Source of the DNA: Flavobacteriales bacterium UBA1494
GTDB lineage: Bacteria; Bacteroidota; Bacteroidia; Flavobacteriales_E; Vicingaceae
Assembly: GCA_905182175.1 (NCBI GenBank)
Contig: CAJJAT010000001.1
Location: 1 to 64,000 of the forward strand
DNA: 64,000 nucleotides
Reading direction: 5' to 3'
The notes beneath the pieces were generated by a model, which saw nothing but the letters and a program-made list of their open reading frames with translations, was not told where the DNA came from and made no database searches. Below, in pieces: positions 1 to 64,000 of the stretch. A program made the position numbers and the translations under genes. Positions within the stretch are counted from its first letter, which is position 1. The number at the start of each line of letters is the position of its first letter.

Positions 1-108
1 GAAAGTAATCTCTCCGGCTCCACAATAAAAAGTTCAACACAAAGTGTTGGACTTTTTATATTTCTAAGCAGAGCATTCTCAAGCGAAGGAAATAAAAAGA
101 ATCCAATT
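1..108 (+). repeat. Direct repeat copy 1: tmRNA/tRNA 3'-end-like sequence with terminator
   Basis: This 108-bp stretch recurs at 167-274, a constant 166 bp away and without indels. It begins with CTCTCCGGCTCCACA, which fits the last T-stem strand plus a 7-nt acceptor strand (CGGCTCC) and discriminator A of a tmRNA or tRNA. The TTCG of a normal T-loop is missing, so this copy is not a working RNA end. A hairpin at about 27-57 (AGTTCAACAC / GTGTTGGACT, flanked by A and T runs) looks like its intrinsic terminator. Duplicated RNA-gene 3' ends are the usual footprint of integrase-type elements. The intact gene would have to lie upstream of this window. Confidence 0.6.
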
Positions 109-166
109 GCGAGTAAAACGAGTTTGAACTTTTAATTGATTCCCAAATGCAAATTCTAAGATCACC

Positions 167-274
167 GAAGGTAATCTCTCCGGCTCCACAATAAAAAGTT
201 CAACACAAAGTGTTGGACTTTTTTTATTTCTAAGCAGAGCTTTCTCAAGTGAAGGAAATAAAAAGGGTCCAATT
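167..274 (+). repeat. Direct repeat copy 2: tmRNA/tRNA 3'-end-like sequence with terminator
   Basis: This is the second copy of the 108-bp unit seen at 1-108, with only a few substitutions. It again carries the CGGCTCC acceptor-like strand and the hairpin terminator (about 193-223). The 58 bp between the copies are unrelated. The arrangement fits two successive recombination events at one attachment site, or a tandem duplication of the end of an RNA gene. Gene debris follows immediately. Confidence 0.6.
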
Positions 275-287
275 TAGTGGAGAATTA

Positions 288-404
288 AGAACCGAAGTTA
301 ACGTGACTTGGGAATATCTTAAATCACATAAAGAATTATATGAAAAGTCAAAAGCTAGATCCACAATAAATCAAAGTAAAATACCATTGGAAAAGCTGTT
401 TTAA
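288..404 (+). pseudogene. C-terminal fragment of an unidentified protein
   Basis: An open frame of 38 codons without a plausible start ends with TAA at 402-404. Its product begins RTEVNVTWEYLKSHKELYEK and ends IPLEKLF, a composition normal for a real protein. It starts directly after the second attachment-like repeat, so it is probably the severed tail of a gene cut by the rearrangement. I do not recognise the family. Confidence 0.35.
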
Positions 405-1109
405 TTGTATGCTTCTGTGCTTACCTAAAAAAATATAGTTTTCAAAGGTCGAGCTGCCAGCTAATTATTGATTTATCGAAAGTATGACGAATGGAATGCA
501 GTAGATCAAGACTAGAAAGAAAACATCAATTTGCAGCATTAACAAAAGGGAGACATAAAGAATTTGAGTATTTTTCGTAAAAATTAGTTCCATTCAAAAA
601 CTAAGAATACCACAAATAAAACTGATTGTTAAAAAGGTAAACCAATGTTGTAGCCTCACCAAATAAAATATTAATTCAACGTAAAACGCTTTAATACTTC
701 TTTAACCGACTCAAATTTCAAGACCATTCTTCCATTTTTTACTTGCAGTCAATAAGCTTCATATCCAACAACTTATTTACCTAATAGCATTCGTTGAAAT
801 TACTCGCGACAACCGACCAACAATTTAAATTTAAATAAAAGAACCACTTTTAATCGCTGACCAATGTTTAATCGTCTCGGTGTAATTCTCCATTAGCTGT
901 AAAACCTTCTTTTAAAATAGTTGAATTAACCTCAAAAACTACAAACGACAAGAGAGGTTTGGACTAGCGCCGAATGATTATTTTTGATATCTCCCAAAAA
1001 CATCTTCTTCATTAAACACTTCAAATTACAAACTAACTAAAACGTTGCAAGCTACTTAAACTTCAAACGCACATAAACGCTAACAGTTACTTTCTTTAGA
1101 CAAACATTA
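405..1109. other. Gene-free debris
   Basis: I find no convincing intact gene in these 700 bases. On the minus strand at about 869-909 a short frame reads EGFTANGELHRDD and then stops. This resembles one unit of the NG-x-LHRxDGPA repeat proteins and may be a scrap of one, but it is too short to call. The rest is AT-rich with stops in all frames, as expected of decayed accessory DNA. Confidence 0.4.
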
Positions 1110-1157
1110 TTGCCTTATATTATGTTTACTTTTATAGGAATAAAGAATAAAACAAAA

Positions 1158-1328
1158 ATGAAAAGTTTCATATTAAAGTGGTATCCTGTTATTTTAGCGT
1201 TCATGTGTATGTTATACTCAATAGGGTATGGAATAATGGGCATGACCGCTGAAGCACAATACTCTGCACATTGGCCGGGTACTATATTATTATTTGCAAT
1301 AGCCATTAGACAAAGAAGAACAACATGA
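1158..1328 (+). CDS. Small membrane protein of 56 aa
   Basis: This is an unrecognised small protein. The frame is open from 1110, but the ATG at 1158 (MKSFILKWYP) is preferred because it follows an A-rich leader and gives a compact protein. Two hydrophobic segments are visible, roughly residues 8-27 (VILAFMCMLYSIGYGIMG) and 38-50 (GTILLFAIAI), ending in a basic tail RQRRTT. The stop codon overlaps the next ATG in an ATGA junction, the signature of translational coupling. That makes it likely that both micro-genes are real although each is tiny. The function is unknown; a two-subunit inner-membrane complex or a regulator of one is possible. Confidence 0.5.
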   Translation: MKSFILKWYPVILAFMCMLYSIGYGIMGMTAEAQYSAHWPGTILLFAIAIRQRRTT

Positions 1329-1450
1329 ATATAGGTTTCTTTATAGCGGGTGGAGTCATCTTCGCATTGTACATGGGATTAACCTTCAGGAATATTTTTG
1401 AATCCAATAGGAAACAAAAGAAAGAAAATATTGACAAAAAGAGGCCATAA
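1325..1450 (+). CDS. Small single-pass membrane protein of 41 aa, coupled to its neighbour
   Basis: The frame starts at an ATG that overlaps the previous stop (ATGA) and ends with TAA at 1448-1450. The product begins MNIGFFIAGGVIFALYMGL, one transmembrane helix, followed by a strongly charged tail rich in Lys, Arg and Glu (about residues 22-41) that would face the cytoplasm. It is too short for standard gene callers. The overlap with the upstream micro-gene is the main argument that it is translated. I do not recognise a family. Confidence 0.45.
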   Translation: MNIGFFIAGGVIFALYMGLTFRNIFESNRKQKKENIDKKRP

Positions 1451-1993
1451 TTCCTTCTACTCATCACCATATTGATTAAACCAAGGTTAAACATAGCTAA
1501 TTAATACTGGGTTTTTATTTTCTGCATATAAGAGCTAATTTCTAAATTTAGTGCAAATAAATTATCTATTAGGATTTTAATATCAGCTTTGTGTCGCGAA
1601 GAAAACACTAATTTTAGGTTAAACGTCAATGAAACTATAGATTACGCTACCTTATAAATTCGGCTAAATTACTATTGCAGATTTTTTTAGTTTAACGATG
1701 AATTAGTATTTGTACTTTCCGCAAAGCCAATTTATTAAATTACTTTAAATTCAGCTTAAAAATTTTTAGCTCGAACTACGGGGTTATGAAAACTAACCGT
1801 GTTTTACCTGTTCCGCAGTTTTTACCTATCTATTATTCAAATTAAAATCAAATTAAAAATAACTGTTTAATCTTTGTGTTTTAATCTCGGGAACTAAAGC
1901 ATAATTTAAAGAGAGATAATCGTAACAATCATTTTGCACGTTACAGGTAAAATATATCTCAATACTGCACCAATACTTAACATTAAACTGTTA
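1451..1993. other. Intergenic, nothing recognised
   Basis: This AT-rich stretch lies between the micro-membrane pair and the small minus-strand gene at 1994. Stops are frequent in all frames, and I see no RNA gene, repeat or clear terminator. Confidence 0.4.
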
Positions 1994-2152
1994 TCACGGT
2001 ACATTTCTATTCTTCAACAAACTATCAATCCTTCGTTCGCAATCTTTTCTTTTGAAACGCCACAATGAATATGGTATTGGAATCATTTCTATTTCTACTC
2101 TTAAAAATGCTTTATATTTATACAACTCAATCTTATTTACTATACTATCCAT
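1994..2152 (-). CDS. Small basic protein of 52 aa downstream of the repressor gene
   Basis: The frame runs from ATG (complement of 2150-2152) to TGA (complement of 1994-1996). The product begins MDSIVNKIELYKYKAFLRV and ends RIDSLLKNRNVP; it is soluble, amphipathic and rich in Lys/Arg/Glu. It starts only 25 bp after the stop of the S24-like repressor gene on the same strand, so the two are probably co-transcribed. No family is recognised. It could be a partner of the repressor, but length and lack of a ribosome-binding signal leave real doubt. Confidence 0.35.
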   Translation of the reverse strand: MDSIVNKIELYKYKAFLRVEIEMIPIPYSLWRFKRKDCERRIDSLLKNRNVP

Positions 2153-2177
2153 GTTGGCGCAATGAAACTAAATGAGT

Positions 2178-2825
2178 TTACTTTTTCTGCGTCAATATTT
2201 CAACCTGCAGCTCTAATCGTTTTAATCTTTCTTCAACTGAGTTTGAATTGGGCTCCTCTATTGTTTGCAGTATTCGGTATAAGCTTTGACCTTGATCTGA
2301 AGTAACTCTGTTCGATTTAAGTACGGTAGCCTGCTTATTTTTAATCGTTAGATATGTGTAATTCTCAGCCACAGACGTTTCTTTGTTGCACAATAAAATG
2401 GTACCAGAATGAAAGTCGGAACTAATTTTCTCTCCAACTACGAAAGCAATCTCACCTTGAAAGAATTGAGATGGAACATTCATAGTTTGGAAGTTTTCGA
2501 TGTTATCCTTTTCTAAAAAATGATCCCAATTTCTTGATGTAACTATGGGAATACTGACATCATTCGCAGTGGTCGACTCTCCTACTACCTGATGGTAAGT
2601 GAACTTCGAGAACTCATTCACCGTAATTTCATGAGACAGCAACTCCTCAATTGGAATGTTAAAATACTTAGCAATCTCCAAGGTTACATCCATTTTGGGT
2701 TCTGCTCTAAGTTCCTCATAGGCACTTATACTTGCGCGAGTCAAGTGAAATAAATTAGCAAATGATGTTTGACTTAACCCTTTTATTGTACGTATTTTAC
2801 GTATATTTTTACCAATACTTGACAT
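2178..2825 (-). CDS. XRE-family repressor with S24/LexA-like C-terminal domain
   Basis: This 215-aa DNA-binding regulator has an N-terminal helix-turn-helix (about residues 5-60, IGKNIRKIRTIKGLSQTSFA then RASISAYEELRAEPKMD), the XRE/Cro type. The C-terminal part (about 100-190) has the beta-strand pattern of S24 peptidase-like sensor domains of phage-type repressors (GEIAFVVGEKI, SGTILLCN). I do not see a clear Ser/Lys autocleavage dyad, so it may act without self-cleavage. The last 20 residues form a short coiled coil (EERLKRLELQVEIL). Its promoter region contains three copies of TTGCTAA/TTAGCAA, likely its own operator. Similar regulators occur widely in flavobacteria, both in mobile elements and as stand-alone genes. 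Confidence 0.8.
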   Translation of the reverse strand: MSSIGKNIRKIRTIKGLSQTSFANLFHLTRASISAYEELRAEPKMDVTLEIAKYFNIPIEELLSHEITVNEFSKFTYHQVVGESTTANDVSIPIVTSRNWDHFLEKDNIENFQTMNVPSQFFQGEIAFVVGEKISSDFHSGTILLCNKETSVAENYTYLTIKNKQATVLKSNRVTSDQGQSLYRILQTIEEPNSNSVEERLKRLELQVEILTQKK

Positions 2826-2829
2826 AATT

Positions 2830-2890
2830 TTGCTAATTAATTATACAATTGCTAAACAATTGTTATATTTGTGAGGGTAAATTTAGCAAT
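2830..2890. promoter_or_regulatory. Candidate operator of the XRE/S24-like repressor
   Basis: In the divergent leader of the repressor gene the 7-mer TTGCTAA occurs at 2830-2836 and 2849-2855, and its reverse complement TTAGCAA at 2883-2889. The middle copy sits inside an inverted repeat, ACAATTG-CTAAA-CAATTGT. A TATATTTG element at 2864-2871, matching the Bacteroidetes -7 box TAnnTTTG, points rightward between the sites. This arrangement suits autoregulation and control of a rightward transcript. Confidence 0.5.
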
Positions 2891-2896
2891 TCGAAA

Positions 2897-2956
2897 ATGA
2901 AAAGACCAAAAGATTATACATTTAAATTATTTGAGAAAAACCACTCTCCACCATAA
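2897..2956 (+). CDS. Possible 19-aa peptide divergent from the repressor
   Basis: A 20-codon frame (MKRPKDYTFKLFEKNHSPP, then TAA) starts just downstream of the rightward -7 element and the third operator half-site. Its position is that of a leader peptide or a small regulatory target of the repressor. There is no independent evidence that it is translated. Confidence 0.2.
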   Translation: MKRPKDYTFKLFEKNHSPP

Positions 2957-2994
2957 AGTTGTAATTTAAACCACTTAATACAATGTATATTTAA

Positions 2995-3002
2995 TACATT
3001 TG
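2995..3002 (+). promoter_or_regulatory. Candidate -7 box for the YbjN-PspA operon
   Basis: TACATTTG matches the Bacteroidetes sigma-A -7 consensus TAnnTTTG and lies 22 bp before the ATG at 3025. I see no convincing TTG at the expected distance upstream, so the assignment rests on one element. Confidence 0.35.
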
Positions 3003-3024
3003 AAAGAAACAAACACTAACACCA

Positions 3025-3420
3025 ATGAAAGATAGCTTTAATACGATAAAAGAGTTTTTACTCGACCTTGGACACTTCATTTCAAAAGAAGATGAAAACG
3101 AAGGACTTTTTGTAATAGATGACGAAGGCCTTGGAATAAAAAACTTAGTAATTGGGTTAGCAGATCCAATCCTAATAATGGAACAGTACATATTAGAGAT
3201 TAAAGATGCACCAAAAGACGTTTACCGTCAACTGTTAATAAAGAACAGAGACATTATTCACGGGGCGTTTGTGCTAAATGAAACCGGAGAAAAACTAATT
3301 TTTAGAGATACTTTACAAATGGAAAATATTGACAAAAATGAACTAGAAGGTTCAATCAACTCTCTAACCTTGTTACTTTCAGAATATTCAGAGCAACTTA
3401 TTGGTTTCTCAAAAAAATAA
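3025..3420 (+). CDS. YbjN / type III chaperone-fold protein
   Basis: This 131-aa soluble acidic protein begins MKDSFNTIKEFLLDLGHFIS and has the alternating helix-sheet layout of YbjN / CesT-like domains, including a central hydrophobic strand (KNLVIGLADPILIME) and a long C-terminal helix. Such domains bind other proteins as chaperone-like adaptors; no catalysis is expected. It ends 11 bp before the PspA-family gene. YbjN-like proteins recur next to PspA genes, so I infer an adaptor for the PspA membrane-stress protein. There is no signal peptide, so it is cytoplasmic. Confidence 0.65.
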   Translation: MKDSFNTIKEFLLDLGHFISKEDENEGLFVIDDEGLGIKNLVIGLADPILIMEQYILEIKDAPKDVYRQLLIKNRDIIHGAFVLNETGEKLIFRDTLQMENIDKNELEGSINSLTLLLSEYSEQLIGFSKK

Positions 3421-3431
3421 AAAAAACGACT

Positions 3432-4154
3432 ATGCAATTCTTAAAAAGATTATTTAAAATAGGCCAGTCTGAAGCACATTCAGCGATGGACAAATTGGAA
3501 GACCCAATAAAATTAACTGAACAAGGCATTCGCGATATGAAAAGCGATTTAGACAAAAGTCTAAGAGCCCTTGCTGAAGTAAAAGCGATGGCGATTAGAG
3601 CTCGAAATGATATTGAAACGTACAGCGAAAATGCAACCGACTATGAAGGAAAAGCAATGCTTTTACTTAAACGTGCTGAAAAAGGCGAGTTAGATGTGAC
3701 TGAAGCTGAACGTTTGGCAACAGAAGCTCTAATTAAAAAAGACGAAAACACAAAGCTTTCGGAAGAATCGAAAGTCCAAAAAGAAAGGTTCGACAAATCA
3801 GTTTCTCAATTAGAAGGCAATGTCAAAACGATTAAAAGTAACATTGGCAAATGGGATGCTGAACTTAAAACCCTAAAAGCAAGAGTAAAAGTAAGTAACG
3901 CTACTAAAAACCTAAACAAACAATTGGCACAAATTGACTCTACTGATACTGTTTCTATGCTAGAACGTATGAGAGAAAAAGTAGAACAAGAAGAAGCATT
4001 GGCTGAATCTTACGGTGAAATGGCAAATGAAAGTAGAAGTGTAGATCAAGATATTGACAAAGCTCTAGCCGGAAGCCACGTTGGCAAAGCCACCGACGAT
4101 TTAGCTGCTCTAAAAGCAAAGATGGCAGCTAAAAAGCAGAATAATGCAGGGTAA
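3432..4154 (+). CDS. PspA/IM30-family membrane-stress protein
   Basis: This 240-aa, almost entirely alpha-helical protein is of the PspA/IM30 (ESCRT-III-like) family, which polymerises on the inner membrane to protect it under stress. The N-terminal amphipathic helix (QFLKRLFKIGQSEAHSAMDK) and the family pattern LEDPIKLTEQGIRDM are visible, followed by long coiled coils (about 30-215) and an Ala/Lys-rich tail. It lies 11 bp after the YbjN-like gene, hence one operon. A strong hairpin about 100 bp downstream may end the transcript. The length is close to the family norm of 220-260 aa. Confidence 0.85.
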   Translation: MQFLKRLFKIGQSEAHSAMDKLEDPIKLTEQGIRDMKSDLDKSLRALAEVKAMAIRARNDIETYSENATDYEGKAMLLLKRAEKGELDVTEAERLATEALIKKDENTKLSEESKVQKERFDKSVSQLEGNVKTIKSNIGKWDAELKTLKARVKVSNATKNLNKQLAQIDSTDTVSMLERMREKVEQEEALAESYGEMANESRSVDQDIDKALAGSHVGKATDDLAALKAKMAAKKQNNAG

Positions 4155-4209
4155 TTTATTTTCTTACACATCTTAAGTAACATGAAGATTGAAGATACTA
4201 CGCGAACAA

Positions 4210-4234
4210 CAGTAATTATGCAACATAATTACTG
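4210..4234. repeat. Perfect 11-bp palindrome
   Basis: CAGTAATTATG and CATAATTACTG flank a 3-nt loop CAA without a mismatch. It lies between the pspA-like stop and the hairpin at 4262. It is too AT-rich and lacks a T tract for a classical terminator, so a protein-binding site is an alternative. Confidence 0.5.
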
Positions 4235-4261
4235 AAATCTATTCTTCATTCAATTAACTCT

Positions 4262-4302
4262 TCCTTCAACTAAAAAGAAAAGATCTCTTTTTAGTTGAAG
4301 GA
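4262..4302 (+). terminator. Long hairpin downstream of the PspA gene
   Basis: TCCTTCAACTAAAAAG (4262-4277) pairs perfectly with CTTTTTAGTTGAAGGA (4287-4302) around a 9-nt loop. A 16-bp stem without mismatch is unlikely by chance. The T tract after it is short and broken, so it may be a weak, processed or bidirectional terminator. Confidence 0.5.
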
Positions 4303-4382
4303 GTGTTTCATTCTCAAATAAAGTTAATTAGTCAAGAAATAATTAATTACTTGAATATTTCTGACAGTGCTAAAAATGTGAA

Positions 4383-5015
4383 GGGTATTTTGACAAACTG
4401 ATGGTTCAACCTGAAGGACTTGAAGGTAAATTTACTTAATTTTATGAGTTTAAAGGGAAAATAAGTGATTTGTGAAACGACGTTTACAATGCTTTTGAAT
4501 CGAAGAAAGTTAAATTAATAGAGAAACGCAACAAACGAACAGCTGCTTTGCAATCATCAGCAGACGAAATTTCGAATGGAGTTCAAAATCTCCGTGCGAA
4601 TTTAAGAGAGTTGGCATATATCGTCGGATATATAGCTTCTGATTTAATGAGTTACAAACTAAGAAGTATTGTACGAGAATTAATTGAACTTGGCGATACG
4701 GTTAAGGCGGTCAAAGTTCAAGGAAAAATTAAATTAACAAAAATGATGCAATTCGCCAATTGCGCGATAAAACAGAACTGCTCGATGGAGATAATTTAAT
4801 CTCTTTTGAAAAACATAAATTTTCGGTAAACAACCAAATACTAGGCCTAACTACTATATCAAGAGGTTCTTGATATGTTTTACCACATATCAAGAACCAA
4901 TTTCTTTGAAGAAAAAAATGAGCCGTTGCTTTTGACAAAACCAGTTTAGCAACAAGATTTAGTTTCAGAAAATAAAACAGCTTAAATCAGATGCTATTGA
5001 ACAAAAGCAAGAGCT
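4383..5015 (+). pseudogene. Remnant of a large DNA-repair ATPase gene
   Basis: One frame reads through GYFDKLMVQPEGLEGKF, a stop (TAA 4437), FYEFKGKISDL, a stop (TGA 4473), NDVYNAFESKKVKLIEKRNK and on to IASDLM and LGDTVKAVKVQ. A shift then gives LRDKTELLDGDNLISFEKHK and FSVNNQILGLTT before more stops. From memory this matches the middle of the roughly 1600-aa 'DNA repair ATPase' of Bacteroidetes (segments like DGEN-x-IKFG-x-HHFSVN). Only about 200 of the residues survive, with at least two in-frame stops and frameshifts. The ATPase core is gone, so the gene is dead. Confidence 0.6.
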
Positions 5016-5400
5016 TAAAGACCCTATTTGAAAGTTGTCAAGTTTGGTTTTAATTCTCCGCTTTTAACGTTTGACCGTTCAACCATCAAATAAACCCCGA
5101 TAAATTTTAATAAAAGCACATTCCTTCCGTAGAATTTACAAGTGTATAAACTATAAAACTAGGATCAAAATTGCATTCTACTTTAAAATATACTTCCTTG
5201 TAAATAAAACATATACACGCTATCCAAAACGTGAAAAATAAAGGTATTATAGAATCGACAAGATCAAGAATAGAGAGAATCAAGCAGGTTCTTAATATGG
5301 CATTTCCATATTCGATTTAAAAGCAAAGCATAATAGCTTAGAGATCGGAAGCATGATTCGATCGTAATAATAATTTAATTATTCCGATTTAAAAGACTTG
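5016..5400. other. Intergenic debris
   Basis: No frame can be read here. It lies between the ATPase remnant and the convergent porin gene and may hold further unrecognisable remains. A small AT-only palindrome (AATAATTTAATTATT) occurs near 5367-5381; I see no proper terminator for the minus-strand operon. Confidence 0.35.
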
Positions 5401-6654
5401 CTAAAAAATCAACTGCAACAGTAACTCACCTCTCAATGTGTTAACAGCTTCCAATGCAGAATTATCCGTTATAGATGAAACAGCTGTTTGTAATTTTAAA
5501 TCGTTGCCTTTAAAGTATTTTGACAACCCTAAACGAATAGCATTCATGTCCCTCAATTGAGAGTTTACGTTTGCATCGAACTCCGAAGTGGTCGAGGAAT
5601 AGCTAAAATCTGCTGCATAGCCACTTTTTGTGACATAACCCAATTGCACGTTCAACGCTGAACCTAACGCCAAAAATTCACTAATTTCTGTAGGATCAAT
5701 TAAGTTTGTTCCTGAAACATCTATGTACGTCCCTTCTAAATTGGTTGCTGTTGCTACCGCATATTCACCCAAAAGGGAAAATCCTTTGTATTTGACCAAT
5801 ACATCGCCGTACAATTGTCGATAATCCGGTAATTGTTGGGCTCCATTTAGATTGTATAGTAAAAAGTCACCATGTCCTTCACCAACTGTATTACTTGACC
5901 CATCGTTAAAACTTGCCGCTCCACCCAAAACTAATTTTACGCTTTCTTCGTGCATTAAATCAGTAATTAGATCGTCGTTCCCTTCAGAAAATTCTCCTAA
6001 AGGATAAAAATCTAAACGTCCTGCGTATTTTAAACCACCCAAGTCAACGTCTCGCGAGTCACTTCCAAAGGAGTTCCTTCCGTCGCCAGAAGTAGCCGCT
6101 ATTTGAGGTACTAAAACCATGTCATTAAATCGAAGTGTATACTCTAAGTACAGTCCAAACTCTCTACCACTGTTGCTTAGCGACGTACTCAATAAACTAC
6201 GGTCGGGAGATTGCAACAGCGTTTCCATCACTTGCATTTCACGATTGTTGGCAATGGTTTGCTTTTGTCCAAAAGTAATGTTAAACTCCGCAGTAGGGTG
6301 AAAAGAGACCCAGGCGTCCAACAACGGGTCCGAAAGACTAAAGTCCGTTTGTAAAAAGAAGCTTACTTTCTCTTCCACTGCTTTACCTGATATATTAAAA
6401 TAACTTCTTTTTGCATTCATGAAATAATCCGCATCTATATCTTCTGTTTTGTCAAAAGAAATATAGGGCTGAATCATCCCTCCTAGCTTAAATTGATATG
6501 CTCCTTCATTAAAGTTGAAGTTTAGGCCGCTCCCCAAATCAAAGCTAGCTTCTACCTTGTTAACGTCGCTATTGTCTTGTGCACTTAAACTGATTGTCGC
6601 AAGAATAAATGTGCTGCAAATAATCTTTTTTAATCTATTTTCCATCTTATTCAT
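5401..6654 (-). CDS. OprP/OprO-like outer-membrane porin (copy 2)
   Basis: This 417-aa protein has a signal peptide (about residues 8-25, ending SLSAQ) followed by a beta-barrel of the phosphate-selective porin O/P family. Family features are the early FKLGGMIQPYISF strand, the periplasmic-side FGQKQTIANNRE segment, and a C-terminal strand ending in Phe (LLLQLIF), as in barrels inserted by BamA. It is the last gene of a tightly packed minus-strand operon and its start overlaps the M14 peptidase stop by 4 bp. It is paralogous to the porin at 8200-9534. The ligand is unknown; the operon suggests peptides or amino-acid derivatives rather than phosphate. Confidence 0.85.
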   Translation of the reverse strand: MNKMENRLKKIICSTFILATISLSAQDNSDVNKVEASFDLGSGLNFNFNEGAYQFKLGGMIQPYISFDKTEDIDADYFMNAKRSYFNISGKAVEEKVSFFLQTDFSLSDPLLDAWVSFHPTAEFNITFGQKQTIANNREMQVMETLLQSPDRSLLSTSLSNSGREFGLYLEYTLRFNDMVLVPQIAATSGDGRNSFGSDSRDVDLGGLKYAGRLDFYPLGEFSEGNDDLITDLMHEESVKLVLGGAASFNDGSSNTVGEGHGDFLLYNLNGAQQLPDYRQLYGDVLVKYKGFSLLGEYAVATATNLEGTYIDVSGTNLIDPTEISEFLALGSALNVQLGYVTKSGYAADFSYSSTTSEFDANVNSQLRDMNAIRLGLSKYFKGNDLKLQTAVSSITDNSALEAVNTLRGELLLQLIF

Positions 6655-8198
6655 CTTAATGAAGGGTCTGTTTTTACAAGTCTATAAATCGGAAGCTCTG
6701 CTCCCTGTTCGGTTTTTATTACTTCAAAAGTGATAAAGCTATTTTTAACCTCAGGCTCTAACACTTCCATTGCCATATTTGCATTGGATTGGTTCATTTT
6801 TACAACAGCCGTGCCTTTTGGAAAGCTCTTGTTGATACTTTTTAATTTTGTATTTACTGTTTGTCGATTGACTCCTTCATATTTTTTCGCTTCTTTTTCG
6901 TATTCCGTAACCGTATAACTCTGCACTTCAAATTCCTTTTCTTCCTCCAAAAGTAAAAGGTCGATTCCAAGGATTTTTAAACGATCTATAATTGCTTTTT
7001 CTTCCGGTAAAATGAAGTAAGCAAAAGGCCTTGGACGCTCCTTCAGTAGTTGTAATTCCAAAGCATCACGAATGGTAACTTCAAAGTTGATGGCCTCGTT
7101 TTTATCCAAGTCAATGGTTTGTATCGTGTCTTGGTAGACTTTCCTTTTTGTATTTAATGCCGCATTAACCTGAGCTTTCTCGGCCTTCACTATTTCTATT
7201 TTCAGCTCATCCCAGTTATCGTAAGCAGTTTTCAGATAAGCAAGTGAGATTAGAAAAGCACTTTGAATTCTTCTTTTAAACGAAGTCCGTCCAATTCCAA
7301 CCCCTCTAATTTCTACCAAGGTAGAAACACAATTAGTAAGGGCGTAAGAAGTTGCACTGGAACGAGAACTTTCGGAGCCTTGGTTAAAGTGAATGTTGCC
7401 CAAATGTTTGGTCGTACTTATATAATCGTGGTGCAATAACTCATTCTCATCTAGCACTTTATGCGCAGCGGTTACAAAGCGGTCTTTGGTGTATTTGCGA
7501 AGGCTTTCAGGCACATTTAAATTGCCAGAATACAAGAACATGGCATCGTAAGCTGAAGTAATTCCATAGGTACTTAAAGCGGTAAAGTCCTTCCTATACG
7601 GTTTATATTCATGTAAATCTAGCGCCACTTCTGCACCAAAATCACTAAAGGCTTGCTTTAAAAAAACACTCTCCTTAATGTTTAGCTTGGTTTGATCTCG
7701 GTTTAAATCCAAACCATTTGCAGCATATCTATTTTCCTTTTCATAGCCATCAATATTGGCCATCGGAATCAATTTTATTTCTAGTTTGTCGAGTAAATAG
7801 GCATATTCTGAATTGTTAAGTAGTTGTTCAATCAGGTATAACACACTCTCAGTGCTGCCCATTTCGTTTCCGTGTAAGCCACCTTGAATCCAGACTTTCA
7901 CCTTATCTGTATTGCCGTTTTTCTTATTCAAATGAACCATCGGAATTTCTTTGTCCTTTTGGCTCGTTCCAATAAAGCTCATGCTCATTAATTCTTTATG
8001 GTTGTTGGTCTTCTCGCTTAGAAAGCTGAGCAACTCTTCATAACTAGTGTACCCTTTCTTTTTCTGAAAAGCGGGGGTATTGATGGTAATATCTAATTCA
8101 GGGAAAAACTTTTCAGTTACTTTTTTTGATTGTGGATTCATCTGTGCCTTGCAAGTGGCAGCGACAAAAACGAAGAGAAGGAATGCTATTCTTTTCAT
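6651..8198 (-). CDS. M14-family zinc carboxypeptidase, exported
   Basis: This 515-aa exported peptidase has a hydrophobic N-terminus ending VAATCKAQ, so a signal peptide and possibly a lipoprotein cysteine at 16. The M14 zinc site is complete: H109 and E112 in GGLHGNEMGS, and H196 in DLHEYKP. The substrate arginine lies in GLDLNRDQTK and the catalytic glutamate is E297 in TLVEIRG. The C-terminal 200 residues form an additional domain of unknown role. It would cleave C-terminal residues or side-chain-linked groups in the periplasm. It overlaps the downstream porin by 4 bp and follows the upstream porin by one base, placing it in the DcuC-IadA-porin operon. Confidence 0.9.
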   Translation of the reverse strand: MKRIAFLLFVFVAATCKAQMNPQSKKVTEKFFPELDITINTPAFQKKKGYTSYEELLSFLSEKTNNHKELMSMSFIGTSQKDKEIPMVHLNKKNGNTDKVKVWIQGGLHGNEMGSTESVLYLIEQLLNNSEYAYLLDKLEIKLIPMANIDGYEKENRYAANGLDLNRDQTKLNIKESVFLKQAFSDFGAEVALDLHEYKPYRKDFTALSTYGITSAYDAMFLYSGNLNVPESLRKYTKDRFVTAAHKVLDENELLHHDYISTTKHLGNIHFNQGSESSRSSATSYALTNCVSTLVEIRGVGIGRTSFKRRIQSAFLISLAYLKTAYDNWDELKIEIVKAEKAQVNAALNTKRKVYQDTIQTIDLDKNEAINFEVTIRDALELQLLKERPRPFAYFILPEEKAIIDRLKILGIDLLLLEEEKEFEVQSYTVTEYEKEAKKYEGVNRQTVNTKLKSINKSFPKGTAVVKMNQSNANMAMEVLEPEVKNSFITFEVIKTEQGAELPIYRLVKTDPSLR

Positions 8199-8199
8199 A

Positions 8200-9534
8200 T
8201 TAAAAGGACAATGAGGTTATGATTCGTGCAATCCATTCGTCTCCGCCAATTGGGTCACTGTTGAGATCGTTTATACCTCCATCGGCATCAACATACGTGA
8301 AGGAACCCTGAACTTTGATTCCATAACTTCTATCGAAATACTTAGACACTCCAATCGTATAATATTCTGGACGATTATAAAAGGTTCCATTGTTCAAGAA
8401 AGAGTGTTCGTCGGCATCGATATACGTGTAACGACCATCTATCGACCATAAGCTTTTAAATAAGTAGCCAGCCTGGATATTAAACGCCTGCCCCAGCATC
8501 ATTCTACCTCTTACAAAATTTTCTACGTCCTGAACGCCTTCAACCTCTAAAGCTCTAGAAGTACTTCCGTCATTTCTGACTCGCTGAGTGATATTATCAG
8601 GAACATCAGCACTTGAGCCTGCAAATTCGCCCAACATAGAGAATCCTTTGTATTTAAAAAGGAAATCAACTCCGTATTTAGTGTAGTCTGGCAAAGCTAC
8701 ATTATTCATATCATCTAAATAAAGAATAGCACCACTAGCTCTTCCCCTTCGGCTACTCATGCCATTGTTAACACTATAAGTTCCTCCAACTACTAGTTTA
8801 GGCGTATTCTCACGAACCATATCTACTTGACGGAATTGACCGAACCTTGTAAAAAGTCCAAAGGGTAAAAAGTCTAGTCTACCTCCATACTTTAATCCTC
8901 CAAAATCGCTGCCAAATACGTTTAATCCGTCGCCATTGGTAAGGGTAAAAGATGGTTTGATGTACGCTACAGGACCTAGTTTATAAGACCCTTCTAAAAA
9001 TATTCCAAACTCTCGGATGCTGGCAAAAGCAGATGTCAATCGACTTCTTTCGACTAACTGCAGTGTATGGGAACCCATATATAATTCTCGGTTGTCGGTC
9101 GGGGTTGCCCGTTGTCCAAATGTAATGCGCGTTCTTTTGGTGATGCTGTAACGAACCCAAGCATCCAATATAGGCGCATCCGATCCGTCGTCTCCAACTT
9201 CTCCGGTTCCACTTAAGTCGACCTGAAAGCGGTAATCAATTTTATATTTTTCAGCATCACCGGTTAAGCGCAAACGGAATCGTCTTAATCTAAATCGAGT
9301 TAAATTGTTGTCTACTCCATCCCCCGTTGAGTTTTTTAGTTCAATAAAAGGTTGAACATACCCTCTAAGGTTAATGGAATAATCCTCATTCCCGGAAAAG
9401 GTTAACCCCTCAGCAAAGTTGTACTTGTTCAGTTTTGGATTTTGAGCATGAAGCTTTAATGCGGTCAATAAAACCACAATAATTAGTGAAATTAAAACCT
9501 GAAATCGGTTTGAGGTGCCATTTATTTTTGTCAT
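8200..9534 (-). CDS. OprP/OprO-like outer-membrane porin (copy 1)
   Basis: This 444-aa protein has a signal peptide (hydrophobic residues about 12-29, ending KLHAQ) and an OprP-type beta-barrel. Recognisable are INLRGYVQPFIELK near the start, TRFRLRRFRLRLTGDAEKYK, the FGQRATPTDNRELY segment and the terminal strand ARIITSLSF. It shares the layout and several strands (GGLKYGGRLDFLPFG, YKGFSMLGEFA) with the porin at 5401-6654, so the two arose by duplication within the operon. The start overlaps the amidohydrolase stop by 4 bp. The basic stretch after residue 80 would line the pore and favour anionic substrates. Confidence 0.87.
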   Translation of the reverse strand: MTKINGTSNRFQVLISLIIVVLLTALKLHAQNPKLNKYNFAEGLTFSGNEDYSINLRGYVQPFIELKNSTGDGVDNNLTRFRLRRFRLRLTGDAEKYKIDYRFQVDLSGTGEVGDDGSDAPILDAWVRYSITKRTRITFGQRATPTDNRELYMGSHTLQLVERSRLTSAFASIREFGIFLEGSYKLGPVAYIKPSFTLTNGDGLNVFGSDFGGLKYGGRLDFLPFGLFTRFGQFRQVDMVRENTPKLVVGGTYSVNNGMSSRRGRASGAILYLDDMNNVALPDYTKYGVDFLFKYKGFSMLGEFAGSSADVPDNITQRVRNDGSTSRALEVEGVQDVENFVRGRMMLGQAFNIQAGYLFKSLWSIDGRYTYIDADEHSFLNNGTFYNRPEYYTIGVSKYFDRSYGIKVQGSFTYVDADGGINDLNSDPIGGDEWIARIITSLSF

Positions 9535-10670
9535 GAGAAACTGTCTTTAGCGACCACATTAAAATTATCCATCATTTGTTTTCCTTTTGCGAATACATCA
9601 CAAAGTTCAAGGTCTTTCGTTAAGCAGCAGAAATCTGCATCGTAACCTACTTTAACATGCCCCTTGTTTTTTAAACCTAAATTCTTGGCAGGATTTGTTG
9701 TAATTATTTTAAAAGCGTCTGAGATGGACACTTCAGATTCTTTCAACAGCTCAACTACTTGTCCAAAATTTTGGTCAATGGGCGCTCTTCTAAAACCAAT
9801 CAACTTGCCATTTTCATCTAACCTTTCTAAACCTGCATTCCCGTCGCTACTAAAGGTCATTGTTTCTATATCTACGCCGTTTTCTAGGGCATACAAAACA
9901 GATTTATACGGTTTAGTATATTGAGAAGCTCCTGTAGTAATGTCAATCATTCCACCCATTTTAGCGAAACGCATAGCATCTTTAAACAACTCTTCTGTTC
10001 TTCCAACATGGGTTGGCGAAATATTTTCTATTGGAAAATGATGCTCTTCTACTAAACGAAACAAACAATCTAATCGCTCTGGATGATTGCCCAAATGAAG
10101 GTGCATAATGCCCTTCTTCTCTCCAACCATTCCTCCAACCCTCACTTGCCGAACTATTCTGAGTAATTCTAAGTCGGTTGGGTAAGAGGACCGGATATCT
10201 GCAATAGCAATTTTACAACCCAACACCTTATCGATGAAAATCATTTCATCTTGAATATTTTCCATGATGTGAGTTGGCTCTAATCCGTAATAACCGGTGA
10301 ACATGTAACAAGACATGCCTTCCGTATTTAAGCTTTTAACTTTTGCATATAAACTTTTAATACTTCTGGTAGAACCATCAGTGCCTAAAAGGCCTACTGC
10401 TGTAGTTGTTCCTGTAGCAATAAAATCGGTCATCTTTATTTCAGGCGTCATCGAGGAAAACCCGTGTTTCCCTCCTGCTCCAATAACATGCACATGCTGG
10501 TCAATAAATCCTGGTAAGATAATTTTACCTTGTGCATTCCATTCCTTCAATCCTTCAACATTACATTCAATGTTTTTTTGGATGGATAAAATCTTACCAC
10601 CGCCAACAAGTATGTCGTTTATTCCTAAATCTTCGGGAGAATAAATATGTGCATTTTTTATTAAAAGCAT
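9531..10670 (-). CDS. Isoaspartyl-dipeptidase-like amidohydrolase (IadA family, altered substrate site)
   Basis: This 379-aa cytoplasmic metallo-hydrolase aligns with E. coli IadA at a constant offset of 9 residues. The metal ligands are all present: H59 and H61 (IDQHVHV), carbamylated-lysine position K153, H192, H221 and D276. So are Y128, R160 and R224, which bind the substrate. Two substrate residues differ: the position of E77, which in IadA holds the free alpha-amino group, is K68, and that of S289 is G280. Thus the hydrolase chemistry is intact, but the substrate is probably not an ordinary beta-aspartyl dipeptide. It sits one base downstream of the DcuC-type carrier and overlaps the first porin, in one operon controlled, I infer, by the MocR regulator. 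Confidence 0.85.
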   Translation of the reverse strand: MLLIKNAHIYSPEDLGINDILVGGGKILSIQKNIECNVEGLKEWNAQGKIILPGFIDQHVHVIGAGGKHGFSSMTPEIKMTDFIATGTTTAVGLLGTDGSTRSIKSLYAKVKSLNTEGMSCYMFTGYYGLEPTHIMENIQDEMIFIDKVLGCKIAIADIRSSYPTDLELLRIVRQVRVGGMVGEKKGIMHLHLGNHPERLDCLFRLVEEHHFPIENISPTHVGRTEELFKDAMRFAKMGGMIDITTGASQYTKPYKSVLYALENGVDIETMTFSSDGNAGLERLDENGKLIGFRRAPIDQNFGQVVELLKESEVSISDAFKIITTNPAKNLGLKNKGHVKVGYDADFCCLTKDLELCDVFAKGKQMMDNFNVVAKDSFS

Positions 10671-10671
10671 G

Positions 10672-12036
10672 TTAAATAAAGTGATAGGTTAATAAAAAAA
10701 CTAAGGCAACTACCAGTGGAATGATGTTGCGTTTAACGATTTCGATGGTGCTCACCCCTGCAATTTCGGAGGTTGCAATAATTACTCCTGCAACAGGCGA
10801 TACAGTCCTGCCCATTGAAGCAGCAAAATTCATCGGTAAAATCATTGTTGTGGTTTGAATTCCAAATTTTGCAGCAATTTTTGGAACCAACGGGGCAAAA
10901 GCAAAAAATGATGCATTCCCACTCCCCATAAGCATAGATGCTAAAAAGATCATAATTACCATGACAAGTGATATTCCTATTGCTCCTAATCCAATGTTTT
11001 GCGAAGCATCAATCAAACCATCAATAAATCCAAGAGCAATTAAGCCTTTCGCAAAAATATCAGCAGCAATTATTAGGGTAACCACTGTTTTAAAAATGTT
11101 GCCCATTCCGTTCCAAAAAACGGCAAGCGATTCTAAAACTGTTTTTAATTTCTTTGTTCGAATAATTTCAAATATTAGCGCTACAAAAAGACTAATAAAC
11201 ATCGCTGTTGTGGTATCTAGGACAATTGGTGATTTAAAAAATTGAAACAAATCTGAAAAAACGATCAATAATAAAAGCGGTAAGATTGGAATGATGGCAT
11301 ATATCGCAGGGGCTTTGAATCCCGATTTTTCAATGTACTTTTCTTCTGTTTTTGAAATTTCTATTTTACTATCGAAATAGCGGTTAACGAAATAATACGT
11401 TACCATTAAAACCACACACATCGGAAGCATTAATGGCAATTGTTGGGTTACAAAGTAATGGATAGAATCTACCTGTGCAATTTGAGTTGCGCTTGCAGTA
11501 ATTGCTGAAGCAGGACCAATTCCAAATGCTGTGCAAGCTGTAATGACAGAAACGGCCGAAATTCTGCTTACCCCCAATTTTAATAGAATGGGAAAAATGG
11601 AAGCCATTAACAATAAACTTAACCCTGCTGCTGAAGGAATACAAACAAATAGAAGTTGCCCGATTGGTAAAACCGCAACAGTAGTTAAATGAGGATATTT
11701 TTTTAACAGCGACAAAGGTTTCATGGCCAAATTTACCAGCGCATCTGAGGCTCCAATTTTATCAATGTACGCTACAAAACCGCCAATAGCCATTATCATT
11801 AACCCGACGCCGGCATTCGTTTTACCGAAAGATTCTTTAATGTATCTAAAAAGATCAAAGCCAGACCAGCCAGTTTCATTTTTCAATGCAGGTAAATCAG
11901 AACCGATGAATTCGGCAATAATTAGCATGAATAAGCCTGCTAGAAGTAAAACAGCATGCGGGTAAAACTTTTTAAGCAGCAAGGTAGCTACAAGAAAAAT
12001 AAAAAGAATGGATATAATTGAACCTACGACTAACAT
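10672..12036 (-). CDS. DcuC-family carboxylate/dipeptide carrier
   Basis: This 454-aa inner-membrane carrier has about 12 hydrophobic helices and belongs to the DcuC (C4-dicarboxylate uptake C) family of the ion-transporter superfamily. Typical are the FIGSDLPALKNETGWSGFDL linker, the GVGLMIMAIGGFVAYIDKIG helix and the SGNASFFAFAPLVP re-entrant motif near the C-terminus. E. coli DcuC moves fumarate and succinate. Here, one base upstream of the IadA-like enzyme, it may import the acidic dipeptide-like substrate or exchange it for a dicarboxylate. It starts 6 bp after the lamin-tail lipoprotein gene. Confidence 0.82.
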   Translation of the reverse strand: MLVVGSIISILFIFLVATLLLKKFYPHAVLLLAGLFMLIIAEFIGSDLPALKNETGWSGFDLFRYIKESFGKTNAGVGLMIMAIGGFVAYIDKIGASDALVNLAMKPLSLLKKYPHLTTVAVLPIGQLLFVCIPSAAGLSLLLMASIFPILLKLGVSRISAVSVITACTAFGIGPASAITASATQIAQVDSIHYFVTQQLPLMLPMCVVLMVTYYFVNRYFDSKIEISKTEEKYIEKSGFKAPAIYAIIPILPLLLLIVFSDLFQFFKSPIVLDTTTAMFISLFVALIFEIIRTKKLKTVLESLAVFWNGMGNIFKTVVTLIIAADIFAKGLIALGFIDGLIDASQNIGLGAIGISLVMVIMIFLASMLMGSGNASFFAFAPLVPKIAAKFGIQTTTMILPMNFAASMGRTVSPVAGVIIATSEIAGVSTIEIVKRNIIPLVVALVFLLTYHFI

Positions 12037-12042
12037 CTGGGC

Positions 12043-12681
12043 TTAAAAAGAAGTTCCGTCATTTCTTGTTCCCGGAGAAAATAAAAGCGCACTGTTGTCC
12101 GTATGCTGCACAAAGGCCCCTGTTATATCCGGATTTCTAGTATACGATTCGTTGGGGTTGCCAGAAAGTTCATCAGAATTAAAGATGAACGCCCATGCTC
12201 CAGAAGCGTCTTTTATCCCAATAACTTCACCTGAATTATTAAAGTTAAACCCGGAAATCGCATTTAGAATGGTCGCTCCTCCGAATGTACCGGTAGGAGT
12301 TCCACCACCAAAAACGACCAACGCTCCTTTGGAAGGAAGAATTGAATTAGCGGGAAAAGTATATTGATTAGACCCTGAAGTTGTATCGTCCCAAATTTCA
12401 TATCCTCCAAGATCAACATCTGCAACACTTGCATTGAAAAGCTCAATAAAAGAATCATCATCCTGGCTATAGTTCCCATCTCCATTAGCATCGCCGTCCA
12501 AACCGTTATTAGATGGATCATACAACACTTCATTAATTATAATGGGTGCACCATCCACAACGAAAGGAGGAATGACAGTAACACTTCCCAAAGGCTGTAG
12601 CTCCGCATCGTCCGTCTCGCATGAACTAAATGAGAAAGTGAAAACTGTTAAAACGACAAGAAATAAAAGATTGGTTTTCAT
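12043..12681 (-). CDS. Lamin-tail-domain (LTD) surface lipoprotein
   Basis: This 212-aa protein has a lipoprotein signal (TVFTFSFSSC, lipid cysteine at about 21) and one lamin-tail domain (about 45-205), an Ig-like fold found on bacterial secreted and surface proteins. The domain opens with PIIINEVLYDPSNNGLDG and contains an EF-hand-like loop DANGDGNYSQDD, predicted to bind calcium. It is a close paralogue of the T9SS-sorted protein encoded just upstream; the two LTDs are nearly colinear. It is the first gene of the minus-strand operon after a terminator, so it may act as the surface-binding component of the uptake system. Confidence 0.8.
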   Translation of the reverse strand: MKTNLLFLVVLTVFTFSFSSCETDDAELQPLGSVTVIPPFVVDGAPIIINEVLYDPSNNGLDGDANGDGNYSQDDDSFIELFNASVADVDLGGYEIWDDTTSGSNQYTFPANSILPSKGALVVFGGGTPTGTFGGATILNAISGFNFNNSGEVIGIKDASGAWAFIFNSDELSGNPNESYTRNPDITGAFVQHTDNSALLFSPGTRNDGTSF

Positions 12682-12707
12682 GAATTTTATAATTTCTAGT
12701 TGAAATG

Positions 12708-12745
12708 AAAAAGGACAAAAGCGTTAAACGCTTTTGTCCTTTTTT
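12708..12745 (-). terminator. Intrinsic terminator between the two LTD genes
   Basis: An almost uninterrupted palindrome reads AAAAAGGACAAAAGCG ... CGCTTTTGTCCTTTTT around a tiny loop, with T tracts on both strands. It directly follows the T9SS LTD gene on the minus strand. Read-through or a separate promoter must feed the operon starting at 12681. Confidence 0.85.
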
Positions 12746-12754
12746 GATGTGCTA

Positions 12755-13573
12755 TTATTGTTTTACAAATCTTGATGTAGCGATCTTAGACTCTGCCGTT
12801 ACTCGTAAGAAATAAATTCCAGGAGTTAATGCTTCAATATTTATTGCGTTTCCTTGGGTACTTTCAGCAATCATTAGCTGTCCTGTGATACTAAAAATCT
12901 GAAATTGCTCAATTTTCACAGCTGCCTCAATCGTGATTACGTCAATTGCAGGGTTTGGATAAACCTTCAATGAAAAAAATGTGTTGTTTTCGGTCAAACC
13001 CGAAGATAGGTTAAATGAAGTCCCATCTATTTTTGCTCCAGGAGAAAATTTTAAAGTTGTGTTGTCCTCATGCTGCTCGAACACCCCTGTTATATCCGGA
13101 TTACGAGTATAAGATTCATTTGGATTACCCGAAAGAATATCAGAATCAAAAAATAGAACCCACGCTCCGCTAGAATCTTTGATTCCAATTACTTCACCGG
13201 AATTATTAAAATTAAAACCGTTTACAGCGTTTAATACCAACGAAGTTCCAAATGGTCCTGTTGGTGTTCCTCCGCCAAATACTACTACTACTTCTTGGGC
13301 CGGAACGCTAGTATTATTAGGAAAGGTATATTGAACAGTTCCACCTGAAGTGGTATCATCCCAAATTTGGTACCCACTCATGTCAAAAGCACTAGAACTG
13401 TTATTGTAAATCTCCACAAATGAGTCATCATCCTGACTGTAAGTGCCATCTCCATTTGCATCACCATCTAAACCTGAATTAGAAGGATCGTAAAGAACCT
13501 CATTGATTACTAGTTGTGCATGCACAATGGATGCACAAAAAAGAAAGGAAGCTAAAAAGTAAATTTTTTTCAT
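12755..13573 (-). CDS. Secreted LTD protein with T9SS sorting domain
   Basis: The ATG at 13573 is chosen (MKKIYFLASFLFCASIVHAQ, a clean signal peptide, 272 aa); the longer frame would run through the regulator's binding sites. One lamin-tail domain (about 21-185) includes the EF-hand-like loop DANGDGTYSQDD. The C-terminal 70 residues are a type A T9SS sorting domain (LKVYPNPAIDVITIEA, then GQLMIAE, GIYFLRV), so the protein is exported to the cell surface. It is divergent from the MocR-type regulator, with the mirrored operator sites in between, and it ends in a strong terminator. Confidence 0.85.
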   Translation of the reverse strand: MKKIYFLASFLFCASIVHAQLVINEVLYDPSNSGLDGDANGDGTYSQDDDSFVEIYNNSSSAFDMSGYQIWDDTTSGGTVQYTFPNNTSVPAQEVVVVFGGGTPTGPFGTSLVLNAVNGFNFNNSGEVIGIKDSSGAWVLFFDSDILSGNPNESYTRNPDITGVFEQHEDNTTLKFSPGAKIDGTSFNLSSGLTENNTFFSLKVYPNPAIDVITIEAAVKIEQFQIFSITGQLMIAESTQGNAINIEALTPGIYFLRVTAESKIATSRFVKQ

Positions 13574-13622
13574 ATAAATTAAGTTTAAATATTGAATCAA
13601 ATTAACTGCAATAATTGCTAAA

Positions 13623-13660
13623 TTTAGCATACCAATTATTTATAATTTAAACTACCAATT
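13623..13660. promoter_or_regulatory. MocR operator, left: two direct repeats 23 bp apart
   Basis: TTTAGCATACCAATT (13623-13637) and TTTAAACTACCAATT (13646-13660) agree at 12 of 15 positions, and their starts are 23 bp apart, about two helical turns. Reversed, the same word occurs twice at 15146-15183 with identical spacing. The inner copy ends on the TTG start codon of the regulator, so binding should repress it. The pair also lies upstream of the divergent LTD gene. MocR/GabR-type regulators are known to bind paired direct repeats. Confidence 0.75.
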
Positions 13661-15147
13661 TGAAATCAATTGAAAATCTTATTCAAAGCACTTTTGTCAA
13701 GGAAAATATACAAAATATAAATACAGATAATCGCCTTTACATAAAATTATACAAAGCGATACAACAGTTTATAGATGATTCAGAGATTCCAACAGGATCG
13801 TTCTTGCCTGCTACAAGATTGTTAGCCGCACAATTAAACATTTCTAGAAGTACCGTTTTAAAAGCCTACGAGCTATTGGTTCTGGAAAGCTATATCGAAT
13901 CAAAACAAGGTTCGGGTTATTTAGTTGTGAAACAAAAAGAACAGCACTTTCAGAAAACAAAACAATTCGATACAAGTAAATATCCCTCCTTATCTGATTT
14001 AGGAAAATCATTTTTAGACAATATAAATTTAATCAACACCATCGATGACAAAGCTGTAGCTTTTCGTCCTGGCGTTCCTCCACTAGATATATTTCCGGTA
14101 AATCAGTGGAAAAATCTTTCTAACCTTCATTGGAGACACATAAAGTCCTCTTCTTTAACCTATTCTGCTGCATCAGGTAATCTGAAATTGAAAAAAAACA
14201 TAGCCAATTATTTAACTCTAACAAGAGGCATCAAATGCCAAAGTGATCAAGTAATTATTGTTTCCGGTTCACTTCAGTCCTTATACGTAATTAGTAGTGT
14301 GTTAATTAACCCAAACGACAAAGTCATTATGGAAAATCCTACTTTCCCTAATGTCTATTCCATTTTTAAAAGCTTAAGAGCCTCCATAGAAGGAGTTCCA
14401 GTTGATAAAGAGGGTATAATTGTTTCACAAATAACATCTAATTCAGTAAAACTCATACACACTACCCCTTCTGGCCATTACCCTACAGGCGTTAGGTTAA
14501 GTATGAGAAGAAGAAAAGAGCTCTTAAAGTATGCCGAAAAAAATAACGCTTATTTAATAGAAAATGACTTTGAACATGAAGTCAGTAATTACAAAAAATC
14601 CATGCCCTCCCTATTCAATATCGACCAACAAGGTAGAACCATTTTCATGGGAACTTTCAACCGCTTATTGCATCCTTCTCTAAGAATTGGATACATGGTT
14701 TTACCCTATCCCTTAATTAAACCGGTAGAAGCTTTACTCACCCACTCTCATCGATTTGTAGCGCCCTCAATTCAAATTGTTTTAAATCAATTTATCGAAA
14801 AAAAGCACTTGTATGATCATATCAAGAATGTGATAAAAACTGCTGAAGAACGGAAAAAAATCTTTATCGAGCTTTTCGAAGAATATTTTTCAGACTCCAT
14901 GACATTGGTGAACAAAAACAAAAATAGCCTCCACCTCTTAGCTATTTTTAAAAAAGGCGCTAAAAGAAAAAATTTGTTACACGAATTTGCCAAAAAAAAT
15001 ATTTTGGTGCATGCCTACAGTAAATGTTTTGTTGGAAAAGAGATGATAGAAGGGTTAATTATCGGGTATTCATCTGTTAACGAAATAAAAATGAAAGTAA
15101 AACTAAAACAAATGGCCGGTATTTATAAGGATATGAAGGAATATTAA
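13660..15147 (+). CDS. MocR-type regulator (GntR wHTH fused to aminotransferase-like domain)
   Basis: This 495-aa regulator starts at TTG; an in-frame TAA lies 12 bp upstream and no ATG is available nearby. Residues about 20-95 are a GntR winged helix (GSFLPATRLLAAQLNISRST, then YIESKQGSGYLVV). Residues about 120-495 are a fold-type I aminotransferase domain (FRPGVPPLDIFPVNQW, SGSLQSLYVISSVLINPND, ENDFEHEV). The PLP-lysine segment, usually GTFSKTLFPSLRLGY, is GTFNRLLHPSLRIGY: R335 replaces the lysine, so no normal internal aldimine can form. It may bind PLP or an amino-acid ligand non-covalently. Operators on both sides suggest that it controls both arms of the locus and itself. Confidence 0.88.
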   Translation: MKSIENLIQSTFVKENIQNINTDNRLYIKLYKAIQQFIDDSEIPTGSFLPATRLLAAQLNISRSTVLKAYELLVLESYIESKQGSGYLVVKQKEQHFQKTKQFDTSKYPSLSDLGKSFLDNINLINTIDDKAVAFRPGVPPLDIFPVNQWKNLSNLHWRHIKSSSLTYSAASGNLKLKKNIANYLTLTRGIKCQSDQVIIVSGSLQSLYVISSVLINPNDKVIMENPTFPNVYSIFKSLRASIEGVPVDKEGIIVSQITSNSVKLIHTTPSGHYPTGVRLSMRRRKELLKYAEKNNAYLIENDFEHEVSNYKKSMPSLFNIDQQGRTIFMGTFNRLLHPSLRIGYMVLPYPLIKPVEALLTHSHRFVAPSIQIVLNQFIEKKHLYDHIKNVIKTAEERKKIFIELFEEYFSDSMTLVNKNKNSLHLLAIFKKGAKRKNLLHEFAKKNILVHAYSKCFVGKEMIEGLIIGYSSVNEIKMKVKLKQMAGIYKDMKEY

Positions 15148-15183
15148 TTGGTATGCTAGATTGAATTATTTTGGTATGCTAAC
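15146..15183. promoter_or_regulatory. MocR operator, right: two direct repeats 23 bp apart
   Basis: AATTGGTATGCTAGA (15146-15160) and TTTTGGTATGCTAAC (15169-15183) share the word TTGGTATGCTA with starts 23 bp apart. They are the mirror image of the pair at 13623-13660. They begin on the regulator's stop codon and lie about 50-85 bp before the esterase gene, the right place to control the plus-strand arm. Confidence 0.75.
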
Positions 15184-15230
15184 CATGAGGGAATAAAAAT
15201 TTATTTTAGACTTTTACTATTTGATTTATT

Positions 15231-16169
15231 ATGAAGATTTTTTCATTTCCGATTGTATTGGTATTTTCAATGCTTGTATTAACGCTCAATTCCTGCGATA
15301 ACAATGAAACGTTTCCTGAGGAAATCATCAACACTTCAAATCCTATAATTACCATTAAGGGAACAGGCTCCTTTGTTTTTGACTCATTTGTGCCGTTAGC
15401 CGATAAGCCAACCAACGTTTATTACCACATTCCTGCAGGAGTGACAGACAATAGTCGAATTGTAGTGATCTTTCATGGTGCAGCAAGAGATGCGTTGGAA
15501 AGTCGAGATGCGTTGATTGCCCATGCTGACCGAAATCAACAAATCTTAATTGTACCTGAATTTTCAAATCAAAATTTTCCCGGCGGAGATGGATATAACC
15601 TTGGGAATGTTTTTGATGACGGCGACAATCCTTCTTCTGCATCACTAAATAGCGAGGGAGAATGGGCTTTCTCTTTAATAGAACCCTTGTTTGATTACGT
15701 AAAACTAGCAACTGCTAATGTTTCACCTTCTTATCATGTTTTTGGTTTTTCAGCAGGCGGTCAATTTGCTCATCGCTTTGTTTTCTTCAAACCAAATGCT
15801 CGCTTCAATAAAGTCGTTGCAGCATCGTCAGGTTGGTATACCATGCCCGATGATCAAGTTGATTTTCCTTACGGTATAGAAGAAAGTCCAATCTTAGCGA
15901 GCAGTTTAACTAGTATTTTTTCGAAACAATTAACCGTATTAGTTGGCCAAGCAGACAATGATCCAAATTCTGGAATAAGAAGCAATGCTATAGTTGATGT
16001 TCAAGGAAACAATCGATTAGCCAGAGCAAACTATTTCTACAATCAAAGCAATTCCATAGCAAGCAGCATTGGTGCAAGCTACAATTGGCAATTCGTTTCT
16101 TTGCCAAATGTAAATCATGACTTAGTCGGAGCAGCTGACTTTGCGTTCAATACTATTTTTATAAACTAA
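15231..16169 (+). CDS. Alpha/beta-hydrolase (esterase) lipoprotein
   Basis: This 312-aa protein has a lipoprotein signal (VLTLNSC, cysteine at 22) and an alpha/beta-hydrolase domain similar to PHB-depolymerase/feruloyl-esterase-like enzymes. The oxyanion motif VVIFHGAARDA, the nucleophile elbow GFSAGGQ, the acid in VGQADNDPN and the histidine in NVNHDL give a complete Ser-Asp-His triad. It would hydrolyse an ester or similar bond outside the inner membrane. It starts 84 bp after the MocR gene, beyond the right-hand operator, and ends 8 bp before the DASS carrier gene. The substrate is not deducible from the sequence. Confidence 0.8.
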   Translation: MKIFSFPIVLVFSMLVLTLNSCDNNETFPEEIINTSNPIITIKGTGSFVFDSFVPLADKPTNVYYHIPAGVTDNSRIVVIFHGAARDALESRDALIAHADRNQQILIVPEFSNQNFPGGDGYNLGNVFDDGDNPSSASLNSEGEWAFSLIEPLFDYVKLATANVSPSYHVFGFSAGGQFAHRFVFFKPNARFNKVVAASSGWYTMPDDQVDFPYGIEESPILASSLTSIFSKQLTVLVGQADNDPNSGIRSNAIVDVQGNNRLARANYFYNQSNSIASSIGASYNWQFVSLPNVNHDLVGAADFAFNTIFIN

Positions 16170-16177
16170 CCCATAAA

Positions 16178-17632
16178 ATGCTGACCAAGAAAAATATAGG
16201 ATTACTCTTAGGTCCACTTTGCTTTATTCTAATTCATTTCTTTGTTCACCCTGAAGGATTATCAGAACATGGAAGAAGTGTCTTGGGCATTACCTTGTGG
16301 ATTGCGATTTGGTGGGTAACTGAGGCAATTCCTATCGAAATGACTGCTCTTCTGCCCATCATACTCTTTCCCCTCTCGGGTGCTCTAAGTTTAAAAGAAA
16401 CGGGAGCAGCTTACGGGCACAAATTTATTTTTCTTTTTGTCGGGGGCTTTATTTTAGCAATTGCCATTGAAAAATGGCAACTTCACAAAAGAATTGCGCT
16501 CCATATCATTAAAATTATCGGTACCAGCTTAATCAACATCATGTTGGGTTTTATGTTAAGCACAGCGTTGTTGTCTATGTGGATTTCCAATACAGCCACC
16601 ACCGTTATGATGTTACCTATTGGAATGGCAGTAATTGCGCAATTAAGTGATAGAAATACGCTCAAAAAGGACACACCTTTTGGTAAAGCGCTAATGTTAT
16701 CGATAGCCTACAGCGCCTCTATTGGTGGCATGGCTACCTTAATTGGAACTCCTCCAAATTTAATTTTTGCCGGAGTTATTCAGGAATTTTACGGTATTGA
16801 AATTTCCTTTTTACAGTGGTTTACATTTGGCCTACCCATTAGCGTTCTTCTGCTTTTCATTTGTTGGGCTTATTTGAGTAAGGTAGCCTTCAACCTTAAG
16901 GGACAGGAATTTCCCGGAGGGACAGAAATAATAACCAAACAGCTTGTAGACCTTGGTAAAATGAGTCGCGAAGAGAAAACAGTTATGGTTGTCTTTCTCC
17001 TCACTGCATTTGCATGGATTTCTCGATCCTTTCTCCTTAAAGATTTCATTCCTAATATAGACGATACAATTATCGCCTTAATTGCAGCGGTTTTGCTCTT
17101 CATTATTCCATCAAGTAAAAAAGGAGAAAAGCTTCTAACTTGGCACGATGCAGTTAAGTTACCATGGGGCGTTCTACTACTTTTCGGAGGCGGAATTGCA
17201 TTGGCCATTGGTTTTGCAGACAGTGGTTTAGCAAGCTGGGTTGGCAATCAGCTGAGTGTTCTACAAGGAATGTCGCTCATTGTTATGGTATTTATAATAA
17301 TTGCAGCTGTTAATTTCTTAACCGAAATCACTTCCAACTTAGCAACAACGGCGATACTCCTTCCTATTCTAGCAGCATTAGCAGTAGTTGTCGATGTGCA
17401 TCCATTTTTACTTCTTGCGGCGGCAACGGTTTCCGCTTCTTGTGCTTTTATGCTGCCCGTTGCAACAGCACCAAATGCTTTGGTTTTTGGTTCAGGTTAC
17501 GTTAATATGTCTGACATGATTCGAGCAGGTGTTTGGTTAAATGTTATTTCTATCGTTGTTTTAACCCTTATTGTATACTTCGTTTTACCTGCCGTTTGGG
17601 ATTTTGAAGCCGTTGGTTATCCGACTTTTTAA
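16178..17632 (+). CDS. DASS/SLC13-family Na+-coupled anion symporter
   Basis: This 484-aa protein has about 12 hydrophobic helices and both hallmark motifs of divalent-anion/sodium symporters: SNTATT at about 137-142 and TSNLATT at about 383. The N-terminal WWVTEAIPIEMTALLPI segment is also diagnostic. Family members import dicarboxylates, tricarboxylates or sulfate with sodium. It follows the esterase gene by 8 bp, and an aminotransferase gene lies 61 bp downstream. The product of the outer hydrolases in this locus, probably an anionic amino or keto acid or a sulfonated compound, is the likely cargo. Confidence 0.88.
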   Translation: MLTKKNIGLLLGPLCFILIHFFVHPEGLSEHGRSVLGITLWIAIWWVTEAIPIEMTALLPIILFPLSGALSLKETGAAYGHKFIFLFVGGFILAIAIEKWQLHKRIALHIIKIIGTSLINIMLGFMLSTALLSMWISNTATTVMMLPIGMAVIAQLSDRNTLKKDTPFGKALMLSIAYSASIGGMATLIGTPPNLIFAGVIQEFYGIEISFLQWFTFGLPISVLLLFICWAYLSKVAFNLKGQEFPGGTEIITKQLVDLGKMSREEKTVMVVFLLTAFAWISRSFLLKDFIPNIDDTIIALIAAVLLFIIPSSKKGEKLLTWHDAVKLPWGVLLLFGGGIALAIGFADSGLASWVGNQLSVLQGMSLIVMVFIIIAAVNFLTEITSNLATTAILLPILAALAVVVDVHPFLLLAAATVSASCAFMLPVATAPNALVFGSGYVNMSDMIRAGVWLNVISIVVLTLIVYFVLPAVWDFEAVGYPTF

Positions 17633-17693
17633 AAGTATTTATTGGTTTTGAAGGTAGACAGCTATTTTGTAAGGTTTAACTACCTTTATTTTT

Positions 17694-18609
17694 ATGCTAC
17701 ACGGAACTCATAATGCAATAGATGACCATCGAAATGAGGATATCATAATTTCTATCAACGGAATTTTTCACAAAAGACAAGATGCAAAAATATCGGTTTT
17801 TGACAGTGGATATTTAGTAGGCGACGGTATTTGGGAAGGTTTTCGGCTAAAAAACGGGAAACTCATTTTTATGAAAGAGCATTTAGACCGTTTGTGGCAA
17901 TCTGCAAAAGCGGTGCACATGAAATTTCCTTTTACTAAGAAAGAGTTGGTGGAACAAGTTTGGAATGTATTGAATCAAAACCAAATGACGGATGGAGTTC
18001 ATGTTCGTTTGATGGTTACCCGAGGAATAAAAAAGACACCTTCGCAAGACCCTCGCTTAACGGTTAGCGGGCCAAATGTGGTAATTATACCAGAATACAA
18101 AAAAGCAGATGCTGCAACAAAAAAAAAAGGGCATTACTCTATTTACATCAACCGTTAGAAGAGGTTCGCCCGATTATTTAGATCCAAGATTAAATTGCCA
18201 CAGTAAGTTGCACGAAGTGCAAGCATTAATCCAAGCCATTGAAGCAGGATACGATGAAGCGCTAATGCTAGATGCTAATGGTTTTGTTTCGACCTGCAAT
18301 GCAACGAACTTCTTCATGGTCAAAAATGGCGAAATCTGGACATCTACCGGAGAATACTGCATGAATGGAATAACTAGAGGAAACATTATTAGGGTCTGCA
18401 ATGAGAATGGAATTCCGGTTTTTCAGAAGAATTTTTCACTCTTTGAGGTATACGATGCTGACGAATGTTTTGTAACCGGATCTTTCGGCGGAGTTACACC
18501 AGTTACCAAGATTGATGGACGAGTTATTGAAAACCGGCAAGCAAATTCGATGTCAAGTCATTTGTCAGATTTATACAACAATTTAGTGGAGAAAGAAATA
18601 GAAGCCTAA
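17694..18609 (+). CDS. Class IV aminotransferase, reading frame broken at an A10 run
   Basis: Two overlapping frames (17694-18158 and 18109-18609) together encode one PLP-dependent class IV (IlvE/D-amino-acid type) aminotransferase of about 304 aa. The first half has KISVFDSGYLVGDGIWEGFR and the second has FTSTVRRGSPDYLDPRLN, the PLP lysine in NCHSKLHEVQ, and CNATNFFMV. The switch is exactly at ten A residues (18119-18128). With nine the frame is continuous (KKKGITLFTS). It is therefore a fresh frameshift, an assembly error, or a slippage site at which RNA polymerase restores part of the transcripts. The gene ends one base before the sulfotransferase-like gene. Confidence 0.85.
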
Positions 18610-18610
18610 A

Positions 18611-19333
18611 ATGGATAATTTCAAGCGCATTTGTATGTGGTCTGGTCCAAGAAATATTTCAACCACCATGATGTACTCTTTTGCCCAACGGAAGGATACC
18701 AAGGTTTTTGATGAACCACTTTATGCGCATTATTTAAAAAATTCACATGCCGCGGGATATCATCCAGGAGCAAAAGAAATACTCTTGAAGTATGAAAATT
18801 CAGGAGAAAAAGTTATCGAGCAGATGCTTTCAAATCAAGAAGCTCCTGTTCAGTTTTACAAACAAATGACGCATCACCTGCTAGAATTAGATCGCAACTT
18901 CATGAAATCCGTGCATCATATTTTATTAACTCGTGATCCAAAAGAAATGCTCCCTTCTTTTGCCGCAGTAATTGACCATCCAGCTTTAGCCGATACAGGA
19001 TACTCAGATCACGTTAAGTTAATTGACTACTTTACTATAAATAATATTCCATTTACTGTTTTAGACTCTAAGAAAGTACTTCTAAACCCAAAAGAACAAC
19101 TCGAGAAGCTATGCACTACTTTAGGTATTTCATTTTTAAGTGCGATGCTTGAATGGCAGAAAGGCGCAAGACAAGAAGATGGAGTCTGGGCAAAATACAG
19201 GTACAAAAACATTCATAATTCAACTGGATTTAAGCCTTATTCTTCAAAAAAAGAGGCATTTCCTGAGTATTTGCGGCCACTTTTAAATGAATGCACTCCA
19301 TACTATAAGCGATTAAGCAAATTGGCATTGTAA
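18611..19333 (+). CDS. Sulfotransferase-like P-loop protein
   Basis: This 240-aa cytoplasmic protein has a PAPS-type P-loop at residues 11-19 (SGPRNISTT) and the 3'-phosphate-binding signature LLTRDPKEMLPS (R108, S116). It belongs to the sulfotransferase-like family often annotated beside class IV aminotransferases. From memory, plants carry the same two domains fused in the BCAT-like proteins BCAL. It starts one base after the aminotransferase, so the two are translationally linked and probably act on one metabolite, for example sulfo-transfer to an amino or keto acid. Whether it really uses PAPS is not shown by the sequence. Confidence 0.75.
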   Translation: MDNFKRICMWSGPRNISTTMMYSFAQRKDTKVFDEPLYAHYLKNSHAAGYHPGAKEILLKYENSGEKVIEQMLSNQEAPVQFYKQMTHHLLELDRNFMKSVHHILLTRDPKEMLPSFAAVIDHPALADTGYSDHVKLIDYFTINNIPFTVLDSKKVLLNPKEQLEKLCTTLGISFLSAMLEWQKGARQEDGVWAKYRYKNIHNSTGFKPYSSKKEAFPEYLRPLLNECTPYYKRLSKLAL

Positions 19334-19659
19334 CGTATCAGCCTAGCATACAGATGGTGTATTCTGAAATTCATTTAGCCTAAAGCCTCCTTTAATACCG
19401 GGCTGCACACCAAACTAAATAATATAACAAAGTATAACTTCACGATCCTTTATCTCAAATTCACCAAGTTAAATTCATGCTCTAATTCCACTATTCTTTC
19501 CTTTTAAGCAGATATGTTTTTGTTTCAAATTGTACGAACGGTCGAAATACTGGATAAACGAATGATATATATCGCTTATATATCAACAACTATATAATTG
19601 TTTAATAACACTTTAAATACAATTTAACATTATTTTTTTGAAATATTTGGTACTATGTA
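19334..19659. other. Intergenic, nothing recognised
   Basis: This AT-rich gap between the sulfotransferase-like gene and the next promoter shows no frame, RNA gene or clear hairpin terminator. Confidence 0.4.
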
Positions 19660-19691
19660 TTGCATAATACCTTTTTTAAACTATATCTTTG
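19660..19691 (+). promoter_or_regulatory. Bacteroidetes-type promoter
   Basis: TTG at 19660-19662 and TATCTTTG at 19684-19691 (TAnnTTTG) are separated by 21 bp, within the range of flavobacterial promoters. Transcription would begin near 19698, which rules out the upstream ATG at 19689 and decides for the start at 19722. Confidence 0.65.
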
Positions 19692-19721
19692 TGTGGCACT
19701 GGTACTAAAAAGCTAATCGAA

Positions 19722-20174
19722 ATGAAAAAAATAACTAGCCTTATTCTGACAACTGCCCTAAGCATGACAATTGCCGTGGCAGGAGAAGGGTACGAAAAAT
19801 TATACTCCAAACTAAAAGCAAATCATACAGAAACCTTTAGCATGAGTCTTTCTAAAAACATGATTGATTTTTTCGACATGGATTTAGACTTTAACGGGAA
19901 AGAGAAATTAATAACGGGAGATTTCCTTGAAGGAAAGATGATCGTTTTCAAAGATGTCGTTTCAACCAAAAACATACTTACCATTTTTGAATCGGAAAAT
20001 TATGTAAGAATAGAAGATAAAGAGGATACAATTAAAACAGATGATGGCGAGGCCTATTTATATATTAAACGAAATGGTAAAGACGTTTCTGAAGCCCACT
20101 TTATACTTGTAAATGACGAAGGGAAAGTCACGATATTATCTGTACTTGGTGACATTAAAGTAAAAAACAAATAA
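19722..20174 (+). CDS. DUF4252-like exported protein
   Basis: This 150-aa protein has a signal peptide (MKKITSLILTTALSMTIAVA, cleaved before GEG). The remaining part resembles DUF4252 proteins of Bacteroidetes, ending EAHFILVNDEGKVTILSVLG. The start at 19722 is chosen because the promoter's -7 box covers the upstream ATG. It leads an apparent operon with PadR, PspC and a 55-aa secreted peptide (gaps of 15, 11 and 3 bp). The function is unknown; an envelope-stress role is inferred from context. Confidence 0.65.
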   Translation: MKKITSLILTTALSMTIAVAGEGYEKLYSKLKANHTETFSMSLSKNMIDFFDMDLDFNGKEKLITGDFLEGKMIVFKDVVSTKNILTIFESENYVRIEDKEDTIKTDDGEAYLYIKRNGKDVSEAHFILVNDEGKVTILSVLGDIKVKNK

Positions 20175-20189
20175 AAACAACAAGCTCCT

Positions 20190-20528
20190 ATGAAAATAGA
20201 AAACACAAAAGCGCAAATGCGCAAGGGGGTGCTTGAGTACTGTATTCTTTCAATTCTAGAATCGAACGAAGCTTACCCTTCAGAAATTATAGAGAAACTG
20301 AAAGAAGGAAAGTTAATTGTAGTGGAAGGAACGCTCTACCCTCTTTTAACCAGACTAAAAAATGCAGGGCTTTTAAAGTACCGGTGGGAAGAATCTAAAT
20401 CAGGTCCACCAAGAAAGTATTATTCGTTAACCGAAGTTGGTGTTGAATTCTTAAAGGAACTAGAAAGCACCTGGAACGAATTGATGAATGCAGTAAATCT
20501 AACCAGAAAAAAGAATCCTAAACAATAA
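20190..20528 (+). CDS. PadR-family transcriptional regulator
   Basis: This 112-aa winged-helix regulator shows the PadR core (MRKGVLEYCILSILESNEAY, then VVEGTLYPLLTRLKNAGLLK, then GPPRKYYSLTEVG). It has no long C-terminal effector domain (subfamily 2 size). It sits between the DUF4252-like and PspC genes in one operon, and PadR-PspC pairs recur in Bacteroidetes. It probably represses its own operon until membrane stress is sensed. I do not see an obvious operator palindrome near 19660-19720. Confidence 0.88.
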   Translation: MKIENTKAQMRKGVLEYCILSILESNEAYPSEIIEKLKEGKLIVVEGTLYPLLTRLKNAGLLKYRWEESKSGPPRKYYSLTEVGVEFLKELESTWNELMNAVNLTRKKNPKQ

Positions 20529-20539
20529 AACAAACCGCA

Positions 20540-22402
20540 ATGAACAAGACAGTTACAGCCAATATTAGTGGTGTGGTTTTCCATATAGAAGCCGATGCAT
20601 ACGAGAAGTTACATCAGTATCTAAACACCATAAAAAATTACTTCAGAGACTCTGATGGCACAGATGAAATTATGGCCGACATTGAAGCCCGAATAGCCGA
20701 ACTTTTTAAAGAAAGGTTAGGCTTGGGCAGGGATGTAATTACCATGGAGAATGTGAAACAAGTGGTAGAAATCATGGGTGAGCCGGAAGCCTACATGGAT
20801 GAGGAAAGTTCTGAAAACTATGAGAGTACTTCAAAAGGTTTCTATTCAGACGAAAGGAATCAAAGTCAGCAAACTAGCTTTTCTTCAAGAAAACTTTACA
20901 GAGATGAAGATGATAATGCACTAGGGGGAGTTTGCTCAGGATTAGGCTATTATTTTGGAATTGACAGAATTTGGATAAGAATAGGTTTTTTAATCGCTCT
21001 TTTTGGTTTCGGAACAGGTTTCTTCTTATACCTTATTCTATGGGCTATTATTCCTAAAGCAAAAACAACCTCTGAAAGATTGGAGATGAAAGGAGAACCC
21101 ATTAATGCCGAAAACATTGGAAATACCATTAAAGACGAATTCAACAACTTTAAAAAAAAAGTAGATAGTAAAGACGCTAGAAATTTTGTCAAGAAAACGG
21201 AAAGTGCTGCAATGAGGTTCTTTATCTTCTTGGGAAATGTATTGAAATTTTTCTTCAAATTTCTTAGCAAGATATTGGGCGTCGCATTCATTTTGGCTTC
21301 TATTGCTGGAATCGTTACGCTGATAGTATTTGTGTTTAGTGGCCCTTTTGATATGACCATTAATAACGCAAATTTCAACCACTTTTGGACAACAGACATT
21401 GCACAATTGTACTTTACTTCTAAAAGTATGTTCTACATGGGACTAATCGGAATTGTAATGGTTGTTGTTGTTCCATTGGCAGGTACTCTTTATTTAGGAG
21501 CTAGACTTTTATTCGATGTACCAAACTCAAATAAAGCAATAAACCTGAGTGCTATTTCGCTTTTAGTACTTGGAACTATTTTTATCAGTATTTCAGCTAC
21601 AACAACCGCTGCCGACTATTCCATTGAACAACGAAAAACTGAAACGATTAACCTGACTGAGCTGAAAAGTGATACCATCATTTTGAAATCAATTGGAACT
21701 ACATACTCCGCTTATAAAGGAGGCGTAGAAGATGTTTTCATTGAAAACGATGAAATATTCATGGACGAAATTACTGTGGACGTCGTAAAAAGTAGAAGTG
21801 TGGGATTTGAATTGCGACTAAAGAAGTCAGCAGAAGGAAAAAGCAGAAAACTGGCAGGCTCAAGAGCTGAAAACATCATGGTCGAATTTGAAGTAGAAGA
21901 AAATATATTGAGCATTAGCCCCCTGATTTCAGTGCCTTTTGCAGACCGGATTAGAGATCAGTCAGTTCAAGTGAGCATTGGGTTACCAATTGGAGCGACT
22001 ATTTACTTGAGCGAATCGACTAACGATATTATTTATGACATTGATAGTGAAACCAACATGCACGACAGAAATATGATTGGTCACTATTGGAAAATGACAG
22101 AAGATGGCTTGATTTGCACAGATTGCGTAAGAAGTGATTATAGAAAAAGTAGAGTTCCGACAAGGTTTACAGGACAAGAAGCAGACAGTTTCAGTGATCT
22201 AGAAGCCCTCGTGGGACTTGAAAAATTAATTGAATTAAAAAAGCTAGAAGGCTTATCAAAATTAGAACAATTGGAGAAGTTAAGCGAACAGGAACAATTA
22301 AAAGAGCTCAAAAAACTAGTCCGCTTATTTGATTTAAAAGAAATAGAAGAGTTGGAATTAAAGATAAAGTCCAATGGCTCGGAAATTAATATTAACCTCT
22401 AA
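20540..22402 (+). CDS. PspC-domain membrane protein
   Basis: This is a 620-aa membrane protein. An N-terminal region (1-90) with NISGVVFHIEADAYEKLHQY and repeated acidic helices precedes the PspC domain (about 112-175: RDEDDNALGGVCSGLGYYFG, then a transmembrane helix and IILWAIIPKAK). Further helices lie near 235-270, 295-325 and 335-350, followed by an exported beta-rich domain (about 365-540). The last 70 residues form an unusual leucine-periodic helix with repeated LEKL and LKKL units. PspC proteins sense envelope stress. The gene follows padR by 11 bp and precedes a tiny secreted peptide by 3 bp. Confidence 0.85.
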   Translation: MNKTVTANISGVVFHIEADAYEKLHQYLNTIKNYFRDSDGTDEIMADIEARIAELFKERLGLGRDVITMENVKQVVEIMGEPEAYMDEESSENYESTSKGFYSDERNQSQQTSFSSRKLYRDEDDNALGGVCSGLGYYFGIDRIWIRIGFLIALFGFGTGFFLYLILWAIIPKAKTTSERLEMKGEPINAENIGNTIKDEFNNFKKKVDSKDARNFVKKTESAAMRFFIFLGNVLKFFFKFLSKILGVAFILASIAGIVTLIVFVFSGPFDMTINNANFNHFWTTDIAQLYFTSKSMFYMGLIGIVMVVVVPLAGTLYLGARLLFDVPNSNKAINLSAISLLVLGTIFISISATTTAADYSIEQRKTETINLTELKSDTIILKSIGTTYSAYKGGVEDVFIENDEIFMDEITVDVVKSRSVGFELRLKKSAEGKSRKLAGSRAENIMVEFEVEENILSISPLISVPFADRIRDQSVQVSIGLPIGATIYLSESTNDIIYDIDSETNMHDRNMIGHYWKMTEDGLICTDCVRSDYRKSRVPTRFTGQEADSFSDLEALVGLEKLIELKKLEGLSKLEQLEKLSEQEQLKELKKLVRLFDLKEIEELELKIKSNGSEININL

Positions 22403-22405
22403 ATT

Positions 22406-22573
22406 ATGAAAACCAGAAAGCTACTAACACCCTTCATTTTTTCAATGTTACTTGTTGGAGTTACGCTGTTAAGCGCAGCTGAATTTAACACTCCAACTGA
22501 AAGAAAAGAAGATTCAAAAGTTTCACAAAAAGCACGTTATACGTTTAGTTTACAATTATTTCAAATCTTTTAA
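22406..22573 (+). CDS. Small secreted peptide of 55 aa in the PspC operon
   Basis: An ATG 3 bp after the pspC-like stop opens a 55-codon frame, MKTRKLLTPFIFSMLLVGVT, with a clear signal peptide cleaved around LLSA-AEF. The mature part is only about 30 residues, basic and ending in LQLFQIF, an aromatic tail. An intrinsic terminator 70 bp downstream closes the operon, which supports its being the last gene. No family is recognised. It could be a ligand of the exported PspC domain or a small envelope protein. Confidence 0.5.
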   Translation: MKTRKLLTPFIFSMLLVGVTLLSAAEFNTPTERKEDSKVSQKARYTFSLQLFQIF

Positions 22574-22642
22574 ACCAATCTACTGCTTTTTAAGCATTCT
22601 CTGAACTACAGAAATTACGTCTAATCAGACCAAGAGAATTCC

Positions 22643-22677
22643 AAATCCCGACTGTGTTGTAACATTCGGGATTTTTT
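22643..22677 (+). terminator. Intrinsic terminator of the PadR-PspC operon
   Basis: AAATCCCGA pairs with TCGGGATTT around a 14-nt loop and is followed by six T residues. It lies 70 bp after the 55-aa peptide gene. Confidence 0.85.
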
Positions 22678-22817
22678 ATGCCTGCAATTCAATTAAATAA
22701 TGGAAGATTAATGCAGGGTTAACGGTTTTTTAACATTTTTTGTCTGAAATTTCCTCGAAAAGATTAAACATCATGACAGATTCTATGTTATATTTTCTTA
22801 ATCGTAAAAACAACAAA

Positions 22818-23804
22818 ATGAAAAATTGGAAAAAATTTTTAATTATCTTTCTATCAGCATCTATCAGTACAACCTTTTCTTCTTGCGAAGATGACGAAGA
22901 TGACATAACACCTGTAACACAACCTACAACAGGACCGACTCAAAATATTGCTGAAATTGCTATTGCGGACTCAAGAACAGATAGTTTAGTAGTAGCACTT
23001 GAAACAGCTAACTTGGTGGCGACTTTTACAGGAACCACGGAATACACAGTTTTTGCACCAACCAACCAAGCTTTCATAAACTTATTAGGTACAAATTCAG
23101 CGTGGAACAGAATTTCAGATATTGATGCTACTACGTTAACCAATGTATTGCTATACCATGTGACAGCAGGCAAAGTATTTGCTTCAGATTTAACTGACAA
23201 TACATACATCAACACATTAAATACTCAGGGTAGTGTAAACAACGAAGCGACAGTAATTGAAGTGGATATAGCAGGTGGAGCGAAATTGAATAATTCGTCT
23301 AATGTAGAAGCAGTAGATATTGAAGCTACAAATGGAGTCATTCACATTATTGATGCTGTATTATTACCAAGAAATATAGTAGAGTTAGCAATAATAGATG
23401 AAAGATTTACTTCATTGGTAGCTGCATTAACAGTATTTGGAGATACATTAACAGGTGCTTTGTCTGGAAATGGTCCATTTACCGTATTCGCTCCTACAAA
23501 TGATGCTTTCCAAAGATTGTTAGACTCTGACACTACATGGAATTCTCTGAGTGATATTCCAAGAGCCACGCTAAATGCAGTTTTAACGTATCATGTTGTA
23601 AGCGGAGCAAATGCCCAAGCAGATGAGATAACACAAGACCAGGTATTAACTACGTTAAATGGAAGTCAGTTAACGGTAGATTTATCAGCTGGAGCCCAAT
23701 TAATAACGAGTAATATGGCACAAGGAAATGTTTCTATTATCGTAACAGATGTTCAAGGAACAAACGGCGTAATTCACGCTGTGGAAAATGTCTTGTTACC
23801 ATAA
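22818..23804 (+). CDS. Lipoprotein with two fasciclin (FAS1) domains
   Basis: The start at 22818 is chosen (MKNWKKFLIIFL) because it yields a lipoprotein signal with the lipid cysteine in TTFSSCEDDEDD; upstream ATGs would bury it. The 328-aa product has two FAS1 domains (about 40-180 and 182-328). Each shows the H1 box (TVFAPTNQAFINLL and TVFAPTNDAFQRLL) and the YH motif (LLYHVTAG and LTYHVVSG). FAS1 domains mediate adhesion. The acidic stretch after the cysteine fits a Bacteroidetes surface-export signal. The gene is monocistronic, with its own terminator. Confidence 0.9.
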   Translation: MKNWKKFLIIFLSASISTTFSSCEDDEDDITPVTQPTTGPTQNIAEIAIADSRTDSLVVALETANLVATFTGTTEYTVFAPTNQAFINLLGTNSAWNRISDIDATTLTNVLLYHVTAGKVFASDLTDNTYINTLNTQGSVNNEATVIEVDIAGGAKLNNSSNVEAVDIEATNGVIHIIDAVLLPRNIVELAIIDERFTSLVAALTVFGDTLTGALSGNGPFTVFAPTNDAFQRLLDSDTTWNSLSDIPRATLNAVLTYHVVSGANAQADEITQDQVLTTLNGSQLTVDLSAGAQLITSNMAQGNVSIIVTDVQGTNGVIHAVENVLLP

Positions 23805-23832
23805 CACACATATTTCGGAGTAACAAAATAGA

Positions 23833-23861
23833 AAAGGGATGCAAATTGCATCCCTTTTTTT
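23833..23861 (+). terminator. Intrinsic terminator after the FAS1 gene
   Basis: AAGGGATGCAA pairs perfectly with TTGCATCCCTT and runs into a T tract. The mirrored A tract lets it serve the minus strand too. Confidence 0.88.
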
Positions 23862-23993
23862 ATTGTTAAAAACCTGTTCTCCTGCTAAATAAGTTTTCAA
23901 CACTTTGGCAGTGCTCGTTTGACTTGTGGGTGCATAAAATATATCTTGCCTCAAAATAATAAAGTCGGCTTGTTTTCCCACTTCGATACTTCA
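23862..23993 (-). pseudogene. C-terminal scrap of an amidohydrolase
   Basis: The minus strand encodes SIEVGKQADFIILRQDIFYA, then VLKTYLAGEQVFNN, the typical C-terminal end of YtcJ-type (amidohydrolase 3) enzymes. A stop precedes it (KV-stop-SIEVGKQ) and nothing of the metal-binding barrel is found upstream. It is a relic of about 44 codons of an otherwise deleted gene of about 550 codons. The true stop has merged into the FAS1 terminator. Confidence 0.6.
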
Positions 23994-24274
23994 TACCTTA
24001 TTTTTTGTCTGATAATAAATGCTGTATTTATGACAAAAACTGCTTCTTAATTTTTCTAAAAATAATTTTAACTCATAGTTTTCCCTTTAAACTAACGTCA
24101 AAACCGAATCTACAGTTAGTAGCCAAAATAAATCTTAATTGCAGCGTAAGTAAAAGATTAAGTCGGCTGTATGTTCCATTTTCATTTCACCACAGAAGCT
24201 GTACGATAGAAGTTTAAAAGAAAGCAGTGTAAATAGAGAATAAGACAAACTAATATTTCCGAAATTTGCAATCG

Positions 24275-25189
24275 ATGAAAAAAATAATTTTTTTAGCTAT
24301 AATCGCCTCCTTCAGTACACACCTAATTGCTCAAGAGGATTTTACTTGGTGGGGCGAAAAGCACAACTGGGATGGTTTCAGACACTGGACTGCGTATACT
24401 AAGCTTACCTCTAAATTCATGGGTCCAAACGCCCTACCAGTTCCAGACTCTAAAAAAGGAATTCTTCCGAACCAAACAACTTTAAAATTGGCAGGCGAAG
24501 GACATTTTTCAGACGGAGATAACACTCAAAACTTATTTAGTTCGTTTTACTTACCAATGTTTTCGGAACGTATTGGACTTCAACTAGAAATGGTACCAAT
24601 TGAGTTTTATAAAATGGATGACAAAACAAGAGACGAGAGAATTTCTAGAGAATTTGTTAGCGAAGGTCGCACTATTGGAGATCTATACATTGCCACCTTT
24701 ATTCAGCTTACGAAAGATCACAAAAAACTACCAGACATGGTATTGGGTATTAACTTCAAAACAGCCTCTGGGGCCAATCTAGATGCTGCTAGATTTACCA
24801 ATACTCCAGGTTACTTTTTTGACTTGTCTGCTAGCAAAGAAATCACCTTCAACAGCAAACGAATTAGTTCAATTCGCCCACATGCTTTAGCAGGCTTTTA
24901 TGTTTACCAAACTTATTTAGAAAATAACTACCAAAATGATGCTTTTATGTACGGACTTGGAATAGATGTAAATTCAAAAAAAGTAACTTACGAAGTATCT
25001 CTTAACGGTTATGTTGGTTATTTAAATGAGGGCGATAGACCTATGGTTGCTCGATTAGGAATTGGAAGTAACAACGCTGAGATAGCCAACTATGGTATTC
25101 GATTGCAACAAGGTATTTTTCATCAACAATATACCACGATTAGAGTATATTGTGTTCTAACATTAAAAAAGTGGAACGTGATAGAATAA
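24275..25189 (+). CDS. Conserved exported beta-rich protein, function unknown
   Basis: This 304-aa protein starts at ATG 24275 (MKKIIFLAIIASFSTHLIAQ, a signal peptide). The mature part alternates polar and hydrophobic residues in strands separated by turns and is rich in Tyr/Phe. It includes EDFTWWGEKHNWDGFRHWTA near the N-terminus and ends LTLKKWNVIE. This suggests an outer-membrane barrel or periplasmic beta protein. The terminal residue is not aromatic, so a classical BamA signal is lacking. It is monocistronic and convergent with the membrane protein at 25229. I do not recognise a named family. Confidence 0.65.
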   Translation: MKKIIFLAIIASFSTHLIAQEDFTWWGEKHNWDGFRHWTAYTKLTSKFMGPNALPVPDSKKGILPNQTTLKLAGEGHFSDGDNTQNLFSSFYLPMFSERIGLQLEMVPIEFYKMDDKTRDERISREFVSEGRTIGDLYIATFIQLTKDHKKLPDMVLGINFKTASGANLDAARFTNTPGYFFDLSASKEITFNSKRISSIRPHALAGFYVYQTYLENNYQNDAFMYGLGIDVNSKKVTYEVSLNGYVGYLNEGDRPMVARLGIGSNNAEIANYGIRLQQGIFHQQYTTIRVYCVLTLKKWNVIE

Positions 25190-25228
25190 CACTACCTGTC
25201 TCTAGTTAATGCAATTTACATCAACAAC

Positions 25229-25756
25229 CTACCCCAACAACTTATTCAAATTTTCTTTCAATTGCTTCACTTCTTTATCAGTTAATTGCATTCCAAACGG
25301 AATTTCTTTTCCACTTACTGTAAAAGCCAATCGTTCCCCTCCTACTACCCAATAAGAACTTCCAAAAACTTTTGCAAATGTGCCAATTTCTTCATCAATT
25401 ACCTTAACAGCATTCACCAAATCTTTTCGATGAGGCTTTAAAAATCCGCGGTTGTTGTACGTTCGCCCGTAATGAAAATTCTCCTCTGAGATTAAGAACT
25501 GCTCCTCACCACTTTTTCTCCACTTAAAAGCCTTGATTACAACATATTCAAAATATCCCCAAAAAGCTAGGTAAACAAACACAAAGGCTCTTAACTCATC
25601 GTCTCCTTTTACAAATAACTGAGAGCCAATTGCAATTCCACAAAAGGTCCAAAACACAAGCCATATGGTCAAATTTTTCTGTTTACTTTCATCTCTGAAA
25701 GCTTTTATTTTAATCAAAATACCTTCTTCTCTTTTTTCTTGACTAATTCTGTTCAT
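25229..25756 (-). CDS. YcxB/PH-like small membrane protein
   Basis: This 175-aa protein has a basic N-terminal helix, two transmembrane helices (about 28-46, NLTIWLVFWTFCGIAIGS, and 57-76, FVFVYLAFWGYFEYVVIK), then a cytoplasmic C-terminal domain with strands EEQFLISEENFHYGRT and SSYWVVGGERLAFTVSG. The layout is that of YcxB/bPH-type proteins (two helices plus a small PH-like sheet). Neighbours give no hint; it is transcribed alone and converges on the previous gene without an evident terminator. Confidence 0.55.
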   Translation of the reverse strand: MNRISQEKREEGILIKIKAFRDESKQKNLTIWLVFWTFCGIAIGSQLFVKGDDELRAFVFVYLAFWGYFEYVVIKAFKWRKSGEEQFLISEENFHYGRTYNNRGFLKPHRKDLVNAVKVIDEEIGTFAKVFGSSYWVVGGERLAFTVSGKEIPFGMQLTDKEVKQLKENLNKLLG

Positions 25757-25858
25757 TTATTTTTGACACAAAATTACACTTTGCAGCTTAAAACTATTGC
25801 TGGTATGGATTTTGTAATTCCATGTAGAATTCTTAATTATACGTTATAAAAAGACACC

Positions 25859-26701
25859 ATGAAAAAGCTTTTATTTTTTTCCATATTATACCTTTTATTT
25901 CAAGCATTAAGTGCTCAGCCTGAGGATAAAAAACTAGGCAAAATTACCTTTTTGATGGTTGATGGAGAGTACGAAGAGGCCGTTAAAAAAACTGAAAAAT
26001 TACGTGAAGACTCCGAGTACAGAAAAAATGGATGGATGTATTATTACATGTCGCAAGCATATTTTGAAATTGCCGGAATGCCAGAATTAGCAGAAGATTA
26101 CCCGAAAGCATTAAAAAATTCTATAAAAGCAGCTTACAAGTTAGCAAAGTACAGAGATAAGTCAAATGAAAACTTAAAGGTTTGGCAAGATGCGCAAGGA
26201 TTTATTTCAGTTTTAAAGGACAGTGTAATTACAGTGTCAGAAATATACTATGACACTGAAAATTACAGAAAATCAGCTTATTACTTAAAAAAAGCTACTC
26301 GCTTTTCTCCTGATGATTACGGCTTGTGGTTAATGAAAGGGGTGTACGAAATCAAATCAAGAAATATCGGTGAAGGTATTAAAAGCATCATCTTTTCCAT
26401 GGACAGCCTCAATCCTGAATACATCCCTTACGATGTTTCTACTTGGACCCTAATAGATGCCTTGGATGAATATGTGCTAATAGTACAAAGTGGAGAATAC
26501 GAAAAATACTTTCAAACGTACAAATACAATCCAGGTCAAAAAGAGATTGACAGAGCTATGGAGCTCAAAAGAATCTTTATGAAACTTGTAGAAGAGGAAG
26601 AAGTAATTGACAAAGATGCGCGTAAAAAAGAGTCTCAAACAATTTACAAAACCTTTAGAAGTGATGACGGTGAAGACGAGGATGAAGATGACGATGAGTA
26701 G
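25859..26701 (+). CDS. Exported TPR-like protein with acidic tail
   Basis: This 280-aa protein has a signal peptide (MKKLLFFSILYLLFQALSAQ). The mature part is all-helical with TPR-like pairs (DGEYEEAVKKTEKL, DTENYRKSAYYLKKATRFSP, GLWLMKGVYEIKSRNIGEG). The last dozen residues are almost pure Asp/Glu (DDGEDEDEDDDE). It overlaps the start of the DUF6702-like gene by 8 bp and lies upstream of an M1 peptidase, so these three are probably one operon. It may be a periplasmic scaffold. The polyacidic tail could bind calcium or basic partners. Confidence 0.65.
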   Translation: MKKLLFFSILYLLFQALSAQPEDKKLGKITFLMVDGEYEEAVKKTEKLREDSEYRKNGWMYYYMSQAYFEIAGMPELAEDYPKALKNSIKAAYKLAKYRDKSNENLKVWQDAQGFISVLKDSVITVSEIYYDTENYRKSAYYLKKATRFSPDDYGLWLMKGVYEIKSRNIGEGIKSIIFSMDSLNPEYIPYDVSTWTLIDALDEYVLIVQSGEYEKYFQTYKYNPGQKEIDRAMELKRIFMKLVEEEEVIDKDARKKESQTIYKTFRSDDGEDEDEDDDE

Positions 26702-27197
26702 AATCTTAAAATATGCGCTATTACTCTTCATTTCAACCGCACTCGTATCTACTTCTGTAAAAGCTCACAAGTTTTACATGAGTATTACTGACATGGAGTA
26801 CAATCCAGAGAATAAATCATTGCAAATTGTAATGAAACTTTTTGCAGATGATATAGAAGCAGTGCTTGAAAATGAAAACAATGTTAGAATTATTTTGGGT
26901 TCAGAAAAAGAGCATCCTAAAACAGACGAATACCTTACGAAATACATAGGCACGCATTTTTTCATTGAGCAATCTAGAGGATCAAAACAAATTAGCTTTG
27001 TTGGCAAAGAGGTCGACAAGGACTACACTTGGGTTTACTTGGTAGTAAAAAACTTTAAAGTAAAAGATGAATCCTTAATTAGCAACTCAATGCTGCTTGA
27101 ATACTTCTCAGAACAGACGAATAAAGTCAATTACAACAACAACATCAAAACAATCAGCTTTACGCTATTTAAAAACAACATTAGCAAAGAGTTTTAG
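26694..27197 (+). CDS. DUF6702-like exported protein
   Basis: This 167-aa protein uses the ATG at 26694 (MSRILKYALLLFISTAL, signal peptide ending SVKA-HKF); an ATG at 26682 is an alternative. The mature protein begins HKFYMSITDMEYNPENKSLQ, which matches the DUF6702 family of Bacteroidetes, whose genes regularly precede an M1-type peptidase, as here (41 bp upstream). It is beta-rich, periplasmic and of unknown function, possibly an accessory of the peptidase. It overlaps the TPR-like gene by 8 bp. Confidence 0.7.
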   Translation: MSRILKYALLLFISTALVSTSVKAHKFYMSITDMEYNPENKSLQIVMKLFADDIEAVLENENNVRIILGSEKEHPKTDEYLTKYIGTHFFIEQSRGSKQISFVGKEVDKDYTWVYLVVKNFKVKDESLISNSMLLEYFSEQTNKVNYNNNIKTISFTLFKNNISKEF

Positions 27198-27238
27198 AAG
27201 CTTCACTATATTTTAATTTCCAAAAATTATAACATTTT

Positions 27239-29536
27239 ATGAAACTTATTTTAACTGCTGTGATTTGTGCTCTCACACTCTCTTTTTATGCACAAGAAAA
27301 CATTAATAAAAATCCTTTTAGGCAATTAAAGCAAGAGTTACCAACTCCTAACAGCTATAGAACTGCTGCAGGTTTTCCCGGACACGAGTATTACCAACAA
27401 AAAGCTGATTATGTCATGGACATTGAACTTGACGATACCAAACAAATATTAAAAGGTGAAGAAACGATTACCTACCACAACATGTCTCCAGATGCTTTGC
27501 CTTATTTGTGGGTTCAGTTAGATCAAAATGTAAGAGCAAAAGATTCTGACAAAAAAAAAATTACGCAGAATACTATTAATGAAACCATGTCATTTAAAAA
27601 TTTAAAACTTTTAATGAATGACTTTGACGGAGGCTTTAAATTGGATTTTGTTCAAGGCATGGATGGTGAATCGCTTGACTATACGGTTAACAAAACCATG
27701 ATGAGAATCGATTTGGACAAGCCGCTTCAAAAAGGAGAAAGCTTTTCATTTAAAATAAAGTGGTGGTACAACATTAATGATAGAATGCAAATTGGTGGCA
27801 GATCGGGCTTTGAATATTTTGAAGACGAAGATAACTACCTATATACTATTGCTCAATTTTTTCCAAGAATGGCCGTTTACAATGATGTAGAAGGGTGGCA
27901 AAACAAACAATTTTTAGGTAGAGGTGAGTTTACTTTACCATTTGGAGATTACAAAGTAAACATTACAGTTCCTGAAGACCACACCGTGGCATCGACAGGT
28001 TTGTTGCAAAATGTAGATGAGATTTTAACAATTAAACAAAAAGAACGTTTAGCAAAGGCTAAAACTGCCACTCAACCGGTAAAAATCATTACTCAAGCTG
28101 AAGCTGAGAAAATTGAAAAGAAGAAAGCTACTGGTAAAAAGACATGGACATATCATGCAGAAAATGTTAGAGATTTCGGATTCGCTTCATCAAGAAAATT
28201 TATTTGGGATGCAATTGGAGTAAAATTTGGAGAAAGAACTGTGATGGCCATGAGTTATTACCCAAAAGAAGGAAATCCATTGTGGGAAGATTATTCTACC
28301 AAAGCAGTTGCACTTACCTTACGAAGCTACTCCAAAACAACTTTTGATTACCCTTACCCTGTTGCAATTTCGGTAAATTCCAAAAGCATTGGAATGGAAT
28401 ACCCAATGATTTGCTTTAATTACGGTAGACCTGAAGAAGATGGCACCTATACTGCTCGTCATAAATACGGAGTTATTTCGGTGATTATTCATGAAGTAGG
28501 ACATAATTTTTTTCCAATGATTGTAAATTCAGACGAAAGACAATGGACTTGGATGGATGAGGGATTAAATACTTTTTGCCAATATTTAGCTGAAATGGAA
28601 TGGGATGTAAACTATCCTTCTAGAAGAGGTCCTGCGCATAAAATTGTAGATTACATGAAAGGAGACAAGAGCAACATCACTCCCATTATGACAAATTCTG
28701 AATCAATTTTTCAATTTGGAAATAATGCATACGGCAAGCCTGCAACTGCTCTTAATATTTTAAGAGAAACGATTATGGGTCGAGAACTATTTGACCATGC
28801 ATTCAGACAATATGCCCAAACGTGGAAGTTCAAACACCCAACTCCCGCTGATTTTTTTAGAATAATGGAAGATGCCTCAGGAACTGATTTGGATTGGTTC
28901 TGGAGAGGTTGGTTCTTCTCGACAAACCATTGCGATATTGCATTAACCGACGTAAAGTGGATGCAAATAAGCGATAAGAACCCTGATAAACAAAAACCAT
29001 TTAATAAAGAAATAGCTGATAGCAGGGGAGATTTACTTGGTGATATAAGAAACAAGAGTAATGCTAAAAATACTGTTGTTGAATTAGACCCGAGCACAAA
29101 GGATTTTTACAACAGTTTTGATAAATACAAAGTTACCAGCCTGGACAAGGATGACTACAAAAAGCACCTCGATATGTTAACCGCTGATGAAAAAAAGATG
29201 CTAACTATAAAGAAGAACTTCTATGAATTAAACTTCAATTTAATTGGAGGGTTGGTCATGCCAATCATCTTAGAATTTACCTTTGTTGATGGTTCTACAC
29301 AAAAAGAATACATTCCTGCTGAGATTTGGAAAATGGGCGGTAAAACTGCGAACAAAGTCTTTTGGTTTGAAAAAGAGGTAAAATCAATCAACTTAGATCC
29401 AAACTTAGAAACTGCAGATACAGATCGTTCAAACAATTATTGGCCAAGTAGAATTGTGCCTTCAAGGTTTGAATTGTTTCAGCAAAAAGATGAGAAGAAA
29501 AAGAACGAAATGCAGAAATCAAAAAGTTCAAAGTAA
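27239..29536 (+). CDS. M1-family zinc metallopeptidase, exported
   Basis: This 765-aa protein has a signal peptide (MKLILTAVICALTLSFYAQ). The catalytic gluzincin core is intact: HEVGH followed 18 residues later by the third zinc ligand in WMDEGLNTF, with the substrate-side motif GMEYPM in place of GAMEN. It trims N-terminal residues of peptides in the periplasm or at the surface. A C-terminal basic tail (KDEKKKNEMQKSKSSK) is unusual but common in this subgroup. The upstream DUF6702-like gene forms a conserved pair with it, and a strong terminator follows. Confidence 0.92.
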   Translation: MKLILTAVICALTLSFYAQENINKNPFRQLKQELPTPNSYRTAAGFPGHEYYQQKADYVMDIELDDTKQILKGEETITYHNMSPDALPYLWVQLDQNVRAKDSDKKKITQNTINETMSFKNLKLLMNDFDGGFKLDFVQGMDGESLDYTVNKTMMRIDLDKPLQKGESFSFKIKWWYNINDRMQIGGRSGFEYFEDEDNYLYTIAQFFPRMAVYNDVEGWQNKQFLGRGEFTLPFGDYKVNITVPEDHTVASTGLLQNVDEILTIKQKERLAKAKTATQPVKIITQAEAEKIEKKKATGKKTWTYHAENVRDFGFASSRKFIWDAIGVKFGERTVMAMSYYPKEGNPLWEDYSTKAVALTLRSYSKTTFDYPYPVAISVNSKSIGMEYPMICFNYGRPEEDGTYTARHKYGVISVIIHEVGHNFFPMIVNSDERQWTWMDEGLNTFCQYLAEMEWDVNYPSRRGPAHKIVDYMKGDKSNITPIMTNSESIFQFGNNAYGKPATALNILRETIMGRELFDHAFRQYAQTWKFKHPTPADFFRIMEDASGTDLDWFWRGWFFSTNHCDIALTDVKWMQISDKNPDKQKPFNKEIADSRGDLLGDIRNKSNAKNTVVELDPSTKDFYNSFDKYKVTSLDKDDYKKHLDMLTADEKKMLTIKKNFYELNFNLIGGLVMPIILEFTFVDGSTQKEYIPAEIWKMGGKTANKVFWFEKEVKSINLDPNLETADTDRSNNYWPSRIVPSRFELFQQKDEKKKNEMQKSKSSK

Positions 29537-29556
29537 CTAAGAAAGCTAGGATAAGA

Positions 29557-29608
29557 ATAGTCCATAATTCATCGAATAAAGTAGAGATGAATTGTGGACT
29601 ATTTTGTT
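29557..29608 (+). terminator. Intrinsic terminator after the M1 peptidase
   Basis: ATAGTCCATAATTCATC (29557-29573) pairs with GATGAATTGTGGACTAT (29586-29602), one G-T wobble, followed by TTTGTTG. The stem is 17 bp. Confidence 0.8.
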
Positions 29609-29648
29609 GTTTAAGATTTTTAAGTACACTTGAATCAAATCTATTGTC

Positions 29649-30451
29649 ATGAAAAAATTTCTGCGTTTAGCGCTGCTTTTACCTTTAGTCGCAACAGCTT
29701 TTCAACCTTGTAAAAAGAAAAACGACAAGACTACCGTTTTGTTATTGTCCCTTTCTTAAGATGCCAGTTTGGGTAAAGAAGTGCAGCAAGAGATTTTCAA
29801 TAATCCACAACAATATCCATTGTTAAATTCGGTACAATACGCCTCAGCTTATATTACCTAAGAGGTCTAAAGGGTTCAATTATAAATACATGAAAAATTG
29901 ATTGTAAAGGTGAATTTTGTTTGGAAAGTATACATCATGCAAGATGATGCTACCTTGAACGCTTTTGCAATACCTAGTGGTTACATGTACTTTTGCACTG
30001 ATTTTATAGAATACTTAGCAAACGAAGATGATTTAATGGGAGTTATGGGCCATAAAATGGCACATTCGGATAAAAACCATTCAGTACAACAACCGCATCG
30101 ACATTGTAGTGTAAATTTATTATTATCCATTGCTTTTGGAAATGAGCCTAATCAAGCGGCACAAATACTGACAAGCCTAGGTTCTCTAACATTTAGCAGA
30201 AATGCCGAAACTGAAGCAGATGAAGAATCAGTTAAATACCTAGCAAAAATACCCATCATTGTGATGAAGCTGCAACATTCTTTAAAAAGTTAGCTGCGCC
30301 TAGTCAAAGTGGTGGTCCAGTATTTTTAAGCACTAACCCATCGCCTTCAGATCGAATTGAAAACATAATCGCCAATGCTACTGTGTTGAGTTGTGACACG
30401 ACCTTTCATGCCCCTTCTAGTTATCAAACATTCTTAAATTCACTTCCATGA
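29649..30451 (+). pseudogene. Dead M48 metalloprotease lipoprotein
   Basis: The frame opens with a lipoprotein-like signal (MKKFLRLALLLPLVATAFQP then C) and stops after about 36 codons. The remaining parts appear in changing frames: NAFAIPSGYMYFCTDFIEYL, then GVMGHKMAHSDKNHS, FSRNAETEADEESVKYLA and finally TNPSPSDRIENIIANA with a stop at 30451. This is the order of an M48 (YfgC/Oma1-type) protease. The catalytic glutamate of HExxH is mutated to lysine (HKMAH, 30051-30065), in addition to frameshifts and stops, so activity is lost at several levels. Confidence 0.85.
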
Positions 30452-30530
30452 TTTTCACATAGATTTAGCTTCTAAATATTCATAATTATCTTATACTATT
30501 TATTACCTTCGTACCTAAATATCATTTATT

Positions 30531-31004
30531 ATGAAAAAATTAGCAATAGCATTTTTTAGTATTGCCACCATAACAGTATTAAGTTCTGCTATATCAGACA
30601 CTAACTGTGATACTAAGATTCTTAAAAAAGAAGGAATTACAGAATTAAACCCTTTCTACTATTCTGCATCTAAGGTTAATGTGGTTAATTATGATTATCG
30701 AGCATCTCGAAAGGAAATAGAAGTGCCCCTTTTCAAAGGAGAGAAATACAAGATGGTATTTAACAAAAAAGGATTGCCTAAAGACGTTGTTGTTGACATT
30801 TTTGACAAAGATAAATCTCATGCTAACAGAAAGTCTCTTTTTACCTCCGAAGGAAATAGTGCTGAAATTATATCTTACTCTCCTGAAAAATCAAAAAAAA
30901 TGTACGTTCGGTACACTATTCCAAAAGCTGATAAAGTTAAAGAGAGTGGATGCATTGTTTTTATCTTAGGTTATCAGTTAACCTTTGTTACAGAAGAAAA
31001 GTAA
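30531..31004 (+). CDS. Small exported beta-sandwich-like protein, pair A
   Basis: This 157-aa protein has a signal peptide (MKKLAIAFFSIATITVLSSA). The mature protein is beta-rich (KEIEVPLFKGEKYKMVFN, VVVDIFDKD) and ends ESGCIVFILGYQ. That end and the overall layout match the 141-aa protein at 57834-58259 (QSGCAVLLVGFKP). In both places it is adjacent to a member of one lipoprotein family, here 25 bp upstream of the lipoprotein gene. I do not recognise a named domain; a small ligand-binding or structural partner of the lipoprotein is inferred. Confidence 0.65.
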   Translation: MKKLAIAFFSIATITVLSSAISDTNCDTKILKKEGITELNPFYYSASKVNVVNYDYRASRKEIEVPLFKGEKYKMVFNKKGLPKDVVVDIFDKDKSHANRKSLFTSEGNSAEIISYSPEKSKKMYVRYTIPKADKVKESGCIVFILGYQLTFVTEEK

Positions 31005-31029
31005 GACCAAACAAAAAAAGAAGTAGGAT

Positions 31030-31908
31030 ATGAAAAAAATAAACAATATAGCAAAAACGTGCGTATTTATAGGCGCAACAAGTTTCGTTTTTGCTTGTAC
31101 AGACGCACCGAAACAGAACGAAACAACTACAGATGTTTTTGAAGTTGAAGAAATAGTCGAAGAAGCACCAATAGAAACAGAAAGTATGGAACATGATTTC
31201 GTTCTCCCCTCTCCTATCCAGATTGCTGCAATGTTTAACCGTTCAGGTTTAAAATTTGAAGGTGGTATTGCCAACCCAACGAGTAACCTGAGTAACTACA
31301 ACACTAAGACCGCAAGGTATTTAAACTTTGGCGTTTACAGTGCAGACCTTGCTTATGCAGTTTTAAACAGCGAACGCCAGGCCTCATTAGACTATATAAA
31401 CGTCGTGAGAGACCTATCTGATAAAATCGGAATGCCGAGCATTTTTGATGGAGGAACTTTATTGACTAGTTTCGAAAAGAACATCGACAATCAAGATTCC
31501 ATTCTTGCCATTTTAACCACAATCAAAAGCAGAACAGATGACTATTTAATGGAAAATAATGATGCATCTAAAGAGGCAGTATTTTTTGCTGCTGCTTGGG
31601 TTGAAGGGATGTATTTAGGGTCTATAAGTGCAACTTCGGAATCCTCTATAACTCCAAGAATTATAGAGCAAATGTCTATTCTTCACAATGTAATTGGTGC
31701 TGTTAAGGCTCAAAATGATGAAAGCTTAGATGTGAGTTTTTTAGTGAAAGGTTTGGAAGAAATTCAAGATACATTTGAAGGCTTCGAAGAAGTAAAAAGT
31801 TTAGACAACCCTGAGGTTTCATTTTCTGATATTAACTTGACAAACGAGGAAATAACCTTACTAAATCAAGAAATTGAGACATTAAGAACTGCTATAATTA
31901 ACGGCTAA
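31030..31908 (+). CDS. Helical lipoprotein, pair A (paralogue of 56902-57825)
   Basis: This 292-aa protein has a lipoprotein signal (FIGATSFVFAC, cysteine about 19) and an acidic linker (about 30-52). The helical domain contains LPSPIQIAAMFNRSG, LNFGVYSADLAYAVL, IFDGGTLLTSFEKN and AAAWVEGMYLG. The same blocks occur in order in the lipoprotein at 56902-57825 (VPSPIQTAFLLKNSG, LNLGVYGADMGYATI). The genome thus has at least two copies, each with a small secreted partner. It is known to me only as an uncharacterised Bacteroidetes family. A terminator follows directly. Confidence 0.75.
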   Translation: MKKINNIAKTCVFIGATSFVFACTDAPKQNETTTDVFEVEEIVEEAPIETESMEHDFVLPSPIQIAAMFNRSGLKFEGGIANPTSNLSNYNTKTARYLNFGVYSADLAYAVLNSERQASLDYINVVRDLSDKIGMPSIFDGGTLLTSFEKNIDNQDSILAILTTIKSRTDDYLMENNDASKEAVFFAAAWVEGMYLGSISATSESSITPRIIEQMSILHNVIGAVKAQNDESLDVSFLVKGLEEIQDTFEGFEEVKSLDNPEVSFSDINLTNEEITLLNQEIETLRTAIING

Positions 31909-31926
31909 GCGAAAATAAAAAAATCT

Positions 31927-31954
31927 GCCCTGCTTTAAGCGGGGCTTTTTTTTT
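31927..31954 (+). terminator. Intrinsic terminator after lipoprotein pair A
   Basis: GCCCTGCTT pairs with AAGCGGGGC (one mismatch/wobble), followed by nine T residues. Confidence 0.9.
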
Positions 31955-31977
31955 ATCTAAAATCAAATGCAAGGGAC

Positions 31978-31985
31978 TACCTTTG
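31978..31985 (+). promoter_or_regulatory. Candidate -7 box of the thrS operon
   Basis: TACCTTTG fits TAnnTTTG and lies 20 bp before the preferred thrS start at 32006. No good TTG is seen upstream, so support is partial. Confidence 0.35.
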
Positions 31986-32005
31986 CCACCCATAAAACAA
32001 GAGAG

Positions 32006-33937
32006 ATGATTAATATTACTTTGCCCGATGGCTCTGTTAGAGAATATGATACTGGAGCAACTGCACTTGATGTAGCTAAAAGCATTAGTGAAGGATTAGC
32101 TAGAAATGTATTGGCTGCTAAATTAAACGGTGAAGTTATTGATGCTTTCAGACCTATTGAGTCCAACGCTAACTTGCAATTACTAACGTGGAACGATGAC
32201 CAAGGGAAAGAAACCATGTGGCACTCATCGGCCCATATTCTGGCAGAAGCTTTAGAAGAACTGTACCCCGGAATAAAACTAGGAATAGGACCTCCTATTG
32301 AAAATGGATTTTACTACGATGTAGATGCAGGAGATACAATTATTACCGAAGGAGACTTGGTGAAAATTGAAAAGAAAATGATTGAATTAGCCCGGCAGAA
32401 AAACGAATTTTCACGAAAAGAAATCTCAAAAGCAGAAGCTATAGCACACTACAAAGCCAAAGGCGATGAATACAAACTAGACTTGTTGGAAAGTTTAGAC
32501 GATGGAACCATTACTTTTTACACTCAAGGAAACTTCACAGACCTTTGCAGAGGACCGCACATTCCGAATACAAGCTTTATCAAGGCAATTAAACTTTTAA
32601 GCCTTGCCGGAGCATATTGGAGAGGTGACGAAAAAAACAAACAATTAACTCGTATTTATGGAATTACCTTCCCAAAAGCAAAAGAGTTAACCGCGCACTT
32701 AGAATTGTTAGAAGAAGCAAAAAAGAGAGACCACAGAAAGCTTGGCAAAGAACTAGACCTTTTTACATTCTCAAAGAAAGTGGGACAAGGTTTACCACTT
32801 TGGCTGCCAAAAGGCGCTATGTTGCGAGAACGTTTAGAGAACTTCATGAAGAAGGCTCAATTGGAAGCAGGTTACCTGCCGGTTATTACACCACACATAG
32901 GAAGCAAAGAATTATACGTTACTTCAGGCCACTATGCTAAATATGGTGCAGATTCATTCCAACCCATTACAACACCGAATAGTGGTGAAGAGTTTTTATT
33001 GAAACCAATGAATTGTCCTCACCATTGCGAGATTTATAAGTCTAGACCTAGATCGTATAAAGATTTACCGATTCGTTTTGCAGAATTTGGTACCGTTTAT
33101 AGATATGAGCAAAGTGGCGAATTGCACGGTTTGACACGAGTTAGGGGGTTTACTCAAGATGATGCTCACCTATTCTGCCGTCCGGAACAAGTAGAAGATG
33201 AATTTAAGAAAGTTATTGAACTAGTGCTCTATGTATTTAAAGCATTAAAATTTGAAGAGTTTACGGCTCAGATTTCATTAAGAGACAAAGAAGACAAAGA
33301 AAAGTACATCGGAAGCGATGAAAATTGGGAAAAAGCTGAGCAAGCAATTTTAAATTCTGTCAAGGGGTCAGGTTTAAAAACTGTTGTAGAGTACGGAGAA
33401 GCTGCTTTTTACGGCCCTAAGTTAGACTTTATGGTAAAGGATGCTTTAGGTAGAAAGTGGCAGTTAGGAACCATTCAAGTAGATTACAACCTACCTGAAA
33501 GATTTGAATTAGAATATGTTGGAAGTGATGATCAACGCCATAGACCAGTAATGATTCACAGGGCTCCATTTGGTTCATTGGAACGTTTTGTAGCCGTACT
33601 AATTGAGCATTGTGGCGGTAATTTTCCCCTTTGGTTAACACCTGATCAAATCGCGATATTACCACTTAGTGAAAAATATAATGAAAACTGTAAAGAGGTT
33701 TTAAATCTGCTAAATAAATACGATATTCGCGGTTTCGTAGATGACAGGAATGAAAAAGTAGGTAAAAAGATCCGTGATGCAGAAGTATCTAAGGTTCCCT
33801 ACATGTTAATCATCGGCGAAAAAGAGATAGAAAATGGCACACTTGCTGTAAGAAAACACGGAGAAGGTGACATTGGAACGATGAAAGTGGAAGAATTTAC
33901 TGCTCTCATTAAAAAAGAAATAGAAGAATTAGTTTAA
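32006..33937 (+). CDS. thrS: Threonyl-tRNA synthetase
   Basis: This 643-aa class II synthetase charges tRNA-Thr. The start at 32006 ([17 protein letters not shown]) begins with the TGS domain as in other ThrRS; the ATG at 31967 lies upstream of the likely promoter element. Next come the editing domain ([17 protein letters not shown], with HxxxH) and the catalytic core with motif 2 ([19 protein letters not shown], then [11 protein letters not shown]) and zinc ligands in MNCPHHC. The C-terminal anticodon-binding domain (from about residue 540) includes the motif [12 protein letters not shown]. It heads the conserved thrS-infC-rpmI-rplT operon. Confidence 0.97.
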
Positions 33938-33943
33938 TTAATC

Positions 33944-33960
33944 AGGAGGACCAAGAAATA
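33944..33960 (+). promoter_or_regulatory. Perfect Shine-Dalgarno and AUA start of infC
   Basis: AGGAGG (33944-33949) is followed after 8 nt by ATA (33958-33960), in frame with IF3. No ATG, GTG or TTG in this frame would give a full-length IF3. IF3 discriminates against such codons, so an AUA start permits autoregulation as with AUU in E. coli. Confidence 0.75.
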
Positions 33961-34506
33961 GCACGACATCAGCGCCCCAGAAGATTTGTACGGAAAGAAG
34001 ATCCGCACAAAATCAACGAAAAAATTTCTGCAAAAGAAGTTAGATTAGTTGGAGAGAAAGTAGAACAAGGAGTTCTATCCATAGAAGTTGCCTTAAAATT
34101 GGCTCAAGATGCAGAATTAGATTTGGTTGAGATATCGCCAAACGCATCCCCGCCAGTTTGTAAGATAATTGATTACAAGAAATTCTTGTACGAGCAAAAG
34201 AAACGCCAAAAAGAGATGAAATCTAAGGCGGTTAAAGTAATTATCAAAGAAATCAGATTTGGTCCCAATACAGATGATCATGATTATGAATTTAAGCTGA
34301 AACATGCTCAAAAATTCATTGCTGAAGGTTCTAAGATAAAGTCTTACGTATTCTTTAAAGGTCGTTCCATTCTATTTAAAGATAAAGGACAAATTCTATT
34401 ATTAAAGTTTGCACAAGCACTTGAGGAAATTGCAACCGTAGAGTCCATGCCTAAAATGGAAGGTAAGAGAATGATCATGATGATTGCTCCAAAAAAGAAA
34501 AAGTAA
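33958..34506 (+). CDS. infC: Translation initiation factor IF-3
   Basis: This 182-aa factor binds the 30S subunit and proofreads the start codon. Reading from the AUA at 33958 gives the complete N-domain ([20 protein letters not shown], then [16 protein letters not shown]). The linker and C-domain follow ([54 protein letters not shown]). A start at the in-frame TTG 34099 would cut off the whole N-domain and is rejected. The gene begins 20 bp after thrS and is followed by rpmI. The non-AUG start with a strong Shine-Dalgarno, rare in this phylum, marks autoregulation. Confidence 0.93.
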
Positions 34507-34535
34507 ATAAGTTTAATTCAATACATATAGTACAC

Positions 34536-34733
34536 ATGCCAAAAATGAAAACGACCTCAAGCGCGAAAAAGCGTTTTAAAATTACAGGGTCAGGAAAAAT
34601 CAAAAGAAAGCATGCTTTTAAAAGTCACATTTTGACCAAAAAAGCTAAAAAAAGAAAGAGAAACTTAACCGCAGCGACATTGGTGCATAAGGCTGACCAG
34701 TCTAACATCAAATTGCAACTGTGCATGAAGTAG
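34536..34733 (+). CDS. rpmI: 50S ribosomal protein L35
   Basis: This 65-aa, very basic protein starts [20 protein letters not shown], the standard L35 N-terminus, and continues [19 protein letters not shown]. It is normal length. It sits 29 bp after infC and about 100 bp before rplT, a wider gap than in E. coli, which may house the L20 regulatory leader. Confidence 0.97.
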
Positions 34734-34835
34734 AACCTTTCTGGTTATCGTAAATTTAAAATAACAAAACCCGATATATCGCACGAGTAAAAGTGTTTTT
34801 TAGTAAACCGCGATACATCAAAAAACGAAAAAGAA

Positions 34836-35180
34836 ATGCCAAAAGCAACAAATTCAGTAGCTGCAAAAGCTCGTAGAAAAAAAGTCCTCAAGCAGGCAAA
34901 AGGTTACTTCGGAAGAAGAAAAAACGTTCACACTGTAGCTAAAAACGCAGTAGAGAAAGCTGGCGTATATGCATACACAGGAAGAAAGCTTAAGAAAAGA
35001 AACTTCAGAGGTTTATGGATTCAAAGAATTAATGCCGCTGTAAGATTGCACGACATGTCTTACTCTGAATTCATCGGTAAAATGGCTAAAAAAGACATTC
35101 AATTGAATAGAAAAGTATTAGCTGACCTTGCAATGAACGATGCGAAAGCATTTGAAGCAATTGTTAAAGCCGTAAAATAA
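34836..35180 (+). CDS. rplT: 50S ribosomal protein L20
   Basis: This 114-aa, basic, normal-length protein reads [20 protein letters not shown], then [20 protein letters not shown] and [20 protein letters not shown]. It is an early assembly protein of the 50S subunit and in other bacteria the repressor of its own operon. It is the last gene of the thrS operon, closed by a terminator 30 bp on. Confidence 0.98.
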
Positions 35181-35210
35181 TTACAAACCTCTGTAATTAA
35201 ACTTATTTAG

Positions 35211-35249
35211 AAACTCCTTCCCCTTGTGGGTGAAGGAGTTTTTTTTTGC
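35211..35249 (+). terminator. Intrinsic terminator of the thrS-rplT operon
   Basis: AAACTCCTTC pairs with GAAGGAGTTT around a loop, with nine T residues after it. Confidence 0.9.
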
Positions 35250-35270
35250 TAAAAACAGTATTTTATCCCA

Positions 35271-36475
35271 TGACAAAAAGATTAAAAATAGCCTGTACTC
35301 CATTTCTTTTATTGTTCTTGCTGTGATCTTTTTGAGCTTTGAGTTCTTCAGATCAGGAGATTTTGATATTTATCCAGAAGCACCAGCAGACCTATTTTCA
35401 TCAGAAAAAATTTTTCATAAAAATATGGCACTCTTCCTACTTTACTTTATTTTGGAAACCCTTTTTTTACCTCAATTTTAAGACCTTTTACGCTCCGCCC
35501 GTTTCATATATCATCATTCATTTAGAAAATCCTAAATCTATTCCTACTATTTAAAATTTTTCAATTTATAGAGAAATTACTTTTTCAATCACATTTAAAA
35601 AATGCCATAAAGTCGAGAGCAATGTTACTTTTAATGTTTGGATCTTTCTTTTTGGTATAAAGTATACTTACACCTTGTACAACTTACTATTGTTATTTTA
35701 TTTCAATGCTTTGAGTCTTTTTATGAAAGGTTTAGCCATGTGTTTTAAGCTTACTCCTATTGTCTTTCTGCCCTATATTATTTACAATCAACAGTGTATA
35801 GGTTTTAATAGTACCTTAGTTGTCTTATTCACTGCAATCATTATTCCCGGTATATATGTTGGTTAGGAGCCCAACCTTACACTGTGGCAAAATTGGTTTA
35901 ATGCGCTTACACCTGAAAACCCGTACTGGGCTACTTTTGATATGAATAATAGAAAAAAACATGGAATTAGTGCTTGGTTGTCAACTCTGTTTATTGCAGA
36001 TATCGAAAATAATGTTATTCACTTTACACACAGAAGAAATTTAATTGATTTTGGTTACACTGCAACAAAGCACCTAATTTATGGAGGAAGAATTACTTTA
36101 ATACTACTAACGTTCTACTTTCTTAAAAATCGAAGAGAATCAGACATTCAGTTAAAGTTATTTTAGGAATAGAGCTATTTGTTTTTAGTTGTACCACTAT
36201 TCTTTCCGCAACAAAGACTCTACAATTTCTTATTTTTAGTTCCTGTATTGAGTTACATCGTCGCCTTTCAAATTAAAAAAGACACCGTGAAGAAAAACGT
36301 AACATGGGAATTGTTCTTGTTATTCTTTTTAATGCTTTTATTTAATCTAGAAATACTAATTGGTACATTCAGAAAATACTTGTGGTACCACAAATCCATG
36401 ACCTGTGCTACATTTTTATTATTAGAATTATTATTGTACTGTAAAGCAATAAAGTTTGAAGAAATAACTGAATAA
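35271..36475 (+). pseudogene. Decayed GT87 (DUF2029) membrane glycosyltransferase
   Basis: Fragments in three frames line up as one protein: FFRSGDFDIYPEAPADLF, then FKLTPIVFLPYIIYNQQ, FNSTLVVLFTAIIIPGIYVG, LTLWQNWFNALTPENPYWAT, KHGISAWLSTLF and FPQQRLYNFLFLVPVLSYI. The order and motifs (GDFDIY, KLTPxxFLPY, QNWFNALTPEN, HGxSAWL) are those of GT87/DUF2029 polyprenyl-phosphate-mannose-type transferases with many membrane helices. At least four stops and several frameshifts interrupt it, so no full-length protein can be made. Enough sequence remains to suggest fairly recent loss. Confidence 0.7.
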
Positions 36476-36607
36476 CTCAGACTAAACAAACTAGTGTAAT
36501 ACAGTTATATATTGAACGATACAGAACAATATAAATATAGAAGTGTAAGAAGTAAATAGTTCCGTTAATATTCGCATATTTGCTACAATTGCATAAAAGC
36601 ATTATCT

Positions 36608-36904
36608 ATGAGTATACCTAACAAACCGAGGGTGGTGACAGCTTTTGAAAAACTGGACACCTCAGTTCAGCACCAAATCAAACTAGAGTATCCTGAAGGA
36701 TTTAGTCAACACCTAATCAGCTTTGTTAATAAGGATGGTGTAGAAGTTAGTGCATTAAGATTTGAGTCTGACAAGAAAATTTATCTAATTAAAATGTCAC
36801 TAACTATGGCGGAACAACTGATTGATGAGGATGAAGATTACGATGAAGAAGGTAATTTAACAGAAGATGCTAGAGACGAGTACGAAGATGAGGAGATAGA
36901 TTAA
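36608..36904 (+). CDS. Small conserved acidic protein, function unknown
   Basis: This 98-aa cytoplasmic protein has an N-terminal compact domain (KPRVVTAFEKLDTSVQHQIK, LISFVNKDGVEVSALRFESD) and a strongly acidic tail (about 72-98, EDEDYDEEGN...). Its stop overlaps the next start by one base (TAATG), so it is co-transcribed and coupled with the secreted protein gene at 36904. I recall similar short proteins in flavobacteria but no function. Confidence 0.65.
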   Translation: MSIPNKPRVVTAFEKLDTSVQHQIKLEYPEGFSQHLISFVNKDGVEVSALRFESDKKIYLIKMSLTMAEQLIDEDEDYDEEGNLTEDARDEYEDEEID

Positions 36905-37440
36905 TGCGGTATTTATTTACTGCTGTATTTCTAATTGTTTCAGCCTTTATTTCAGCTCAAGGGGTTTATCCACTCCACCCATCCGTTGGCGACACGATAG
37001 ATTTAAATGAGAAGTTAGACTATTCTTTATTTCCGAAAGTTGATAATAATAATTTCATCTATGCGGTAATAGGTTTTAACAATGACAATTTTGAACTATA
37101 TACATTACTTGAAGAAATTGTTGATGAAGAGACCGGATTAGTGCTATCATATCGAGACTCTTTAATTCTTAAACAAGAACAGATTATTGAAGAACAGCAA
37201 AAAATTCAGAAAATAAACGAATACTTCCATTATTTAGCTGAAGAAGCCAAAAAGCCAAAACAAAAAGAAAGTTTTCCCGTTTTGGAAAGGAAGATTCCGG
37301 TACGATTTGAGGGTCCAATTGCAGAAAGAATGAAAAAAGAAGCTCGAATGAAAACGAGACTTGCAGAGGACGAACGAATGATGAACGATTTTAAAATGGG
37401 GATGCGACCTCGAGAAATGCGATTAGATTTTCGAAGATGA
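36904..37440 (+). CDS. Secreted/periplasmic helical protein, intact copy
   Basis: This 178-aa protein has a signal peptide (MRYLFTAVFLIVSAFISAQ). The mature N-terminus is GVYPLHPSVGDTIDLNEKLD, followed by a strand region, a coiled coil (about 85-120, DSLILKQEQIIEEQQKIQKI) and a basic, Met/Arg-rich tail (ERMKKEARMKTRLAEDERMM). A second, broken copy of the same gene follows at 37615-38142. It is coupled to the 98-aa gene upstream. The YPLHPSVGDTIDL motif may be a short family signature. The function is unknown. Confidence 0.65.
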   Translation: MRYLFTAVFLIVSAFISAQGVYPLHPSVGDTIDLNEKLDYSLFPKVDNNNFIYAVIGFNNDNFELYTLLEEIVDEETGLVLSYRDSLILKQEQIIEEQQKIQKINEYFHYLAEEAKKPKQKESFPVLERKIPVRFEGPIAERMKKEARMKTRLAEDERMMNDFKMGMRPREMRLDFRR

Positions 37441-37614
37441 GTTGGCCTATTTATTCTAACCATGAATCTTGTTAAAATAACAGCAGATATACTAGAATTT
37501 TTAAATGGTGGCAAAGGCTCAAATTACAGCTAGTACAATTAAATAATTTTTGCTTTGACAATAAAAAAGGCTGAGACAAACAAGAAATTAATTTAAAATT
37601 TTAAAGTCTCCGTC

Positions 37615-38142
37615 ATGACGTATTCCCTATCCTTGACCATACGGTTATTTTACACTTTCTCAATAGAGCAAAATAGTTATCCCTTGCACCCTTCTGCAGG
37701 AGGTACTATCGATTTAGAAGAAATAATCGACTATTTTCAGTTTGCAATTATTTCAGAAAAAGAATTTAATTTTGCAACTATAACATCTAATAATTTAAGT
37801 TTTATGTCAATAAAAATAAAAATTAATAAACTCTTGAATGGACTATCTGAACAGTTCGTGGACTCCATAGTTATTAGGTGAGAATACCTCATTCATTAAC
37901 AACAAAAGATTCAAGAAATGTAAATCTATTACTTCAGTTTAGTTAAAGAAAAATAACACAGCAAAACGAGAACAATGAAATTTTAGAGGAGAAGATTCCC
38001 ATTCAATTTGGATACCTCAAAATCAACGAATGATAATAAAATAAAAAGAGTTCGACATTGTCGATTTGATGAGACAAAGTTGATGAATGAATTTGAAACG
38101 GTCATAAGACCTACAAAAGTTGAACTAGAAGATACAAAATGA
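37615..38142 (+). pseudogene. Decayed tandem copy of the secreted helical protein
   Basis: The first part reads SYPLHPSAGGTIDLEEIIDY, homologous to YPLHPSVGDTIDLNEKLDY of the intact gene. The middle is broken by stops. The end reads EEKIPIQFGYLKINE and then LMNEFETVIRPTKVELEDTK before TGA at 38140-38142, matching ERKIPVRFEGP...MMNDFKMGMRPREMRLDF. Both ends of the duplicate are thus present in order, with internal stops. Its stop overlaps the rlmI-like start (ATGA), so the original gene was probably coupled to that methyltransferase. Confidence 0.75.
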
Positions 38143-39344
38143 ATTACCCAACTATAGTTTTAAAACCAAAAAGAAGCGAAAGCTTAAGAAGAAGGCACCC
38201 TTGGGTTTTCTCAGGAGCGATTGATAAGATATTGCTCACTGAAGAGGAGGAAGATTTACAAGAAGGAGACTTAGTAGAGGTAGTCGATTCAAATGAGAAG
38301 CCTCTTGGAGTTGGTCATTTTGCTGAAGGAAGCATAGCTGTAAGGATGATTACTTTCAAAAACGAGAAAATTGACGAATCTTTTTGGGAACAAAAAATTC
38401 AAAATGCATATAATCTGCGTATCGAATTGCAACTAGCCAAGTCAGATATAACAACCTGCTACCGCTTGATTCATGCAGAAGGTGATGGGTTACCCGGCTT
38501 AATAGTAGACATTTACGACAAAGTAGCTATTGTGCAAGCACATAGTCTTGGCTTTGCAAATTCCTTGCAACACATAACTACCGCAATTAAAACTGTTATG
38601 AGTGATTGCATCAGGGCAGTTTATTCTAAAAGTCAAAAAACACTTCACCAGCAAGGTGAAATAGGCGTTGAAGATGGATATTTATATGGAAACGAAAAAT
38701 CTCCACAAATCGTTTTAGAGAACGGGCTGAAATTTGAAATTGATTGGATAAATGGTCAGAAAACAGGGTTTTTTATTGACCAGCGTTTAAATCGTGAGTT
38801 GTTGAAAACGTATTCAAGAGGCAAAAAAGTACTAAACACCTTTTGCTACTCAGGTGGGTTTAGTGTGTATGCTTTAGCAGCCGGAGCCACTGAAGTGCAT
38901 TCAGTAGACAGCTCAGCAAAAGCAATCGCTTTAGCAGATAGAAATGTAGAAATCAATTTTGGTAAAGTCAAACACCATCAAAGTTTTGCAAAAGATACAT
39001 TGAAGTTCTTAAACGAAACCACAGACACTTACGATACAATTATATTGGATCCTCCTGCTTACGCCAAAAGCAAGAGTGCGCAGCATAAAGCAATTCAGGG
39101 CTATAAAAGACTTAATGCAAAAGCATTTTCCATGATTAAAAAGGGTGGAATATTATTCACTTTTTCTTGTAGCCAAGTAGTTGATCGAAAATTGTTTGAA
39201 AATACGATTATGGCTGCTGCTATTGAAGCTAAAAGAAATGTAAAAGTACTGCATCATTTGTCACAACCAGCGGACCATCCAGTTTCAATTTTTCATCCTG
39301 AAGGTGAGTATTTGAAGGGCTTAGTTCTTTACGTCGAAGAATGA
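38139..39344 (+). CDS. 23S rRNA (cytosine-C5) methyltransferase, RlmI-like
   Basis: This 401-aa SAM-dependent enzyme has an N-terminal PUA domain (about 1-75, SLRRRHPWVFSGAIDK), a central insert (IGVEDGYLYGNE) and a Rossmann domain (VLNTFCYSGGFSVYALAAGA, ILDPPAYAKSKS). The catalytic cysteine sits in FTFSCSQVV. The length equals that of RlmI (about 396 aa), which makes m5C1962. The ATG overlaps the stop of the decayed gene upstream and its stop overlaps the MATE gene start, so the order RlmI-MATE-fmt is one transcript. Confidence 0.9.
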   Translation: MNYPTIVLKPKRSESLRRRHPWVFSGAIDKILLTEEEEDLQEGDLVEVVDSNEKPLGVGHFAEGSIAVRMITFKNEKIDESFWEQKIQNAYNLRIELQLAKSDITTCYRLIHAEGDGLPGLIVDIYDKVAIVQAHSLGFANSLQHITTAIKTVMSDCIRAVYSKSQKTLHQQGEIGVEDGYLYGNEKSPQIVLENGLKFEIDWINGQKTGFFIDQRLNRELLKTYSRGKKVLNTFCYSGGFSVYALAAGATEVHSVDSSAKAIALADRNVEINFGKVKHHQSFAKDTLKFLNETTDTYDTIILDPPAYAKSKSAQHKAIQGYKRLNAKAFSMIKKGGILFTFSCSQVVDRKLFENTIMAAAIEAKRNVKVLHHLSQPADHPVSIFHPEGEYLKGLVLYVEE

Positions 39345-40672
39345 AAAAAGCCATTTCTTATAAAAACATTTGGACTGTATCGTATCCAATTATATTAAGC
39401 GGAGTAGCTCAAAACATTGTAAATGTTACCGACACTGCCTTTCTAGGTCGTTACGGTATGGTAGAATTGGGAGCGGCCGGTAATGCAGGTATATTTTACA
39501 TGGTGTTAATGATGGTTGGCCTAGGTTTTACTATTGGTTGTCAAATTATTATAGGGAGAAGAAACGGGGAAGAAAACTATCAGGAAATAGGAAGTCTTTT
39601 TAATGCAGGCCTCTATTTTTTAATTCCTGCTTCAATCCTACTTTTTGTTTTTGTCAAACTATTTTCCACTCCAATCTTAGGGGCCATCGTTGCCTCTGAA
39701 AACATTCTTCAAGCCTCTAAAGATTTTTTACAAGTTAGAACTTACGGACTATTCTTCGCCTTAATAAATTTCTTATTTATAGCATTTTACACAGGTATCA
39801 CCAAAACAAAAGTATTGATCAATGCCACTTTCATTCAGGCAATGGTGAACGTCGTGCTAGATTACATTTTAATTTTCGGAAAATTTGGCCTACCCGAAAT
39901 GGGCATAAAAGGAGCTGCATTAGCATCGGTAATTTCTGAAATTGTGGCTCTCCTCTACTTTATGTATTACATGAAAGTCAAAACTGACATCAGAAAATAC
40001 AAACTACTAGAAGACTTCAATTTTAATATTAAAAAGCAGGCAAGAATATTGAAAATAGCCGGACCAATAATGCTTCAAAATTTTATGGCGCTGAGCACTT
40101 GGCTTAGCTTTTTTATGATCATAGAGCAAATTGGAGAACAAGAATTGGCTATTTCTCATATTATTAGGAGTATTTACATGGTAGTAATGATTCCTCTATT
40201 CGGATTCAGTTCAGCTGCAAGCACACTTGTTTCGAACTTAATGGGAGAAAAACGAGTAAATGAAGTAACGTTATTGGTCCGTCGAATTGTAGCACTTAGT
40301 GTGTCTACAACTGCCGTTTTTATACCAATTTTACTTTTATTCCCGAGACAAATTATTAATATTTACACTACTAATTTAAGTCTCATAACCGGCTCTATGA
40401 ATCTTTTACCTATTATCTGTGGCGCAATGTTATTCTTTAGCATTGCATTTATCGTATTTTCATCGGTAACTGGCACCGGAAAAACATTGGTTACTTTAGG
40501 CATAGAGATTACAAGTATTAGTATATACTTAACAACAGCGTACTTATGCGCAATAAAGTACAAGCAACCGCTTACAATTGTTTGGAGTACGGAATTTATA
40601 TACTTCGGTATTATGGGATTACTAGCAATTTTGTATCTAAAATGGGGAAAATGGAAAAACAGCACGATTTAA
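39341..40672 (+). CDS. MATE-family multidrug efflux protein
   Basis: This 443-aa inner-membrane protein has 12 predicted helices in two halves of six, with the family start SYKNIWTVSYPIILSGVAQN and NVTDTAFLGRYGMVELGAAG. It exports drugs or metabolites using Na+ or H+. The start overlaps the RlmI stop (ATGA), and the last 22 bp overlap the 5' end of fmt. The length matches DinF/NorM-type members of Bacteroidetes. Confidence 0.9.
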   Translation: MKKAISYKNIWTVSYPIILSGVAQNIVNVTDTAFLGRYGMVELGAAGNAGIFYMVLMMVGLGFTIGCQIIIGRRNGEENYQEIGSLFNAGLYFLIPASILLFVFVKLFSTPILGAIVASENILQASKDFLQVRTYGLFFALINFLFIAFYTGITKTKVLINATFIQAMVNVVLDYILIFGKFGLPEMGIKGAALASVISEIVALLYFMYYMKVKTDIRKYKLLEDFNFNIKKQARILKIAGPIMLQNFMALSTWLSFFMIIEQIGEQELAISHIIRSIYMVVMIPLFGFSSAASTLVSNLMGEKRVNEVTLLVRRIVALSVSTTAVFIPILLLFPRQIINIYTTNLSLITGSMNLLPIICGAMLFFSIAFIVFSSVTGTGKTLVTLGIEITSISIYLTTAYLCAIKYKQPLTIVWSTEFIYFGIMGLLAILYLKWGKWKNSTI

Positions 40673-41604
40673 GAATTATATTCATCGGCACACCTGATTT
40701 TGCAGTTGAAAGCTTAGACGCTTTAATTGCGGCAAATAAAAATGTTGTTGCTGTTATTACAGCACCGGATCGAAAGTCCGGTAGAGGTCAGAAAATAAAC
40801 ACCTCTGCTGTAAAAAACTATGCTTTACTTAAAGGTATTCCTATTTTACAGCCAACCAATCTGAAAAATGAACGATTTTTAGAGGAGTTAGCTTCTTATA
40901 GAGCCGATTTACAGATTGTAGTAGCCTTTAGAATGCTACCGGAAACTGTCTGGAATATGCCTTCGCGCGGGACTTTCAACTTACATGCGTCATTACTACC
41001 AAACTATAGAGGTGCTGCGCCTATTAATTGGGCTATCATAAATGGTGAGCGAGAAACAGGAGTAACGACCTTCTTCTTAAAGCATCAAATTGATACAGGG
41101 AATATTATTCTGCAGGAAAAGGTAAAAATTACTCCCAATGAAACGGCAGGAAGCCTGCACGACAAATTAATGAAAACCGGAGGTAATTTGGTTGTTAAAA
41201 CAGTTAGTGCTATTCAACAAAACAACATTTCTACTGTAGCTCAGCCTGAAAGTGAATCCAATGAGGCACCTAAAATTTTTAAAGAGGATTGCAGAATTGA
41301 CTGGAAGTCAACTAGTGAATTAATAGATCGTCAAGTAAGAGGTTTGAGTCCCTACCCTACTGCTTGGACAAAAATCAGTTTTAATGACGAACAAAAAGAG
41401 CTAAACTTTAAGATTTTCGACATATCTGTTCTCGAAGAAAACTCTATGGCTGAAGGGGAAATTAAGGTAAACGAGAGAAGGTTATTTGTGGGCACAAAAA
41501 CCAGCGATTTAGAAATTTTAGACTGCCAGCTAGAAGGAAAACGAAAAATGACCGCAAAAGAATTGATAAATGGCTTTAATTTTCAAAACACAGAGTTCAA
41601 TTAA
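40651..41604 (+). CDS. fmt: Methionyl-tRNA formyltransferase
   Basis: This 317-aa enzyme formylates initiator Met-tRNA using 10-formyl-THF. It starts MEKQHDLRIIFIGTPDFAVE (ATG at 40642 or 40651). The catalytic region has NLHASLLPNYRGAAPINWAI with the SLLPxxRG motif and the Asn-His pair, followed by TGVTTFFLKHQIDTGNI. The C-terminal OB-like domain starts near 205 (DCRIDWKSTSELIDRQVRGL). The start lies inside the end of the MATE gene, an unusual overlap of 22 bp that suggests tight packing. Confidence 0.95.
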   Translation: MEKQHDLRIIFIGTPDFAVESLDALIAANKNVVAVITAPDRKSGRGQKINTSAVKNYALLKGIPILQPTNLKNERFLEELASYRADLQIVVAFRMLPETVWNMPSRGTFNLHASLLPNYRGAAPINWAIINGERETGVTTFFLKHQIDTGNIILQEKVKITPNETAGSLHDKLMKTGGNLVVKTVSAIQQNNISTVAQPESESNEAPKIFKEDCRIDWKSTSELIDRQVRGLSPYPTAWTKISFNDEQKELNFKIFDISVLEENSMAEGEIKVNERRLFVGTKTSDLEILDCQLEGKRKMTAKELINGFNFQNTEFN

Positions 41605-41628
41605 ATTTCTTTCTATTAATTTCGTGTT

Positions 41629-42039
41629 ATGAACTCCGCTAAAAAAATCTTTCTTTTCTTCACTCTTTTATACTCTTTAAGTTCAATCTCTCAAAAGAGA
41701 ATTGAGGTGTTAGAAACCCTGGACGATTTAGGATTTTGGTCTAAAAACGTAATCTCGGTTTCATCTGATAGTAATTGTAGTACCTTTTTAATTTCGGTTA
41801 CAGATAAAATAAAATCTCATTACCATTCTTGGCACACTGAAAATTTATACGTCATAAGTGGATCTGCAGAAATGAAATTGGCAGATAGTACGCTCACAAT
41901 TAAAACAGGAGACTTAATTGTAATTCCTCCGAATACGATCCACTCAATAAAAGTTAAGACAATGGAAAAATTTCAACTAATCTCTATTCAATCGCCTGAA
42001 TTTAAAGGTAAAGATAGGGTTTGGGTAAAAGAAAAGTAA
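41629..42039 (+). CDS. Exported cupin-domain protein
   Basis: This 136-aa protein has a signal peptide (residues 1-22, FLFFTLLYSLSSISQ) and a single cupin barrel. The first motif is KSHYHSWHTENLYVISGSAE (metal ligands H, H, E). The second is GDLIVIPPNTIHSI (H). It probably binds a metal and a small molecule in the periplasm. It is downstream of fmt by 24 bp and converges with msrA. The enzymatic role is not assignable. Confidence 0.75.
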   Translation: MNSAKKIFLFFTLLYSLSSISQKRIEVLETLDDLGFWSKNVISVSSDSNCSTFLISVTDKIKSHYHSWHTENLYVISGSAEMKLADSTLTIKTGDLIVIPPNTIHSIKVKTMEKFQLISIQSPEFKGKDRVWVKEK

Positions 42040-42046
42040 CCTTTCT

Positions 42047-42712
42047 TTAATGATTATCTTTCAACAACTCCGGAAATTTACTTTTGAAATTGTTTAACCT
42101 AGGAACTGAAACGGAACGGACATAAGATACATTTGGATTTCTTCGCTCATAATCTTGATGATACTCCTCAGCTTCCCAAAATTTATCAAAAGCAGTTACC
42201 TCTGTAACGATCTTTTTACTGTATCCGACTTTTTGGGTAAGCTCCGAAATTATACTTTCGATTATTAGTTTTTGTTCGGCTGTTTGGTAAAATGCTATAG
42301 ACCGGTATTGTGGACCAGCATCAGGACCTTGTCGATTAAATGTGGTAGGATCATGGGAACCAAAGAAGACGTTCACCAACGTTTGAAAATCAACTTGTAA
42401 AGGATCGTAAATAACCTTAACAGCTTCAGCGTGCTTTAACATACCACTACTAATTTCTCTGTACGTAGGGTTTTCCTTTTCTCCCCCAGAGTATCCTGAA
42501 ACAGCTTCTTTAACTCCTTTAACGGATTCAAATACAGCCTCTACGCACCAAAAACATCCGCTTGCAAAATAGGCAGTTGATAAGTTTTCCTTTTTAATTT
42601 GTGCATCTGAGATTGTTTCCAGCTTATAATTTTCTTGTTTTTCCGGAGGTTTACAAGCAATTAAACTAATAGAGAAGCTTAAGAAACTAAGAATAGCAAT
42701 GTACTGTTTCAT
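42047..42712 (-). CDS. msrA: Peptide methionine sulfoxide reductase MsrA, lipoprotein form
   Basis: This 221-aa enzyme repairs methionine-S-sulfoxide in proteins. Signal and lipobox are visible (SISLIAC, lipid Cys at 20). The catalytic cysteine is C53 in ASGCFWCVEAVFE, followed by the family motifs GYSGGEKENPTY and FFGSHDPTTFNRQGPDAGPQ. Because it is exported, it would protect envelope proteins, with a periplasmic thioredoxin-like donor. It converges with the cupin gene (7 bp between stops). Confidence 0.93.
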   Translation of the reverse strand: MKQYIAILSFLSFSISLIACKPPEKQENYKLETISDAQIKKENLSTAYFASGCFWCVEAVFESVKGVKEAVSGYSGGEKENPTYREISSGMLKHAEAVKVIYDPLQVDFQTLVNVFFGSHDPTTFNRQGPDAGPQYRSIAFYQTAEQKLIIESIISELTQKVGYSKKIVTEVTAFDKFWEAEEYHQDYERRNPNVSYVRSVSVPRLNNFKSKFPELLKDNH

Positions 42713-42776
42713 ACCAATAAATATTTACTAAATGCGGTGTAACTTTTAAAAGACAACTACTGCCTTTTCTAATCTA

Positions 42777-44249
42777 TCAGTCAATATCTCCAGAAAACAT
42801 TGAGCTCAATAAATCACCAAACTGAAAACTTTTTTCCAACTGTGTTTTACTTAGATAAGAATACTCAGAAAGAGCGTGCAATAAGTACTCCATCATTAAG
42901 TACATACCGTCTTCCGGTAAAGTGTTAAACTTTTCGTTGATCAAACTTTTTAAATTTTCCACTTGGTCTAATTCCTGGTAGAATTTCTCTTCAGAAAGGT
43001 CATTCAATAAATTTAACTCATTGGAAGAAAACCAATTGATAACTGAATTATAGGTTTCGGAAGAGTTATTTTTCAACTTCTTTAAATCTTTAAGTTCAGG
43101 AAAAAAGGTTAAAGATTGCGTTCTAATAGCCGATCGAATTAATGCATAGCTAACATTAACCGCTCCTTCTTGCTCGCCCTCATAAACCATTTCAATTTTG
43201 CCAATTATTGCAGGTATTACCGCCATAAGGTCGCTAATTCGGACTGTTGTTTTGCTATCTCCGCTTTTCAACATCCTTCTTTCAGCAGCACTCATGAGTG
43301 TTTCATAGGCTGAAATTGACAGCCTTGCTGAAACTCCCGATTTTTCATCTACAAATTCACTTTCTCTTGCTTCAAATGATATTTGTTCTAATAGATCTTT
43401 TACTATTTCTGGGATAGTTATCGCCTCTTTTTGAAAATCAGAAATCTTTGCTTCACTTTGGGTAATCGTTTTAGCTAACTCTATGGTCTTTGGATAATGA
43501 GTCATAATTTGACTCTGAATTCGATCCTTTAAAGGTGTAATAATTGAACCTCGGTTTGTATAATCTTCAGGGTTTGCAGTAAACATAAACTGAATATCAA
43601 GTGGGAACCTAAATTGGAAACCTCTTATTTGAATGTCCCCTTCTTGCAAAATATTAAACAATGCTACTTGTATTCTAGCCTGCAAATCGGGCAATTCATT
43701 AATAACGAAGAGACTTCTATTTGCTCTTGGTATTAATCCAAAATGTATTACTCTAGGATCAGAATAATCCAACTTCATATTCGCTGCTTTTATGGGATCA
43801 ACATCTCCAATTAAATCGGCTATTGAAACATCCGGAGTTGCTAATTTCTCAACATATCGCTCATCTCTATGAACCCAAGAAATAGGTGTATCGTCTCCCT
43901 TTTCTTGTACTAAATTCTGACCGAAATAGGAAACCGGAGCAAACGGATCATCATTTACTTCGCTACCTGCTACAATTGGAATAAATTCATCCATCAACTG
44001 AGTCATTAATCGCGCTATTCGCGTTTTAGCCTGTCCTCTCAATCCTAGCAAATTAATACTATGACGCGATAAAATTGCCCGCTCAATGTTTGGGATTACA
44101 GTATCTTCATAACCATAAATTCCCTTAAATACATTTTCATTTCGCTTAATTTTTTGAATGAGGTTGTCTCGAAGCTCATCCTTGATAGATTTACTTTTAT
44201 ATCCTTCTGCCTTTAACTCTCCAAATGATCTAATATGCTGTATATTCAT
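42777..44249 (-). CDS. MoxR/magnesium-chelatase-like AAA+ ATPase
   Basis: This 490-aa AAA+ protein belongs to the ChlI/MoxR group. A Walker A-like loop is in LLGLRGQAKTRIARLM, Walker B in RSLFVINELPDLQARIQVAL, sensor 1 in FMFTANPEDYTNRG, and an arginine-finger region in PLKDRIQSQIMTH. Its start is 3 bp after the stop of the VWA gene. ATPase-VWA pairs act as chaperone-like remodelers or metal-insertion machines (BchI-BchD, RavA-ViaA). The substrate is unknown. Confidence 0.88.
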   Translation of the reverse strand: MNIQHIRSFGELKAEGYKSKSIKDELRDNLIQKIKRNENVFKGIYGYEDTVIPNIERAILSRHSINLLGLRGQAKTRIARLMTQLMDEFIPIVAGSEVNDDPFAPVSYFGQNLVQEKGDDTPISWVHRDERYVEKLATPDVSIADLIGDVDPIKAANMKLDYSDPRVIHFGLIPRANRSLFVINELPDLQARIQVALFNILQEGDIQIRGFQFRFPLDIQFMFTANPEDYTNRGSIITPLKDRIQSQIMTHYPKTIELAKTITQSEAKISDFQKEAITIPEIVKDLLEQISFEARESEFVDEKSGVSARLSISAYETLMSAAERRMLKSGDSKTTVRISDLMAVIPAIIGKIEMVYEGEQEGAVNVSYALIRSAIRTQSLTFFPELKDLKKLKNNSSETYNSVINWFSSNELNLLNDLSEEKFYQELDQVENLKSLINEKFNTLPEDGMYLMMEYLLHALSEYSYLSKTQLEKSFQFGDLLSSMFSGDID

Positions 44250-44252
44250 TTC

Positions 44253-45353
44253 TTAAACTCTTTTTCTTTTATTTTTTTCGTAATCGTTAAATATGAAATT
44301 GCCCAACCCACTTAGATCGGAATAAAATGCCTTGCCTTGATTTGCTTCTGTAAATTCTTCTACAAATTTTTGCAGGTAAGGATCCTTCGCTATCATAAAT
44401 GTTGTTATTGGGATGTTCAACTTCCTGCATTGAATCCCCAAATTTATGGTGCGGTTTAATATTTTAGGATCTTGTCCCCATGAATTTTGATAATACTCTC
44501 CGTTTTCAATGATACAAGTCGGTTTGCCATCAGTTATCATAAATATTTGACGGTTAGCATTTTTACGGCGGCGTAATAAATCCATCGCCAATTCCAGACC
44601 TGCTACAGTGTTGGTGTGGTATGGACCAACGGATAAATACGGTAAATCTTTAATTTTTACCTCCCATGCATCATTTCCAAAAACTACTATGTCTAAACTG
44701 TCCTTTGGATATTTGGTTGTAATCAGCTCTGCTAATGCCATAGCTACTTTTTTAGCCGGAGTTATTCTATCTTCCCCGTATAAAATCATTGAATGCGATA
44801 TATCGATCATTAAAACCGTTGACATCTGAGTCGCATAAAAATTCTCAGTAACTTCCAGATCTCTTTCAGTCATCTGAAAATTATCAATTCCATTATTTAT
44901 CTGAGCATTTTTGAAAGACTCGGTAAATGCAATTTGCTCTAACGTATCTCCAAATTGATAGGGTCTTCGATCTGCACTGGCCTCTCCACCCTGTCCAATA
45001 GACTTTGTCTTGTGATCACCCTTTCCACCTTTCTTGAGCTTACCAAAGATGTGCTCCAGAGCTTTTTTTCGTATCAGTTGCTCCGACTTCTCAGTTAACC
45101 CCGTTTCATTATTTTGATCTATTTTAATGTAACGCTTCTCCTCCAATTCCTTTCTAAAATCCTCCAAAGTATATTCAGGAGTAGTTAAGCCATGCTCATC
45201 GTCAAGCTCTTTTAACCAAGACATGCTCTCTTCAAAGTCTCCTGAAGTATGTGTCATTAACTCTAAGAAAATTTTAAGTAAACGCTCAAAAGGCGTTTCA
45301 TTTTTTTCTTCTGCCGAAAATTCTGTAAATTTAAATCCAATCATATAGTACAA
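44253..45353 (-). CDS. VWA-domain partner of the MoxR-like ATPase
   Basis: This 366-aa cytoplasmic protein has a helical, charged N-terminal half (1-165) and a von Willebrand A domain (about 165-350). The metal site is complete: DISHS, then the threonine after PYHTNTVAG and the aspartate in MITDGKP. The C-terminus is basic (NKRKRV). It is co-transcribed with the ATPase and its usual partner, as in BchD-BchI. VWA proteins recruit the client to the ATPase ring. Confidence 0.88.
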   Translation of the reverse strand: MYYMIGFKFTEFSAEEKNETPFERLLKIFLELMTHTSGDFEESMSWLKELDDEHGLTTPEYTLEDFRKELEEKRYIKIDQNNETGLTEKSEQLIRKKALEHIFGKLKKGGKGDHKTKSIGQGGEASADRRPYQFGDTLEQIAFTESFKNAQINNGIDNFQMTERDLEVTENFYATQMSTVLMIDISHSMILYGEDRITPAKKVAMALAELITTKYPKDSLDIVVFGNDAWEVKIKDLPYLSVGPYHTNTVAGLELAMDLLRRRKNANRQIFMITDGKPTCIIENGEYYQNSWGQDPKILNRTINLGIQCRKLNIPITTFMIAKDPYLQKFVEEFTEANQGKAFYSDLSGLGNFIFNDYEKNKRKRV

Positions 45354-45511
45354 TAGTAAACCTGAAAAGGCACTGAAAGTTCGCGAAGTTATTTGAAAGA
45401 ATTGAATTGTAATTCACAATTAATGTGAAGAAGACTTTTTAAGACTTTCTTTAAAGTTGTTCACAATAAAAACACGTTTATATTTTTAATCAGCCAATCA
45501 CTTTGCTCTAA

Positions 45512-45739
45512 TTAAGAGGCACAAGATTTCATCATCTTGCACTCTGCAGAAGTTTCTGAGTATCTAGGACACCGTGCTTTGAAATTAGAAACACCTCCAG
45601 ACATTCTATTCATAGATGAAGTGCTAAAAGATGGCATTTCGACGTACTTCATGCGCAATGGCGGTATGATTAACTGTTCATAATTGACAGATTTGTAAAT
45701 CAACAATTCATAACCATGTATACTTGACTGAAAATCCAT
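45512..45739 (-). CDS. Doubtful 75-aa frame
   Basis: A 75-codon frame on the minus strand (starts MDFQSSIHGYELLIYKSVN, Cys-containing tail) lies between the VWA gene and the surface-protein pseudogene. The plus strand also has an open stretch here (VSEYLGHRALKLETPPDIL), so the region may be a remnant in that orientation instead. No family is recognised in either reading. Confidence 0.2.
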   Translation of the reverse strand: MDFQSSIHGYELLIYKSVNYEQLIIPPLRMKYVEMPSFSTSSMNRMSGGVSNFKARCPRYSETSAECKMMKSCAS

Positions 45740-45764
45740 TATTTTTATTGTCTCATTTAGGTAG

Positions 45765-47246
45765 TAAGAAAAAACTAATTACCGTATTAAGTGCAAATTT
45801 ATTTTCTTTAACGCTGCTTGCTCAAAAAAGCAGCACCGACTTTGTAACCACTTGGCGAACGGAGAATTCCATAGTGTATCTATATAATTATACATATGTT
45901 CCATTCACATTAACATAGATTCTGCACCAAACTACAAATACGGCATAGATTGTGACAAAGACGGTGTTTTTGATAACCTAGGAGTTACTACAGAAATAGA
46001 AAACCAGTACCCGGAAACTGGAACTTATACCATTCGCATGAGTGTAGTATTTCCCAGAATTGTATTTGGTTCATCTATGCACCTTAGTCCCGTTAGCGCA
46101 AGACCACATAGAATCAACGATTGTCTTAAGCTAACTTCAATAGATCAGTGGGGCAGCAAGGCATGGAAAGATTTATCTTTTGCTTTGGGGAATTGTAATT
46201 ATATAAATTATAATGAAACCGATGTTCCTGACCTTACCCAGGGGCCTTCGTTAATACAAATTGCTTGCTGATTGTTTTAAATTTAATGGAGCAATTGGCA
46301 ATTGGAATGTTTTCCACATAAAAACATAGAAGGTCTTTTTTTGGTCTGCCCTAGCTTTAACCGAAACCCTCTAACTTGCAGGTAGATTCTGTAACAGACA
46401 TGAGTTTAATTTTGTCAAGTGCATTTAAGTCTTAACCAAGACTTAACGGCATGGAACGTTTCTCAAGTAAATAATATGGTACAAATGTTCCGTAGAGCAC
46501 ATGTTTTAATGGAAACGTAAGCACCTGAGATGTATCTTCTGTAACCAACATGCGAGAGATGCTTCAACAATAAGAAGCACTTAATTAAGTAATTAGCAGG
46601 TAGAAGGTAGATTTGGTTAACGATTTTTATGCCGTGTTTGAAGATGCAGTGCACTTTAACTAAAACCTCTCAAATTGGGCGGTAGATTCTTCCTATGACT
46701 TAACCGCCATGTTTAGTGGAGCAACCTCTTTTAATCAAGACATGAGCAATTGGGGAATTATAGATAAGTTTAAAATGCTAGATGGCTTATTTGACCGCAT
46801 TGCCATTTCCGTTCAAAATTACGATGCCATACTGGCGTCTTGGGTATCAAGTATTCCGGTAAAAGTGAATAATACGCGACAAATAGAAGCAGTTGGGTTA
46901 ACCTACTGCCTATCGAATAGCGCGCGATCTGAAATGTCGAGTAAATGGTACTTCCCATATAGAGATTCACTCAAGTGTTAACAGGTAGGAGTGAAAGAAT
47001 TGCAGGAAGCGCAAAACCAAGTAAGCTAGTTTGTAATTTACCCCAACCCAAACAATGGGCTTTTCATCGTAGAAAAAATACAGGGACAGAAAAAACGGAA
47101 GAAGTAGTCATTTATAACCTACAAAGTAAACAAATGTGGTCCAACAAATGAATCAGCAAAAACACCAACTCAATTAGGATGTTTGGCCAGGAGGTATTTA
47201 TCTTATTCATTTAGGTTATGAAACACAACGAGTAGTTTTACAGTAG
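45765..47246 (+). pseudogene. Decayed BspA-like (DUF285) surface protein with T9SS tail
   Basis: Pieces in alternating frames give a signal-like start (KKLITVLSANLFSLTLLAQ), TDFVTTWRTEN and DKDGVFDNLG. Next come YPETGTYTIRMS, LTSIDQWGSKAWKDLSFALG and several 24-26-residue repeats of the type NMVQMFRRAHVFNG.N and SSVTNMREMLQQA, then LTAMFSGATSFNQDMSNWGI. The end has a T9SS sorting domain (YPNPNNGLFIVEKIQG...) and a stop at 47246. This is the standard layout of BspA-like leucine-rich surface proteins. Many frameshifts and stops show that it is dead. Confidence 0.85.
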
Positions 47247-47625
47247 CTCAATTGTTTTTAATGATTCACTAGATCTAGCCCTCTTAACTAAGTTTAGTCG
47301 TTCCGTTTTTAAAAAACCTAAAGTGTACTTTATTTTACTTCGACAAACTTTTTTCAGGTACTGAGAGTTTTTCAAAGCTTTGCTTTGAATATATCTAACG
47401 GTACCACAAAAAAAGCACTCAATGTGCGTAAGGTTGACAATATTTGTAATCAATCGCAATATTAAGTTTCGTAATTCTTAATTGATGAATGAAGTATTTT
47501 ATCCTTTCTGTGAAATATTTACCATCAGCTATAAAAAATGACAATTAATCTACAATTAAAATTTGTTAATTTGGCATTCAATTACCATTTTTACGTACCC
47601 CCTCAATTTGTTATAACCTTAAAAT
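47247..47625. other. Intergenic, nothing recognised
   Basis: This AT-rich stretch lies between the surface-protein pseudogene and the dead insertion sequence. Only short chance frames exist. One boundary of the insertion element should lie here, but I could not identify its terminal repeat. Confidence 0.35.
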
Positions 47626-48440
47626 TCAAACAAGTACAAGCCTATCAAAAAGTTTTTTTCGAAAATATCTTCGACTTAGAGTACAACAAAATTTATTCGT
47701 GAATAATTAAAAAACACTTTCGTTTGATTTTGTGATAGTTATCTAAAAATATTCTTTTTGCATTGCTTACTTCCATGTCAACCCATTTTAGAATTTCTTC
47801 GGTTATCTTTTTCTCTGATTTGTCTGTGACATGCAACTCCACATAGTCAGCTATAAAATGTAGGACAATATTTTATCTGTGAACACGATACTTTTTTCAT
47901 GAATTGAATTGACGATAGTATTATTATTTCATCTTTAGAATTTGACTCTAATACCTTTGCCTTAAAATAGCTACAATGCCTTGAGTTTGTTTTAGTATTC
48001 TCATTTTCCAAAGGTGTTGATTCAGCCATTATTGTAACATTTTTCTTGCCCGCTGCTCCTCGACCTCTCATTTATTTATTCTTTTTAAATACAGAAGGTT
48101 ATACAGTAAAGTAACCTTCATCCATTTCAATCATGACCTGCAAAGTATATCAATCATCTCTTTTACCCATTGCTTTTCTCAATTTACGAACCATTGCCCA
48201 AACCGAATCACAACGTTTAAGTCTCGGCTGTTTCTAAATTTCCTTACTAAAAAAGCCTTTTTTTGTCACACTCAATAAAAACATAGTCTTGTACCAAACT
48301 GAGAAAGTAAGATTTGAATTTTGCGTGATAGTTCGTCTACCCAGTGAGGTTCGACTTCTACATTTCTTGCATTGATAACTCCGTTGACTTTTAATCCAAT
48401 AATGTTTGTCATGTGAACGCCTTCGGCAGCTAACTCCTAT
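47626..48440 (-). mobile_element. Dead IS1595-family insertion sequence
   Basis: Reading the minus strand from about 48440 gives HDKHYWIKSQRSYQCKKC (zinc ribbon), RTSLGRRTITQNSNLTFS, FLLSVTKKGFFSKE, VWAMVRKLRKAMGKRDD, MRGRGAAGKKNVTIMAEST, ELHVTDKSEKKITEEIL, SNAKRIFLDNYHKIKRKC, and RRYFRKKLFDRLVLV before TGA at 47626. This is the full order of an IS1595 (ISXO2-like) DDE transposase. It is broken by stops and frameshifts, for example after KGFFSKEI and GKRDD. No clean terminal inverted repeats or target duplication were found. Confidence 0.85.
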
Positions 48441-48781
48441 TTTATCTCACTATAATTTAAAACGCTCTTTTATATAAACTTAGTTGTCAAATTGCGCCGC
48501 AAACTAAATACAAATATTGTCAAATATTTACTCTGAAGTTATTCATTTATTGGTAATTGCAGATATACCTAAAGTTTAATAAGAATTTGAATCAGTCAAT
48601 TAAAAAATGGATCGTTAAAGAAGAGCAAATAGATGACATTTGTATCCTAAGAGTTAGGGTTTTATTTAAAAAAAGGCAAAAATCATAGCTAAACATTCTT
48701 AAAAACAACTTTATTAAGTAATTAGAAAATTGTTAAATCATCATAAAGTGTGTAATTTGCAGGCCTATAAAGAAAAATGTT
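48441..48781. other. Leader region of the START-like operon
   Basis: There is no gene in these 340 bases. A TTG at 48731-48733 followed about 20 bp later by TAATTTG resembles a flavobacterial promoter with one base missing in the -7 box, in the right place for the gene at 48782. Confidence 0.3.
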
Positions 48782-49165
48782 ATGTCAGATAAAGTAGAAT
48801 TCATTTTAGAATTTGTTGTGAAAGCGTCCCCAAAGATGCTTTACAAATTTCTTTCAACTCCATCAGGACTATCCGAATGGTTTGCAGACAATGTAAATTC
48901 AAGAGGGAAAAAGTTTGTTTTTATTTGGGATGGGTCAGAAGAAACGGCTGTCCTTGTTAATAAAAAAACGGATAAACACATTCGATTTAAGTGGGAAGAA
49001 GACGAAGAAGCGGACACCTTTTTTGAATTTAAACTAGAAACAGACGACCTTACAAATGACGTTTCATTAATTATAACGGACTTCGCTGATGAAGATGAGA
49101 TTGAAGAAGCCCAGCTACTCTGGGAAAGCCAAGTTAACAGCTTACTTCACGCAATTGGTTCATAA
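48782..49165 (+). CDS. START-like domain protein
   Basis: This 127-aa cytoplasmic protein has an AHSA1/START helix-grip fold (VEFILEFVVKASPKMLYKFL, STPSGLSEWFADNV, HIRFKWEEDEEADTFFEFKL) and ends in a long amphipathic helix. Such proteins bind hydrophobic ligands. This subfamily is widespread in Bacteroidetes but uncharacterised. It is 47 bp upstream of the LptF/G-type permease and may be co-transcribed, which hints at lipid handling. Confidence 0.8.
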   Translation: MSDKVEFILEFVVKASPKMLYKFLSTPSGLSEWFADNVNSRGKKFVFIWDGSEETAVLVNKKTDKHIRFKWEEDEEADTFFEFKLETDDLTNDVSLIITDFADEDEIEEAQLLWESQVNSLLHAIGS

Positions 49166-49212
49166 TAAACACAGTAAAACTAAAAGAGAAACGCTTTCCT
49201 CAAAACTCGCCG

Positions 49213-50640
49213 TTGAAAACCTCTTCTAAATTTATATTAAAATCATTTATGTCGCCTTTTGTAGCGACATTTTTCATTTCCATATTTGTACTGCTCATGC
49301 AGTTTCTGTGGAAATATATAGACGATCTCGTTGGTAAAGGAATCGAATTTTCTGTTTTTGCAAAACTGTTAATATATGTTGCAGCAAGCTTAGTTCCAAT
49401 GGCTTTGCCATTATCAATACTTTTGTCATCATTGATGACCTTTGGAAATCTTGGAGAGAACTATGAATTAGTTGCATTTAAATCGGCCGGAATCTCTTTG
49501 AAACGGATACTGAGGCCACTTTCTTTTGTTATTTTCATACTAAGCATTGTAGCATTTCTTTTCTCGAACTATTGGCTTCCTGTAGCTAATCTAAAAAGCA
49601 AATCACTGCTCTATGACATTAAACAGCAAAAACCTACCATGGATATCCAACCTGGAATATTTTCAAATGAACTGGAAGATTACACGATAAGAGTTCAAAA
49701 TAAAAAAGAAATTGACGGTGTTGAACACTTGTATGACGTTATAATTTATGACCACTCCGATGGTCCTGGAAATCGAAATGTTACAACAGCGAAAGAAGGG
49801 ATAATGAGCAATTCTGCTGATCAGCGTTATTTACAGATGACTCTCCTAAACGGAGTAACATACGAGGAGGAGAAGAATCCATATTTAAAGCAAGAGTTTA
49901 CACTCAAACGTTCAATATTTAAAGAAAGTATTTTGAGAACAGATATGTCTCAGTTTGACCTTAATAGAACAGATGAGGAACTCTTTAAAAATGGCTATAA
50001 AATGCTAAATATGTCTCAATTAGCCAATGCCATTGATACGCTTACGGCAATGGATAAAAAAAACTTTAAAGCCTTTAAAAAGGGTTTAAGAAATAGTTCA
50101 TTTTTATACTCAAAATTCGACCAAAGTAAGTTTTCTCAAATAAAAATCAAAACCCCTATAGAGTTTGATAAATATTTTCATGGGTTAACAAAAGACAAAC
50201 AAAAACAGGCTATAAATACTGCGTCTAACTTGAGCCGAAATTCAAAGTCTCGTTTAAGCAGCATGAATGAAGAGCTAAGAGGTAGGAGTAAATATGTGCG
50301 AAGTCATGAAATTGAATGGCATAAAAAACTTACACTTCCTTTCGCTTGTATCATTCTGTTTTTAATTGGAGCTCCACTTGGCGCTATCATTAGAAAAGGT
50401 GGCTTGGGTATGCCAATTATAATATCAGTTGCCTTCTTTTTATTGTTTCACATATTGAGCATTTCAGGTGAAAAAATGGCAAAGGAGGGAGCAATTACAT
50501 CATTCGAAGGAATGTGGATGGCATCTGCTATTTTGTTACCTGTTGGAGTATTCTTTTCCTACAAAGCCACCAAGGATTCAGCACTATTTAACTTTGATGC
50601 TTACGGTAATTTCTTCAAATCAATTTTTAAGAAAAAATAG
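49213..50640 (+). CDS. LptF/LptG-family permease
   Basis: This 475-aa membrane protein starts at TTG (MKTSSKFILKSFMSPFVATF, matching the usual family start, with no better ATG). Three helices lie near residues 16-35, 50-75 and 95-120. A long periplasmic beta-jellyroll region follows (about 125-375), then three C-terminal helices (FACIILFLIGAPLGAIIRKG is diagnostic). It forms part of the LptB2FG ABC exporter that pulls lipopolysaccharide from the inner membrane. The glycosyltransferases downstream fit an envelope-glycan context. Confidence 0.9.
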   Translation: MKTSSKFILKSFMSPFVATFFISIFVLLMQFLWKYIDDLVGKGIEFSVFAKLLIYVAASLVPMALPLSILLSSLMTFGNLGENYELVAFKSAGISLKRILRPLSFVIFILSIVAFLFSNYWLPVANLKSKSLLYDIKQQKPTMDIQPGIFSNELEDYTIRVQNKKEIDGVEHLYDVIIYDHSDGPGNRNVTTAKEGIMSNSADQRYLQMTLLNGVTYEEEKNPYLKQEFTLKRSIFKESILRTDMSQFDLNRTDEELFKNGYKMLNMSQLANAIDTLTAMDKKNFKAFKKGLRNSSFLYSKFDQSKFSQIKIKTPIEFDKYFHGLTKDKQKQAINTASNLSRNSKSRLSSMNEELRGRSKYVRSHEIEWHKKLTLPFACIILFLIGAPLGAIIRKGGLGMPIIISVAFFLLFHILSISGEKMAKEGAITSFEGMWMASAILLPVGVFFSYKATKDSALFNFDAYGNFFKSIFKKK

Positions 50641-50651
50641 ATCTTAGAAAC

Positions 50652-51818
50652 ATGAAAATTGGTATTCTCCTTTCTAGATTCCCCTACCCACTCGAAAAAG
50701 GAGACAAACTGAGAGCGTTTCATCAAATTAAAGAATTATCAGTCTCTCACGAGATCTTTTTATGCGCAATAAGCGATAGAAAAATATCTGACTCAGAATT
50801 AAAGCAGTTAAGCCCCTATTGCAAAGAGATTAAGGTGATTGAATTGAACAAGACAATAATCTCATTCAACTTAATAAGAGGTTTGTTATTTTCAAAACTT
50901 CCGTTACAAGTTGCCTATTTTTTCAAAAAAAGTGCAGAAAAATCTGTGCAATCATTTTTTAGAACGAACAAGGTCGATCATATCTATTGCCAATTAATAA
51001 GAGTGAGCGAATATGTAAAATCGATGTCAGATATTCAAAAAACATTGGATTACATGGACGTGCTTTCTAAAGGGATGGAGCGAAGAATTGATAAATCCAG
51101 TCGATTATTCCGCCCATTTGTCAAATTAGAAGCGTATCGCCTAAAAAAATATGAGCATCTCATTTTCTCTGCATTCAACAATAAAACCATAATCTCGGAA
51201 CAAGATCAAAATTTAATTATTCATGCACAAAATCAAGAAATTAAAATTGTAAGAAATGGTGTTGATTTAACTTTTTTTAAACCTAGAGACATTCAAAAAA
51301 CGTTTGATTTAGTTTTTACAGGAAATATGTCTTACCCTCCAAATGTTGATGGAGTGACTTATTTAGTTGAAAAAATTTTACCTTTAGTTTGGAAACAAAA
51401 TCCTAATATCACACTTGTAATTGCCGGTGCAACACCAAGTCCTAGGGTTCAAAGGTTGGCTCAAAAAAACGTTACGGTGACAGGTTGGGTTAATGATATA
51501 AGAGATTATTATGCAAGTTCTAAAATATTTATTGCACCCATGCAAATTGGAACAGGTCTTCAAAACAAATTATTAGAAGCTATGGCAATGAATATTCCAT
51601 GCATCACTTCTCCTCTTGCTAACAATGCTTTAAAAGCAATTCATGAGGAAAATATTTTAATCGCTAACACTGTTAAAGACTACACTAAATCTATATTTAA
51701 CTTACTAGAAAACAACGGCCTTTCTGAAAAAATAGCGAATAACGGTCATAATTTTGTGAAGAAAAATTACGACTGGAAATCTACTACAAACCAATTAGAA
51801 AAATTATTTTTGAAATAA
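50652..51818 (+). CDS. Group 1 glycosyltransferase (TIGR03087-like)
   Basis: This 388-aa GT-B fold enzyme begins MKIGILLSRFPYPLEKGDKL, the start of the TIGR03087/PEP-CTERM-associated sugar transferase family. The GT4 donor half shows DLVFTGNMSYPPNVDGV, then VTGWVNDIRDYYASSKIFIA and the E-x7-E region (PMQIGTGLQNKLLEAMAMNI). It transfers a sugar in the cytoplasm, probably in O-antigen or LPS-core synthesis. Its stop overlaps the dapD start (TAATG), and it follows the LptF/G gene by 11 bp. Confidence 0.85.
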   Translation: MKIGILLSRFPYPLEKGDKLRAFHQIKELSVSHEIFLCAISDRKISDSELKQLSPYCKEIKVIELNKTIISFNLIRGLLFSKLPLQVAYFFKKSAEKSVQSFFRTNKVDHIYCQLIRVSEYVKSMSDIQKTLDYMDVLSKGMERRIDKSSRLFRPFVKLEAYRLKKYEHLIFSAFNNKTIISEQDQNLIIHAQNQEIKIVRNGVDLTFFKPRDIQKTFDLVFTGNMSYPPNVDGVTYLVEKILPLVWKQNPNITLVIAGATPSPRVQRLAQKNVTVTGWVNDIRDYYASSKIFIAPMQIGTGLQNKLLEAMAMNIPCITSPLANNALKAIHEENILIANTVKDYTKSIFNLLENNGLSEKIANNGHNFVKKNYDWKSTTNQLEKLFLK

Positions 51819-52633
51819 TGAAAGCACTTCAAAAGATGATTGAAAATGCATGGGAAAACCGAGCATTGTTAAAAGAAAAAGACACCATTAGAGCAATTGA
51901 AGAAGTTATTGCTAAAGTTGATTCAGGGGAACTGCGCTGTGCCGAACCAGTTGAAAGTGGATGGCAAGTTAATGAATGGGTAAAAAAAGCGGTAGTACTC
52001 TATTTCCCGATTCGGAAAATGGAAACCATCGAAGTTGGTCCTTTTGAATTTCACGATAAAATGGCACTTAAATCTAACTACGCAAAGAAAGGTATTAGGG
52101 TCGTTCCTCATGCAATTGCTCGTTATGGCGCATATGTATCGAGAGGCGTAATTATGATGCCTTCATACATCAACATAGGAGCATATGTAGATGAAGGAAC
52201 CATGGTTGATACTTGGGCAACCGTTGGAAGTTGTGCTCAAATCGGAAAAAATGTACATTTGAGTGGTGGGGTAGGAATTGGAGGAGTGCTTGAACCTTTG
52301 CAAGCATCACCGGTAATTATTGAAGATGGTTGCTTCATAGGTTCAAGATGTATTGTGGTTGAAGGAGTTTTAGTAGAAAAAGAAGCTGTTTTAGGTGCAA
52401 ATGTAGTACTCACAAAATCAACTAAAATAATTGATGTCTCAGGAAATAAACCTATCGAATACAAAGGCGTAGTGCCAAGTCGTTCAGTTGTGATACCAGG
52501 CTCTTATTCCAAAAAATTCCCTTCGGGTGAATATCAAGTTCCTTGTGCGCTAATAATTGGGAAACGAAAGGCAAGTACCGATCTTAAAACCTCTCTGAAT
52601 GATGTTTTAAGGGACTTTGAGTTTGCAGTATAA
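51818..52633 (+). CDS. dapD: Tetrahydrodipicolinate N-succinyltransferase
   Basis: This 271-aa enzyme of lysine/diaminopimelate synthesis transfers a succinyl group to tetrahydrodipicolinate. It has a helical N-domain (MKALQKMIENAWENRALLKE) and a left-handed beta-helix of hexapeptide repeats (IARYGAYVSRGVIMMPSYIN, IGAYVDEGTMVDTWATVGSC, GVGIGGVLEPLQASPVIIED). The length is normal. It overlaps the glycosyltransferase stop by one base and is followed by another glycosyltransferase, an odd place for a biosynthetic gene, but peptidoglycan needs its product. Confidence 0.96.
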   Translation: MKALQKMIENAWENRALLKEKDTIRAIEEVIAKVDSGELRCAEPVESGWQVNEWVKKAVVLYFPIRKMETIEVGPFEFHDKMALKSNYAKKGIRVVPHAIARYGAYVSRGVIMMPSYINIGAYVDEGTMVDTWATVGSCAQIGKNVHLSGGVGIGGVLEPLQASPVIIEDGCFIGSRCIVVEGVLVEKEAVLGANVVLTKSTKIIDVSGNKPIEYKGVVPSRSVVIPGSYSKKFPSGEYQVPCALIIGKRKASTDLKTSLNDVLRDFEFAV

Positions 52634-52640
52634 GTAACAA

Positions 52641-53633
52641 ATGAACAAAATTTTAATCATCCAAACAGCCTTTATTGGCGATGTAATTTTAACAACTCCT
52701 GTTGTTGAAAAACTTAGTGAATTCTATCCTGATGCGAAAATTGATTTTTTACTTCGACGAGGAAATGAACAACTCCTTGAAAATCATCCGAAAATAAACG
52801 AAATCTTAATTTGGACTAAAAAAGGAAGGAAGTACCGCTCCTTATTCCAAGTTGTTAAGCTAGTTCGCTCAAAAAATTATGATGTCGTCATAAACGTGCA
52901 ACGGTTTATGGCGGCAGGAATAATTACTGTGTTATCAGGAGCTAAGTTAAAAGTTGGTTTTATAAAAAACCCACTATCCTTCTTATTCAATAAAACGGTT
53001 AGGCATCGTTTAATTGGCCAACATGAAACCAGTAGAAACTTGTCCTTAGTTCGAGAATTAACTGATGATAAATATGTTCGACCAAAGTTGTATCCTTCAA
53101 AGAGCCAATATGAATCGATAAAAAAATATCAAACGAACCCCTATTTATGCTTTGCCCCTACCTCTGTCTGGGGAACTAAGCAGTTTCCTAGTCTAAAGTG
53201 GGTTGAATTGATTTTATCTCAAGATGATAATTGGACAATTTATCTATTAGGAGGACCGGCTGACAGTGAAGAATGCGAAGAACTCCTAACAATGTGCGAA
53301 AGAGAAAATTTATTTGACCTCTCCGGTAAGTTAACCTTTCTTGAGTCTGCAGCTTTAATGAAGGGCGCAACCATGAACTACGTAAACGACTCTGCACCAA
53401 TGCATATGGCGTCTTCCGTAAATGCACCTACCAATGCTATATTCTGCTCTACTGTACCCTCTTTTGGATTTGGTCCACTTGCAAATTATTCTAAAGTAAT
53501 AGAAACAAAAAAGGAACTACCGTGCAGACCTTGTGGACTGCATGGTAAAAAAGAATGTCCTTTAGGCCATTTTGATTGCGCCTATTCTATTAAGAAAGAC
53601 CAATTCGATAGACCAAATTTTGTTGTAGATTAA
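52641..53633 (+). CDS. Glycosyltransferase family 9 (heptosyltransferase-like)
   Basis: This 330-aa GT-B enzyme of the ADP-heptose:LPS transferase family starts KILIIQTAFIGDVILTTPVV. Other motifs are INVQRFMAAGIITVLSGAK, APTSVWGTKQFPSLKW, LLGGPADSEECEELL and the sugar-binding NYVNDSAPMHMASSV. It likely adds a heptose or related sugar to the LPS inner core, consistent with the nearby LptF/G gene. It converges on the THUMP methyltransferase with a 4-bp overlap of the stops. Confidence 0.9.
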   Translation: MNKILIIQTAFIGDVILTTPVVEKLSEFYPDAKIDFLLRRGNEQLLENHPKINEILIWTKKGRKYRSLFQVVKLVRSKNYDVVINVQRFMAAGIITVLSGAKLKVGFIKNPLSFLFNKTVRHRLIGQHETSRNLSLVRELTDDKYVRPKLYPSKSQYESIKKYQTNPYLCFAPTSVWGTKQFPSLKWVELILSQDDNWTIYLLGGPADSEECEELLTMCERENLFDLSGKLTFLESAALMKGATMNYVNDSAPMHMASSVNAPTNAIFCSTVPSFGFGPLANYSKVIETKKELPCRPCGLHGKKECPLGHFDCAYSIKKDQFDRPNFVVD

Positions 53634-54973
53634 TCCTCGTTACCTATTTTTCTGCGAATTACCTCCTCTACTCTTTTTCCATCAAAAAGCTCATACTTTC
53701 TAAATTGGCATTCAAGTTTTCCATTCATCACAGGTATTTTCTTTGAAGGTTTCAGTCCAATATTTTTAAAAGATTCTTCGTCAGAAGCTATAATCCATGC
53801 ATCCCAGCCAGAGTACTCATGCTTTAAAGTAGAGCCAATCTTTTCGAAAAAATCTGGTAACCCATCTTGTAACTCTAACCTTTCACCGTACGGTGGATTA
53901 ATAATAATTACTCCTTTCGCAGAAGGTGGTGGATTTTTAAAAAAATCTGCCTGTTCTAAAAGAATACTCTTTCTCATGTTAGCGGTATTAATATTCATTC
54001 TAGCTGACCTAATATTGTTAGAATTCAACTCTTTTGCGAAAATATTCACCTCTAATGGCTTATATTTTTTCTTCGAATCGCTTAACACTTTCGAAAGCAA
54101 ATCAACATCATAATTGTTCCATCCTTCAAAAGCGAAGTTGGTACGATTTAGGTTAGGGGGAATATTACATGCTATTAATGCTGCTTCAATTGCTATTGTT
54201 GCAGTACCTGTCATTGGGTCGAAGAAATCTTGTTCTCCTTTCCAGCCACTTTTTAAAATTAACCCGGCCGCTAAACATTCATTAATTGGAGCTAAATGTT
54301 GCTTTGTTCTATATCCTCTTTTAAATAACGGATTTCCACTGCTATCTAGAGAAAGCGTAATTGACGTGTCATTGATATGCAAATGAATTCTAACGTCTGG
54401 TTCAAAACGTTCAACGTTAGGTCTGTTTAATTGTTGAGCTCTAAAACGATCGACAATTGCATCTTTAATTCTTAACGAAGCAAATTGACTATGCGTGAAG
54501 TGCTCTGAGCTAACGGCAGAATCGATTGAAAAGGTCTTCTCTGAATTAAAAATAGTTTCCCAAGGCAATTTCATGGCCCTTTTGTACAACTCATCGTCGT
54601 TTTTTGCAGCATAATGATACAACGGCTTCAACACTTTCAATGCCGTTCTTAACCAAATATTAGCGCTGTAAAGCAATTCTAAATTTCCCTCAAACTCAAC
54701 TGCTCTTCGTTTAACCTGAATGTTTTTTGCACCCAAATCTATCAGTTCCTGCTCTAACTCCGGCTCCATGTTTTGCATACACGTTGCAACCATTTTAAAC
54801 TCCCCATCTAAATTAATTTTAATTGGGTTAGCATCTTTTGGAAAAACAATTTTATCTTCTTTTAACTGGTCCTCTCTCGATTTGTATTCCTCAGGTTTTT
54901 CTGAAGTTTTTTTAATCTTCAATCTATCTAAAATTGAAGATTTTTCGGGCTTACTATTTGACTCATCTGACAT
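53630..54973 (-). CDS. THUMP-domain RNA guanine-N2 methyltransferase (RlmL/Trm14-type)
   Basis: This 447-aa SAM-dependent enzyme has a charged, disordered N-terminal extension of about 55 residues (KPEKSSILDRLKIKKTSEKP). A THUMP domain (about 58-215) and a Rossmann methyltransferase domain follow, with FFDPMTGTATIAIEAALIAC, FAFEGWNNYD and the catalytic NPPYGERLE. It would make m2G in 23S rRNA (RlmL N-terminal half activity) or tRNA. The extension is absent from E. coli RlmL. It is divergent from the symporter gene. Confidence 0.88.
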   Translation of the reverse strand: MSDESNSKPEKSSILDRLKIKKTSEKPEEYKSREDQLKEDKIVFPKDANPIKINLDGEFKMVATCMQNMEPELEQELIDLGAKNIQVKRRAVEFEGNLELLYSANIWLRTALKVLKPLYHYAAKNDDELYKRAMKLPWETIFNSEKTFSIDSAVSSEHFTHSQFASLRIKDAIVDRFRAQQLNRPNVERFEPDVRIHLHINDTSITLSLDSSGNPLFKRGYRTKQHLAPINECLAAGLILKSGWKGEQDFFDPMTGTATIAIEAALIACNIPPNLNRTNFAFEGWNNYDVDLLSKVLSDSKKKYKPLEVNIFAKELNSNNIRSARMNINTANMRKSILLEQADFFKNPPPSAKGVIIINPPYGERLELQDGLPDFFEKIGSTLKHEYSGWDAWIIASDEESFKNIGLKPSKKIPVMNGKLECQFRKYELFDGKRVEEVIRRKIGNED

Positions 54974-55085
54974 GTTGCAAACTTACATATTCCTGCCTTT
55001 GCTATACAAGGTGATTTGTTCATAAAGTATTCAATAAATTTGATTGTTGGAAGTTGTTTTTATAATCTTTGAAAAAACAATCCGC

Positions 55086-56852
55086 ATGACCTTAGCTTTC
55101 TTAGATTGGATAATTATTGTTGCCTATTTAATTCTTGCCTTTGGCATTGGTTTTTTGTATAAAAATCAAGCAAGTAAAAGCTTGAGCGATTTTTTTTTAG
55201 GCGGCAGAAATTTGCCTTGGTACATCGCAGGAATTTCAATGGTAGCTACCACCTTTGCTGCAGATACTCCACTTTGGGTAACAGAAGTAATTGCTCAACA
55301 TGGTGTTTCTGGAAACTGGCTTTGGTGGAATATGTTAATTGGTGGAATGCTCACCACCTTCTTTTTTGCAAAGCTTTGGCGAAGAGCTGAAGTTGTAACT
55401 GAATTAGAATTTATTGAATTGCGTTATAGTGGCAAGCCTGCAGCATTTTTAAGAGGTTTCAAGTCTGTTTACATGGGAATATTTTTAAACGCCATTGTAA
55501 TTGGCTGGGTCAACGTTGCATTGGCATCAATTTTAAAAGTTTTTTTTGATATTCCTGACGAAATAGTAATTTGGGTAATTGCTGGGGCAATGGTATTTGT
55601 TGCAATTTACTCCACTCTTTCAGGTTTATTGGGTGTTGCCATGACAGATTTTGCTCAATTTTTTATTGCCATGGCAGGCTGTATTATTCTAGCCATTGTA
55701 GTATTAAATACCGACAAGGTAGGCGGAATTCCAGGCTTAAAAGCGCAACTTCCTGCTTGGAGGTTTAATTTTTTTCCAAAAATTAACACAGGTTCAGTAG
55801 CAGAAGACATTGGAACCTTCAGCGTTACTGTTGCTGCATTTTTAACATTTGGATTAGTACAATGGTGGGCCAGCTGGTATCCAGGTGCAGAGCCCGGTGG
55901 GGGTGGATACATTGCCCAAAGAATGATGAGTGCTAAAGATGAAAAAAATGCAATTTACGCCACGCTGTTCTTTCAGGTGGCACATTACTGCCTTCGCCCA
56001 TGGCCATGGATAATTGTTGGTTTATGCACGTTGGTGTTATACCCAGATTTACCCATTGAAGACGCAGGCCAAGGCTTTGTTATGGCGATGAAAGACTACC
56101 TACCTCCTGGGCTAAAAGGTTTGCTATTGGTAGCATTTTTATCGGCTTACATGAGTACTATTTCAACACAATTAAATTGGGGATCAAGTTATCTTACCAA
56201 TGATTTGTACAAGCGATTTTTTAAACAATCAAAAGAAAACGAAACAGAAGAAGATGAACAAAAAGATTATGTTCAAAAAGCAAGACTTTTCACTGTGTTA
56301 ATAATGCTTGTAGCTTTGTTTGCCACAACACAAATTTCGAGTATTGATACTGCTGCAAAATTTATGATTGAATGCGGAGCAGGATTGGGAATGGTTTTGA
56401 TATTACGATGGTATTGGTGGCGAATCAATGCGTGGAGTGAAATTACTGCAAGTATAGCTCCTTTTTTAGGTTACTTTATTTCAAATTATTTATTAGCATT
56501 AGACTATCCTTTCAATTTCCTCTTTACTGTGGGATTTAGCACAATTTGTTGGTTAATTGCGACATTAGTAACTGTACCAACAGATGAAGAAACGCTACAA
56601 AATTTTTATAATAAAGTAAAGCCCGACGGTGGTTGGAGTAAATTTAGAAAACCAGAAGACCCTAAAACGAAACTTGCTCCTCTTTTTATTTGCTGGATTA
56701 GTTCCATAGTAATGGTGTATTCCATCTTATTTTCTATTGGAGATTTTATCTTTTTAAACTTTGAAGATGCGGTATTAGAATTTTCAATTGCAGTAATTTC
56801 ATTTTTAATGCTAAGATTTCAGTTGAAAAGAACTCGAATTTTTGAGATTTAA
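55086..56852 (+). CDS. Sodium:solute symporter family protein
   Basis: This is a 588-aa SSS-family transporter with about 13-14 helices. The start at 55086 (MTLAFLDWIIIVAYLILAFG) is chosen; the longer frame uses TTG. Typical are SLSDFFLGGRNLPWYIAGIS, then MVATTFAADTPLWVTE and a large WYPGAEPGGGGYIAQRMMSA loop. The substrate (sugar, amino acid or carboxylate) cannot be read from the sequence. The gene is followed, 49 bp on, by the lipoprotein gene of pair B. Confidence 0.88.
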   Translation: MTLAFLDWIIIVAYLILAFGIGFLYKNQASKSLSDFFLGGRNLPWYIAGISMVATTFAADTPLWVTEVIAQHGVSGNWLWWNMLIGGMLTTFFFAKLWRRAEVVTELEFIELRYSGKPAAFLRGFKSVYMGIFLNAIVIGWVNVALASILKVFFDIPDEIVIWVIAGAMVFVAIYSTLSGLLGVAMTDFAQFFIAMAGCIILAIVVLNTDKVGGIPGLKAQLPAWRFNFFPKINTGSVAEDIGTFSVTVAAFLTFGLVQWWASWYPGAEPGGGGYIAQRMMSAKDEKNAIYATLFFQVAHYCLRPWPWIIVGLCTLVLYPDLPIEDAGQGFVMAMKDYLPPGLKGLLLVAFLSAYMSTISTQLNWGSSYLTNDLYKRFFKQSKENETEEDEQKDYVQKARLFTVLIMLVALFATTQISSIDTAAKFMIECGAGLGMVLILRWYWWRINAWSEITASIAPFLGYFISNYLLALDYPFNFLFTVGFSTICWLIATLVTVPTDEETLQNFYNKVKPDGGWSKFRKPEDPKTKLAPLFICWISSIVMVYSILFSIGDFIFLNFEDAVLEFSIAVISFLMLRFQLKRTRIFEI

Positions 56853-56901
56853 TTATCTTTACGAACTCAAAACAAATAGATTACTCATTTACAGTACTAA
56901 A

Positions 56902-57825
56902 ATGTTAAAAACAAGCTTAATTAGTTCGAAAATATTCCTAAAAAAGTTAGGTGCGGTAGCAGCGGTTTCTCTGTTTTTGGTTGCTTGCGTAGAAGAAACC
57001 AAAAGAGATAGTAAAACCGACAAAAAAAAAGTTGAGAAAAAAGTGGTAGAGAAAGATGCAAATCTGCTTAAAATTGGCGGCAAAGTGTTTAGCGTTCCCT
57101 CACCTATTCAGACAGCATTTTTGTTAAAAAATTCAGGAGCAGCATATTCCTCTGAAATGTTAAGCAGTACTGCAAATGCATCCAACCTATCTACTAGTGC
57201 TAAGAAAGCCTTGAATTTAGGAGTTTATGGCGCTGATATGGGATATGCAACTATTTATGACCAAACACAAGACGCTATTTCCTACATGGCAATTACCAAG
57301 AAAATTTCTGCTGAATTAGGAATGACTAATATTTTTGATGCTTCTATGATAACAAGGTTTGAGGCTAATCTGGGAAATCAAGACTCATTACTTGCTTTAG
57401 TCTCGGATGCATTTAAATCAGCCGATAGCTACCTTAAAACAAATGAACAAAATGATTTAAGCGTTTTGATCTTGGCAGGTGGGTGGATTGAAACACTCCA
57501 CTTTGCAACTAATATTGTGAAGTCGCAGGATGACCAAAACATTAAAAATAGAATTGGAGAACAAAAAATTACCATCAAGAATTTAATTAATTTAATGTTG
57601 CCATATCAAGATAAGCTACCAGTAGGAGCTATAATTAATAGCCTCAATGAACTAAGAGATATTTACGCAAACATTGAATTTAACTACTCCTATAAAGTAT
57701 CTTCAACAAATGAGAAAACAAAAACCACTACAATTAACAGTACTTCTAAAGTGTCGATGACTGCTGAACAATTGGCTGACATCTCAGCTAAAGTTGAAGA
57801 CATTAGAAAAAGTATTTTAAACTAA
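56902..57825 (+). CDS. Helical lipoprotein, pair B (paralogue of 31030-31908)
   Basis: The start at 56902 (MLKTSLISSKIFLKKLGAVA) gives 307 aa with lipobox SLFLVAC (Cys about 29) and a Lys/Glu linker (KKKVEKKVVEKD). The domain repeats the blocks of pair A: VPSPIQTAFLLKNSG, LNLGVYGADMGYATI, GMTNIFDASMITRFEANLG and LAGGWIETLHFA. It is co-transcribed with the small secreted protein (8 bp gap), in the reverse order to pair A. An ABC transporter gene follows. The family is uncharacterised to my knowledge. Confidence 0.75.
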   Translation: MLKTSLISSKIFLKKLGAVAAVSLFLVACVEETKRDSKTDKKKVEKKVVEKDANLLKIGGKVFSVPSPIQTAFLLKNSGAAYSSEMLSSTANASNLSTSAKKALNLGVYGADMGYATIYDQTQDAISYMAITKKISAELGMTNIFDASMITRFEANLGNQDSLLALVSDAFKSADSYLKTNEQNDLSVLILAGGWIETLHFATNIVKSQDDQNIKNRIGEQKITIKNLINLMLPYQDKLPVGAIINSLNELRDIYANIEFNYSYKVSSTNEKTKTTTINSTSKVSMTAEQLADISAKVEDIRKSILN

Positions 57826-57833
57826 ACATTACA

Positions 57834-58259
57834 ATGAAAAGATTTATTTTCAAATATACGTTACTAACAGCTATTTTAACTGTAACGTCATTAAGTTCGA
57901 GTGCTCAGTGTGACACTATTGCTGCTGTTTGTGGTGAAAACTTCTCAAGAGAATTTCTTTCGGATGGACAGGAGTATAGGGCTCTGTTGTTTGATGATCA
58001 AACGTCTGAATTTCATTTGACCTTGTACGGTCAAAGTACCTATCGTTTTGCAGCTTGTAGTGGTTTAACAAACGGAAATATGTTATTTAGAGTTTACGAC
58101 GAAGAGAGAAACGAAATATTTATAAGTTCTGACCATGGAAACGCTCCATATTGGAATTTCGAAGTTACATCAACTATAGATGTTGTAATTGAAGGAAATC
58201 TAAATTTAGACGAAGTCCAGTCAGGCTGTGCCGTCCTTTTAGTTGGTTTTAAACCTTAA
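57834..58259 (+). CDS. Small exported beta-sandwich-like protein, pair B
   Basis: This 141-aa protein has a signal peptide (YTLLTAILTVTSLSSSAQ). The mature protein has four or more cysteines (CDTIAAVCGENF, FAACSGL, QSGCAVLLVGF) that may form disulfides. Strands include AYRFAAC-type and MLFRVYDEERNEIFISSD. The C-terminal block QSGCAVLLVGFKP matches ESGCIVFILGYQ of the pair A protein at 30531-31004. It is the partner of the upstream lipoprotein. A terminator lies 20 bp after its stop. Confidence 0.65.
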   Translation: MKRFIFKYTLLTAILTVTSLSSSAQCDTIAAVCGENFSREFLSDGQEYRALLFDDQTSEFHLTLYGQSTYRFAACSGLTNGNMLFRVYDEERNEIFISSDHGNAPYWNFEVTSTIDVVIEGNLNLDEVQSGCAVLLVGFKP

Positions 58260-58277
58260 ATGAACAAAAAAATCATT

Positions 58278-58310
58278 GGAAGCAGGATTTTTAAATTCTG
58301 CTTTTTTTTT
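58278..58310 (+). terminator. Intrinsic terminator after pair B
   Basis: AAGCAG-ATTT and AAAT-CTGCTT pair around a short loop, followed by ten T residues. It separates pair B from the ABC transporter gene. Confidence 0.8.
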
Positions 58311-58352
58311 GTTATTTTCATTGTTCTATAAACGAAGAAGTCAGACTAAATT

Positions 58353-61300
58353 ATGAGTGAGAAAATTTTAAAGGCCCTAATGCAATTATTTGCAATTGTG
58401 GCAAATGTTGGAAGAGATGATTCTAACACTAAAGAATTTGTTTCTCAATTCCTTAACGAGCAACTTAACAAAGAGCTAGTAAATGAGTATTTACTAGTTT
58501 ATGACAGATACTACAACGAGCAAAATAAAAAAAGAGAAGGAGCAAAAGCTAAAAAACGCACATCACTCAATTCAGTTAAAATATTAAAGATATGTGCAGA
58601 GATTAATAAAGAACTTACGCAGAAGCAAAAAGTCTACGTTCTTGTTCAATTACTCGAATTTATATTCTTGAACAACAACGATACAGATCAAGCAATTGAG
58701 TTTGTTGAAACTGTTGCTGATTCTTTCAATATCAACTCAAAAGAATATAAATTAATCATGGAGTTCATTAGCGCTCCCAAAGAGGAACTAACGAAGACTG
58801 AGAGTATTCTGTTGATAAACAACCATAATAAAACTGCAGGCGAACACAACCACATAAAAGCTGATGGGATTGATGGGCAAGTTCGAATTTTAAGAATTCC
58901 GAGCGTTGATATGTTTTTCTTGAAATATTTCGGAAGGACGGAACTTCAGCTAAACAGTCAATTAATTAAGCCTATAAAATCATATGTATTAACACAAGGA
59001 TCTTCATTAAGAGGGTCAAAGGTTGCTCCTATTTATTACAGTGATATTATAAGCATCTTTCTCAGTGATTTAGACGTTGAAAAAACGACGTTTAGTGTTA
59101 AAAAGATTACCTACAAATTCAAGAATGGTAACATAGGTTTACACCCTATGAATTACGAAGAAGAGTCGGGTAATTTGATTGGGATTATGGGTGCAAGCGG
59201 CGCTGGAAAGTCAACTTTGCTAAATGTTCTTAACGGAAATTACAAACCCTCGACCGGAGCTGTAAAAATTAACGGTTTCGATATACATGACCCTGTTAAT
59301 AAAGATATAATTGAAGGTGTAATTGGCTATGTATCTCAGGATGATTTGCTTATTGAAGAATTAACTGTCTTTCAGAATGTATTTTACAATGCTAAATTAT
59401 GTTTCGGCGACCTTAAAGATAGAGAGATTATAAAACTCACTTTTAAAGTTTTAACTAGCCTAGGTCTATGGGAAACTAGAAACTTGAAAGTTGGAAGCCC
59501 ATTAGAGAAAACGATTAGCGGTGGCCAACGAAAAAGAGTAAACATAGCTTTAGAGTTAATTCGGGAGCCTTCTATAATGTTTGTCGATGAGCCTACTTCA
59601 GGTCTTTCCTCAAGGGACTCTGAAAACATTATGGATTTGTTGAAAGAACTTACCCTTCGTGGTAAACTAATTTTTGTTGTTATACATCAACCTTCGTCAG
59701 ATATTTTTAAAATGTTTGATAAATTAGTTATTCTTGATACCGGTGGCTACCTCATTTACAACGGAAACCCAGTCGATGGAATTGTTTATTTTAAAGAGCA
59801 AATGCATCAGGCAAATGCCTCTGAAAGTGAATGTTTTAATTGTGGAAATGTTACACCAGAGCAAATTTTCAATATCATTGAATCTAAGATATTGGATGAA
59901 TATGGCAACCAAACAGATAAACGAAGAGTCGGTCCAAGGGATTGGTACGCGATTTACAAAGAGAATGTCAAATTATTAGCCGCTGAAAAGAAAACTAAAA
60001 TCAACGAGAATCCTAGAAAAAGTTTAAAAATCCCTAATGCTTTTAAACAATTCAAAGTCTTTATTGCCAGAGATATTCTTTCTAAGTTGACGAACAAGCA
60101 ATACCTGCTGATTAACTTTTTAGAAGCCCCTGTTTTAGCATTCATACTATCTTTCATTATTCGATACTCCAACACGGATCAAGCAGAGAATACAGGTTAC
60201 ATTTTCCGTTCAAACGAAAACTTTACAGCTTATATTTTTATCAGTGTTATTGTTGCCCTCTTCTTAGGTTTAACAGTAGCTGCAGAGGAAATAATCAGAG
60301 ATCGAAAGATTCTAAAAAGAGAAAAGTTTCTAAACCTTTCCAAGGGGAGCTATTTGTTTTCTAAAATATTTATCATGTTCGCCGTATCGGCTGTTCAAAT
60401 ACTCACCTACGTTCTGGTTGGTAATTCCATACTAGGTATTCAGGGCATGTATCTAGAGTATTGGATCATCTTGTTCTCGGCAGCTTGCTTCGCTAACATG
60501 CTGGGATTAAACATCTCTTCCACCTTTGATTCTGCCGTTACCATTTATATACTAATCCCATTTTTAGTAATTCCACAACTTATGTTGAGCGGCGTAATTG
60601 TAAAATTTGAAAATTTGAACCCTACTATCACTATTCAGGATAAGGTTCCATTTGCAGGAGAAATAATGGTGTCCAAATGGTCTTTTGAGGCCTTAGCCGT
60701 AAAGCAGTTTAAAAACAACAAGTACAATCAACATTTCTTTTACATTGATAAGGATATAAAAACAGTAAATTTTAGAAAAAATTATTGGCTAAGTAGACTT
60801 AAAGACAGAATCAACTTTGTAAATAGAGAATACAACAACGAAGAAGAGAAAGAAAACATAACAAACGGTGTTAAATTATTATTTAACGAGATTAGTAAAG
60901 AAAATGCTAGAAATGAAGACTTGGTTTTCGAAAATATAGAAGCTCTTAGCAATGGAGTTCCCTCGAAAGAAGTGTTAATAGAAGTTTCTGATTATTTCAA
61001 TGACTTGAACAAACACTACATTAGAAAGTACAGAGAATACAATGATGAGAAAGATCATTTATTAATTGAAATGAATGATACACCAGAGAAAAAAGCAGCA
61101 TTTATTAAATTAAAAGATGACTATGCTAATGAGTCTTTAGAAGCTTTGATGACCAATAAAAATGATTTAAATAAAATTATTGAGTGGGAAAATGAGTTGA
61201 TTCAACGAGCAAATCCTGTTTATAAAGACCCTAAAGGTTTTAGATCGCATTTCTTGGCTTCCTCCAAGAAACTATTTGGGTATTACTTGACCACTTTCTC

Positions 61301-61418
61301 TGCCAACTTATTAGTAATATGGGGATTTAGTGTTTTCTTAGCAATTACGTTGTATTACGATACCTTGCGTAAGCTATTGAATACATTAGGTAAACTGTTT
61401 AAAAAGAGTAAATACTGA
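58353..61418 (+). CDS. Large TerB-like/ABCG-type ABC transporter
   Basis: This is a 1021-aa membrane protein. Residues about 1-140 are helical and resemble TerB-like domains (MQLFAIVANVGRDDSNTKEF, KQKVYVLVQLLEFIFLNN). A small beta region follows (150-245, FHA-like by layout). The ATP-binding domain has Walker A GASGAGKST at about 280, signature ISGGQRKRVN at about 390 and Walker B IMFVDEPTSGLSS at about 410. An ABC-2 membrane domain comes next, interrupted before the last helix by a long charged coiled coil (about 800-960). The subunit is a half-transporter of the ABCG type and probably dimerises. The substrate is unknown; it follows lipoprotein pair B. Confidence 0.85.
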   Translation: MSEKILKALMQLFAIVANVGRDDSNTKEFVSQFLNEQLNKELVNEYLLVYDRYYNEQNKKREGAKAKKRTSLNSVKILKICAEINKELTQKQKVYVLVQLLEFIFLNNNDTDQAIEFVETVADSFNINSKEYKLIMEFISAPKEELTKTESILLINNHNKTAGEHNHIKADGIDGQVRILRIPSVDMFFLKYFGRTELQLNSQLIKPIKSYVLTQGSSLRGSKVAPIYYSDIISIFLSDLDVEKTTFSVKKITYKFKNGNIGLHPMNYEEESGNLIGIMGASGAGKSTLLNVLNGNYKPSTGAVKINGFDIHDPVNKDIIEGVIGYVSQDDLLIEELTVFQNVFYNAKLCFGDLKDREIIKLTFKVLTSLGLWETRNLKVGSPLEKTISGGQRKRVNIALELIREPSIMFVDEPTSGLSSRDSENIMDLLKELTLRGKLIFVVIHQPSSDIFKMFDKLVILDTGGYLIYNGNPVDGIVYFKEQMHQANASESECFNCGNVTPEQIFNIIESKILDEYGNQTDKRRVGPRDWYAIYKENVKLLAAEKKTKINENPRKSLKIPNAFKQFKVFIARDILSKLTNKQYLLINFLEAPVLAFILSFIIRYSNTDQAENTGYIFRSNENFTAYIFISVIVALFLGLTVAAEEIIRDRKILKREKFLNLSKGSYLFSKIFIMFAVSAVQILTYVLVGNSILGIQGMYLEYWIILFSAACFANMLGLNISSTFDSAVTIYILIPFLVIPQLMLSGVIVKFENLNPTITIQDKVPFAGEIMVSKWSFEALAVKQFKNNKYNQHFFYIDKDIKTVNFRKNYWLSRLKDRINFVNREYNNEEEKENITNGVKLLFNEISKENARNEDLVFENIEALSNGVPSKEVLIEVSDYFNDLNKHYIRKYREYNDEKDHLLIEMNDTPEKKAAFIKLKDDYANESLEALMTNKNDLNKIIEWENELIQRANPVYKDPKGFRSHFLASSKKLFGYYLTTFSANLLVIWGFSVFLAITLYYDTLRKLLNTLGKLFKKSKY

Positions 61419-62059
61419 GCTAAAAATAGAATGCTTTCCAAATAATTTCAAAGGATTATGTGCCCCTTATGGATTGATGTTTATTGATATGATGAGGTTT
61501 AATTAAAATTAACCTTTATTTACTTTTTATTACCTGCATATCCACTATACTACCGCATAAGATTATTTGTCGTCCAAGTGGTTACAAAATCGTGGTTTCA
61601 GTTCTAATGTAACTCTAAAACAGCGCACAACGGTATTTAATTATTTCAAGGTTCAAAGTTTGTAAACTATTGAACTTCTTGTAATGACTATTAATAAAAC
61701 GAATTTTGGTAAGGTGAATTGTGAACAAGCAAAACCGTAGGTTTCAGCTTTCCCTTTAGATTTAGTGCTCAATTGCAGTATAAATAAACAGACACTTCAA
61801 ATCGAATAATTAACAGTAAGAACATTGACTGCGCATATAGCTGCACAACAGATTACAATTAATGTACTTTATTCAAGATCTACAATATTTATCTTTATCA
61901 TAAAATATGAATTCATATTTTACGATAAAGACAAAGTTAAAAAGCTGCTTCGTCACTTTTATTATTTATAAAAACACCTGATCGTCGATAACAGTATAGT
62001 ATTACTTTTATATAACTCATTACTTCCCTAAGCTGAAACGATACGCCATAAATAAAAAC
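61419..62059. other. Gene-free region with a weak hairpin
   Basis: No gene is visible. At about 61495-61514 AGGTTTAATT and AATTAACCT can pair, followed by a T-rich run; it may terminate the ABC transporter transcript. A stretch near 61740-61790 (CTTTCCCTTTAGATTTAG, then CAATTGCAGTATAAA) loosely resembles 24080-24150, so both may be remains of one old intergenic repeat. Confidence 0.35.
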
Positions 62060-62616
62060 ATGAGAAGCTTCTTGAAATTATTCAACATACTTTCAGATGA
62101 TGAAATTGATTTATTTGAAAGTGAATTAATTCGTAAAATGTTAAAGAAAGTCGATTATTTTATTAAAGAAGGCAGAACCTCTAAAGAAGTTGCATTTGTT
62201 GTTTCCGGACTATTTAGGTCATTTTATTATTCATCGTCAGAAGAAGAGGTAACCTACTGTTTTACTTTTCTAATTCTTTTGTAAGTGCTTATTCTTCATT
62301 TTTAACACAAACTAAAACGACAGAAAATATTCAAGCTTTGACAAGTATTGAATTACTAACTATTTCACGAAATGAATTTTTAAAACTAGAGAACTCGAGC
62401 AAGAATCGGCTTCGATTTTTCAAATTCATGGCTGAGCAAGAATATATTAAAATGGAGAAAAGAATCTTTATTCTTCAAAAAGAAAGTGCTGAGAAACGAT
62501 ATGAAGATTTACTCAACAACCAACCTCTATATCTACAATTAATACCGCTAAGTTATCTGTCTTCCTATTTAGGGATTACGCAACGACATTTAAGTCGAGT
62601 CAGAAAGTTGATCTAG
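62060..62616 (+). pseudogene. Crp/Fnr-family regulator with a frameshift
   Basis: The frame starting MRSFLKLFNILSDDEIDLFE has the cNMP-binding fold (KEVAFVVSGLFRSFYYSSSE, EEVTYCFTF) and then shifts near 62267. The next frame continues NSFVSAYSSFLTQTK, LLTISRNEFLKLENSSKN and the helix-turn-helix region (PLSYLSSYLGITQRHLSRVR). Correction of one shift gives an ordinary regulator of about 185 aa, so the damage is slight and recent, or a sequencing error. It precedes the broken oxidoreductase and lycopene cyclase genes. Confidence 0.8.
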
Positions 62617-62683
62617 AATTAGACAAATGTCCTTTCTAAGGAATTCCAACCTGCTATTCTTTGTAAAAAATAAAGAACAAATT

Positions 62684-63262
62684 ATGAAACAAGTTTTAAT
62701 AGTTAATAGACATCCTGACAAGCAAAGTTATAACTATGCGTTATCGGAAGCTTATTTAAAAGGCGCAGGTAAGACTGATTCAATGTAGACTCAAATTAAT
62801 ATTGCAAATTTGGATTTTAACCCTAATCTGGCGTTTGGATACAGAAAAAGAATTGAGCTAGAACCTGATTTACTTAAGGCCGTGAAAAAAATAAAAAAGG
62901 CATACCATATTGTATGGGGATTTCCAATGCGGTGGTATGGTTATCCTGCATTAATGAAAGGGTTTATTGACCGTAGATTTTTACCAAGAATAACGTATGA
63001 AACGACTAAAGAAAAGGCAATACCAAAAAAATTGTTGAAAGGATAAACGGCAAGAATCATTCTAACAGCTGATACCCCTAAATGGTACGATTCCTTATTT
63101 ATGAAGAGCCCTGCTATCAATCAATTCAAAAAAGGAACCTTAGAGTTCTGTGGAGTTAGTCCCGTTAAGGTTACCTATATTTCACCTATCAAAAATTCAA
63201 ACATCAATTATAGAGAGAAATGGCTGGGAAAAATGGAGTTGTTAGGTGATAAACTAAAGTAA
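62684..63262 (+). pseudogene. Flavodoxin-fold NAD(P)H oxidoreductase with two nonsense codons
   Basis: One uninterrupted register of 192 codons from ATG 62684 to TAA 63260-63262 contains TAG at 62786-62788 and TAA at 63044-63046 and no frameshift. The product reads MKQVLIVNRHPDKQSYNYAL, then QINIANLDFNPNLAFGYRKR, VWGFPMRWYGYPALMKGFID, ILTADTPKWYDSLFM and GTLEFCGVSPVKVTYI. This is the full-length MdaB/KefF-type quinone oxidoreductase family (flavodoxin-like fold, FMN/FAD). Only two point changes destroy it, so inactivation is young. Confidence 0.85.
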
Positions 63263-63435
63263 CTACTGAGAACATCGTATAAAGTTAATTATTGGTTTTA
63301 GTTTACTTGCGAAAGCCCATGTTCCCTAAAGCTAACGGTATTCTATCTGTGATTTGTTTATTAAGGTTAGTAATTAAATCATGTAACTAATAGGACAAAT
63401 AAACGTTGACTGCAAGCTAAAAAAACAATGCAAAT

Positions 63436-64000
63436 GATACGATTACATTATTACTTGTTTAAGATGTGCAGGATTAAACATACTCTATTTTGTTTTAAAA
63501 AACCCATCTTTTGATAATGAAATTGTTACTCTAATGGACTTTAAGCTAAATCAATAGATATGGTGCAATTTTCATTTATGTTTTACCAACATCAGCAAAG
63601 GAGTCACTTGTGGAGTAAGTATGCCTTATTTAGAGAAAAGGTACTAGACAAATAACAATATAAAGTAGCATTAGAAAACTTTATAAAAGACTATCTAAAG
63701 CTTGAGAAAGATGAAATTACACATAAAGAGATTGGGATTACACCAATCTCTTTTGCTAATTTTTCAAGAAGTATAAATTCTGAAAAAGGATAAGCAATAT
63801 ATGAACCGATGGCGGATATACGAAAGCAAGTAGTAGTTATACTTTTCAGTTTATTCAAAAAAACACAAAGAAAATTCTAAACAATCTATGAAAGAGAAGC
63901 CATCTGAACCCAGCGATTCCTTTTCGAGACAAATTGTTTAATGGTGCGACCGTATTTTGTTAGAGATAATTATTTCTAGAAGGATTACAGGAAAAAAAAG
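63436..64000 (+). pseudogene. crtY: Decayed lycopene cyclase (CrtY-type) with internal deletion
   Basis: The N-terminal Rossmann strand reads YDYIITCLRCAGLNILYFVL and runs directly into EIVTLMDFKLNQ, a segment from the middle of lycopene beta-cyclases. About 150 or more residues are therefore deleted. Then GAIFIYVLPTSAKESLVE, LFREKVLDK, YKVALENFIKDYLKLEKDEI, GITPISFANFSRSINSEKG and GGYTKASSSYTFQFIQKNTK follow in different frames. These are the family's hallmark blocks, including the Tyr-Thr-Lys-Ala-Ser-Ser segment. The remnant continues past the window end. Loss of carotenoid cyclisation is implied unless another copy exists. Confidence 0.75.

Follow-up and report, generated by a model that had tools for sequence, protein, structure and literature searches.

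Gene content and organization of the locus

The region at positions 5401-17632 of the window (the whole stretch of 64,000 nucleotides analyzed here) is very probably a ten-gene utilization locus, in which a MocR-type regulator stands between two arms and the putative cargo is an extracellular beta-linked poly-dicarboxylate. Such a regulator-centered set of about ten genes is common to many marine Flavobacteria-related bacteria, with a putative role in the breakdown and import of an acidic beta-linked polymer. Its members are a porin-like protein, an M14 carboxypeptidase, a porin, an IadA-like hydrolase, a DcuC-type carrier, two LTD proteins, the MocR regulator, a PahZ1-type lipoprotein, and a DASS carrier. 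All ORFs named in the initial annotation are present where it had placed them, and profile matches bore out its family calls for the M14 and DcuC proteins, both LTD proteins, the T9SS tail, the DASS carrier, the sulfotransferase-like protein (Sulfotransfer_5), and the GntR and aminotransferase domains of the regulator.

The minus-strand genes are tightly packed: by their coordinates, neighbors overlap by 4 nt at two junctions and are separated by 1, 1, and 6 nt at three more. Porin A (5401-6654), a porin-like outer-membrane protein encoded by the last gene of this operon, keeps its position in relatives. Two porins had been annotated, of which porin B (8200-9534, minus strand) was recognized as Porin_O_P (PF07396, E 3.6e-08); porin A matched neither a Pfam nor an NCBIfam profile at E 0.001, its label coming only from about 30% identity to porin B (including porin B regions in relatives). 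Porins O and P prefer anions, and the two proteins would admit oligomers. The LTD lipoprotein (12043-12681, minus strand; PF00932) has a conserved GDANGDG-like (Ca-loop-like) motif, and the Cys21 column and G63 D64 A65 N66 are invariant among 22 sequences; the Bacteroidota surface-lipoprotein signal makes a surface location probable. The significant matches of its structural model were all lamin tail domains, so that no clue to a ligand was obtained. The second LTD protein (12755-13630, minus strand; PF00932) ends in a T9SS C-terminal sorting domain (PF18962, TIGR04183), and surface LTD proteins of this kind would hold the polyanion. Between the two LTD genes lies a strong terminator- or attenuator-like hairpin with perfect 18-nt arms (12708-12744, minus strand; -24.0 kcal/mol for the intergenic stretch), and hairpins were also found there in the related loci L055 (-19.0) and L056 (-20.2).

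Both inner-membrane carriers belong to dicarboxylate or anion families according to their profile matches. These are the DcuC-type carrier of the minus strand (10672-12036; PF03606, E 5.6e-84; NF037994, 386 bits against a cut-off of 100) and the sodium-coupled DASS carrier of the plus strand (16178-17632; PF00939, E 2.1e-85; TIGR00785, 341 against 198.6 bits), which would import C4 acids and short oligomers.

Conservation in related genomes

For comparison we used 79 PahZ1 loci, taken from the best 80 of 98 confirmed matches of one scan, with flanks of at most 10 kb that were in many cases ended by contig breaks; three pairs of loci share contigs (L066/L122, L068/L132, and L072/L133), and six contigs (L055, L056, L086, L087, L089, and L115) match genomes that also figure in the other comparisons. 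Within these 79, DASS was found in 50 loci, porin B and M14 in 49 each, MocR in 45, DcuC in 41, IadA in 38, and porin A in 35, and 57 carry one or more of the genes for DcuC, IadA, porin B, M14, and porin A. Thirty loci hold PahZ1, MocR, LTD, DcuC, IadA, porin B, and M14 together; 21 of them also have DASS, and nine of these 21 porin A as well. Gene order is identical in the two other genomes of the family that carry IadA, in one of which a contig break interrupts that gene, and the same order was found in three genomes of other families (G334, G090, and G380); in G090 and G380, DASS does not adjoin PahZ1. The proposal of one bidirectional, MocR-centered utilization locus for an acidic, aspartate-like substrate thus held, with both the gene block and its flanking repeats (see below) conserved. 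Among the matches listed in the open PubMed Central literature, which leaves most subscription papers outside, the locus is not described.

The locus is patchy, IadA being present in three of 46 family genomes (an order-level search returned the same 46). At the level of the phylum, this IadA type (at least 60% identity) was found in four of 395 genomes, all four among the five with a PahZ1 of at least 41% identity; the corresponding probability, about 5e-9 (5 / C(395,4)), is indicative only, as the genomes are related and the thresholds were chosen after seeing the data. Of 14 tested genomes with a PahZ1 locus lacking IadA, 13 have no IadA anywhere (several of them are incomplete), so that PahZ1 does not always require IadA.

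Two further genes had been included in the plus-strand arm, a class IV aminotransferase and a sulfotransferase-like gene, and co-occurrence was expected for them as for MocR, IadA-like, DcuC, M14, and DASS. While the latter five recur together, the aminotransferase and sulfotransferase-like genes appeared in none of the 79 related loci (from the best 80 of 98 matches), nor in L013 to L015. The sulfotransferase-like gene is present in 13 of the 46 family genomes and adjoined by the aminotransferase in 12 of these 13; the window is the only place where DASS stands beside the pair (among short loci of at most about 3.7 kb). Moreover, the aminotransferase is not intact but frameshifted in the window: two ORFs (17694-18158 and 18109-18609) lie in different frames with the break at a run of ten A, whereas a single frame was found in the 11 relatives compared. 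We therefore rule the pair out as locus members and regard it as a chance neighbor, and the transamination and (de)sulfation steps that had been proposed fall with it.

Hydrolytic enzymes

The plus-strand arm opens with a lipoprotein (15231-16169) for which "esterase" turned out to be an incomplete label. It matches two solved poly(aspartic acid) hydrolases-1, PDB 6ve6 (39.5% identity, E 4.3e-62) and 9o7u (36.5%, E 8.8e-55). We built a midpoint-rooted FastTree phylogeny of 85 sequences, with PahZ1 ORFs of 280 to 335 amino acids and 12 chosen distant homologues, in which 6ve6 and 9o7u paired (0.889) within a 72-member clade (support 0.99) that comprises these two, the window protein, and all 69 locus proteins, leaving outside the 12 distant homologues and LpqC. 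Cys22, Ser174 (in GxSxG), and His296 are invariant in seven sequences, so the catalytic Ser and His are retained. This grouping points to the cutting of beta-linked C4 polyacids as the chemistry, and the protein is a predicted endo-hydrolase of such polymers. PahZ1 enzymes are known, e.g., from Pedobacter KP-2 and Sphingomonas KT-1. The window copy shares with the two solved PahZ1 proteins the clade and the catalytic residues; it differs in that it sits in a regulated locus, while PahZ1 has been studied as an enzyme acting on a synthetic polymer. A paper on the Pedobacter enzyme (PahZ1KP-2) reports cleavage of beta-amides only, a trimer as minimum substrate, dimers left over, and three subsites out of four that tolerate D-Asp (PMC4456602). 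The locus protein would likewise cut beta linkages endo-wise, an action in print only for this named relative, and the leftover dimers fit a downstream dimer hydrolase such as the IadA-like enzyme. Among plasmid homologues (eight records, 28 to 37% identity), three neighborhoods were inspected and none held the block. A PahZ2-like partner was also considered, as an M20 protein adjoins the PahZ1 homologue of the distant locus L050; the closest solved relatives of this protein are named peptidase T or tripeptidase, and we do not propose such a partner.

The M14 zinc carboxypeptidase (6651-8198, minus strand; PF00246, E 2.5e-24) begins with a hydrophobic helix that we take as a signal peptide. 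Alignment and model (pLDDT 92) recovered the zinc ligands, the Arg, the catalytic Glu, and the fold, with H109, E112, R167, H196, and E296 invariant in 30 sequences. An aspartoacylase-like role, suggested by weak PF24827 and NCBIfam matches only, was set aside because the best PDB matches of the model are classical carboxypeptidases. Once exported, the enzyme would trim oligomers.

The IadA-like metal hydrolase (9531-10670, minus strand) scores 383 bits with TIGR01975 against a cut-off of 331, which upholds the original family call. We aligned the window protein with 33 ORFs of 370 to 400 amino acids from the 38 loci with an IadA match. As in isoaspartyl dipeptidase, the metal ligands (H59, H61, K153, H192, H221, and D276) are retained, invariant in all 34 copies, and the window protein also keeps Thr97, Tyr128, Arg160, and Arg224. 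Two positions set the locus enzymes apart. Position 280, for which we take residue 289 of E. coli IadA as the comparison, is Gly in 34/34 copies and Cys or Ser in 5/5 other Bacteroidota IadAs. Position 68 is Lys in 33 of the 34 copies and Asn in one, while its equivalent is Glu in E. coli (E77) and in 6/6 other Bacteroidota IadAs. This Glu takes part in substrate binding in E. coli IadA (PMC10206079), and in CpsIadA it touches the nitrogen of the substrate (PMC5517026). The enzyme, presumably cytoplasmic, would split imported dimers.

The MocR regulator and its flanking repeats

The regulator (13660-15147, plus strand) combines a GntR DNA-binding domain (PF00392) with an aminotransferase-like domain (PF00155), as do GabR and PdxR. 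It differs from them at the PLP-binding lysine, which is Lys in GabR and the PdxR-type 7pq9 and Arg335 in the window protein; Arg was found in all 40 locus MocRs examined (MocR ORFs above 430 amino acids, with L037, L038, L040, L123, L132, and L133 set aside). The loss of this lysine is not unique to the locus, since Arg occupies this position in 3 of 14 other MocRs as well, the remaining 11 having Lys.

Paired motif copies had been noted on both sides of the MocR gene, and we found them as putative half-sites 23 bp apart, without assigned strand, at 13621-13660 and 15146-15182; inverted arms (13624-13660 and 15146-15182) flank the gene, and the direct repeats lie within each arm. The spacing recurs in relatives. 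In a survey of the window and 39 loci (MocR ORFs above 1,300 nt, with L122, L123, L132, and L133 set aside), TGGTA or TACCA pairs 8 to 45 bp apart near MocR (n = 53) were spaced by 23 bp in 50 cases and by 28 bp in three. A 23-bp pair was present at the start side of MocR in 28 of the 40 entries and at the end side in 22, against 0 to 0.05 entries per group expected from shuffles preserving base composition only. MocR operators are often direct repeats spaced by two or three turns of the helix (PMC5320631), and these putative operators, as direct repeats, are of the same type. MocR would bind the repeats on either side of its own gene and switch both arms.

The putative substrate

The substrate had been described as acidic and derived from an amino acid. 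Its acidic, aspartate-like nature agrees with our results; derivation from an amino acid is in doubt, as the IadA-like enzyme and MocR have each lost a residue that recognizes the amine. Together, the Glu-to-Lys change in the enzyme and the Lys-to-Arg change in its regulator suggest a substrate without an alpha-amino group, and these paired changes make a sharp prediction about the amine. Beta-poly(malate) is the oxygen isostere of beta-poly(aspartate), and the residue changes suggest that it fits best on this ground. We thus lean, with some reserve, toward beta-poly(L-malate) or a close relative lacking the alpha-amino group as the natural substrate. That the carriers are of dicarboxylate and anion families counts in the same direction. 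Against polymalate, the PahZ1 activity in the literature consulted is on poly(Asp), and amide bonds are the more natural target of a carboxypeptidase than ester bonds. The Arg in 3 of 14 other MocRs and the PahZ1 genomes without IadA also weigh against this reading. In addition, the bacterial polymalate hydrolase described in passages of a review, a 43-kDa Comamonas outer-membrane protein without serine- or metallo-esterase activity (PMC9210645), is unlike PahZ1 or M14 in enzyme type.

A substrate with its amine, that is, beta-poly(aspartate) or isoaspartyl-rich peptide material such as aged protein, is a serious though rather doubtful alternative. PahZ1 and M14 would then shorten it outside the cell, and isoaspartyl dipeptides would enter through the carriers; as a true isoaspartyl dipeptidase, the IadA-like enzyme would release aspartate from them. 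This agrees with the name of both solved proteins grouping with the locus PahZ1, with the beta-Asp dimers that PahZ1KP-2 leaves (PMC4456602), with the TIGR01975 score and retained metal ligands of the IadA-like enzyme, and with the peptidase fold of M14. The own genome has no match to Asparaginase_2 (the IaaA family), which is present in five of seven reduced-locus genomes without IadA; however, this family is frequent in any case, with a match in 10 of the 15 genomes tested. The replacement of the nitrogen-contacting Glu by Lys in 33/34 IadA-like copies, the loss of the PLP-lysine in 40/40 MocRs, and a block without amino-acid-type carrier families (Pfam and NCBIfam) also argue against it.

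Alternatively, Lys68 could suit a substrate of different stereochemistry or one whose amine is acylated. The substrate would then be a beta-linked aspartyl compound with its amino group blocked or inverted, such as N-acylated beta-aspartyl oligomers or D-isoaspartyl peptides, with a carboxylate rather than an ammonium near Lys68. We consider this improbable: Lys68 and Gly280 could mean a rearranged alpha-carbon pocket, and the D-Asp tolerance of PahZ1KP-2 (PMC4456602) is compatible with it, but no dedicated deacylase or racemase family is found among the ten genes, and the change in MocR is less simply explained. A chance neighborhood with no shared function, to which the patchy distribution and the aminotransferase/sulfotransferase pair (a real chance neighbor) might point, has next to no probability left and is refuted for the ten genes: the two arms co-occur in relatives, in an order that is kept in different families and on dozens of contigs, the 23-bp repeat pairs are conserved, and the IadA type is found together with PahZ1.

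What is known of poly(Asp) hydrolase-1 comes from studies with a synthetic polymer. Its place in a conserved, mostly marine locus points to some natural beta-linked polyacid abundant enough to sustain a complete set of genes. Returning to polymalate, we suggest, more guardedly still, that this widespread marine locus might serve to eat a beta-poly(malate)-like polyester, the PahZ1 clade being a natural polymalate-type depolymerase that cuts synthetic poly(Asp) incidentally, with IadA and MocR retooled for an amine-free substrate. If so, the locus would supply candidate genes for the degradation of polymalate by bacteria; the passages of the review mentioned above describe only a purified protein for this process (PMC9210645).

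Comparison with other degradation loci

Cyanophycin degradation clusters, which pair cyanophycinase with IadA or IaaA, share the IadA-type enzyme with this locus, but the carriers here are of anion families. Cyanophycin itself was ruled out as substrate, as no cyanophycinase (TIGR02069) match was found in the own genome (assembly 96% complete). Like the polysaccharide utilization loci of Bacteroidota, the locus unites surface lipoproteins, outer-membrane entry, exported hydrolases, inner carriers, and a regulator; unlike them, it has two porins and LTD proteins, the putative substrate is not a glycan, and none of the ten genes matched SusC or SusD (Pfam and NCBIfam). A SusC/SusD variant of the locus, with PahZ1 and DASS, was observed in L036.

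Gene content and layout

The locus spans 5401-17632 of the window, in a source genome of 45 contigs and 3.33 Mb in total, and comprises ten genes in two arms. The MocR-type regulator (13660-15147), a lipoprotein hydrolase (15231-16169) and a DASS carrier are on the plus strand. On the minus strand, the order from the center outwards is T9SS-sorted LTD protein, LTD lipoprotein, DcuC carrier, IadA-like hydrolase (9531-10670), Porin_O_P porin (8200-9534; porin B), M14 carboxypeptidase and, at the far end, another porin-like protein (5401-6654; porin A). This minus-strand operon is tightly packed, with 4-nt overlaps or gaps of 1 to 6 nt, the exception being a strong hairpin (12708-12744) between the two LTD genes. 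Hairpins were also found in the equivalent position of two related loci (L055 and L056), and the element is possibly an attenuator raising the T9SS LTD protein above the rest of the operon. The adjoining stretch at the operon end (4160-5400) has no ORF of at least 100 aa and possibly contains gene remains. Envelope-stress genes surround the locus, with PspA upstream and a PadR regulator and a PspC/ToastRack membrane protein downstream (3432-4154, 19689-22402).

Conservation across genomes

The initial annotation had proposed a bidirectional, MocR-centered locus for an acidic amino-acid-derived substrate, and the architecture was borne out: the two arms occur together in relatives, the flanking repeats are conserved, and the locus is wider than thought and better defined. 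Within the family, the IadA gene was present in 3 of 46 genomes, and the other two share the gene order of the window (in one, G030, IadA is interrupted by the end of a contig). Identical gene order was found in three genomes of other families (G334, G090, and G380), the last two lacking DASS beside PahZ1. A scan of public genomes using a seven-sequence PahZ1 alignment as the query gave 79 loci from the best 80 of 98 confirmed matches. Counted within flanks of up to 10 kb, with many loci trimmed by contig ends, the 79 loci listed contained DASS in 50 cases, porin B and M14 in 49 each, MocR in 45, DcuC in 41, IadA in 38, and porin A in 35. PahZ1, MocR, an LTD protein, DcuC, IadA, porin B, and M14 appeared together in 30 of these 79 loci, 21 of which add DASS, and 9 of those also porin A; hosts with this kind of locus are, among others, Polaribacter, Winogradskyella, Tenacibaculum, Flavobacterium, Mangrovimonas, and Flaviramulus. 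Across 395 genomes of the phylum, the window-type IadA (at least 60% identity) was detected in four, all among the five having PahZ1 at 41% identity or more; the fifth, G098, had no window-type IadA. Six other IadAs (31 to 35% identity) occurred in genomes of this set without a PahZ1 match. No description of such a locus was found among the literature matches listed.

A reduced locus, which keeps M14, porin B, LTD, PahZ1, and DASS, was present in 12 of the 79 loci listed, in small marine genomes (1.1 to 1.5 Mb for the seven tested); MocR, DcuC, and IadA were not seen in those 12.

The class IV aminotransferase and sulfotransferase-like genes that had originally been included in the locus must be removed from it, as they were present in none of the 79 loci listed. 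Both (17694-19333, aminotransferase IV and Sulfotransfer_5) are a conserved pair of their own, separate from the locus: the sulfotransferase-like gene was found in 13 of 46 family genomes, and the aminotransferase adjoins it in 12. In the window, a frameshift at ten consecutive A divides the aminotransferase (17694-18609) into two parts, reflecting either an error in sequencing or genuine loss of the gene; all 11 relatives compared have it in one frame.

Putative operators flanking MocR

Direct repeats of a half-site flank the regulator gene on both sides, each pair spaced 23 bp start to start. Among the window and 39 related loci, 50 of the 53 TGGTA/TACCA pairs near MocR had this spacing. Such a 23-bp pair was present at the MocR start side in 28 of the 40 entries and at its end side in 22, against practically none in shuffled sequences. 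The orientation of MocR was reversed in 25, its position between the arms being retained. Many MocR regulators are reported to bind direct repeats whose copies are separated by two or three turns of the helix (PMC5320631).

Hydrolases and residue changes

The lipoprotein of the window shares 39.5% identity with the poly(aspartic acid) hydrolase-1 in PDB 6ve6 and 36.5% with that in 9o7u. A tree of 85 proteins placed these two, the window protein, and all 69 locus proteins in a 72-member group (support of 0.99), leaving outside 12 distant homologues and LpqC. The Pedobacter PahZ1 is described as an endo-cleaving enzyme specific for the beta-amide bonds of poly(Asp), which requires a trimer and leaves dimers (PMC4456602), so that a dimer-cleaving enzyme is expected downstream; the IadA-like protein is the candidate for this role. 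The M14 protein retains its zinc and catalytic residues across 30 sequences, and its predicted fold resembles classical carboxypeptidases.

Lys occupies position 68 of the IadA-like enzyme in 33 of 34 locus copies (the remaining copy, L104, has Asn); at the equivalent position, E. coli IadA and all six other Bacteroidota IadAs compared carry Glu. In E. coli IadA, this Glu is reported to take part in substrate binding (PMC10206079). In CpsIadA, it contacts, together with a Thr, the substrate nitrogen N11 (PMC5517026), in our reading the nitrogen of the free amino group. As for the regulator, the PLP-holding lysine of GabR corresponds to Arg335 in the window MocR and to Arg in all 40 locus MocRs examined, a change that is unusual but not unique, since 3 of 14 other MocRs of the class also have Arg (Lys in 11). 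Both substitutions would abolish the recognition of an amine.

Substrate

We consider it highly probable that this conserved gene system acts on a beta-linked poly-dicarboxylate. The simplest common cause of two losses of amine recognition and two carriers of dicarboxylate families would be a substrate without an alpha-amino group. Such an absence may point to beta-poly(malate), whose backbone matches that of beta-poly(Asp) apart from O in place of NH. Polymalate as the natural substrate is a real possibility that falls just short of being probable. Several points count against it. PahZ1 activity has been reported on poly(Asp) (PMC4456602), and the one bacterial polymalate hydrolase described in part of a review has a mass of 43 kDa, resides in the outer membrane and shows neither serine- nor metallo-esterase activity (PMC9210645). 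The M14 peptidase speaks for an amide substrate, and there are locus variants without IadA, 13 of the 14 such genomes tested (several of them incomplete) lacking IadA anywhere. That the substrate is instead isoaspartyl material seems to us somewhat less likely; an Asparaginase_2 protein in five of the seven reduced-locus genomes would fit it, but this family is common in general.

Distant relatives

PahZ1-type enzymes recur in combination with proteins for outer-membrane entry and with anion carriers, judging from the reduced loci and two further ones. In L036, PahZ1 and DASS adjoin a SusC/SusD pair and a DUF4886 protein, and in the distant L050, the PahZ1 homologue is accompanied by LTD, a TonB receptor, M20, M14, an AbgT carrier, and an RpiR regulator. 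Other distant homologues (e.g., L041 to L049) had none of the other genes of the window nearby.

L036, L070, and L087 represent a Psychroflexus-type locus with SusC/SusD, DUF4886, DASS, an Ig-like protein, and PahZ1, without MocR, IadA, or M14 (families were assigned from L036, the other two showing the same protein clusters). The distant PahZ1 homologue lies near LTD and M14 relatives in L050, L051, and L053, and a PorV-like family is also nearby in L050, the one of the three scanned for families. A second PahZ1 copy was located past the last porin in L068/L132, L072/L133, L088, L123, and L039. Gammaproteobacterial PahZ1 genes (L093, L108, L114, and L116) were found near one large protein cluster common to them, which in the case of L108 is a CotH-kinase/CBM6 protein.

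Follow-up and report, generated by a model that had tools for sequence, protein, structure and literature searches.

A 64,000-nucleotide stretch of DNA (the whole of the stretch analyzed, here called the window) carries a lipoprotein gene and the gene of a small exported protein side by side at two places. The question raised by this arrangement is whether such a pair forms a stand-alone surface unit or belongs to a larger envelope system. The strongest functional lead for the pair is an ABC transporter encoded beside the second copy.

Paired lipoproteins and small exported proteins

At copy A, the gene for smallA (157-residue exported protein; positions 30531..31004, forward strand) precedes that for lipoA (292-residue lipoprotein; 31030..31908, forward strand) by 25 bases. 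At copy B, lipoB (56902..57825, forward strand), a paralogue of lipoA with 307 residues from its ATG and a reading frame already open from a TTG at 56842, comes first, and 8 bases separate it from smallB (141 residues; 57834..58259, forward strand), a paralogue of smallA with orthologues in most relatives. All four are open reading frames, and the gene order in the window is thus opposite at the two copies, as an earlier note on this DNA had stated. The reading frames and the sequence blocks shared by the lipoproteins, also described in that note, were found again, and lipoA and lipoB are homologous (29% identity over 247 residues, E 6e-37). The note had made its reading depend on homology of the small proteins as well. 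SmallA and smallB have only 17% pairwise identity (single-comparison E 0.003), but profile-profile comparison relates them with a probability of 97.4 and an E of 1e-11 over 137 columns, as that reading requires. The count of two pairs is right for the window but not for the genome, which has a third pair on contig C14 (locus L005) consisting of a small protein that contains a long acidic insertion (7069-7755) and a lipoprotein (7757-8650). By profiles, the small proteins A, B, and C are homologous to each other with E values of 1e-11 to 5e-11. The best reading is that the A and B pairs are paralogues of one envelope module.

The pairing is general. In a sample of 184 distinct lipoprotein relatives, which includes 40 divergent matches added deliberately against close-relative bias, a small protein adjoins the lipoprotein on the same strand in 168, the co-occurrence that the earlier note had proposed to look for. 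These 168 comprise 144 lipoprotein-small protein arrangements, 12 in the order small protein-lipoprotein, 8 tandem arrays, and 4 that also lie behind the ABC transporter gene. At some loci one lipoprotein gene is followed by two or three small-protein genes, or lipoprotein-small protein units are repeated in tandem. A detectable small partner is missing for 16 of the 184 lipoproteins (individually inspected in part), and some of those border the ABC transporter directly. Among the named records, the small partner is present at 78 of 80 loci, and one of the remaining two is cut by a contig end. An unrelated, coiled-coil-like exported protein follows a partnerless lipoprotein at L194 (3447-3830) and L196 (3427-3924), where the partner has possibly been replaced. 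The claim that the pair is conserved but its order is not holds for the pair; the order has not been repeatedly shuffled, since small protein-lipoprotein order represents one change on the lipoprotein tree, in the copy-A clade. The copy-A order may have been left over from a tandem array of the kind seen at L103 and L119.

The two partners have also diverged together. A mirror-tree test that covered 67 pairs in 23 genomes gave a correlation of r = 0.88 between the distance matrices; when paralogues are swapped within genomes, a control for the species tree, the mean is 0.09 and the maximum 0.415, and none of 5000 draws reaches the observed r. The partners have been kept matched through duplications and are inherited as a unit. 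Joint inheritance of neighboring genes is in itself no proof of binding; the lipoprotein and the small protein are nevertheless likely to interact physically. A conserved functional pair is strongly supported by these sequence comparisons. The earlier description of a functional two-component surface unit therefore stands as regards the conserved pair (168/184, r 0.88), whose surface location is putative, but overlooks the ABC transporter and the Sia switch described below.

LipoA has a lipobox (...FVFAC) at residue 23, an acidic linker, and an all-helical domain from residue 60. Its AlphaFold2 model (mean pLDDT 85.9) has only helices from about residue 60, with the acidic linker before them disordered. 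PSP, G101, D106, Y109, N151, D156, L173, W190, E192, Q214, and R286 are invariant in 34 lipoproteins. A strict pattern finds the lipobox in 149 of 181 lipoproteins; of the remaining sequences that were listed, most are lipobox-like as well. The lipobox Cys is followed mostly by G, then by G/S, and then by D/E, with no clear surface-export motif, and the lipoprotein is presumably anchored in the outer membrane. When all alignment members were compared with Pfam and NCBIfam, the lipoprotein and small-protein families each gave scattered weak matches to one or a few members only, and a PDB sequence-profile search returned nothing significant for either family. Foldseek gave no match to the lipoprotein model at an E below 1. 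The VIA matches of the model (best Z 8.2, partial, designed bundles) were rejected as lying in the chance range for helical proteins. No relative of lipoA was found in viral contigs.

The N terminus of smallA is a signal peptide followed by CDT. In its AlphaFold2 model (mean pLDDT 87.6), a short helix precedes a beta-sandwich of eight strands. The top structural matches (Foldseek/VIA) are to the GOLD domains of p24 proteins (Z 9.3-9.5; 91-98 residues aligned at 2.2-2.8 Å), followed by PPC-like and other sandwiches. The small protein is predicted to be a GOLD/PPC-like beta-sandwich, a widespread fold that says nothing on function. Among 36 small-protein members, the GOLD/PPC Pfam models have no sequence match at E 0.1. 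At L144 (7268-7762), L152, and L171, an extra exported protein of 164-169 residues, of unassigned family, follows the copy-B smallB; in L144 and L171 it sits between smallB and the ABC transporter.

The ABC transporter beside copy B and its shared distribution

The earlier note placed copy B directly before a large ABC transporter, and the gene next after smallB is indeed that of a 1021-residue ABC transporter (58353..61418, forward strand; open reading frame and Pfam). Its Pfam domains are an ABC_tran ATPase (263-416, 1.3e-29) and ABC2_membrane (566-757, 2e-19), with an N terminus of 245 residues preceding the ATPase. The N terminus of a distant homologue matches Pfam TerB (7.7e-7), and an alignment of 17 homologues has a common first part of the N terminus and then a short beta-rich stretch. 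Judged by these homologues, the window ABC transporter probably has a TerB-like N-terminal region and a short beta-rich segment. Among PADLOC defense models, the four pair proteins have no match and the matches of the ABC transporter are to a generic ATPase. Longer TerB-ABC proteins of 1201-1309 residues occur in family f68, which belongs to another class (L241:13206-17135, L234, L239, and L240), and these loci are accompanied by a weak lipoprotein relative without a clear lipobox.

In 43 of 44 relatives, the ABC transporter gene is directly downstream of the copy-B small protein (median gap, 92 bp). Lipoproteins that adjoin the ABC transporter in other families, in the orders ABC-lipoprotein-small protein and lipoprotein-ABC, share one clade with lipoB. 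Genomes usually have two to six lipoproteins as against one or two such ABC transporters, and no such transporter lies near copies A and C. A patatin-like protein follows the ABC transporter in several relatives.

The lipoprotein and the ABC transporter are distributed together. In a class sample of 395 genomes, 193 have both, 13 the lipoprotein only, 6 the ABC transporter only, and 183 neither (phi 0.90; Fisher 2e-87, a value that ignores shared ancestry). Ten of the 13 lipoprotein-only genomes are less than 90% complete; three that are at least 90% complete (G059, G370, and G640) have the lipoprotein without an ABC match. In a phylum sample of 296 genomes, each at least 90% complete, the lipoprotein and ABC searches returned the identical 7 genomes, two of which belong to another class (f68) and have weak matches to both. 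Among the 60 nearest genomes, the lipoprotein occurs in 52 and the ABC transporter in 48, and the 8 without the lipoprotein all lack the ABC transporter. Families f5, f15, f20, and f89 each mix genomes that have both with genomes that have neither, which indicates joint gain or loss. The genetic coupling of the pair and the ABC transporter is well supported, and the pair very probably belongs to the same biological system as the transporter. Roughly one in two genomes sampled from the class carries the lipoprotein and small-protein families, usually in several copies, and cultured carriers include Crocinitomix algicola, Marinilabilia salmonicolor, and Anaerophaga thermohalophila.

An intrinsic terminator (31927..31954, forward strand; 8-bp stem and 9 T, -14.3 kcal/mol, z -3.6) lies after lipoA and before thrS (31967), and the A pair thus probably forms a transcription unit by itself. 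A second hairpin with a T run (58278..58310, forward strand; -11.8 kcal/mol, z -3.0) lies between smallB and the ABC transporter gene and is a possible terminator or attenuator in the source genome. Given these two hairpins, co-transcription of either pair with its downstream gene is not assured. The frequency of a Bacteroidota-type promoter pattern is no higher than chance. A functional linkage of copy A with thrS-infC-rplT was considered and rejected as mere synteny, as it is found only in the A lineage and a strong terminator stands before thrS. Neighboring genes for peptidase S41, polA, surE/lpxB, patatin, and a Na+/solute symporter are lineage specific and, apart from patatin as a weak hint of a lipid theme, were not used for the mechanism. 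In the window, the sodium/solute symporter-like gene (55044-56852) is directly before lipoB and is kept there in several relatives (cluster c6). Upstream of smallA (29650-30430) is what looks like a pseudogene of an M48-like metallopeptidase, degenerate and with in-frame stops, in which HExxH reads HKMAH.

Linkage to the SiaB/SiaC switch

The ABC transporter gene has further neighbors. SiaC (PF09345) and a SiaB-like protein (DUF6272, PF19788) are encoded next to it in many genomes, and SpoIIE phosphatases are present at some loci. SiaC is within 1.5 kb of the ABC transporter at at least 19 of 55 ABC loci, and in family f15 the genes form a codirectional, operon-like array in the order SpoIIE-SiaB-SiaC-ABC-lipoprotein-small protein. 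In the source genome (G000), the SiaB-like gene is directly before that of SiaC on a contig (C12) apart from that of the window. SiaC is present in 51 of the 52 nearest genomes that have the lipoprotein and in none of the 8 that lack it. In the phylum sample, it is present in all 7 genomes with the lipoprotein and the ABC transporter and in 10 others, of other classes, without either. In such SiaC-only genomes, SiaC can adjoin a diguanylate cyclase-like gene (L259, a reading of the sequence), as in Pseudomonas. Directly after a lipoprotein-ABC locus, at L250 (7746-9899), one gene encodes both a SpoIIE phosphatase and a region similar to the GldM N terminus (Pfam 9.9e-15); its GldL match is weaker and below cutoff. 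Parts of the gliding/T9SS motor are here unusually joined to a partner-switch phosphatase.

In P. aeruginosa, the phosphorylation site of SiaC is T68, within LLYLNTSSIK; its state is set by SiaA and SiaB, and SiaABCD controls aggregation (PMC7647112). The context of the phosphorylation site is kept in the source genome, where it reads YFNTSSSK. The gene linkage suggests, with somewhat better than even confidence, that the Sia switch regulates the system. A literature search on TerB-ABC proteins, GOLD-like bacterial lipoprotein partners, and SiaC in Bacteroidetes found nothing relevant.

Because the ABC transporter shares the phyletic pattern of the pair and is adjacent to it, together with SiaB/SiaC, the pair seems to belong to a larger envelope system and not to be a two-component surface unit that stands by itself. 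The coupled genes point to an unstudied machine of the cell envelope that many Bacteroidota share. Two families with no Pfam or NCBIfam model and no solved relative are now tied to one ABC transporter and to SiaB/SiaC, a link that turns several proteins without an assigned role into one testable system.

A candidate export system, its rivals, and known relatives

On balance, we favor a model in which a Sia-linked ABC exporter system has the pair as its outer membrane and periplasmic components. The phosphorylation state of SiaC would be set by the SiaB kinase together with a SpoIIE-type phosphatase, and SiaC may control the ABC transporter via the TerB-like N-terminal region. The transporter, presumably working outward, would export a hydrophobic or lipid-linked substrate, which the small protein and the lipoprotein would receive or hold at the outer membrane. 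Copy B would be the transporter-proximal pair, and copy A and the C14 pair would be diversified versions or acceptors at other loci; one or two ABC transporters would need to serve several pairs. ABCG-like transporters often carry hydrophobic or lipid-linked substrates, and this habit together with the patatin-like neighbor (weak evidence) is the reason for suggesting such a substrate; lipid-type export is a tentative proposal that we would sooner doubt than accept. Less likely again in all its particulars is an export machine in which the SiaC switch gates the TerB-ABC exporter and the exporter delivers to interchangeable lipoprotein/beta-sandwich pairs, each paralogue being specific for a cargo or a site.

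Surface adhesion is the rival to this model that survives best. The pair complex would be displayed for cell-cell or surface contact upon activation by the Sia switch, and the ABC transporter would export something else in the same program. Genomes do carry several diversified paralogous pairs, SiaABCD governs aggregation in P. aeruginosa (PMC7647112), and GOLD, PPC, CUB-like, and other sandwiches that serve in binding are similar to the small protein. However, that resemblance is to a common fold with no function shown, a clear surface-export motif after the lipobox Cys is absent, and adhesion does not predict the tight linkage between the copy-B clade and the ABC transporter. We regard it as rather unlikely.

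It is more improbable still that the pair is functional and unrelated to the ABC transporter, their common distribution reflecting only the shared deep ancestry of the carrier lineages. The positive genomes are clustered phylogenetically and copies A and C are at housekeeping loci, as this explanation would have it, but joint presence and absence varies inside f5, f15, f20, and f89, and even the distant f68 genomes have weak matches to both proteins. Moreover, different families place the ABC transporter right beside lipoproteins in at least three ways (lipoprotein-small protein-ABC, ABC-lipoprotein-small protein, and lipoprotein-ABC). A toxin-immunity or contact-dependent competition pair, which the several paralogous copies of two small, neighboring exported or envelope proteins and a weak match of lipoA to the MakE cytotoxin (E 0.031, far below its cutoff) might recall, is already disfavored and scarcely credible given the export signals on both partners, four pair proteins without a defense-model match, and loci that are syntenic across many families (thrS, polA, and ABC) and broadly conserved, unlike variable weapon loci.

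The exporter model can be compared with known systems at several points. The lipoprotein shares a helical build and its occurrence in Bacteroidota with DUF3829-like Bacteroides proteins (3rh3; 3iee is another Bacteroides helical protein), but the structural scores are weak (Z 5.8 and 6.8) and within the chance range for helical bundles, no sequence relation was found, and DUF3829 is not among the Pfam families listed for 34 lipoprotein members. The small protein is like GOLD and PPC domains in its predicted fold and has no sequence match to any such family; unlike those domains, it stands alone as an exported protein of bacteria, has a helical N terminus of its own, and ends in a conserved GC..hhxGY. 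The ABC transporter recalls the Rv1747-type ABCG-like exporter of Mycobacterium tuberculosis, which likewise has an ATPase and ABC-2 region behind N-terminal regulatory domains and is linked to phospho-threonine signaling (PMC5549992). Rv1747 differs in its FHA domains and Hanks kinase and in the lack of an outer membrane lipoprotein partner, whereas the N terminus here appears to be TerB-like; export of PIM by Rv1747 is itself only proposed (PMC5549992). The closest parallel in regulation is the SiaABCD pathway of P. aeruginosa (PMC7647112, PMC8457831); SiaC, SiaB-like proteins, and SpoIIE phosphatases are encoded beside this ABC transporter too, and the phospho-threonine context is conserved. 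The output of the P. aeruginosa pathway is the diguanylate cyclase SiaD, whereas the neighbors here are an ABC transporter, a lipoprotein, and a small protein. Thus, a switch known from the control of biofilms by c-di-GMP may have quite a different output in these bacteria.
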